This document shows positions 1 to 29,719 of a DNA stretch of 29,719 bases, piece by piece. The translations under genes were made by a program, and so were the position numbers. The stretch comes from a virus. Under the pieces are notes generated by a model that ran no database searches, had not been told where the DNA came from, and worked only from the letters and a program-made list of their open reading frames with translations. The stretch covers positions 1 to 29,719 of IMG/VR virus record IMGVR_UViG_3300025736_000124. The stretch is one strand, 5' to 3'. The stretch's first letter is position 1. Every line of letters starts with the position of its first letter.

Positions 1-999
1 AACATCACCTCCAGCTGGAGTTATTGCTAAAGTAATTGATTTAGATGTTATAGTTCCTGCCGTTAATTTACCAACATTTAAATCACTTATCTTAGCATTA
101 TTTATTATTGCATCTTTAATATTTGCAGTATTTGCTACAAATTCGTTAACACTAGCACTATTGGCTGCGATATTATCAACTGCTAATAATACACCCCCCT
201 CACCTCCAAATACTTGAAATGTAGCTTGAGAAGTTGTATCAGTATTATTTTGTGCAACTGCTATTATAAATTTTCCAGAACCTGGTGTATAATTTGTTGT
301 AGTTTGTAAAACTGTTAGAGAAGTTCCAATATCTAAATAAATATATGTAAGAGCTGCCATATTTCCAGTATTACTTGCATCAATAGCATAAGTAGTTCCA
401 TCTAGTAAAGAAATCGTTCCAGAACTCCATGCAACTACTCTATAATCAGTTGCACTAAATGTCATATCTTGTGACCAATCTTGTATTGATATTTCTGAAC
501 CTGATTGAATATTTGTAATTGTTGATAAATCTATATTAACGCCATATAAAGCAAAAGTTCCTGCACCTAAATCATATTTTAAATAATTAGCATCTGCTGC
601 TGCTCCTATATATGCACCATCAGCAGAAAATATATAACCAGCATTTGTTGAGTCTGAAAAATTTAATTTGCCATATTTTAATATTCCACCTACTAATGTC
701 ATATTTTCTACTTGTATATTTCCTATTCTTCCATCAATCATGAAACCTTGGACACCTGGAAGGTAATTTCTCGATTTTATCCATGTATTTAACCATACAT
801 CAGTTAAACTATTTCCAGTAGTAATAATTGGTGCTGAGCCCTGAGATGCAGTTGTAGATTGAGAAACACCATATCCTTCTCCACCCGATAATACTGAAGA
901 AGCTGGAGCATCTCCAATAACTCCCATATCTGAGCGTTCCATATTGTTTGAATACGGTCGGTCTATATTTTCATAATCTAATTTTGATACGTTTGACAT
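1..999 (-). CDS. Tail fibre / host-attachment protein, N-terminal part (runs off window)
   Basis: The reading frame opens with ATG at 999 and stays open for 333 codons to the window edge, so the C-terminus is missing. The protein is rich in Thr, Ser, Asn, Gly and Ala, with beta-rich stretches and no membrane segment. Near the visible end is a segment of the type NTANIKDAIINNAKISDLNV followed by GKLTAGTI; such 'I.d..I....I..l...kl.ag.i' strings are common in phage tail-tip and central-fibre proteins where the receptor-binding part begins. It lies just downstream of the nozzle-like gene (32 nt gap), a fitting place for a tail fibre. No Shine-Dalgarno site is visible; the leader is AT-rich. I infer a virion fibre that contacts the host; the exact family is not recognised. 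Confidence 0.7.
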   Translation of the reverse strand, partial: MSNVSKLDYENIDRPYSNNMERSDMGVIGDAPASSVLSGGEGYGVSQSTTASQGSAPIITTGNSLTDVWLNTWIKSRNYLPGVQGFMIDGRIGNIQVENMTLVGGILKYGKLNFSDSTNAGYIFSADGAYIGAAADANYLKYDLGAGTFALYGVNIDLSTITNIQSGSEISIQDWSQDMTFSATDYRVVAWSSGTISLLDGTTYAIDASNTGNMAALTYIYLDIGTSLTVLQTTTNYTPGSGKFIIAVAQNNTDTTSQATFQVFGGEGGVLLAVDNIAANSASVNEFVANTANIKDAIINNAKISDLNVGKLTAGTITSKSITLAITPAGGDV

Positions 1000-1032
1000 G
1001 TTAATCTATTTTTTTATAATTTAATTTTTATA

Positions 1033-3003
1033 CTATGCTCTATGCTCTTCCTGCTCATTTGTCTGAGCGTATAGGATAGCACACCTCGATATCGAGCAAA
1101 TTCTATCACTAAACTCGCGAAAGGATAGGTTTAAGGATCGGCAACGAGCAGGCTCTTCATCATCTCCATGAGCTGTTACTTTGAAAACCGTGCATCCTTT
1201 TTCAGATTCTCCTAGGAGTTCATAAAAATCGCCACCATCCAAAGAAACAAAACATTTTATACCAATACCCCTTTCAGATTCCAGAATTATCTCACGAGGA
1301 TAACTGATATTTTCAAAGTTTTTAGTTAAGTTTATTTTTCCACTGTCAATTCTAAATGGTATTTCGTCTGAATCGTCATCCTTTGTACCTTGTAAAAAAT
1401 CATTCACATTACTACTAGAACTACAAAACTCTAATTTTTCTATATCAGAACTAGTAATATATCTATGAAAGAATTTTGCATCAATCCCAGTGTGTATGTA
1501 CCAATTTTCTGTTCTTAAATTTCTTTCTACTACTACATCAGATAAAACTCTATTAATCGAACCATCTAAATTATATAATGTTACATCACCTAATGAGCAA
1601 AATATACTTAATCCTTTTCTACCCATTGCTCCTGCTTCTAATCCATCTTTACTTGCTCCATCAAATAATGGTTGTATCTTTGCTGATATTAATTTTGGAG
1701 TATCACCAGTTGTTGCATAAATACCATTATATCCTAAGAAGAATAATGTACCCAATGTTTTTACCCAGCCTTCACCTGAAATACAACCAACTCCTAAATC
1801 AAAACTTGTTGGTATTGGCTGTGTACCATTATATGTAGCTAAATTATATTTATTAGCTATCATCATTATATCACCAATATTTGTAAATAATGTTAATGCA
1901 CTATTATCTCCTCCAGTTAATTTCATAGTGTCATATCTTTTTACATTTTCACCCGAAGCTGCATTATCTACCCATCTAAATACTCTTGCACCCGTATAAG
2001 TACCATCTACCCAAATTTCATCAGATGAATTAAAATTTACTCCACTAGCAAATGTAATTGCATTTATTTGAAAACTAGTTTCTGTTTTAGCCTTTACAGT
2101 TAAGTCAGCAATTTTTGTACCACCCCTATAAATATCTAATATATCAGTAGCATATATATATTTTGTATCAGTTACTGTTACCCAATCGTCTGCTCCTGGT
2201 GTGGTGTGGTCGCCGTCAATTAAACCAACTATTCCTAATGGTTCTGATGACTTCATAATTCCAGTTGGATATCTTGTTGAACCAATATAATAATCTCCAA
2301 TATATAATCTATCTTTATAAAAATTAACTTTATTTGCTTTTGGTGAATTATATAAATGTCCTGTTGCTGTTGCTGATGTTACTACATTTAAACTATTTGC
2401 AGAAAAAGTAATTGTTGCATCTCCAGTACCAGTAGCCTTTGTTAATGTTCCACTTGCAGATGGACTACCAGTGCCAGAAGTAGTTAATGAAGTACCCCCA
2501 GCTATTGTAGCAAGAACAGTAAACGTTTTACCATTATTAGTATAGGTAGCACCAATAGTTGCATTTGCAGCAGTAACAGTAAAGAAATATTGATTAGAAT
2601 TAATATATCTATTGGAGTCTGTTCCATTCATTATGAAAAGACAGCTTTCTGCTTCTACAAAATCGCAAGTTGCTGCTTCTAATCCTGTACCTTCACCTAA
2701 TAATGATGTCCATACTGATGAATTATTAAGATAGTAGATTGAAGTTGTTGCTGCCACGCTGGAAACCCTATACATATTTTTTCCTTCACTATCAAAGTAA
2801 TATAATCCAAAATTTGCAGTTGAAGCCAAAGCATTTCCTAATCTTATATATCCATTACGTTTCGTTACCGTGCCTATTTTATCACCTCTTGCGTTCTCAG
2901 CTATTTCTAATTCTTGACGTTTCGAAATTACATGAGATACTATCATGTTTACGCCATCAATATAACTTATTTCTAATCTTTTCAATTGTGATTTTGTTGA
3001 CAT
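1033..3003 (-). CDS. Tail nozzle / tail tubular protein B-like
   Basis: 656 aa, no signal peptide or membrane segment. The sequence is a series of short beta strands with blade-like repeats such as DRLYIGDYYIG, DILDIYRGGTKIADLTVKA, MMIANKYNLATYNG and LFFLGYNGIYATTGDTPKLIS, as in the beta-propeller nozzle proteins of podoviruses (T7 gp12 / P22 gp10 type). It follows the adaptor-like gene with only a homing endonuclease gene between, which is the usual adaptor-nozzle order. An Ala/Thr/Gly-rich insertion around residues 140-210 looks like an inserted Ig-like or linker domain. The C-terminus contains several Cys residues (C617, C630, C635, C639 region), unusual for a phage tail protein. The assignment rests on pattern, length and order rather than a diagnostic motif. 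Confidence 0.6.
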   Translation of the reverse strand: MSTKSQLKRLEISYIDGVNMIVSHVISKRQELEIAENARGDKIGTVTKRNGYIRLGNALASTANFGLYYFDSEGKNMYRVSSVAATTSIYYLNNSSVWTSLLGEGTGLEAATCDFVEAESCLFIMNGTDSNRYINSNQYFFTVTAANATIGATYTNNGKTFTVLATIAGGTSLTTSGTGSPSASGTLTKATGTGDATITFSANSLNVVTSATATGHLYNSPKANKVNFYKDRLYIGDYYIGSTRYPTGIMKSSEPLGIVGLIDGDHTTPGADDWVTVTDTKYIYATDILDIYRGGTKIADLTVKAKTETSFQINAITFASGVNFNSSDEIWVDGTYTGARVFRWVDNAASGENVKRYDTMKLTGGDNSALTLFTNIGDIMMIANKYNLATYNGTQPIPTSFDLGVGCISGEGWVKTLGTLFFLGYNGIYATTGDTPKLISAKIQPLFDGASKDGLEAGAMGRKGLSIFCSLGDVTLYNLDGSINRVLSDVVVERNLRTENWYIHTGIDAKFFHRYITSSDIEKLEFCSSSSNVNDFLQGTKDDDSDEIPFRIDSGKINLTKNFENISYPREIILESERGIGIKCFVSLDGGDFYELLGESEKGCTVFKVTAHGDDEEPARCRSLNLSFREFSDRICSISRCAILYAQTNEQEEHRA

Positions 3004-3010
3004 ATTGATT

Positions 3011-3730
3011 TTAATTATTTAAAAATTCTTTTATTTGTTCTTCATTATTATTTTTTATTCCATATTTCTTATGAAATTTTTTATGTTCTTTTTTTGAGAA
3101 TGTAATTCCATTATCTATAGCTAATCTTAATTCAGGATATTTAGAAAAGTTCTTAATATGATGAGCATTTAATTTCCCGCCTTTTATATTACTCTTCTGA
3201 CATATCCAGTTATCTCTTGCAAAGACTGCCTCTCTCCATAGTCTATATTCTATACAATTTCTAATTTTATCATTTTCTGTAGATATACCACCTTTCCAAT
3301 TATGATTTTTTTCTCCACTATTTCTACCAATATTAGATTTACTCATTTTTTTTCTAGTTTCTATAGAATGATGTTTACCATATAATGGATGATTTTTACC
3401 AGAATTAATTTTACGTCCTCTGTTTGCCAAACTTATCTTTTTTTTAGATTTTTCTAACATGTGTTTACCATAAAACGGATTATTTTTACCACTTTTTGCT
3501 TTACTCATATTTTTTTTGGCTTCATCAGAACGAAGAATACCAGTCATTGATATACTCATTTTTTTCTTTGTTTCATCTGAATGATGTCTACCAATTTGTG
3601 CTTTACTCATATTTCTCTTAGCTTTCTTAGACGGTTTTTTACCAATTTTTACTTTACTCATCTTTTCTAATGTTTCTTTAGAATATACATTTGTTTTCCC
3701 CTTATTCCATGGTATCTTTATTTTTCTCAT
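3011..3730 (-). CDS. HNH homing endonuclease with NUMOD3 repeats
   Basis: 239 aa. Residues 1-145 are a run of about six NUMOD3 DNA-binding modules, each of the form 'GKxHsxETrKKMSkxxxG' (for example HHSDETKKKMS, HHSIETRKKMS). The C-terminal third holds an HNH nuclease core: WREAVFARDNWICQ, then LNAHHIKNFSKYPELRL and IDNGITFSKKEHKKFHKKYG. The His-His of AHHI and the later N and H residues are present, but the second CxxC zinc pair of related enzymes is replaced by SKKEH, so zinc binding may be partial. It is packed between the adaptor and nozzle genes with 7-8 nt gaps and starts after an AT-rich leader. It is probably a free-standing mobile endonuclease rather than a phage structural gene. Confidence 0.9.
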   Translation of the reverse strand: MRKIKIPWNKGKTNVYSKETLEKMSKVKIGKKPSKKAKRNMSKAQIGRHHSDETKKKMSISMTGILRSDEAKKNMSKAKSGKNNPFYGKHMLEKSKKKISLANRGRKINSGKNHPLYGKHHSIETRKKMSKSNIGRNSGEKNHNWKGGISTENDKIRNCIEYRLWREAVFARDNWICQKSNIKGGKLNAHHIKNFSKYPELRLAIDNGITFSKKEHKKFHKKYGIKNNNEEQIKEFLNN

Positions 3731-3738
3731 ATATTTAT

Positions 3739-5124
3739 TTAAACATTAGATGATGTACTAATTCCAAAAGAATCTAAGGAATTATTTTGTTTATGGCTGA
3801 TAATTTTCATATTTTGGATAGCAATTTTAAATGACTCAAAGTGTTCTTTAGCATTAGATTTGTCAAGTTTTCCAGAAGCCCTATAAAGCATCCAATCAAT
3901 AATCAAATAAAAATTATTATCAGGAATTTCAACTGAATCGTAGTATGAATTTAAAACTGTTGATTTTTTCTTATAGTAAACATTATATGTATCAGCACCA
4001 GTTGGAATTGGAGAAAAACCAATATATGCACCTCTTAAAAAATAATTTACATTGCCATTACTATAAATAGCATCAGCATCATTTTTAGGAACATTTTTAA
4101 TATTTATCGTGTTTATTAAATCTCCATCACTATCCGTAACTGACCTTATGTCACTAAAATTAGTCGGTAGAGCATACTCTTGAGTTCCAGATACTGTTGT
4201 AACTGTCCACTCATCAGCAATATTATAATTCTGATTTACTAGGTTAAGCTCGTTTTGAATCTTTGAAATTGCCTCATTCAGCCACCTAAAAGCGTCAGAA
4301 TTATCTATAAGTTTTTGCTCCTTGTTATTAAGCTGAGAAAAAAAGGCATCAAATATATCCTTCACAGAATTTTCTGAAAATCCTCCATAAGGTATGGCAT
4401 TAGAATCACTTGTTTTCTGTTTTGTTATAGAATTATAAAAACAAAAGAATCCATACCCAGTAGTATTTACAGTATCTTCATAAACAGTAAATGTTCGATT
4501 AGCTTGTACATTAATACTATATTTTATTGAACCAGTACCAATCGTTCCAGTATCGGCATCAAGTCCAGTAGCATTTGTTACTTCAAAATAATCAGTTCCT
4601 ATCCCTGTGACTTCGAACGTTTCATTATTAGCAGCATCAAGATTTTGAGCATTAATAATAACTTCACTATTTATCTCAACAATAGCATCTATATCTGGGT
4701 CTGTTCCTGTTCCAGTATATGTATATTTAAAAACATTACCAGTTTCGTCTGAAACAGTAAATTCAGTAGTAGAATCACCCATACTTTTAGTAAGAGGATT
4801 TTCAACAGCACTAAAGGTGGCAGCAGCAGTTTGATAATATTTAACTTGATTATATCCTATAATAGTTACTTTAGTATCTTGAGCATGGGCATATTTAGTA
4901 GATGGTGTAATTGTTATTGTATTTGTAGAAGTAGTTACTCCAGTAATTTTTACTATTTCAGAAGATTGAGAACCAAAATTACCTATTAATGCAAATTTAT
5001 TAGTAACTGCACAACTACTATTATTTAAAACAAGAGACGCTTGTCCAGATGTATAATTTGTACTTAAATAACTAAATTTAGCACCCTTAAGAAGCTGTCT
5101 GTTATCACTATTTAAACTTAACAT
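3739..5124 (-). CDS. Head-tail adaptor-like protein with N-terminal extension
   Basis: 461 aa. The C-terminal ~200 residues (from about residue 250) match the pattern of podovirus/siphovirus adaptor proteins: FRWLNEAISKIQNEL, then a beta segment EYALPTNFSDIRSV, IGFSPIPTGADTYNVYY.KK, VEIPDNNFYLIIDWMLYRAS and a final helix with AKEHFESFKIAI. The N-terminal ~240 residues are beta-rich and Thr/Asn-rich and look like a fused Ig-like or ring-binding domain. An adaptor joins the portal ring to the tail. Here it lies far from the portal gene, separated by the head, sugar and repeat-protein genes, but next to the nozzle gene. It is preceded by a promoter and leader cassette at 5129-5219. Confidence 0.55.
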   Translation of the reverse strand: MLSLNSDNRQLLKGAKFSYLSTNYTSGQASLVLNNSSCAVTNKFALIGNFGSQSSEIVKITGVTTSTNTITITPSTKYAHAQDTKVTIIGYNQVKYYQTAAATFSAVENPLTKSMGDSTTEFTVSDETGNVFKYTYTGTGTDPDIDAIVEINSEVIINAQNLDAANNETFEVTGIGTDYFEVTNATGLDADTGTIGTGSIKYSINVQANRTFTVYEDTVNTTGYGFFCFYNSITKQKTSDSNAIPYGGFSENSVKDIFDAFFSQLNNKEQKLIDNSDAFRWLNEAISKIQNELNLVNQNYNIADEWTVTTVSGTQEYALPTNFSDIRSVTDSDGDLINTINIKNVPKNDADAIYSNGNVNYFLRGAYIGFSPIPTGADTYNVYYKKKSTVLNSYYDSVEIPDNNFYLIIDWMLYRASGKLDKSNAKEHFESFKIAIQNMKIISHKQNNSLDSFGISTSSNV

Positions 5125-5128
5125 ATTT

Positions 5129-5197
5129 TTATATATTATTTATTTTTTTAAAAAAAAGACAAAATTGCCCAAACAAAAGGGATAATTTTATCTTCAT
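5129..5197 (-). other. Leader: short ORF overlapping hairpin plus T8 tract (copy 3, divergent)
   Basis: Just after the promoter at 5206-5219, the minus strand carries ATATGAAGATA, a stem CCC/GGG flanked by AATT-type pairing (5160-5188), and GTC followed by eight T (5157-5150). An ORF from 5197 to 5129 would encode 22 aa beginning MKIKLSLLFGQFCLFFK and ending 4 nt before the adaptor ATG. The same layout occurs at 9601-9698 and 12384-12454 with a different stem sequence, so hairpin and T8 are kept while bases change. It may be an attenuator, a terminator making a short RNA, or a leader peptide gene; the sequence alone does not decide. Confidence 0.5.
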
Positions 5198-5205
5198 ATA
5201 ATTGT

Positions 5206-5219
5206 ATTATACCATAAGT
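5206..5219 (-). promoter_or_regulatory. Extended -10 promoter for adaptor gene
   Basis: On the minus strand this reads ACTTATGGTATAAT, a perfect TATAAT with the TGn extension. The 14-mer fits the consensus ACTTRTGSTATAAT shared with 9706-9719, 12462-12475 and 26895-26908. No good -35 hexamer is visible, which an extended -10 box can make up for. Transcription would start near 5199, about 75 nt before the adaptor ATG. Confidence 0.65.
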
Positions 5220-5255
5220 ATACATAAATTTAAAATATTTAACATTATTTTATTA

Positions 5256-8200
5256 TTATTTTATTCCATATCTACCAATTTCATCTATACTACCATACAT
5301 ATTTATAATATCTATTGAACCACGTGGAGTAAAATCTTCTATTACCATTGATGGTGAAACACTCGGACTTACACTAGGACTAATACTAGGAGATATACTT
5401 GGTGAAATAGAAGGACTCAAGCTCTGAGAAGGACTTTGGCTAGGACTAATAGAAGGAGATTCTGATGGACTAATTGAAGGTGATTCAGAAGGACTTATAG
5501 ATTGTGATATTGAAGGTGATATACTAGGAGAAATAGAAGGAGATATTGAAGGAGAAATAGATGGACTAAAACTAGGACTAATTGATTGACTAATTGAGGG
5601 ACTTATAGAAGGTGAAATACTAGGAGATATACTCGGACTAATACTAGGTGATTCAGATGGAGAAATACTTGGAGAAATAGATGTACTAGGAGATTCTGAA
5701 GAACTAATAGAAGGTGATTCACTGGGACTAATTGAAGGACTAATACTAGGACTTATACTAGATGAAATTGAAGGACTTATTGAAGGTGATTCTGAAGGAC
5801 TTATTGAAGGTGATTCTGAAGAAGAAATACTAGGTGATATACTCGGTGAAATAGATGTACTAGGACTTTGACTAGAACTAATAGAAGGAGATATACTAGG
5901 GGATATACTAGGACTTATAGACGGAGAAATAGAAGGAGATTCACTAGGACTAATACTAGGACTAATACTCTGACTAGGAGATTGACTTGAAGAGATACTT
6001 GGAGAAATACTCTGTGATATTGAAGGAGAGATTGAAGGAGAAATACTAGGACTGATACTCGGTGATATTGAAGAAGAGATAGATGGACTTAGTGAAAGTG
6101 AGATACTAGAACTTATACTAGGTGATATGCTTGGTGAAATTGAAGTTGAAGGTGATTCTGATGGACTAATTGAAGGACTAATACTCGGTGATATAGAAGG
6201 AGATATACTTGGGGATATAGAAGTAGAAGGAGATTCAGAGGGCGAAATACTAGGTGACTCAGAAGGACTTATACTAGGTGAAATACTAGGGGAAATACTT
6301 GTACTAGGACTTTGGCTAGAACTAATACTAGGTGATATAGATGGAGATAGAGAGGGACTGATTGATGGAGAAATACTTGGAGAAATAGATGTGCTTGGAG
6401 ATTCAGAAGGCGAAATACTAGGCGAAATACTAGGTGATTCTGATGAACTAGGAGAACCTGAGGGTGATAAACTTGAAGACAAACTAGGACTTAAAGAAGG
6501 GCTTATAGATGGAGAGATACTCTGAGATGGTGATTGGCTAGGACTTATACTTGGACTCTCACTAGGCGAAATAGATAGGGATATTGAAGGTGATAATGAT
6601 GGGCTTATACTCGGACTTATAGAAGTACTAGGACTCTCACTTGAACTTATTGATGGACTAAGTGAAGGTGACAAACTAGGACTAATAGAAGGACTTATAG
6701 AGGTACTTGGTGACTCTGATGAAGAAATACTTGGAGACAAAGAAGGGCTCTCTGATGAAGATATACTAGGAGAAATAGAAGGACTTATACTTGGACTAAT
6801 ACTAGGACTAATAGAAGGACTTTCTGATGGACCAACAAACTCTACATTAAAATAATTTGTTTTTAAACTTGTTACCTCTGGAGGTGAAACTGACGGACTT
6901 ATACTAGGACTTATTGATGTGCTTGGACTCTGACTTGATGATATACTTGGTGATTCAGAAGGGCTAATACTTGGTGAAATACTAGGTGAAATAGAAGTAG
7001 AAGGTGATTCTGATGGAGATATACTAGGTGAGATACTAGGGCTTTCACTAGGAGAAATTGAAGGACTTATACTAGGACTTAAAGAAGGACTTTCACTAGG
7101 ACTAATACTTTGTGATGGACTTTGACTTGGACTAATTGAAGGTGAAATACTAGGACTTATACTAGGACTAATTGAAGGACTTTTACTCGGTGATATAGAT
7201 GTACTTGGTGAAACTGAAGGGCTGATACTTGGAGATATACTAGGAGATATTGAAGTACTAGGTGAAACTGAAGGCGATATGCTAGGAGATAAACTAGGAC
7301 TAATAGACGGACTAATTGAAGGACTGATACTTTGACTTGGACTTTGTGAAGGACTAATACTATGACTTATACTAGGAGATATACTAGGAGAAATTGAAGG
7401 GCTTATACTAGGACTTTCTGAAGGCGATATAGAAGCACTAGGAGATTCACTAGGACTAATTGAAGCACTTGGTGATTCCGAAGGCGATATGCTAGAGCTT
7501 ATAGAAGGACTAATACTTGGAGATATGCTTGGAGATATCGAAGTACTTGGACTCACAGAAGGAGATATAGACGGAGATATACTTGGACTAATAGATGTAG
7601 ATGGACTTTCAGAAGGGCTTATTGAAGTACTAGGCGATTGACTTGGAGATATGCTTGGTGACTCTGACGAACTAATACTTGGACTGATACTAGGAGAAAT
7701 AGACGGTGATAAACTTTGACTAGGACTCTGACTAGAACTTATACTTGGCGAAATAGAAGGACTCAAACTCGGACTTATAGAAGGAGAAATTGAAGGACTT
7801 ATACTTTGCGAAGGAGACGTTGAAGACGATATACTAGGAGAAATACTAGGTGAAATACTAGGAGAGATAGAAGTACTTGGAGATTGAGAAGAACTTATTG
7901 AAGGAGATATTGATGGTGATATACTTGGAGATATTGAAGGAGAAAAAGAAGGACTCAAAGACTGACTAGGTGACTCACTAGGACTTATTGATGGAGATAT
8001 AGAAGGGCTTAGACTCTGGGATGGACTTTGTGAAGATGATATACTAGGACTGATACTTGGTGATTCACTTGGGCTTATAGATGGAGAAATTGAAGGTGAC
8101 TCTGAAGATGATATAGAAGGTGATATTGAAGGGCTAATTGAAGGAGATATTGAAGTTGAAGGAGATTGTGAAGATGAAATTGAAGGACTTATACTCGGAC

Positions 8201-8672
8201 TAATACTTGGGGATAAAGAAGGTGAAATTGAAGGAGATATACTTGGGGATATGCTAGGACTCAAACTCTGTGAAGGGCTTTCACTAGAACTAATTGAAGG
8301 GCTTTCACTAGGACTTATGCTAGGTGATAAACTAGGAGATAAGGATGGAGATATGGATATACTTGGAGATTCTGAAGAGCTAATTGAGGGACTTATACTA
8401 GGGCTAATAGATGTACTAGGTGATTCGCTTGATGATATACTTGGTGAAATACTTGGTGATATGGAGGTACTTGGACTTTCGCTTGAAGAGATGCTTGGTG
8501 ATTCACTAGGGGAAATAGATGTAGATGGACTTTGTGAGGAAGATATTGAAGGGCTTATACTTGTACTGGGACTTACTGAAGGAGATGCACTCGGTTGTAT
8601 TTCTAATAAAATACCATCATCAGTTTCCTGTAGTATTTTATCTCCAGTTTCTTGTAATATGTAATCTGCCAT
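5256..8672 (-). CDS. Giant Ser/Pro tetrapeptide-repeat (SPSx) virion protein, mucin-like
   Basis: 1138 aa. Residues 1-27 form a short head with a repeated ILQET/ILLE motif (ILQETGDKILQETDDGILLE), a type seen on phage tail proteins. From about residue 28 to 1105 nearly every second residue is Ser in a period-4 S-P-S-x pattern, x being mostly I, E, T, Q, L or V, with P sometimes replaced by S. Only one non-repeat break occurs, around residues 597-614 (EVTSLKTNYFNVEFVGP). The last ~30 residues are ordinary (VIEDFTPRGSIDIINMYGS...). There is no signal peptide. Serine codons are mixed (AGT, TCT, TCA, TCC), so the DNA repeat is imperfect. Two other proteins here carry the same repeat. A long, extended, Ser-rich fibre or linker that could be O-glycosylated is my inference; no function is proven. 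Confidence 0.8.
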   Translation of the reverse strand: MADYILQETGDKILQETDDGILLEIQPSASPSVSPSTSISPSISSSQSPSTSISPSESPSISSSESPSTSISPSISPSISSSESPSTSISPSISPSISSSESPSISISPSLSPSLSPSISPSESPSISSSESPSQSLSPSISPSISPSISPSLSPSISPSISPSISSSQSPSTSISPSISPSISPSISSSESPSISPSISPSESPSISPSISSSQSPSQSLSPSISPSISPSESPSQSLSPSFSPSISPSISPSISPSISSSQSPSTSISPSISPSISPSISSSTSPSQSISPSISPSISPSLSPSISPSISSSQSPSQSLSPSISPSISPSISSSESPSISPSQSPSTSISPSESPSTSISPSISPSISPSVSPSTSISPSISPSISPSISSSISPSESPSASISPSESPSASISPSESPSISPSISPSISPSISHSISPSQSPSQSISPSISPSISPSLSPSISPSVSPSTSISPSISPSISPSVSPSTSISPSKSPSISPSISPSISPSISPSQSPSQSISPSESPSLSPSISPSISPSESPSISPSISPSESPSTSISPSISPSISPSESPSISSSQSPSTSISPSISPSVSPPEVTSLKTNYFNVEFVGPSESPSISPSISPSISPSISPSISSSESPSLSPSISSSESPSTSISPSISPSLSPSLSPSISSSESPSTSISPSISPSLSPSISLSISPSESPSISPSQSPSQSISPSISPSLSPSLSSSLSPSGSPSSSESPSISPSISPSESPSTSISPSISPSISPSLSPSISPSISSSQSPSTSISPSISPSISPSESPSISPSESPSTSISPSISPSISPSISPSISPSESPSTSISPSISPSISSSISLSLSPSISSSISPSISPSISPSISPSISQSISPSISSSQSPSQSISPSISPSESPSISPSISPSISPSISPSISSSQSPSTSISPSISPSISSSESPSISPSESPSISPSISSSISPSISPSISPSESPSISSSESPSTSISPSISPSESPSISPSISPSISPSISPSISQSISPSFSPSISPSISPSISPSISPSISQSISPSESPSISPSESPSISPSQSPSQSLSPSISPSISPSISPSVSPSVSPSMVIEDFTPRGSIDIINMYGSIDEIGRYGIK

Positions 8673-8682
8673 TTATCTAATA

Positions 8683-8696
8683 CTTTAGTATTTAAA
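8683..8696. repeat. Small palindrome after the DGR-like variable region
   Basis: AATACTAAAGTATT is a 6-bp inverted repeat with a 2-nt centre. It lies 25-40 bp past the stop of the DUF1566 gene and just before the SPS-repeat gene start. DNA hairpins downstream of variable regions help retrohoming in some DGRs; this one is weak and may be chance. Confidence 0.25.
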
Positions 8697-8721
8697 AATT
8701 AACTATTTTAAATCCAAATTC

Positions 8722-8856
8722 CTATTGCCCGCGGACACAACGCACACAGTAGGTGTTGCTCTTATAGTTGTAGTACACGTTGCCGTTGTGGAAATACACG
8801 CTCAAGGCGCTGCCAGTGTTGTCAGGGTTGGTAGTAGAAGACCAATAGTTGTTGGA
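8722..8856 (-). other. Candidate DGR variable region (VR)
   Basis: The 3' end of the DUF1566 gene (residues 166-209 and stop) is about half G+C (69 of 139 bases in 8722-8860), well above the AT-rich surroundings. It is rich in AAC, TAC, AGC, GAC, CAC and GGC codons, as expected when AAC codons of a template are changed at adenines. It ends in a GC-rich stretch coding for CVRCVRGQ, the position where the initiation-of-homology sequence lies in known DGRs. The matching template repeat was not found in this window. Confidence 0.7.
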
Positions 8857-9351
8857 CTGAGTATTTGGAAAATAGGTCTGGTCAATGTATGGAGCTGATA
8901 TATTAGCATCATATTTTACAATAGATACTAATTCTTTTATATTTGGCAATCTCCAATCACTATATCCAGCATAGGTCCCAGTAGTACCAATTTGGTCCTC
9001 ACAATAAATCTGGGCATTTTCCCAAGTATAAGTTGTTGCTTTATTAGCAACAGTTTTTTGTTCCCACATTAATCCCGTATTTAAGTCATTGACAATAATT
9101 TCCCCACCTACATCTGTGGTAGAATATCTCAGAGTAGCTCCGGATTCATAATACCCGTCATCTCTTAGCTTAGTGCCATAAGATGTTGTCTGCCCAGTTG
9201 CGTGAACTTTAAAATTTAATGCCTCTCTTAAATGAGCCACTGTAACTTTTTTAGTTGTTGGTGTTCCAGAAACATCTACTAAAGGTAATACATCTGTATC
9301 AGCTGGTACATCACCAATAGCATCCATTTCTGTTATTTTTTTATCTGCCAT
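8722..9351 (-). CDS. DUF1566/Lcl C-type-lectin-fold tail protein, probable DGR target
   Basis: 209 aa. Residues 1-45 are a phage tail-anchor segment (KITEMDAIGDVPADTDVLPL, then TKKVTVAHL), also present as the truncated paralogue at 9376-9525. Residues 80-209 are a DUF1566/Lcl domain with the C-type lectin (FGE-like) fold: DLNTGLMWE, WENAQIYCED, YSDWRLPNIKELVSIV, NNYWSSTT and a terminal YCVRCVRG. Proteins of this fold are known targets of diversity-generating retroelements, and the last 44 codons look like a variable region: Asn is AAC in 8 of 8 cases there but AAT in 8 of 8 before it, and Arg changes from AGA to CGT/CGC. It likely displays a receptor-binding lectin on the virion. No reverse transcriptase or template repeat is seen in this window. 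Confidence 0.8.
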   Translation of the reverse strand: MADKKITEMDAIGDVPADTDVLPLVDVSGTPTTKKVTVAHLREALNFKVHATGQTTSYGTKLRDDGYYESGATLRYSTTDVGGEIIVNDLNTGLMWEQKTVANKATTYTWENAQIYCEDQIGTTGTYAGYSDWRLPNIKELVSIVKYDANISAPYIDQTYFPNTQSNNYWSSTTNPDNTGSALSVYFHNGNVYYNYKSNTYCVRCVRGQ

Positions 9352-9375
9352 AAATTTATTTTTTTTTATTAATTA

Positions 9376-9525
9376 TTATTCTTCCATTAAATACTTTTTC
9401 AAATTAGCTACTGTAACTTTTTTAGTTATTGGAGTTCCAGTTACATCGTCTACTATTACTAGTATGTCAGCATCATCGGGTGTTGCTCCAAGAGCAACAA
9501 GTTCTGTTATTTTTGCGTCTGCCAT
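9376..9525 (-). CDS. Short tail-anchor paralogue of the DUF1566 protein
   Basis: A 49-aa ORF begins MADAKITELVALGATPDDAD and ends with TKKVTVANLKKYLMEE. It is clearly related to residues 1-45 of the protein encoded next (8722-9351): same MAD.KITE start, same D.L...D...GTP.TKKVTVA.L core. It lacks any lectin domain. It may be a real small virion subunit, or the leftover anchor of a second lectin gene that lost its 3' part. It lies 24 nt before the DUF1566 start and 76 nt after the leader ORF of the upstream promoter cassette, so both genes are likely cotranscribed. No Shine-Dalgarno site is visible. Confidence 0.65.
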   Translation of the reverse strand: MADAKITELVALGATPDDADILVIVDDVTGTPITKKVTVANLKKYLMEE

Positions 9526-9600
9526 ATTATTATTTTTAATTATTATTTATTTTCCTATATTATTAAAGGCTTTTGCCCTTTTTTTGTCAAAGAGCAAGAA

Positions 9601-9698
9601 CTATAGCCCATTTATATTAATTATTTTAAAAAAAAGACAAATTAGCCTAAAACGGCTTAAATTCATCTTCATATTTGTATATTATGTATATTTTGTAT
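9601..9698 (-). other. Leader: hairpin plus T8 tract with short ORF (copy 1)
   Basis: Downstream of the promoter at 9706-9719 comes an AT-rich stretch with AATATAC-like repeats, then ATATGAAGATG, the stem AGCC/GGCT (near 9642-9658) and eight T (9635-9628). An ORF from 9672 to 9601 would encode 23 aa starting MKMNLSRFRLICLFFK. It is one base different from the copy at 12376-12493 over 118 bp. It could be an attenuator, a roughly 70-nt RNA, or a leader peptide. Confidence 0.5.
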
Positions 9699-9737
9699 AT
9701 TACATATTATAGCACAAGTCTTTATTTATTGCTATTT
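9620..9737. repeat. 118-bp direct repeat, copy 1 (promoter-leader cassette)
   Basis: This segment matches 12376-12493 with a single difference (C at 9653, T at 12409). It spans the last two codons of a glycosyltransferase remnant, the extended -10 promoter and the hairpin/T8 leader. The near identity between non-coding copies 2756 bp apart points to a recent duplication or gene conversion. Confidence 0.95.
9706..9719 (-). promoter_or_regulatory. Extended -10 promoter upstream of tail-anchor and lectin genes
   Basis: The minus strand reads ACTTGTGCTATAAT: a perfect TATAAT preceded by TGn. It is identical to the copy at 12462-12475. Transcription would start near 9698 and feed the genes at 9525, 9351 and probably 8672. 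Confidence 0.65.
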
Positions 9738-10022
9738 ACTACTCTTTTCGTTCTTTTTTAATTCAGATAATGATTTTTTATCCCATCCATTCACGGGCAT
9801 AAAACGTTCAATAACAAAACTAACTGGATATATCTGCTTAGGATGTTTAAAATTTACAAACTTATCTCTTATATATCTTTTTGTTTTTTGTACTGCTCTA
9901 CCACTCTGATGATAAGGAAAACTGAAATCTGACCCTTGAGTCCTAAACATATGGGAAAACCAAGTTTCCGTATTAACTAAAACTTTTCCTCCTGCCAACC
10001 ATTGAGATAAACTCAATTCTAT
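9732..10022 (-). pseudogene. 3' remnant of a GT2 glycosyltransferase
   Basis: The frame encodes about 96 aa homologous to residues ~231-322 of the glycosyltransferase at 12456-14183: IELSL, KVLVN, (Y/S)HMFRTQG.DFSFPY..., GR.VQKTK.YIRD, KQIYP.S.VI..F.P..GW, and a Lys/Glu-rich end. The homology (codons ATA GAA TTG AGT TTA) begins upstream of any good start and is bounded by a TAA at 10023-10025; the best start would be TTG at 10016, with no ribosome site. The catalytic N-terminal two thirds are absent, so it cannot be an active enzyme. It ends in TAG inside the 118-bp repeat, showing what the 3' end of this glycosyltransferase family looks like without the nuclease fusion. Confidence 0.75.
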
Positions 10023-10062
10023 TTATTTTCAATTTTACTAATTTCATATATTTTTTTTATTA

Positions 10063-11580
10063 TTAAACGTCTAATTGATAAACTCTATAAGAAAAAGTTT
10101 CATTAGTTGCTCTGTAATTAGTTAAATTTGGTATATTGGCTGATAAAGTAAAATCTTCATCTTCTGCTGAAGTACTATCTGAATCTATTGTTTCCCAAGT
10201 ACTACTATTAATATTATAAACTTGTAAATAAACTGTACTTAAAGTTGGAGATAAACTACTTTGACCTATCCAAGTAATATTTGCATAATTTGAAGCTGCA
10301 TCATATTCTTTAAATTGATGTATTCCATATTGAGAAGAAATAACTGTTTGAGCAACTCTAGCTTCATCATCTGTAGCTACATCTGTATAATCTTGTACAG
10401 AATAAGCAGTACCTAAGTCTGTAGCATCAGCAGGTAAAGCAGCTATATCTTCTCTTGTATAATCTTGCCAACCTGGACTTGGACTTGGTGAAGCACTAGG
10501 ACTGATTGAAGGAGATAAAGAAGGAGACAAACTCTGAGATGGACTTTGTGAGGATGATATAGAAGGTGATAAGCTAGGGCTTATTGAAGGTGAGATTGAG
10601 GTACTAGGACTTTGTGAGGAAGATATACTAGGACTGATACTTGGTGATTCACTTGGGCTTATAGATGGAGAAATTGAAGGTGACTCTGAAGATGATATAG
10701 AAGGTGATATTGAAGGGCTAATGCTTGGACTAACAGAAGGTGAAATTGAAGGTGAAATACTTTGTGAAGGAGATTCTGATGGTGAGATAGAAGGAGATAT
10801 ACTTTCTGAAATACTTGGACTTAAACTAGGAGATATTGAGGTAGAAGGAGATTGAGATGGTGATATTGATGGACTTGTACTTCCTCCTCCAAAAGGAACA
10901 TCTGAACTAAATGTACAAGTATTATTATTAGTTAAATCATTATTATTAGTTGTCTCATCTAATCCATCATTATTAAACTTCCAATAAGCTACTAATCCAG
11001 CTTCATCTCCTACTAATTCTTTCTCATAATTATCTTCTATTTCTTGTGCTGTTCTAACATCATTCCATATTCTTACTTCATCAATAAGCCCATCAAAAGA
11101 CTTACTTGAAGCATCTCCTGGATTATAAGCACCTATAAACAGTGGAGCAGAAGAATTATATATATCCGTAGCACCATTCTGAGTCTTAGTACTGTCTACT
11201 TCAACACCATCTATGTATATAATACCAGTCTGTGATGATGCTACTATAGTCCACGCAATATGATGCCATTTTCCTACATCAGTAGAAGTAAATGCAGTGT
11301 CAATTTCAAAAGCACAATACAAAACACTTGCACTATAATATGCAACATATAATTTATCGTTTATATTTATCACAGATGCGAACGCTCTTTGCCCAGCTGA
11401 CCAATCATATCTATTAAATAATGGAAAATTTACTTCAGCAGTTGATGGTAGTTGTTCTAATTTTATCCAAGCTTCAATAGTAAATGAACCACTTAAATCT
11501 AAACCAGTCTGGTCTCCATCAGTTATGCTCCAAGATTGAGAACTAGATAGTTCTAGGTCTGTACTATTAGAATTGGACAT
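10063..11580 (-). CDS. LamG lectin - SPSx repeat - C-terminal domain virion protein
   Basis: 505 aa in three parts. Residues ~5-230 form a LamG/concanavalin A-like lectin domain, with SGSFTIEAWIKL, the pair KWHHIAWTI and IIYIDGVEVDS, and the typical FDGLIDEVRIWNDVRTAQEI and AGLVAYWKF. Residues ~236-368 are the S-P-S-x repeat shared with the giant protein at 5256-8672, including a 101-bp stretch identical in DNA. Residues 370-505 are a beta-rich domain of unknown family (WQDYTREDIAALPADA..., TYLQVYN-like strand, STWETIDSDS). No signal peptide. This build suggests a fibre or decoration protein that binds sugars, with the repeat as stalk. The first 14 nt overlap the end of the HNH gene at 11567-12061. 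Confidence 0.8.
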   Translation of the reverse strand: MSNSNSTDLELSSSQSWSITDGDQTGLDLSGSFTIEAWIKLEQLPSTAEVNFPLFNRYDWSAGQRAFASVININDKLYVAYYSASVLYCAFEIDTAFTSTDVGKWHHIAWTIVASSQTGIIYIDGVEVDSTKTQNGATDIYNSSAPLFIGAYNPGDASSKSFDGLIDEVRIWNDVRTAQEIEDNYEKELVGDEAGLVAYWKFNNDGLDETTNNNDLTNNNTCTFSSDVPFGGGSTSPSISPSQSPSTSISPSLSPSISESISPSISPSESPSQSISPSISPSVSPSISPSISPSISSSESPSISPSISPSESPSISPSISSSQSPSTSISPSISPSLSPSISSSQSPSQSLSPSLSPSISPSASPSPSPGWQDYTREDIAALPADATDLGTAYSVQDYTDVATDDEARVAQTVISSQYGIHQFKEYDAASNYANITWIGQSSLSPTLSTVYLQVYNINSSTWETIDSDSTSAEDEDFTLSANIPNLTNYRATNETFSYRVYQLDV

Positions 11581-12061
11581 AATATTGTGTTATTAGTGAA
11601 TAATATATTTTTGACATTTGTATTTCTTTATGATAAGTTCTTTTATGACATTTACTACAAAGAGTTACACCATTATTTATATCTAACCTTTTTTCTGGAT
11701 AATCTTTAAATGGCATAATATGATGTGCATTTAATTTTTTATTAGAACCACAATCTAAACATCTAAAAGAATCTCTTTTAAATACTTCTCTTTTCCATTT
11801 TTTAGCTTCACTACTGTTTCTCAAATAATGATTAGTAATTCTTTCATTTCTTTTGTTCTGCCAATTATAATGTTTATTACCAGATAAAAAACCTTTTAAT
11901 CCTTTATTCCAAGGAGTAAAACCCTTAGAAAAACCATTATTATTACCAAGACTAGCACAACTTCTACACATTCCAGTTCCTAAATTTTTTCTATACCAAA
12001 AAGTTTTATATTTTAAATATTCAATCTTTCCACATTTCTTACATTTCCATTTTTTCAACAT
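11567..12061 (-). CDS. HNH homing endonuclease with N-terminal zinc ribbon
   Basis: 164 aa. The N-terminus has a zinc ribbon (CKKCGK at residues ~7-12 and CRSCASLG at ~32-39). A NUMOD-like segment follows (NNNGFSKGFTPWNKGLKG), then the HNH core: WKREVFKRDSFRCLDCGS, LNAHHIMPFKDYPEKRLD, NNGVTLCSKCHKRTYH. Both CxxC pairs and the catalytic His-His are present, so it appears intact. It overlaps the LamG-SPS gene start by 14 nt and lies 4 nt after the stop of the small gene at 12066. It is likely a free-standing mobile endonuclease expressed from the promoter at 12462-12475. Confidence 0.9.
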   Translation of the reverse strand: MLKKWKCKKCGKIEYLKYKTFWYRKNLGTGMCRSCASLGNNNGFSKGFTPWNKGLKGFLSGNKHYNWQNKRNERITNHYLRNSSEAKKWKREVFKRDSFRCLDCGSNKKLNAHHIMPFKDYPEKRLDINNGVTLCSKCHKRTYHKEIQMSKIYYSLITQYYVQF

Positions 12062-12065
12062 ATAT

Positions 12066-12368
12066 CTATATTAATTCATTATTTATTAAACGCCAATCAT
12101 AAGTTCTAAATTCTGCTTCTTGTCCATATCCAATGCTTTTAACATATTCATTTTTCCCGTCTTTTTTATAAAAAAATACCTGATAACCAATATTACCATT
12201 AAGACAAAGATATTCGTGAACTTCTATATCTAAATCACCATCTTTATATCTTTTCTTTTGTAGATGCTTAGAATTTTCTTTTATATAATCAGATTGTTCT
12301 TGTTCAAATATTTTTAATTTGTCAAAAATTATTGCACTATACTGTATTTTAATTGTATTTATATCCAT
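12066..12368 (-). CDS. Small unknown protein (100 aa)
   Basis: I choose ATG at 12368 (MDINTIKIQYSAIIFDKLKI). The frame is open up to 12428, adding 20 residues that are the leader-peptide sequence MKMNLSHFRLICLFFK of the repeated cassette; as the same stretch occurs elsewhere without being fused to a gene, the longer start is less likely. The protein is mixed alpha/beta, rich in Lys, Glu, Asp, Ile and Tyr, with no membrane segment and no motif I recognise (notable: YLCLNGNIGYQVFFYKKDG and a C-terminal YDWRLINNELI). It sits between the fused glycosyltransferase and an HNH gene and may belong to the mobile unit. Function unknown. Confidence 0.7.
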   Translation of the reverse strand: MDINTIKIQYSAIIFDKLKIFEQEQSDYIKENSKHLQKKRYKDGDLDIEVHEYLCLNGNIGYQVFFYKKDGKNEYVKSIGYGQEAEFRTYDWRLINNELI

Positions 12369-12383
12369 AATTCTTATTATTTT

Positions 12384-12454
12384 AAAAAAAAGACAAATTA
12401 GCCTAAAATGGCTTAAATTCATCTTCATATTTGTATATTATGTATATTTTGTAT
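12384..12454 (-). other. Leader: hairpin plus T8 tract (copy 2)
   Basis: After the promoter the minus strand carries ATATGAAGATG, a stem AGCC/GGCT with a 6-nt loop and eight T (12391-12384). Here the short leader ORF starting at 12428 is in frame with the gene at 12368 and has no stop between. The predicted RNA to the end of the T run is about 70 nt. Confidence 0.5.
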
Positions 12455-12455
12455 A

Positions 12456-14183
12456 TTACATATTATAGCACAAGTCTTTATTTATTGCTATTTTACCTAT
12501 AAATCTTCCAGTTTTTTTATCCTTAGGATGTGGATTTATTTTTTGAGCTAAACTCATTTTTTGTTTAGCTTCTTCAGAATGATGTTTTCCTAACATTCCT
12601 TTTGGATATCCATTTTTATATACCTTTTTTTTACCTATCAATTTATTAGCATATTTTTGTACTCTAATATCTGTTTCTTTTGTTAATCCTTTATTCCAAC
12701 CAGAATTTCCCATATTTGCTTTACCAATCTTTTCTTTAGTTTTATCTGAGCGAGGTATCCCTTTATTCCAAGGTATATTTCCTTTATGTGCTTCTTTCAT
12801 CTTGTTGATTGATTCTTCAGTATGTTTTTTGTCATAAAAGCCATTACCTTTTCCACTTTGTTGTAAACTCATTTTAGCTAAAGATTCTGAAGTATGTTTT
12901 CTACCTAAATTCGAACCTGCTATTGGATTTAGATTATACATTTTTCGCCATCCAATTTTACTTTTATATTCATCAATAAATTTTTGTTCATGTTTGATTA
13001 AATCTTCTTTTTTACAAAAATATTCTATATTAAAAGTAAAGTTTTTTTCTCCATATTTATTCCAAGCAGATTGTAAATATTTATTTTCATGGTCTTTTCT
13101 ATGCAACATCCTTAGATGTTCTCCAAATCTTCTTGCTAAATTTATTGCCGAACCAATATAAATCTTTTTATTAACTTTATTTTTAATTGAATAAATGCCT
13201 GGTCTTTCTACTTTCATTTCATTTTCTCTTAGATTTTGAATAGCATCATCTTTCCAACCAGGAATTGGTTCAAACTGATATATAACTTTTGATAATGGAT
13301 AAATTTGCTTATCCCATTTATTCTCAAAGAATAAATCTCTTATATATTTTTTTGTTTTTTGTACTGTTCTACCTCTTTGTTCATACGGAAAACTGAAATC
13401 GCCCCCTTGAGTTCTAAACATATGGGCATAGAATGTGGAATGATTTACAAGAACTTTATGTCCTAATGTTCTTGTCTTTAAACTCAATTCTATTCCTTGA
13501 TTTCCCCATGAACCAGCCCTTTCATCACACACTTCATATTCCCAATACCTCTCACGAGTACACATGAAAAAACTTCCTTGTAAACTCATAGTTTCAGTAA
13601 AACCTGTTTCTAACTCTTTTTTATATTTATCTGTTTTCTTATAAGCATTAAAATATTGAAAATGAAAATTTGAATCGAAACAATAACTCTTGCTTTGTGG
13701 ATTATGTTTTCCTATCCATTTCATCTGATGTCTTATCTTATCGCTAGTACCACAATCTGGACATATTGTTGGTGTTGGTCCTTGATATTTCTTCCAACCA
13801 CATTTCCAACATTTCCAATCAAATGCCCATAGATTACGCATAATCGGCACCATCATGACGTCATCACCCATCTTCTTAAATCCTTCAATCATTTTAGTAT
13901 CAAAATCTTTATCAAATGAACAGTGGGCATCACATTTAGCCACATACTTCGCTCGACTCAATTTAACTCCTAAGTTTGTTGCGGCTCTTTGTCCTATAGA
14001 CTTTCCTACATAAATTATATTTACTCTATCGTGTTGCGGTATCTGGGGATTAGCCCATTTGCCGTCTAAAACAGCTATTATCTCTGTGTCTGGTCCAGTA
14101 TTTTCAAGAAGGTCTTGTATAGTTCGAGCTAGGAACATTTCTGAATTGGCGGGGATGATTACTGATAATAAATACTTTTTCAT
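12456..14183 (-). CDS. GT2 glycosyltransferase fused to GIY-YIG/NUMOD3 homing endonuclease
   Basis: 575 aa. Residues 1-~322 are a GT-A glycosyltransferase of the GT2 clan: LLSVIIPANSE, VLDG, a CDAHCSF motif (D85, H87) like the DxH metal site of polypeptide GalNAc-transferases, TMSLQGSFFMCTRE, WGNQGIELSLKT and HMFR. A zinc-ribbon insert lies at C125/C128/C141/C144. At residue ~325 a GIY-YIG nuclease begins: PGIYSIKN (328-335), YIGSA (342-346), Arg351/352 and Glu in KHEQKFIDEY (~399), then several NUMOD3 modules (HTSESLAKMS, HTEESINKM, HHSEEAKQKMS). The glycosyltransferase part is full length. Comparison with the remnant at 9732-10022 shows the family normally stops just where the nuclease begins. 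Likely a homing gene inserted at the 3' end in frame; the enzyme may still be active. Confidence 0.85.
   Translation of the reverse strand: MKKYLLSVIIPANSEMFLARTIQDLLENTGPDTEIIAVLDGKWANPQIPQHDRVNIIYVGKSIGQRAATNLGVKLSRAKYVAKCDAHCSFDKDFDTKMIEGFKKMGDDVMMVPIMRNLWAFDWKCWKCGWKKYQGPTPTICPDCGTSDKIRHQMKWIGKHNPQSKSYCFDSNFHFQYFNAYKKTDKYKKELETGFTETMSLQGSFFMCTRERYWEYEVCDERAGSWGNQGIELSLKTRTLGHKVLVNHSTFYAHMFRTQGGDFSFPYEQRGRTVQKTKKYIRDLFFENKWDKQIYPLSKVIYQFEPIPGWKDDAIQNLRENEMKVERPGIYSIKNKVNKKIYIGSAINLARRFGEHLRMLHRKDHENKYLQSAWNKYGEKNFTFNIEYFCKKEDLIKHEQKFIDEYKSKIGWRKMYNLNPIAGSNLGRKHTSESLAKMSLQQSGKGNGFYDKKHTEESINKMKEAHKGNIPWNKGIPRSDKTKEKIGKANMGNSGWNKGLTKETDIRVQKYANKLIGKKKVYKNGYPKGMLGKHHSEEAKQKMSLAQKINPHPKDKKTGRFIGKIAINKDLCYNM
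12462..12475 (-). promoter_or_regulatory. Extended -10 promoter inside the 3' end of the GT-GIY-YIG gene
   Basis: The minus strand reads ACTTGTGCTATAAT, an extended -10 box. It lies within the last codons (KDLCYNM) of the upstream fusion gene. It would drive the genes at 12368, 12061 and 11580. Confidence 0.65.
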
Positions 14184-14189
14184 ATTATT

Positions 14190-14927
14190 TTATTTTTCTT
14201 TTGATAAGTCAAATATTTTCTTTAAATCCCATCCTGGTATATCTTCTTCTTTTATAGTTTCCCAATTTTCTGGTTTACGCCTGAATGATTCCATCGTAAT
14301 TTTTGGTGAACTGAATGTCCTACCATGTCTGATGTCAATATTCGGTAATTTTGAATGCCATACTTCACTTTTATCATCTGAGAACCCACCACGTCTTTTT
14401 CTCTTTCGACCAGGCTCATATCCCCAGATTCTAGCTTTTCTGGGTTCCCTACTCCTTATATCATCAAGTCCCCAGTCTTTTATTTTAATTTGTCTTTGAT
14501 GATAATGGTCTAAAATGAACTTCCTATTTGCACACATGCATGACAGAGGTAACATACCATCATATCTAATAGCGATGCCATCTCCACCATAACGCCACCT
14601 CCAAACATTTGAATTATAAAAAAATACATTATCCTTAGTTGGCGTAAACAAGAAATTTTCGTAACTGTAGAGAACATCATGCTCTGTCATATAAACATAA
14701 TCAGCAGTACTTTTCTCTAAAGCTAAAACAATCTGGTCAACCATAGTTGGATATGAGCGAAGACGATTTTCGAGTACATAATTCTCACCAAAATCAATCG
14801 GTTTTAATGATACAGATATAATTTCTCCTTTAAAAGCCTTTTTAAGTTGTTCTCGACAAGCTTTTATTATCGGATGTCCCTCAATACGATTGTCTGAATA
14901 ATATATGCAACCAATTTTTTTATTCAT
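14190..14927 (-). CDS. Glycosyltransferase-like protein (non-GT2)
   Basis: 245 aa. It starts IGCIYYSDNR, then has KGEIISVSLKPIDFGEN, a helix VDQIVLALEKSTADYVYMTEHDVLYSYENF and CMCANRKFILDHY. The EHDVLY string looks like a DxD-type nucleotide-sugar site in a GT-A fold. It is clearly paralogous to the protein at 16628-17263, which shares IISVS.KPIDFG.N, an A..KF/YV....E.DVLY..E.F.F.P stretch and a C-terminal HG segment. Residues ~165-180 are very basic (EPGRKRKRRGG). It lies 6 nt upstream of the GT2-nuclease gene in the sugar-modification block. Which sugar and acceptor it uses cannot be told. Confidence 0.6.
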   Translation of the reverse strand: MNKKIGCIYYSDNRIEGHPIIKACREQLKKAFKGEIISVSLKPIDFGENYVLENRLRSYPTMVDQIVLALEKSTADYVYMTEHDVLYSYENFLFTPTKDNVFFYNSNVWRWRYGGDGIAIRYDGMLPLSCMCANRKFILDHYHQRQIKIKDWGLDDIRSREPRKARIWGYEPGRKRKRRGGFSDDKSEVWHSKLPNIDIRHGRTFSSPKITMESFRRKPENWETIKEEDIPGWDLKKIFDLSKEK

Positions 14928-14943
14928 ATAATTATATAATTAT

Positions 14944-15561
14944 TTATTCTTTAATCCACATCCAACTTCTTCGTCTATCTCTAACTTCTCCTGGTTTAGT
15001 TTTTCTACTTCCTAAAATATAATATTTTTTTATTCCTAATAATCTAGCACAAAGGTCTACTGCAAACTTAACATGACAAGCTCTAAGACCATAAAAATCT
15101 CTTCCTTGTATTGCATAATCGTGCCCTGATAATACTCCTCCACTTTTTAACTTACGATGCCATTCATATATATCTTCTATGATATATCTAATAGCGTGGT
15201 TACTATCGATATAAACAAAATCTAAACTCTCATCTTCAAAATCTTCTATAGCTTTCATTGATGTTTTCTTGACAATTTTATAGTCATATCCTTTTAATTT
15301 TTCTTTTGTTTCTCTAAATAATTTATTATAAGGAAGTTCTTTAGGATGTTTTCTATAATTTTTATAATTTATCCAAGGGTCAATAGCATATACTTTTAAT
15401 CCAGCTTCACAAAGTTCTCTTGTATATTGTCCTCTATAAACACCTATTTCAGCTCCTACTTTATAACCTCTTTCTTTAAAAAAATTGGGTAAATCATCTC
15501 TGCCACAATTAGGTATTTCTATACGATTACCTTCTAATTTAATTCCATCTTCAATTTTCAT
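14944..15561 (-). CDS. Class I SAM-dependent methyltransferase (Methyltransf_24-like)
   Basis: 205 aa. Motif I is GAEIGVYRGQYT (residues ~36-47), followed by an acidic strand end YAIDPW (D61), then a helix KLFRETKEKL, an acidic FEDESLDFVYIDSNHAIRYIIED (motif IV region) and a GGVLSGHDY strand. This is the common pattern of phage and bacterial Methyltransf_24 enzymes often placed in sugar clusters. Its start ATG overlaps the TGA of the upstream gene (ATGA at 15558-15561), so the two are translationally coupled. Substrate unknown; given the neighbours it may methylate a sugar. Confidence 0.75.
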   Translation of the reverse strand: MKIEDGIKLEGNRIEIPNCGRDDLPNFFKERGYKVGAEIGVYRGQYTRELCEAGLKVYAIDPWINYKNYRKHPKELPYNKLFRETKEKLKGYDYKIVKKTSMKAIEDFEDESLDFVYIDSNHAIRYIIEDIYEWHRKLKSGGVLSGHDYAIQGRDFYGLRACHVKFAVDLCARLLGIKKYYILGSRKTKPGEVRDRRRSWMWIKE

Positions 15562-16094
15562 AGGTTTGATAAGTCTTTTAAGTTGCTTAAAATAGTTGTT
15601 CTAGGATAACACTTAGTATCGTATCTATATTTAAATAAAGGAAATATCTCTGAATATTTATAATGCCAATCATTTTTATCATCTGTATCGTGAACAACAA
15701 TGTAATCCGCATTATTAGCTAATCTTCTTATTTCTTCTTTTCTTCTTGGTCCTGGTGCGTGGTCTACTAATACGACACTCCAATGCTCTGATAAATCTAA
15801 ACTATCCCAATCATTTATATCTACAAACTTAAATGTATGATAAGAAGGATAATCATTTACTAATTCTCTTCTATCTTCAAATTTCCAAAAGTCATTAAAT
15901 TCTGACTTACTTTCACAAGATACCAATTTACGCTTCTTATCAAAACAAGCCCAGTGTAAATATGGACTAGAGAATAATCCCATACCTAGTTCCAAAACGG
16001 AACCATCTGTCATATTCATAATTTTCATTAAGATTGGTAGATGAGAACCTCCTCCTATGTGTGTATGCATATTTAAACTATTTATTTTAGACAT
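15558..16094 (-). CDS. Methyltransferase-like protein
   Basis: 178 aa. A Rossmann-type motif LELGMGLFSSPYLHW (residues ~34-48) is followed by KLVSCESKSEFNDFW, where E marks the SAM-ribose position, then WSVVLVDHAPGPRRKEEIRRLANNADYIVVHDTDD and a YPRTTILS end. This fits a small class I methyltransferase or a relative without a fully typical motif I (LGMG for the usual GxGxG). The gene starts 6 nt after the upstream methyltransferase gene and ends in an ATGA overlap with the next. Substrate unknown. Confidence 0.6.
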   Translation of the reverse strand: MSKINSLNMHTHIGGGSHLPILMKIMNMTDGSVLELGMGLFSSPYLHWACFDKKRKLVSCESKSEFNDFWKFEDRRELVNDYPSYHTFKFVDINDWDSLDLSEHWSVVLVDHAPGPRRKEEIRRLANNADYIVVHDTDDKNDWHYKYSEIFPLFKYRYDTKCYPRTTILSNLKDLSNL

Positions 16095-16100
16095 ATTGTA

Positions 16101-16631
16101 TTATTTTATTATTTTTTTAAATTTTGCATATATTTTTTTAAATTTTATCCCTATTTTCCCTTCCAGTTTGAATCCATTCTCTTCAATTAATGTCTTTAAT
16201 TCTTCTTTAGTCCAATTATGGTAATGGAAAGGTTCTATCATCTTCTTTTTTGGCAACGGTGAAACTATATAAAGATACAATTTCAACACACGTCTGGCTT
16301 CTTTCAACCCATTCTCAGGGAACTCTAAGTGTTCTAAAACATCTCCCATAAATGCAGAATCGAATTGTTCATCCTCAAATGGTAGTTTATATACATCACC
16401 TAGAATTATATTAACTCCTCTTTTCTTAGCTGCTTTAATAGCATAATATTCATTATCAACACCAATAGCTCCAGTCAAGTGTTCTAAAAGTCCATCACCA
16501 GCACCTATATCAAGAAAATTTTCTTCCTTTATCCATTTTACAATATTATCAATATGTTTTTTATAATTATCAGACCTATTATACCATTTAAAATGATAAC
16601 CGCCATATCTTTTATATTTTGAGAATCTCAT
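16101..16631 (-). CDS. SAM-dependent methyltransferase (Methyltransf_11-like)
   Basis: 176 aa. Motif I is NFLDIGAGDGLLEHL (residues ~39-53), then GVDNEYYAIKAAKKRGVNIILGDVYKLPFEDEQFDSAFMGDVLEHLEFPENGLKEARRVLK, all standard for a Methyltransf_11 enzyme: D after strand 2, GD at strand 3, and the acidic D..... VLEH of motif IV. The C-terminus is very basic (KFKKIYAKFKKIIK). Its ATG overlaps the TGA of the upstream glycosyltransferase-like gene (16628-16631). It is the clearest methyltransferase of the three. Confidence 0.8.
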   Translation of the reverse strand: MRFSKYKRYGGYHFKWYNRSDNYKKHIDNIVKWIKEENFLDIGAGDGLLEHLTGAIGVDNEYYAIKAAKKRGVNIILGDVYKLPFEDEQFDSAFMGDVLEHLEFPENGLKEARRVLKLYLYIVSPLPKKKMIEPFHYHNWTKEELKTLIEENGFKLEGKIGIKFKKIYAKFKKIIK

Positions 16632-17263
16632 AAGAACATTTTATTATGGATAAATTTCGCTTCTCCCCAATAAGGTAATTCTTTTAATGGTTTCTCCTTT
16701 TTATATCCTGTTCTTTGTGAAACTCCGTGTCCTGTTTTAAATGTAATTGCTGGATTACCAGTCCAAGAGTATTCATCTCTTGTTGTGAATACCAATGGCA
16801 ATGTCTTATATGGTAATTCTTTCCAATTATCAAGAGTTACTTGTTTTTCTATACTATCTATCCAGAATTTACGACCACATATTTGACATCCTTCTGAAAA
16901 ACCTTTTCTCCAAAACTTTCCTTTGTTTTTCCAATAAATATATAAGTTTGTATAACGATATACTTTGTCTTCAACTGGTGGAATAAACTTAAAGTATTCT
17001 GGTGGATATAATACATCTGATTCACAAGCTAAACAAAATTTAGTTTTAGCTGCTTTTAAACCTGTTAATAATTGTCTATAACAATTTGTATAACATACTG
17101 GTTGTTCTCCAATACATATATTATGTCCAAAATCTATAGGTTTTCTGGATACACTTATTATTTTAATACCATTAGATTGCTTTAAAATATTATCTCTTAT
17201 CTTCTTTTCAAATGATTCATCCTCATCATTTGAAGTATAAAAAATAATTGTTACGTCGTTCAT
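16628..17263 (-). CDS. Glycosyltransferase-like protein, paralogue of 14190-14927
   Basis: 211 aa. It shares with its paralogue the IISVSRKPIDFGHN motif, a helix LLTGLKAAKTKFCLACESDVLYPPEYFKFIPP and a C-terminal TGHGVSQRTG region. ESDVLY is the likely metal/nucleotide-sugar motif. It is shorter at the C-terminus and lacks the basic stretch. It follows the 28-aa ORF at 17268-17354 by 4 nt and is coupled by ATGA to the methyltransferase gene downstream. Sugar and acceptor unknown. Confidence 0.6.
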   Translation of the reverse strand: MNDVTIIFYTSNDEDESFEKKIRDNILKQSNGIKIISVSRKPIDFGHNICIGEQPVCYTNCYRQLLTGLKAAKTKFCLACESDVLYPPEYFKFIPPVEDKVYRYTNLYIYWKNKGKFWRKGFSEGCQICGRKFWIDSIEKQVTLDNWKELPYKTLPLVFTTRDEYSWTGNPAITFKTGHGVSQRTGYKKEKPLKELPYWGEAKFIHNKMFL

Positions 17264-17267
17264 TTTT

Positions 17268-17354
17268 TTATGTTTTTCTTACTAAAATACTTTTATGACC
17301 TTTTTCAAAGCCATTTCTACTATTTGGATTTTTACCTTGTTTATATTTTGTCAT
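17268..17354 (-). CDS. Tiny ORF, possible homing-endonuclease remnant (28 aa)
   Basis: ATG at 17354 opens a 28-aa frame beginning MTKYKQGKNPNSRNGFEKGH. The string NSRNGFEKGHKS resembles the linker just before NUMOD or HNH parts of homing endonucleases (compare NNNGFSKGFTPWNKG in the HNH gene at 11567-12061). It fits closely between two genes (gaps of 3-4 nt). It may be a decayed endonuclease or a real micro-gene. Confidence 0.35.
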   Translation of the reverse strand: MTKYKQGKNPNSRNGFEKGHKSILVRKT

Positions 17355-17357
17355 ATA

Positions 17358-18146
17358 TCACATTTTATCTTGTTTTGGTTTTATTTCATTTTCATAATAT
17401 TCTCTCCAAATCTTAAGAGCATTGCCCCAAGAGAATGAATTATTAGAAGGATTCTCTGTAGTTCCATTACTATGTGTTCTTGTAAAGCTTCTATGCTTGT
17501 GTGCGAACCAAGAATTACGATTAAGCATAATTCTACCTCCAGCTTTCCATGTCTTAAATACCATTTCGTGAGAATCTTGATATAAAGGACCATAATTCTC
17601 TGTTTCAAGTCTTTTTATAACCTTATCCCACCAACTCTTCTTCATAAACCAACAACTACCTTGCATAGCCATTGTTTCACTTATCATAACGTCTTTTTGC
17701 TTTTTATCTCTACTAGGCCATCTTTGGCCAGCGAATTTCATTTCACCCTGTATAACTAACTTTTCGTGTTGTACTGGTTTTATATCCATTACCTCCCATT
17801 TTTTAGGGTCTAAAAAAAATCTTGTAGCAGTAACAATCTCATTATCTTTAATATCTTTTAAAATGGTTGTATCAAATCCTTTAGCAAATAAACAATGTTC
17901 GTCTGCTCTCATAAGATAATCACCTTTAGCTACTGCAACTCCTGCATTGATAGCACCTCTCATTCCTCTATTCTTACCTAGATGTACTATCTTTAATCTT
18001 GGGTCATCTATAAACTCTGTCCAGTATCCATCTAATATAACGACTATTTCAAAATCTCCTTCAAAATTCTTTATAATAGAATCTATAGTCTTATGAAGAA
18101 ATGGGTCTTTATATGACGGTATAATTACGCTGAGTAAATTTTTCAT
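17358..18146 (-). CDS. GT2 glycosyltransferase with DxH motif (polypeptide GalNAc-transferase-like)
   Basis: 262 aa, full-length GT-A domain. Residues 1-20 give LLSVIIPSYKDPFLHKTIDSI; ILDG at 37-40; GKNRGMRGAINAGVAVAKGDYLMRADEHCLF carries the metal motif D82-E83-H84. Then come ETMAMQGSCWFMKKSWW and DSHEMVFKTWKAGGRIMLNRNSWFAHKHR. The DxH motif and the E(x)nFKTW..GG......H..R end resemble the polypeptide GalNAc-transferase group within the GT2/GT27 clan. It is paralogous to the fused enzyme at 12456-14183 but lacks its zinc-ribbon insert. It lies first in the sugar block, so it may be the initiating transferase. Acceptor unknown; the Ser/Pro-repeat proteins nearby are candidates (inference). 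Confidence 0.8.
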   Translation of the reverse strand: MKNLLSVIIPSYKDPFLHKTIDSIIKNFEGDFEIVVILDGYWTEFIDDPRLKIVHLGKNRGMRGAINAGVAVAKGDYLMRADEHCLFAKGFDTTILKDIKDNEIVTATRFFLDPKKWEVMDIKPVQHEKLVIQGEMKFAGQRWPSRDKKQKDVMISETMAMQGSCWFMKKSWWDKVIKRLETENYGPLYQDSHEMVFKTWKAGGRIMLNRNSWFAHKHRSFTRTHSNGTTENPSNNSFSWGNALKIWREYYENEIKPKQDKM

Positions 18147-18169
18147 ATATATTATAAATTAATTATTTT

Positions 18170-18379
18170 TTATTTCTTTTTTATAAGTATTAATTTCGAG
18201 TTAGTAATAAATAATCTTAATACCAATGCAATTACTGGTGAAATTTTAACATATAAATCTGATGCTTCATCTAATATACCAGGAAGGTCTAATCCTAAAT
18301 ATTTAGTTATAATAAGCAAAATTGCTATAAACAATACCCAGATTTCTTTACTCTTATAAAATGCTTTTTTAGTTGTCAT
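18170..18379 (-). CDS. Small holin-like membrane protein
   Basis: 69 aa. After a basic N-terminus (TTKKAFYKSKE) comes a hydrophobic helix IWVLFIAILLIITKYLG (residues ~13-29), a short amphipathic link LDLPGILDEASDLYV and a second hydrophobic stretch ISPVIALVLRLFI (~46-58), ending in a Lys-rich tail. Two TM segments, a length of 60-100 residues and charged ends fit small phage holins. It lies 1 nt after a 31-aa ORF and downstream of a cysteine peptidase and another TM protein, a plausible lysis cassette. No family motif proves it. Confidence 0.55.
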   Translation of the reverse strand: MTTKKAFYKSKEIWVLFIAILLIITKYLGLDLPGILDEASDLYVKISPVIALVLRLFITNSKLILIKKK

Positions 18380-18380
18380 A

Positions 18381-18476
18381 TTATTTTTCCAATTCTTTTA
18401 TTAATTTATTAATTTGTTTAGTTAAGTCTCTAAAAACCTTTGCTAAAGATTTTTTTTCTTGTTGTGTTATTGACAT
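18381..18476 (-). CDS. Short coiled-coil peptide (31 aa)
   Basis: ATG at 18476 begins MSITQQEKKSLAKVFRDLTK and continues QINKLIKELEK. The heptad-like Leu/Ile/Val spacing and high Lys/Glu content suggest an amphipathic or coiled-coil helix. It is packed 1 nt before the holin-like gene and 20 nt after the peptidase stop, which favours a real gene. The AT-rich leader has no ribosome site. Function unknown; it might act with the membrane protein downstream. Confidence 0.5.
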   Translation of the reverse strand: MSITQQEKKSLAKVFRDLTKQINKLIKELEK

Positions 18477-18496
18477 ATTATAATTTATTTATAATA

Positions 18497-19555
18497 CTAT
18501 TTATCTAATGGTTCTAATTTACCATTTAGATGTTTAACGCTATTCCAATCTTCTAAACCGACAGATGTGGGTGCTTTAAATTTACCAAGTCTACCAGCAC
18601 TATTTAGAATAGTGTCTACTTTTTCTTTATAAATTATTAGCGAATCATTTAGTCCCATACCTAACTTTTGTTCATTACCTTCAACTAATAAATACATTTG
18701 TCCATCTTTAATGCTCATATAAGTATTATTATTTATTTTTGACGTTATGTAATATTGTAAACCATACATTCCAAATTTATAATCAGAAGCAAATTTGGTA
18801 TGACCCTGACCATCTCTTTCATAATTATCTAACACTTCACAAATACCATCTTCTTTTCTTTTATTGTAGAGCATTACAGCGTGATTTGGTTTCTTGTATA
18901 CTGAAGAATTCTGATATACACCATTAACTATTGGACTACTAGTATTATAACTAACCTGTATAGGTCCATACTTTAACTGTTCTCTAAAATTAATCTCATT
19001 TACTGAAATTAATATATAATTTATTTTAAAATATATTAATGACTTTTTACTTTCATTTATTAACTCATCTGTTAAGTCTTTATAATATTCATCTATTGAA
19101 AATACTGGAGTTCTCTGTCTAAAAGGAAATGGATATTTATTATCAGCTAATATTCCAATCTTTCTCCATGCTTCTGCTACTTTAGTAAAATAGTTTCCTC
19201 TATATGGGTCTGTATCCTTATAAAATGTTCCAGAATATTTAGCTATTATTCTGTCAGATGAATTTATATCCTTGTTCTCATCATATAAATCTAATTCTTT
19301 TAGTATTTGTTTTAATAACAAGTCTTTATCTGCCATTCCTTTTAAAGATGTTTCAACACAATTAGCAGATGAATATGTACAACAAGCAAATGTATCCCCA
19401 TATAAACCTAATTGGCTTTCCCACTTAGGAATATATTTTGTACAATCTCCATCATCAAATAGAACTGTTCTTATCTCATTACTATTAGCACCTAATATAT
19501 GGTCAGATGGTCTTATTTTATCTATAAAGCCATAATTTATATTTTCTTTATTCAT
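18497..19555 (-). CDS. Papain-like (C1) cysteine peptidase
   Basis: I take ATG at 19555 (MNKENINYGFIDKIRPSDHI, 352 aa) as the start. An upstream in-frame ATG at 19621 would overlap the preceding gene by 64 nt and add an unlikely MGVWFSSFRGVDSNF. The papain-type layout is visible: Q48 ... DTFACCTYSSANCVE with a nucleophile Cys at 58/59, FREQLKYGPIQVSYN, KPNHAVMLYNK with His225, and LDNYERDG with Asn244. The N-terminal RPSDHILGA resembles the PSD/YVLG start of other phage C1 peptidases. It begins 2 nt after the coiled-coil/TM gene. Likely role: lysis or virion-associated cleavage; which one cannot be told. Confidence 0.75.
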   Translation of the reverse strand: MNKENINYGFIDKIRPSDHILGANSNEIRTVLFDDGDCTKYIPKWESQLGLYGDTFACCTYSSANCVETSLKGMADKDLLLKQILKELDLYDENKDINSSDRIIAKYSGTFYKDTDPYRGNYFTKVAEAWRKIGILADNKYPFPFRQRTPVFSIDEYYKDLTDELINESKKSLIYFKINYILISVNEINFREQLKYGPIQVSYNTSSPIVNGVYQNSSVYKKPNHAVMLYNKRKEDGICEVLDNYERDGQGHTKFASDYKFGMYGLQYYITSKINNNTYMSIKDGQMYLLVEGNEQKLGMGLNDSLIIYKEKVDTILNSAGRLGKFKAPTSVGLEDWNSVKHLNGKLEPLDK

Positions 19556-19557
19556 AT

Positions 19558-19749
19558 CTATTTTATTATAAAAAGCAAAATTGGAATCAACACCCCTAAA
19601 ACTACTAAACCAAACACCCAACTAACCTTTGCTTCAAGATGTTTAAAGTCATTAGTTAAGAATATATCAAACCTCTTATCGATATTTTCTACTTGAACTT
19701 CCAATGCTCTTATTCTTTCATTTTGTTTTCCGTTTAATAATGTTTCCAT
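19558..19749 (-). CDS. Coiled-coil plus single TM protein (XhlA-like)
   Basis: 63 aa. Residues 5-42 form a coiled coil (NERIRALEVQVENIDKRFDI ... LEAKV) and residues ~43-62 a hydrophobic helix WVFGLVVLGVLIPILLFII. This is the build of XhlA-type haemolysin/holin-helper proteins and of many phage membrane spanin-like accessories. It heads the probable lysis block before the cysteine peptidase (2-nt spacing). The strong hairpin at 19788-19818 lies upstream, separating it from the SPS-repeat gene. Confidence 0.65.
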   Translation of the reverse strand: METLLNGKQNERIRALEVQVENIDKRFDIFLTNDFKHLEAKVSWVFGLVVLGVLIPILLFIIK

Positions 19750-19787
19750 CTTATTTAATTAATTACGTTTATTATATCTTCATATGT

Positions 19788-19818
19788 TAGGAGAAGGAAA
19801 ATAAATTTCCTTCTCCTA
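19788..19818. terminator. Perfect 13-bp hairpin between virion and lysis genes
   Basis: TAGGAGAAGGAAA and TTTCCTTCTCCTA pair perfectly around a 5-nt loop. It lies 40 nt after the stop of the SPS-repeat gene and about 40 nt before the next start. No T run follows on the minus strand, so a classical rho-independent terminator is not certain; RNA end protection or processing is possible. Confidence 0.55.
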
Positions 19819-19857
19819 TACATTATTTGACTATCATCGTTTAGGTTGAACTAAATG

Positions 19858-20724
19858 TTAAGCAGATGGACTAGGTGAAATACTAGGTGAGATTGAAGGA
19901 CTTATAGAAGTACTAGGACTCTGACTAGGACTAATTGAAGAACTATAAGACGGACTTATTGAAGGACTTATAGAAGTACTAGGACTCTGACTAGGACTAA
20001 TTGAAGGACTAATTGAAGGACTAATTGAAGGTGATTCTGAGGGACTTATACTAGGACTATAACTAGGTGAAATACTAGGTGATAAAGAAGGACTTATACT
20101 TTGAGAAATACTTGGACTATAACTAGTATAATGATAGAACTCAGCACTACCTCTTATATGTTTTCTAACTTCATCCATTAATATCCAACTAATATCCATA
20201 TTATCACTGTTACCATTAAAAATGTACAATGGTAATGTAATAGCTCTCGGTACTCTATCAAAATGAGTAGCTATTATTCTTTTTGAACTTCCATTCCCTA
20301 TCAAAAACTCAACTCTATCTATTCTCCATCTTATTTCAAATGATGTAGAAGTATTTGTCCATGTTGCTTCCCATGGTATTGTTGTAGACTCGACTGTCCC
20401 GTCATCATCATAGGATCGGGCATAAAGACTTGTGCCACTAATAAAAAAATACGCAGCATTTTGATTCGGCATAGCTCTGGAATAAAGACCAAAGATACGA
20501 GAATCTCCGCCTGTAGGAGCTGTAGGTATTTGAATTTTAAATTCAAAATTACCATACATAAAAAAGTCCGTCGTATTTACTGTTACGGCATTAAATCTTA
20601 TTTTCCCATTAACTATTTCTGGATGTAATGCTGTTACTTTTACGAAGTAATCATCACCGTAACCAAATATAGTTGGGTCATAGAAGAAGTGGTATTGTTC
20701 ATCCACAAATCTTGTATCAGACAT
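19858..20724 (-). CDS. Lectin/glycosidase-like domain with C-terminal SPSx tail
   Basis: 288 aa. Residues ~1-200 are beta-rich and look like a concanavalin A-type jelly roll (FFMYGNFEFKIQIPTAP, RIFGLYSRAMP, AAYFFISGTSLYARSYDDDGT, SFEIRWRIDRVEFLIGNGSS, LPLYIFNGNSDNMDISWILMDEV), as in GH16- or LamG-like sugar-binding domains; no catalytic ExDxE is seen, so binding is more likely than cleavage. Residues 203-288 are the S-P-S-x repeat, ending SPSPSA. A 49-bp stretch at 19892-19940 is repeated exactly at 19958-20006. It lies between head genes and the lysis block. Third protein here with the repeat, this time at the C-terminus. Confidence 0.7.
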   Translation of the reverse strand: MSDTRFVDEQYHFFYDPTIFGYGDDYFVKVTALHPEIVNGKIRFNAVTVNTTDFFMYGNFEFKIQIPTAPTGGDSRIFGLYSRAMPNQNAAYFFISGTSLYARSYDDDGTVESTTIPWEATWTNTSTSFEIRWRIDRVEFLIGNGSSKRIIATHFDRVPRAITLPLYIFNGNSDNMDISWILMDEVRKHIRGSAEFYHYTSYSPSISQSISPSLSPSISPSYSPSISPSESPSISPSISPSISPSQSPSTSISPSISPSYSSSISPSQSPSTSISPSISPSISPSPSA

Positions 20725-20741
20725 ATATTTATTAATTTAAT

Positions 20742-21245
20742 TTATTTCTTTTCTTTTTTATCAGTTGTTGTTTTTTTTTTGTTATAGTCTTTTCTATATC
20801 TACCTTCTATATCTACCTTTTCCTCTTTTTCTTTAGCAAGTTTTTCAAGCATTTCCATAGCCATTTTAGGGGCTATTTCGGCAGCCATCTTTTCTGCTAT
20901 TTTCTTAACTTCTATTTTTTGTTCATGAGTTAAAGTACTAACTGGTTTACCAGTGCTTTTACCAACATGTCCATATTCGATTTTAGTAATAGTATGATCT
21001 GGTTCAGATTCTCTTCTAGAGTCTTCCCATGGATCTTCCTTATCTTTATCAGCTAAAACAAAATCTGAATTAAATGCTTTATGATTCATCATCAATTTGC
21101 ATGTTTCTTCATCATCTATATTAACCATACCATCTTCAAATCTAACATATGAACCAGGAACTGCATTTCTCCCAGTTATAGGTTCAGATGGTTGACCATG
21201 TTTTAAAACAACAAGATAATTTGTTTGTTTTGATATAAACTTCAT
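20742..21245 (-). CDS. Hypothetical protein after capsid genes (167 aa)
   Basis: Residues 1-70 are a compact beta-type region (FISKQTNYLVVLKHG, GSYVRFEDGMVNIDDEETCK); residues 105-150 are a charged helix or coiled coil (HEQKIEVKKIAEKMAAEIAP, MAMEMLEKLAKEKEEK); the end is Lys-rich. Similar small proteins follow capsid genes in several phages, but I do not recognise the family. The start at 21245 has a clear Shine-Dalgarno site (GAAGGG, about 12 nt upstream), unlike the tail genes. Possible roles are head completion or capsid accessory protein. Confidence 0.7.
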   Translation of the reverse strand: MKFISKQTNYLVVLKHGQPSEPITGRNAVPGSYVRFEDGMVNIDDEETCKLMMNHKAFNSDFVLADKDKEDPWEDSRRESEPDHTITKIEYGHVGKSTGKPVSTLTHEQKIEVKKIAEKMAAEIAPKMAMEMLEKLAKEKEEKVDIEGRYRKDYNKKKTTTDKKEKK

Positions 21246-21284
21246 ATATTTTTTCCCTTCATAATTAATTAAACTTATCTAAAT

Positions 21285-21314
21285 GAGGGGTGGTGACAAA
21301 ATGCCACCCCCCTC
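21285..21314. terminator. GC-rich hairpin after capsid accessory gene
   Basis: GAGGGGTGG at 21285-21293 can pair with CCACCCC(CC)TC at 21304-21314 around a 10-nt loop, a strikingly stable stem in AT-rich DNA. It follows the gene at 21324-22061 by 9 nt. On the minus strand it is followed by a TCATTTAG-type stretch, only a weak T tract. It is probably a partial terminator or RNA stabiliser. Confidence 0.5.
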
Positions 21315-21323
21315 AAATAAAAT

Positions 21324-22061
21324 CTATTCTTTGATTCCAACTACATTCAAGAAATTTGCAGTACTATCAGCAAGGGTTGCTGCATCTTTAACTAATACAA
21401 CTATATCATTTCCATAATTAGCTGTAATATAACCTAATCCAGATGCCCAATTTATAGTATCACCTGATCCACCCTTAACACTTAATGAACCCATTATTTG
21501 AGTTTCACTATTGCCACTAGGACTTGTTTCCCAAATTTGCATGCTATCTGCAGCTGCAGTAGCCATATCTATGATGTATTCAATTTCTTGTAAAATAACT
21601 CTATGAGAACCCTTAGGCTTTTCAGCTCCAACGTGTCTATCATAAGTTAATCTATATGCAAATTCTAACGAAACACTAGTATCTAGGTGTATATCATAAT
21701 AATTTACACCTTCTGTAGCACTTGTTGAAAGAGCTCCAGTATCTATTCCTAATTCAGAACTAGCAGTAGACATTGGTCTTAAAGCATCAAGAATCTTTGC
21801 TTCCCAAAGGGAACTAGCATTGATTGTGTCAACACAAGCACCTAAAGTACTACCAGTAGCATCTCCATAAGTAGCTGTAACTGTTGAAGAAGTTCCTGCG
21901 GAATTTGTAGCTATTAAAACTAAGTTAGTAGCTGCGGTATTAGTAACAGATGTTACTGAACCACCACCAACGTATTTAATACGTAAGGCAATAGGAGTAT
22001 CACTTGTTATTTGTCCTACAGTACCTCTTCTATTTATTTCTCTATATTCGTATGCATTCAT
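21324..22061 (-). CDS. Probable virion protein (decoration or head accessory)
   Basis: 245 aa, acidic to neutral, rich in Thr, Ser, Ala and Gly, with no membrane segment. Beta-rich stretches (ALRIKYVGGGSVTSVTNTAA, NLVLIATNSAGTSSTVTATY) are followed by a helix SLWEAKILDALRP and LEFAYRLTYDRHVGAEKPKG, then VILQEIEYIIDM. It lies directly after the major capsid gene across a structured 168-nt gap. The position and composition fit a capsid decoration or neck protein, but I do not recognise the family. AT-rich leader, no Shine-Dalgarno site. Confidence 0.6.
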   Translation of the reverse strand: MNAYEYREINRRGTVGQITSDTPIALRIKYVGGGSVTSVTNTAATNLVLIATNSAGTSSTVTATYGDATGSTLGACVDTINASSLWEAKILDALRPMSTASSELGIDTGALSTSATEGVNYYDIHLDTSVSLEFAYRLTYDRHVGAEKPKGSHRVILQEIEYIIDMATAAADSMQIWETSPSGNSETQIMGSLSVKGGSGDTINWASGLGYITANYGNDIVVLVKDAATLADSTANFLNVVGIKE

Positions 22062-22075
22062 ACATTTATTTCTTT

Positions 22076-22172
22076 CTTAATTATTGATTAAGCGGTCAAT
22101 TACCTCGTGACCTTTTCGGGCTAGAGGTCTAAGCCTCTAGAAGGGTGTGATTTTTTTTGATTCTCCACACCC
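22076..22172 (-). ncRNA. Structured intergenic RNA region after the capsid gene
   Basis: The 168-nt gap between the capsid stop (22230) and the next start (22061) holds four successive inverted repeats: GGGTGTG/CACACCC (22143-22149/22166-22172), CTAGAGG/CCTCTAG (22121-22127/22134-22140), GGTCA/TGACC (22094-22098/22108-22112) and CTTAAT/ATTAAG (22076-22081/22087-22092). None is followed by a clear T run. The rest of the gap is AT-rich with no ORF. It may be a processing, stabilising or partial termination element; the class is not known to me. Confidence 0.5.
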
Positions 22173-22229
22173 TCTCAGAGAATTATATAATATTCATTTA
22201 TAACATTTCATAACAATACAAGCTATTTA

Positions 22230-23480
22230 CTATGCAGTAACCCCTTTTAAAAGGGCACATTTAGGAGCTTGAATTCTTTGTAGACCGACTTCTGATATAT
22301 ATTGATCAATCTGACCATCAACATCATTGGCTTGAACATTAGTTTCTAATTTGGTATCACGATTGTTCATGTAGCGATACTTGAAACAATCCATATCAAG
22401 TAAGAATCCATATCCAGCATAATCTCCCATAAATAAAGGATTATGGATAAGATTAATTTTACCAAATGCTGTGACATATTCACCAATTTGCATACCATAA
22501 GTCTTTGCTAATGGTTTCATTTGAATTTGACCTCTAGCGAATTCATTGATAGCTTGTAAAACAAGACCACCGCAGAAAAATGATTTAGTAGTATCTCCAT
22601 AGGTAAATCCTTCTCGTAAGAAAGTGTTAAAGTCAGGAGCTGTTAAAACACCACCCTGATCTTGAACATAAGATCCACCTGATTCAATAAATTCTAAAAC
22701 ACCACCAGTAGCTCTTAATGGATGACCATTAGTTCCACTTATGGAATATTTCTTTTGACCATACCAAAATGCTCGTTCCAAATCTAAAGCATGTTGTGTA
22801 CCTATCTGTGCTCTTAGGAAAGGTAACTCTTTTCCACCGTATAAATCGGCTTCTTTTTCAGTACCAGAAACAGCAATTGTGGTCTTGAATATCTGAGTGT
22901 AATTGCTTTCTTTAGATGACCGTGTAGTATTAACGTTTCTTGCACCTGAATTTTCTTCATTTACATTACCAATTAGGTACATACCATCACCATCTACACC
23001 AGCAGCTGCAGCTGTAGAACCGAAGCCCCTAAGATGTAACTGTATTGTTGTAGCAGCAACAGTACCAACTACCATACATTCGCCAGTTCTGGCATTCTTT
23101 ACAATATCACCAGCTGTGAAGATGTAACCTGAGTTAGCACCAGCACCTGTTAATGTAGGAGTTTGATCTGCAGCAGTAGTATAAGTACCGCTGACTTTTG
23201 CGTAGCGTCCGCCATAATAATTTTCGAACCATGAAAATTCAGGATTTGATGTTGATTTTTTCATCAAACCAGAACCCTTCCATGCTTGTCCATCCCAAAC
23301 TTTACCAACTTGCGTTAGTAATGTTACGAGAGGATGCTTTGTCGGTTCTAAAAGAAAGATCTTGTCTACGGCGTTCACTATTAACCGTCCCTCTGCACTG
23401 GAAACTGCTGTAGTTCTTGGAGCTGCAGCAACTGTTCCAGTGTCATGAGTACTTTCGGTATAATAAGGATAACTAGACAT
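22230..23480 (-). CDS. Major capsid protein (SU10/DUF5309-like, HK97 fold)
   Basis: 416 aa. The order of elements fits the SU10-like major capsid family: N-terminal region ending in FLLEPTKHPLVTLLTQVGK, then FSWFENYYGGRYAKVSG, a beta insertion with IVKNARTGECMVVGTVAATT (like a P-domain strand), YTQIFKTTIAVSGTEKEADLYGG, the long helix region LPFLRAQIGTQHALDLERAFWYGQ, GHPLRATGGVLEFIESGG, FCGGLVLQAINEFARGQ, and an A-domain end with AFGKINLIHNPLF, AGYGFLLDMDCFKYRYM. It lies just after the scaffold-like gene. It has an AT-rich leader without a Shine-Dalgarno site, odd for a gene that must be highly expressed. I am fairly sure of the capsid role and less of the exact family. Confidence 0.85.
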   Translation of the reverse strand: MSSYPYYTESTHDTGTVAAAPRTTAVSSAEGRLIVNAVDKIFLLEPTKHPLVTLLTQVGKVWDGQAWKGSGLMKKSTSNPEFSWFENYYGGRYAKVSGTYTTAADQTPTLTGAGANSGYIFTAGDIVKNARTGECMVVGTVAATTIQLHLRGFGSTAAAAGVDGDGMYLIGNVNEENSGARNVNTTRSSKESNYTQIFKTTIAVSGTEKEADLYGGKELPFLRAQIGTQHALDLERAFWYGQKKYSISGTNGHPLRATGGVLEFIESGGSYVQDQGGVLTAPDFNTFLREGFTYGDTTKSFFCGGLVLQAINEFARGQIQMKPLAKTYGMQIGEYVTAFGKINLIHNPLFMGDYAGYGFLLDMDCFKYRYMNNRDTKLETNVQANDVDGQIDQYISEVGLQRIQAPKCALLKGVTA

Positions 23481-23546
23481 ATATTTATCTTTTAATTTTA
23501 ATTAAGTTGTTAATTTACAACTGTCTAAAAGTTATCCATCAAAAAT

Positions 23547-24413
23547 TTAAAGTACATTAGGATTTGAAGTATTACCAATAAGCTGATCGACAATATCTTT
23601 ATCATCAGTAACAGTAGTACCCTGAGAACCACCACCAGCAGCGTTAGCTGCAATAGATTTAGCGGCTTCTCCCTTAGCTACTTCAGAATCTTCCTTTGCT
23701 TTCTCTTGTAAGGATTGACCCTTTACAACATCATAGGCGATTTTAATAGCATGCTGATTAGGATGGTCTTTAATCCACTTATCAATCTTTTTAGCATATA
23801 CAGGAAAATCTTCTGTTTCTGTAATAAATTTACTGACACTTGCTTTATAATCCCTCATTTCTTCTGCTTCATCGGAGGTTTTCTTTACTTTTTTACTAAT
23901 TTCTTCACCTAATTTCTTGACATCAGCACTAATTTTTTTAGTGATTTTTTGTTCAAGTTCTTCAGGTTTCAATTTTTCGTATTCCTTTTCTCCGACTTCT
24001 TTCTTAACTTCTTCATGGGCTTTTGTAACAGTTTCTGCATCTTCGATAGAAATTTTGCCCTCAATTGCAGCCTTTGCCAAACTACCATCAATCTTTCCAT
24101 CAATGATTGCTTGGACTAATTCAGGTTGTGCATCAAGTTTATCTAAGAGAGGTGAAATTTCTTTAAAGAAACTTTTAAAATCTCCCAATTCCTTGCCTTG
24201 AGTGCCTAATCTCTTTTCTAATTCTGCATAACTTTTTTCAAGTGGTGTTTTGCCACCTTTTACTTCATCTGTTGGTGCCTCCTGAAAACCTGATTTCTCT
24301 CCTTTGCCAGTAGTAGTTTCCTCTACGGGTACTGGAGGATCAGGAATTAGATTAGAGTTATCCGTTGTAGTTTTTACTTCTTCAATGGGCTCTATTTTCT
24401 TTTCTTCAGACAT
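23547..24413 (-). CDS. Scaffold-like protein
   Basis: 288 aa, highly charged and largely helical. The N-terminal ~60 residues are Pro/Glu/Thr-rich and disordered, then coiled-coil segments (PLEKSYAELEKRLGTQGKEL, PEELEQKITKKISADVKKLG) and a C-terminal Gly/Ala-rich tail (AANAAGGGSQGTT). This composition, and its place directly before the major capsid gene, are typical of phage scaffolding proteins. The start at 24413 has a Shine-Dalgarno site (GAAGGGA, 12 nt upstream). No protease domain is seen. Confidence 0.75.
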   Translation of the reverse strand: MSEEKKIEPIEEVKTTTDNSNLIPDPPVPVEETTTGKGEKSGFQEAPTDEVKGGKTPLEKSYAELEKRLGTQGKELGDFKSFFKEISPLLDKLDAQPELVQAIIDGKIDGSLAKAAIEGKISIEDAETVTKAHEEVKKEVGEKEYEKLKPEELEQKITKKISADVKKLGEEISKKVKKTSDEAEEMRDYKASVSKFITETEDFPVYAKKIDKWIKDHPNQHAIKIAYDVVKGQSLQEKAKEDSEVAKGEAAKSIAANAAGGGSQGTTVTDDKDIVDQLIGNTSNPNVL

Positions 24414-24451
24414 AATTTTGTCCCTTCATATTAGTTAATAAAACTCGACTT

Positions 24452-24631
24452 TTATTCTTCTTCTAAATTTTCTTTAGAAGAAGTTTTATTTTTTGCAAAC
24501 TTTCTATCAGTTAATGTTTGAGCTATTTTTTCTAAATCAACTCCATCTTTAACTTTTTTCTTTTCTGGATGATTAGCTATAGCATCCAAAATTTTCTTAG
24601 TTTGCTTTTGTTCCATTTTTTTTAGATTCAT
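24452..24631 (-). CDS. Small charged protein (59 aa)
   Basis: The ORF starts MNLKKMEQKQTKKILDAIAN and ends with an acidic NLEEE. It is Lys/Glu-rich and probably helical, with no membrane segment. A strong Shine-Dalgarno-like GAAGGA lies about 10 nt upstream and the gene is packed between its neighbours, which supports translation. It lies in the head module before the scaffold gene. I do not recognise a family; a head-assembly helper is possible but unproven. Confidence 0.7.
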   Translation of the reverse strand: MNLKKMEQKQTKKILDAIANHPEKKKVKDGVDLEKIAQTLTDRKFAKNKTSSKENLEEE

Positions 24632-24666
24632 AATTTTTTTCCTTCATATATTAATTTTTATATTAT

Positions 24667-26067
24667 TTAATACGAGCCCCTTCCCGTTAATCTACTTATT
24701 CTTTTTCGTACTGTTTCTCTTTTTGCATTTATTTGTGGAGTTGTTTGATTTCCGAAAGATTCTGCTTTTCGTGATTGTAATGTAGAAGCAATATTTGGAG
24801 TTACTGTTGGAGTTGTTGGTCTAGCTTCTATAATAGGTGATGATTGAATAGGTGATGATTGTTGTGGTGGTCTTGGTATTCCCCTTGGTGTTCCCCTTGG
24901 TCTTGATATAGGTCTACTGATTGGTTTTCCTGGAAATGTTGGGTCTCCTATAGGTAATATTGGTTTTGGGTCTGCTATTATTGGTTGAGGTATTCCTGGT
25001 TTTTGACCTGGCACTGGACGAGATGTTTGAATATTTTGATTTATTTGCCAACCACTTTCATCTGGTACTGTTATTCCTGGTATCTTTGGAATAGGTTGTT
25101 TATTCTCACCCACTCCCATCCAACCTGCTGAACTACCTGAAAGATTATGTCGATTACCTTGCGGGTCTATATAATAAGTAAAACTTTGACCAGTTGTCCA
25201 ATCTATACCAGGTCTAATTTCTATTCTTCCATATCCTTTAGATGCTAATTCTTCATTTATTTTAGTAATATCACTCCTAGGTCCTAAACCTATAGGTCTA
25301 GGTGCTCCTGGTTGTTGTCCTGGAAATTGTCCTGGTGGTTTTAGACCAGGAAATCCTGGTTGTTTATATTGGTCTCCTATTTCTCCAAATCTATCTTTTC
25401 GACCTTTAATCCATTTATTATATTCTTCTTCACTAACTTCTCTTGCTGGGGATGTCATATCGCCAATTGCATCTTGATGTGAAGGTATAGTCCATTTACC
25501 AGTTTCTGGATTATAACCACCCACAAACCTTGATTGAATACCTTCAAATCTTGGGTCTCTTGGTTTTCCTATTTGAGGTGGTTTTGGACTAGGAAATCCT
25601 GGTTGAGTAATTGGTTGTCCTGGGTATCCTGGTTTTCCTGGAAATGGTTTTCCTGGTAACATTGGATCTCCTGGTTTTCCTGAACCAGCTAATGCTTGTT
25701 GTTCATCTGACCATCCTCCGTGTGTTGGTCCTGGTTCTGTAAAAGGAAGTTGTTCTGGTTTTTCTCCTGGCTGTCTTGTTATAACAAATGGATTATCATA
25801 TGGAGCAGGATTGTTTTTTCTCCATTCTCCTCCAGCTTTAATTTGTTCATTAGTAAGTCCTTCGTTTCCAGGAAGAGGAGTTGAAAACCATTGTTCTTTT
25901 TGTTCTTTATGATACTTATCTAATTGTGCCATTCCTAATTCATGTGATGGTTTCAATTGATTTTGTTCTCCTAATTTATCTCTAAGTATTTTATTTTTTT
26001 GTTCTTCAGGAGTTATTGCTGTATCACTTACGACACCAGAACCTCCACAAGTTTGACATGTAGCCAT
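24667..26067 (-). CDS. Pro/Gly-rich protein with N-terminal zinc-knuckle-like CxxCxGxG
   Basis: 466 aa. It starts MATCQTCGGSGVVSDTA: one CxxCGGSG unit as in DnaJ-type zinc knuckles, though only a single unit, so zinc would need a second copy from a partner. The body is low complexity: Pro, Gly, Lys and Gln in short collagen-like strings (PGKPFPGKPGYPGQP; PGFPGLKPPGQFPGQ), with a more ordered island at ~260-330 (SDITKINEELASKGYGRIEI, PGIDWTTGQSFTYYIDPQGN). The C-terminus is basic and Arg-rich (KRETVRKRISRLTGRG). It lies between portal-side genes and the scaffold. Possibly a structural, internal or DNA-binding head protein; function unknown. Confidence 0.6.
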   Translation of the reverse strand: MATCQTCGGSGVVSDTAITPEEQKNKILRDKLGEQNQLKPSHELGMAQLDKYHKEQKEQWFSTPLPGNEGLTNEQIKAGGEWRKNNPAPYDNPFVITRQPGEKPEQLPFTEPGPTHGGWSDEQQALAGSGKPGDPMLPGKPFPGKPGYPGQPITQPGFPSPKPPQIGKPRDPRFEGIQSRFVGGYNPETGKWTIPSHQDAIGDMTSPAREVSEEEYNKWIKGRKDRFGEIGDQYKQPGFPGLKPPGQFPGQQPGAPRPIGLGPRSDITKINEELASKGYGRIEIRPGIDWTTGQSFTYYIDPQGNRHNLSGSSAGWMGVGENKQPIPKIPGITVPDESGWQINQNIQTSRPVPGQKPGIPQPIIADPKPILPIGDPTFPGKPISRPISRPRGTPRGIPRPPQQSSPIQSSPIIEARPTTPTVTPNIASTLQSRKAESFGNQTTPQINAKRETVRKRISRLTGRGSY

Positions 26068-26071
26068 ATAT

Positions 26072-26266
26072 TTATTTTTTTAAACTTTTTTTAATTATAT
26101 CTCTTTTCTTTCCTATCTTAGTCTTCTTAACTTCACCACGATAAGACTTTCCATCCTTATAACAAATATGTAAATATTCGCTAGGATTTGGTTTAACTGT
26201 CCTAACACGACCATTTTCACGAACACATTTTAAAAATAATTTCGGGATATATTTATACCTTTCTAT
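26072..26266 (-). pseudogene. Start-less ORF remnant directly after the HNH gene
   Basis: The frame from 26266 to TAA at 26072 is open for 64 codons but contains no ATG, GTG or TTG. Its translation looks like a real protein end: KLFLKCVRENGRVRTVKPNP, then SEYLHICYKDGKSYRGEVKK and a Lys-rich tail. It stops 4 nt before the ATG of the next gene, the usual spacing here. The HNH gene stop lies right at its open end (26263). Most likely it is the 3' part of a gene cut by the HNH insertion; an unusual start codon (for example ATC after AGAAAGG) is a less likely option. Confidence 0.5.
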
Positions 26267-26808
26267 CTAAATTTTGCAAAAAGTCCTACATCTGAATGTT
26301 TTTTAGCATGACATTTTTTGCATAAAGTTATTAAATTAAAATCTTCTAATAATTTCCCTCCTTTATCTATCGGAATAATATGATGACAATTTAATTTTAT
26401 ATTATCTTTACGTAATTCATTAGAACTCTTTTTACAATCTTGACAAGTATAATTATCTCTTTTATATATTTCTAATCTTTTTCTTTTCCATATGCTTGTT
26501 TGACAAAATTTAATACCATTCTCAAATAATTCATCTAAAGATTTTCGTTTTTTTAATCCACGTTTTTTTGCAACTTTTAATAATAATTTTGTAACTGTAT
26601 GTGGTTTTCTCATTTTCTGTTTTATTTTTTCATCAGCATTTTTATCTTTACCCCATTCATATCCTAATATATTATTCTCTAAATTATGTTTAGCCATACA
26701 ACTTTTACTACAAAATCTTTTTCTCTTAACATCTCGTGAATTATTTAAAATCAATAATTTATTACAATATTCACAATATTTATTTATTTTCCTAAAATCA
26801 GATGGCAT
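26263..26808 (-). CDS. HNH homing endonuclease with zinc-finger N-terminus
   Basis: 181 aa. The N-terminal zinc finger is YCEYCNK ... RFCSKSCMAKH (residues ~12-42), a common front of phage HNH proteins. The middle is basic and helical (IKQKMRKPHTVTKLLLKVAK). The HNH core is complete: IWKRKRLEIYKRDNYTCQDCKKS, LNCHHIIPIDKGGKLLEDF, NLITLCKKCHAKKH. It has its own extended -10 promoter at 26895-26908 and a preceding 9-bp inverted repeat. It lies between two head-module genes and seems to have split a small gene downstream. Confidence 0.92.
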   Translation of the reverse strand: MPSDFRKINKYCEYCNKLLILNNSRDVKRKRFCSKSCMAKHNLENNILGYEWGKDKNADEKIKQKMRKPHTVTKLLLKVAKKRGLKKRKSLDELFENGIKFCQTSIWKRKRLEIYKRDNYTCQDCKKSSNELRKDNIKLNCHHIIPIDKGGKLLEDFNLITLCKKCHAKKHSDVGLFAKFR

Positions 26809-26840
26809 GTTTTTATTTACTATCTTTATTTATTATCTAC

Positions 26841-26864
26841 ATATTTGAAACAAATTCAAAATAT
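26841..26864 (-). repeat. Inverted repeat in HNH leader
   Basis: ATATTTGAA (26841-26849) pairs with TTCAAAATAT (26855-26864) with one bulged base and a 5-nt loop. It lies between the promoter at 26895-26908 and the HNH start at 26808. No T run follows, so it is not a typical terminator; it may hide or expose the ribosome site. Confidence 0.4.
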
Positions 26865-26894
26865 AAAATATCTCGAATTTATCATTTCATATAT

Positions 26895-26908
26895 ATTATA
26901 CCACAAGT
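26895..26908 (-). promoter_or_regulatory. Extended -10 promoter upstream of HNH gene
   Basis: The minus strand reads ACTTGTGGTATAAT, matching the consensus of the other three sites. A fair -35 (TTGATT) lies 18 nt upstream. Transcription would begin near 26887 and could also serve the head genes downstream. Confidence 0.65.
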
Positions 26909-26932
26909 AACACTCTATAATCAATAATTAGA

Positions 26933-27232
26933 TTATTTTTTAACAACTTTCCCCTGTTCTGCCTTTGCTCTTATTTTCTTTTCGCCTTCAACAAAATCAT
27001 TCAAAAAATTTAATGCTAATAATTGACCTTGCCCTCTAGCTACTTGTGTAGGTTCTTTAAATGGGTCTATACTCCTTAATCCACTTTCTACAGTCTTAAT
27101 CCATCCAGTAGTAATAAGTTGATATGCTTGCCAGAATTTACTATAAGATAATTCGACTAAAAGGTCTTTCATTGTATCAAGTTCCATTTTTTCACCTGGT
27201 TGAGGTGTTTGTGTTGTTGTTTTTTTCTTCAT
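26933..27232 (-). CDS. Small head-module protein (99 aa)
   Basis: After a basic, Thr/Pro-rich start (MKKKTTTQTPQPGEK) the protein is helical: MKDLLVELSYSKFWQAYQLI, TGWIKTVESGLRSIDPFKEP, QLLALNFLNDFVEGEKKIRA. No membrane segment or signal peptide. It is placed one gene after the portal gene. I do not recognise the family; small helical proteins at this place may be portal- or scaffold-associated. AT-rich leader. Confidence 0.65.
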   Translation of the reverse strand: MKKKTTTQTPQPGEKMELDTMKDLLVELSYSKFWQAYQLITTGWIKTVESGLRSIDPFKEPTQVARGQGQLLALNFLNDFVEGEKKIRAKAEQGKVVKK

Positions 27233-27255
27233 ATTTTTATATTATTTATTATTTA

Positions 27256-27612
27256 TTATTTTTGAAGATATTCTGGTATTTGTAAACCTAAATCTATATA
27301 ATTTAATTTTATATATTCATTTCTTTTATTATCAACAAATTTTTTAGCCTCTTTGAATTTTCCATCATATACCATTTTTTTAATTTGTTTTCTCCTTTCA
27401 ACTTTTAAACTATCTGAAATAGACTTTGGATATCTATCCATTAATTTATTTAAATATTTTTTCTTTAATTTATTAACTCCCTTTTCACGATTAGCTCCAT
27501 ATTGTATATCACTAATCATTGCTCCACCATGCTTTATTAATCCTCCAATTGGAGTTGAATCAGCTACTGTTGTTAAAATTTTACTTAACCATTTATTTTT
27601 CTTATCTGCCAT
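27256..27612 (-). CDS. Hypothetical protein after portal (118 aa)
   Basis: A basic, helical protein: MADKKNKWLSKILTTVADST, then GGLIKHGGAMISDIQYGANR, KKKYLNKLMDRYPKSI and DNKRNEYIKLNYIDLG, ending IPEYLQK. The Gly-rich segment at 23-31 may be membrane-associated or a helix turn; no full TM is present. It starts 26 nt after the portal stop and ends 23 nt before the next gene, so it belongs to the head operon. Family not recognised. Confidence 0.65.
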   Translation of the reverse strand: MADKKNKWLSKILTTVADSTPIGGLIKHGGAMISDIQYGANREKGVNKLKKKYLNKLMDRYPKSISDSLKVERRKQIKKMVYDGKFKEAKKFVDNKRNEYIKLNYIDLGLQIPEYLQK

Positions 27613-27638
27613 ATTATTATTTATTAATTAATTATATA

Positions 27639-29699
27639 TTAACGTTGAATACTATTTGCACGAGTCTCTAATTTAGCTTCAGGACTATTTCCTGGTTTTT
27701 GAGCAATATTTGTATTAACTTTAGCCTGCCCTCCCCGATTCATACCTCTTGGATTTGTTGTTGGTAATGGAATATTAGCAGCCATTGGAGGAGCACCAGA
27801 TTGCAATAAGTTAATTGGTTTTTTTGCTTCAGCAAATTGAGATGGTCCAGCAGCAGTTCCTCCTCCTAATAATGCTAATGCTTGTTGAGCAACATCTTCT
27901 GGAATTTGACCACCAGCTAATTTAGTAGGTAGTGGCATTGCACCAGCCTCTGCACCTGCTTCCATTCCTGGTTCTATACCAGGTTCTGGTGGTGGTGCTG
28001 GTTGTTCTGCTAAAGTAAGCGATTCAATATCCCAATTCCAATCATATAATAATTTAGAAGTAAGTTTTTGAGGGTCAAGAAATGGTAAATTAATAAGTAG
28101 TTGAAATAAATCCATATCTTGTTTTTTCTTAACATCACTTTGTCCAGCAATAGAAGGTAATACTGTAGCTTTAAAATCAAACTGACCCATTAAATCATCT
28201 TTTTCAATTAAAGGAAATTCTATATTTCCATTATCTCCAAAAATACGAATATTAAATTTCTTTGTAAAAAATTGTTTATGCATTGAAATCCAATATCTTT
28301 CTAATGTTGAAAATGCTTCTCCTAAATGATTAACATATAATCTTACTCTTTCTAAAGTTGATTCTCTTAAATGTCTTGTTTCTGTTGCACTACCAGTTTT
28401 TCCACCAACTCCCATAGAAGAATCATCAACACCAACACCATATCTCATATCAGCCTTTGTTAATTCTTCTTCTCTATATGAACTTGTTTTAACATCACTA
28501 AATTCAACTGATTTAACGCCCGCTGGGTCAGTTGAATAAATAATACCAAATGGTCTAGTCACTAATTCCTCTTTATTAATATTTGCTAATGGATTAACAA
28601 TCCACATTTTATGAATATTTAATGTTACTGCATCTAATCTTTGATTCTTTATCATATTCAACATTATTGTCGGATTTTCAAGAATTAAAGGAATACCATA
28701 ACCTTCAAATTCATCAGGAAGTTTCAAATAAGTAACTGGAATAAATGGAGCTTCTTTAAAATCATAAGGTATTGGAATTTCAGCTTTTGGTAAAATAGGA
28801 ACATCACTTACCATTACAGCATATTTATCTTCGGATGGTCTCCACCATTCAAATACTTCATACATTTGTAATGATGAATCATTATTTGCATTTTCATAAA
28901 TATTATTTGTTGCACCAGAACTAGTTGGTGTTACACCCTTAACAATACTTTCTTGAGTAAATTTAACTTCACCCCTAATAGATGCATAATTTGTCAAATT
29001 TCCTCCTTGTTTTTGTGTAGCCATTTCCAATCTTTTTTTATCATACATTGGATAACGACGCTTAATTGTTGCTTTATTTAATATTTTTCTTCTAAACCAA
29101 AATTGTTTATCTTCTTTTTTGATATTATGCCAATCATACCATAAATCATAATTATCAACATTTTCTACATATGGAGCATCGTAAAATGTTTGTGTCTTTT
29201 TTTTAAATTTCATTTTCTTTTTATTGATGTCAACTCCTTCTAAAAATTCATTTGTACGAACATCTTTTTTCCAATATGCTTGTATATATCCAGTACCATA
29301 AATCAAAGATGAACTAACAAGCATTTCAGCCATAGCATCAGCTTTTGCAGTTTCCCAATCATATTCAAGTAAATGTTGAACTTTTGTAGCTTTTGGTTGG
29401 TCGTCTTCAGTTCTTCCTTGGACGCCAATGTCTGGTCTCGCATCAAGAATACGAGGTTTTAATGTTTCTACAACAGCATGAGCATATGGTACAAAAACAT
29501 TTGCTTGCCATTGTTCGATTTCTTTTTGTCTATCTCGTGTATCACAAATATAAATTTTATACGCTCTATCTAACCTAGGGCGAATAATTGATGTAAAATA
29601 ATTTTTAGCATCAATAAGCTGTAGGTTAAATTTCTTTATCATTTCTACCTCGCCTTTAGAATAATCTTCAGGACGATAATCTTTTATTGTATTAGTCAT
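27639..29699 (-). CDS. Portal protein
   Basis: 686 aa. The layout fits podovirus/P22-like portal proteins: an N-terminal helical region with RDRQKEIEQWQANVFVPYAH and AVVETLKPRILDARPDIGVQ, YDWETAKADAMAEMLVSSSLIYGTGYIQAYWKK, a stem region with WFRRKILNKATIKRRYP, ILPKAEIPIPYDFKEAPFIPV, ENPTIMLNMIKNQRLDAVTLNIHKMWIV, and the helix-loop GKTGSATETRHLRESTLERV near residue 440. The last ~120 residues are Ala/Pro/Gly-rich and disordered (EPGIEPGMEAGAEAGAMP). The start at 29699 has an AT-rich leader; only 20 bases of upstream sequence are visible, so its promoter is outside the window. It is the first gene of the visible head module. Confidence 0.88.
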   Translation of the reverse strand: MTNTIKDYRPEDYSKGEVEMIKKFNLQLIDAKNYFTSIIRPRLDRAYKIYICDTRDRQKEIEQWQANVFVPYAHAVVETLKPRILDARPDIGVQGRTEDDQPKATKVQHLLEYDWETAKADAMAEMLVSSSLIYGTGYIQAYWKKDVRTNEFLEGVDINKKKMKFKKKTQTFYDAPYVENVDNYDLWYDWHNIKKEDKQFWFRRKILNKATIKRRYPMYDKKRLEMATQKQGGNLTNYASIRGEVKFTQESIVKGVTPTSSGATNNIYENANNDSSLQMYEVFEWWRPSEDKYAVMVSDVPILPKAEIPIPYDFKEAPFIPVTYLKLPDEFEGYGIPLILENPTIMLNMIKNQRLDAVTLNIHKMWIVNPLANINKEELVTRPFGIIYSTDPAGVKSVEFSDVKTSSYREEELTKADMRYGVGVDDSSMGVGGKTGSATETRHLRESTLERVRLYVNHLGEAFSTLERYWISMHKQFFTKKFNIRIFGDNGNIEFPLIEKDDLMGQFDFKATVLPSIAGQSDVKKKQDMDLFQLLINLPFLDPQKLTSKLLYDWNWDIESLTLAEQPAPPPEPGIEPGMEAGAEAGAMPLPTKLAGGQIPEDVAQQALALLGGGTAAGPSQFAEAKKPINLLQSGAPPMAANIPLPTTNPRGMNRGGQAKVNTNIAQKPGNSPEAKLETRANSIQR

Positions 29700-29719
29700 A
29701 TATTTTTAAATTTTATTAA

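Follow-up and report, generated by a model that had tools for sequence, protein, structure and literature searches.

A DUF1566 adhesin gene with a probable DGR variable region at its 3' end in a phage genome fragment without reverse transcriptase or template repeat

The components of a diversity-generating retroelement (DGR) usually lie close together. In the Mtd/Brt DGR of Bordetella phage BPP-1, the target binds the receptor and its variable end has a C-type-lectin fold. DUF1566 proteins are known DGR targets, as had been pointed out in an earlier note on the DNA studied here and as three of the loci described below (L144, L057, and L037) bear out; among the targets in PMC4159848 and PMC6642488, no other Pfam domain is as common. 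Orphan targets accompanied by neither reverse transcriptase (RT) nor template repeat (TR) occur in Treponema denticola (PMC4891356), RT-less DGR fragments occur in Nanoarchaeota (PMC4372165), and PMC8144416 states that fragmentation of an assembly causes remote targets to be overlooked. The phage adhesin gene described herein resembles the DUF1566/Lcl_C targets in its domain, in a probable variable region (VR) that takes up the very end of the gene and has AAC-rich variable codons, in an A-free, GC-rich 3' tract, and in the ends of the repeat. It differs from them in that neither RT nor TR, nor any Avd match among the ORFs scanned, was found on the fragment, and in that its contrast in composition is stronger than in any homologue examined.

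The analysed record, IMGVR_UViG_3300025736_000124, is a linear fragment of a virus genome, and its whole length of 29,719 bases is referred to as the window. Among its products are an SU10-like major capsid protein, a P22-like portal, and an SU10 adaptor. Cultured relatives, as judged by the capsid protein, show only 25–31% identity and have varied hosts. Because capsid relatives in IMG/VR are found on contigs of up to 101 kb (65-, 89-, and 101-kb contigs among them), the 29.7-kb record may amount to a third of the phage genome or less. The sole near-identical contig in IMG/VR, L001 (IMG sample 3300031227), matches at 99.97% over 5964 bases and ends at window position 9103; no further contig spanning 8722–8859 was found when sought through the downstream flank. 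A search of 150 Elusimicrobiota genomes with the major capsid protein, run without a positive control, returned no prophage relatives. The features of the adhesin gene and its neighbor are as follows:

8722..9351, minus strand: adhesin gene, a 209-aa ORF with an N-terminal virion-anchor-like segment and an Lcl_C (DUF1566) C-type-lectin domain (PF07603, E=3.8e-36)
9202..9351, minus strand: N-terminal anchor-like segment, residues 1–50, similar by tblastn to the 49-aa ORF below and to a gene of the relative L034
8731..9096, minus strand: Lcl_C/DUF1566 C-type-lectin-fold domain, residues 86–207, from the Pfam match and an AlphaFold2 model
8722..8859, minus strand: putative DGR variable region, codons 165–209 plus the stop codon, 138 bases, from the GC3 changepoint, the TR:VR ends of L037 and L057, and the NNY columns
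8727..8749, minus strand: IMH-like tract CTGTGTGCGTTGTGTCCGCGGGC, 23 nt, A-free and 70% GC, with a presumed role as such
9379..9525, minus strand: 49-aa anchor-only ORF, a paralogue of the adhesin N terminus without the lectin domain, from repeat detection and tblastn

The match to PF07603 (Lcl_C, formerly DUF1566) covers residues 86–207 of the adhesin with a score of 124.4 bits, against a curated cut-off of 34.9. When the lectin domain was modeled alone with AlphaFold2, the pLDDT reached 87.8; the model of the whole protein was poor (pLDDT 50.8). The top PDB match of the domain model was the C-terminal domain of Legionella Lcl (8q4e, E=1.8e-5), followed by many weaker C-type lectins, and the viral structure matches included DUF1566 proteins from uncultured phages. 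No named phages with a related lectin were found. The likeness to the Legionella domain comprises both the fold and a detectable sequence similarity, although Lcl is a bacterial collagen-like adhesin for which no description as a DGR target was found. We infer that the adhesin is a surface or tail protein that binds the host.

An abrupt change in codon use and G+C had been noted at 8722–8856, and these coordinates proved correct to within one codon. The best GC3 changepoint of the adhesin gene is codon 165 (coordinate 8859), where GC3 rises from 0.20 to 0.74, a contrast matched by none of 5000 shuffles, and GC3 drops back at the stop codon. The G+C content of 8722–8856 is 0.496 in a window of 31.8%, the segment being among the 11 top 135-base starts, all of which overlap the same spot; other 44-codon stretches of the window have a GC3 of at most 0.41, against 0.75 in the segment. 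Codon counts also confirmed the switch from AAT to AAC and from AGA to CGT/CGC: all eight Asn codons upstream are AAT and all eight inside the segment are AAC, and Arg is encoded four times by AGA upstream and by CGT or CGC inside. With 41 AAC and 382 AAT codons (9.7% AAC) in the other genes of the window, the chance of eight AAC out of eight is 7.8e-9. The GC3 jump of 0.54 exceeds that of every one of 128 homologues (maximum 0.37). As a stand-alone DGR marker, however, such a jump was rejected as non-specific, since L057 (−0.01), out of four TR-linked genes, lacks it and some genes with no known TR show it; some DUF1566 homologues show milder jumps (0.25–0.37) with no TR in the locus examined. 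The codons at the end of the gene (AAC, TAC, AGC, GAC, CAC, GGC, and ACC) do fit adenine mutagenesis of AAC, as had been suggested, but they are equally ordinary one-step changes. The codon list by itself is therefore weak, and the case is carried by the boundaries of the segment and by the comparison with real TRs.

When the conserved core of the lectin domain was used as a query for homologues, 10 viral and 80 bacterial loci were obtained, and TRs were found in L057, L037, and L046. The TR of L057 differs from two target genes at template adenines in 16/16 and 19/19 cases, and 20 of the 22 TR:VR differences in L037 are at template A. In L046, 17 differences at A and 7 others were counted over a fixed 120-base span; in the 40-codon aligned stretch, only the second-last codon differs at a base other than A. 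The contig of this locus stops close to the TR. Scanning with a degenerate pattern yielded L144, which comes from the same sample as L001 (3300031227) and from a different genome. Its positions 2543–5127 hold a complete DUF1566 DGR, with two Lcl_C genes, a bAvd gene, TR, and RT, and within the repeat all TR:VR differences are at A (14/14 and 19/19). RT matches lie at most a few hundred bases from the TR in L037, L057, and L144, as computed from coordinates with contig C42 taken as the contig of L057. For the methods that gave a negative result on the window, the loci L037, L057, L046, and L144 provided the positive controls.

Both ends of the adhesin segment coincide with the ends of these repeats. 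Its 5' end (ACT CAG TCC AAC) is the point where TR:VR identity starts in L037 (ACG CAG TCC AAC) and L057 (GCT GTT TCG AAC), and its 3' end is at the stop codon, as in the repeats of the same two loci. At 14 of the 14 columns where most of the homologous templates (L037, L057, L144, and L046) read AAC or AAT, the window codon is NNY. The codons at these columns are AAC, AGC, TAT, CAC, and TAC, with TAT186 and TAT196 standing where the L037 TR reads AAT. The 23-nt IMH-like tract is one of only four A-free runs of at least 18 nt on the minus strand, and an A-free, GC-rich 3' end is likewise present in the homologous DGRs. As in DGR target genes, the segment occupies the 3' end of a C-type-lectin-fold domain; a variable end of this fold is shared with BPP-1, although the target family is different. 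The hairpin found just downstream of the VR in BPP-1 has no clear counterpart at the adhesin, where there are AT-rich stems only: 8 bp downstream of the stop codon is an 8-bp AT-only stem with an 8-nt loop, and a stem of at least 6 occurs in 19% of 80-mers taken at random from the window. Several real DGR targets among the homologous loci also lack a downstream hairpin. When the segment was compared with the four homologous TRs, 11–14 differences at A and 20–29 at non-A were found per template, with no A enrichment; given so many non-A mismatches, these templates have diverged and none is the donor.

The proposal that 8722–8856 is a DGR variable region was thus upheld in part: the repeat ends, the variable columns, and the A-free, GC-rich 3' end are those of the L037, L057, and L144 DGRs and of the L046 TR. 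Counted against it are the lack of RT and TR in 29.7 kb, the absence of the segment's own template from all the sets searched, and differences that are not A-enriched. Weighing these, we give a probability of about 0.8 to 8722–8859 being the part of a target gene that a DGR varies, and the 3' end of the adhesin gene would, judging by its sequence, have been written by a DGR. So read, the adhesin is an ordinary kind of DGR target with its machinery absent from the fragment, not a new system. The target gene would be a fusion of the phage's own kind of short anchor with a DUF1566 C-type-lectin domain. The TR RNA would be reverse-transcribed, with random bases placed opposite the template adenines, and the cDNA, from the A-free, GC-rich tract leftwards, would take the place of the target's 3' end, so that about a dozen exposed codons, and with them the binding specificity, would be changed.

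In agreement with the earlier note, neither RT nor TR was found in the window. A search for RVT_1 in the 29.7-kb record, itself a fragment, gave no match, and the same search recovers the RTs in the homologous DGR loci; among the 17 Pfam-scanned ORFs of the window, there was no bAvd-like match. A template inside the window was rejected after an ungapped scan of both strands, in which the best match was 68/150. Scans of IMG/VR with the 3' tract, a degenerate codon pattern, and the full A-to-N superset pattern found no donor; the matches were L144, which has a different TR, and poly-A artefacts, and such scans may not cover records that are very near the window. Because the best homologues come from Elusimicrobiota, 341 genomes of this group were searched, and none contained a template. 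The L144 template was itself rejected as the donor, since it mismatches at 20 non-A positions and its 3' end is different (CGTCCGGTCCGTGCC vs CGTTGTGTCCGCGGG). Given a DGR variable region, our first choice, with about half of the weight, is that the unsampled remainder of the phage genome contains RT and TR; about a third goes to an orphan or captured region, and about an eighth to diversification in trans. The likelihoods of these last two overlap with that of the main reading, because each of them describes how the machinery of a DGR-written region might have been lost or borrowed.

The alternative that survives best, although we consider it rather unlikely, is an orphan VR, the lectin having been acquired already diversified, or RT and TR having been lost, with a sequence that is now static. 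Neither RVT_1 nor Lcl_C was found in 15 capsid relatives, including the 65-, 89-, and 101-kb contigs. In the relative G006 (locus L034), the slot of the adhesin is filled by a tail-region gene (2759–3328) whose 189-aa product resembles the adhesin in its N-terminal segment but has, at the C terminus, a BclA_C-like domain (match under the Pfam cut-off). On one side of the slot is a glycosyltransferase gene; on the other is a gene that starts with MAFLLQETGDKILQ in L034 and with MADYILQETGDKILQ in the window. By tblastn, the anchor segment of the adhesin matches window positions 9388–9525, within the 49-aa ORF, at 61%, and identity to L034 3206–3328 is 55% for the 49-aa ORF and 45% for the adhesin's own anchor. 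Since a syntenic gene carries a different C-terminal domain on a similar anchor, the lectin is probably a swapped-in module on an anchor of the phage lineage, which favors an orphan. Like the adhesin, the orphans of T. denticola and Nanoarchaeota combine a target gene and a variable region with no RT nearby; unlike it, they belong to cellular genomes and are comparable with known TRs, whereas the adhesin was compared with homologous TRs only. What speaks against an orphan is that the domain is otherwise in the AT-rich codon use of the phage and its last 45 codons are not, suggesting that the end was written after the arrival of the domain, although such a contrast is possible in DGR targets anyway (GC3 passes from 0.40 to 0.69 in the L037 target).

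That the VR is diversified in trans, the DGR belonging to the host or to a co-infecting phage, is considerably less likely. The complete DUF1566 DGR of L144 does come from the sample that contains the 99.97% identical phage piece, and in BPP-1 a transplant of the IMH and hairpin region was enough to retarget the DGR to a heterologous gene (PMC3240598). Against this stand the exclusion of the L144 template as the donor and the failure to find any other. Slightly less likely still is the fuller scenario of a phage that has the target half only, on a modular adhesin made of an anchor and a swapped-in lectin, its VR being rewritten in trans by the retroelement of a host or co-infecting phage of the same lake community. 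Finally, ordinary recombination bringing in a GC-richer DUF1566 3' end, or an assembly chimera, would accord with the missing template, with the homologues that jump in GC3 with no TR in the locus examined, and with the sole independent contig ending short of the segment, but is improbable, since both segment ends are DGR repeat ends in homologues, the reading frame is intact, as are the conserved framework residues and all of the AAY columns, and a chimera would require two in-frame junctions 138 bases apart.

If the segment is a DGR variable region, the adhesin is an added DGR target of a sort that ordinary DGR searches miss because they start from an RT adjoining the target. Such targets may be recognizable by a sharp switch in composition whose ends fall at known TR:VR ends. 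Were the machinery to act in trans, the host range of a phage could be diversified without a phage-borne retroelement.

Several other features of the fragment were observed. Long SPSISPS-type serine-proline repeat proteins are encoded at 5256–8672, 10063–11580, and 19858–20724; the product of the first has 1138 aa, with the repeat nearly throughout, and L034 has an SPSASVSP version. A cluster of glycosyltransferase and methyltransferase genes (14190–18146) separates the capsid genes from the adhesin region. At 12456–14183, the reading frame of a glycosyltransferase-2 gene extends into homing-endonuclease domains of the GIY-YIG and NUMOD3 types; the L001 version of this gene encodes 581 aa instead of 575 aa, the difference being at its end. 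Three more NUMOD3 or HNH endonuclease-like ORFs (3011–3730, 11567–12061, and 26263–26808) make the fragment rich in homing-endonuclease genes. A direct repeat of 118 bp, 99% identical, is present at 9620–9737 and 12376–12493. Adjoining it, 9732–10016 is a fragment of a glycosyltransferase gene with 78% identity over 130 bases to 13335–13464, and the two together suggest a partial duplication directly upstream of the adhesin gene.
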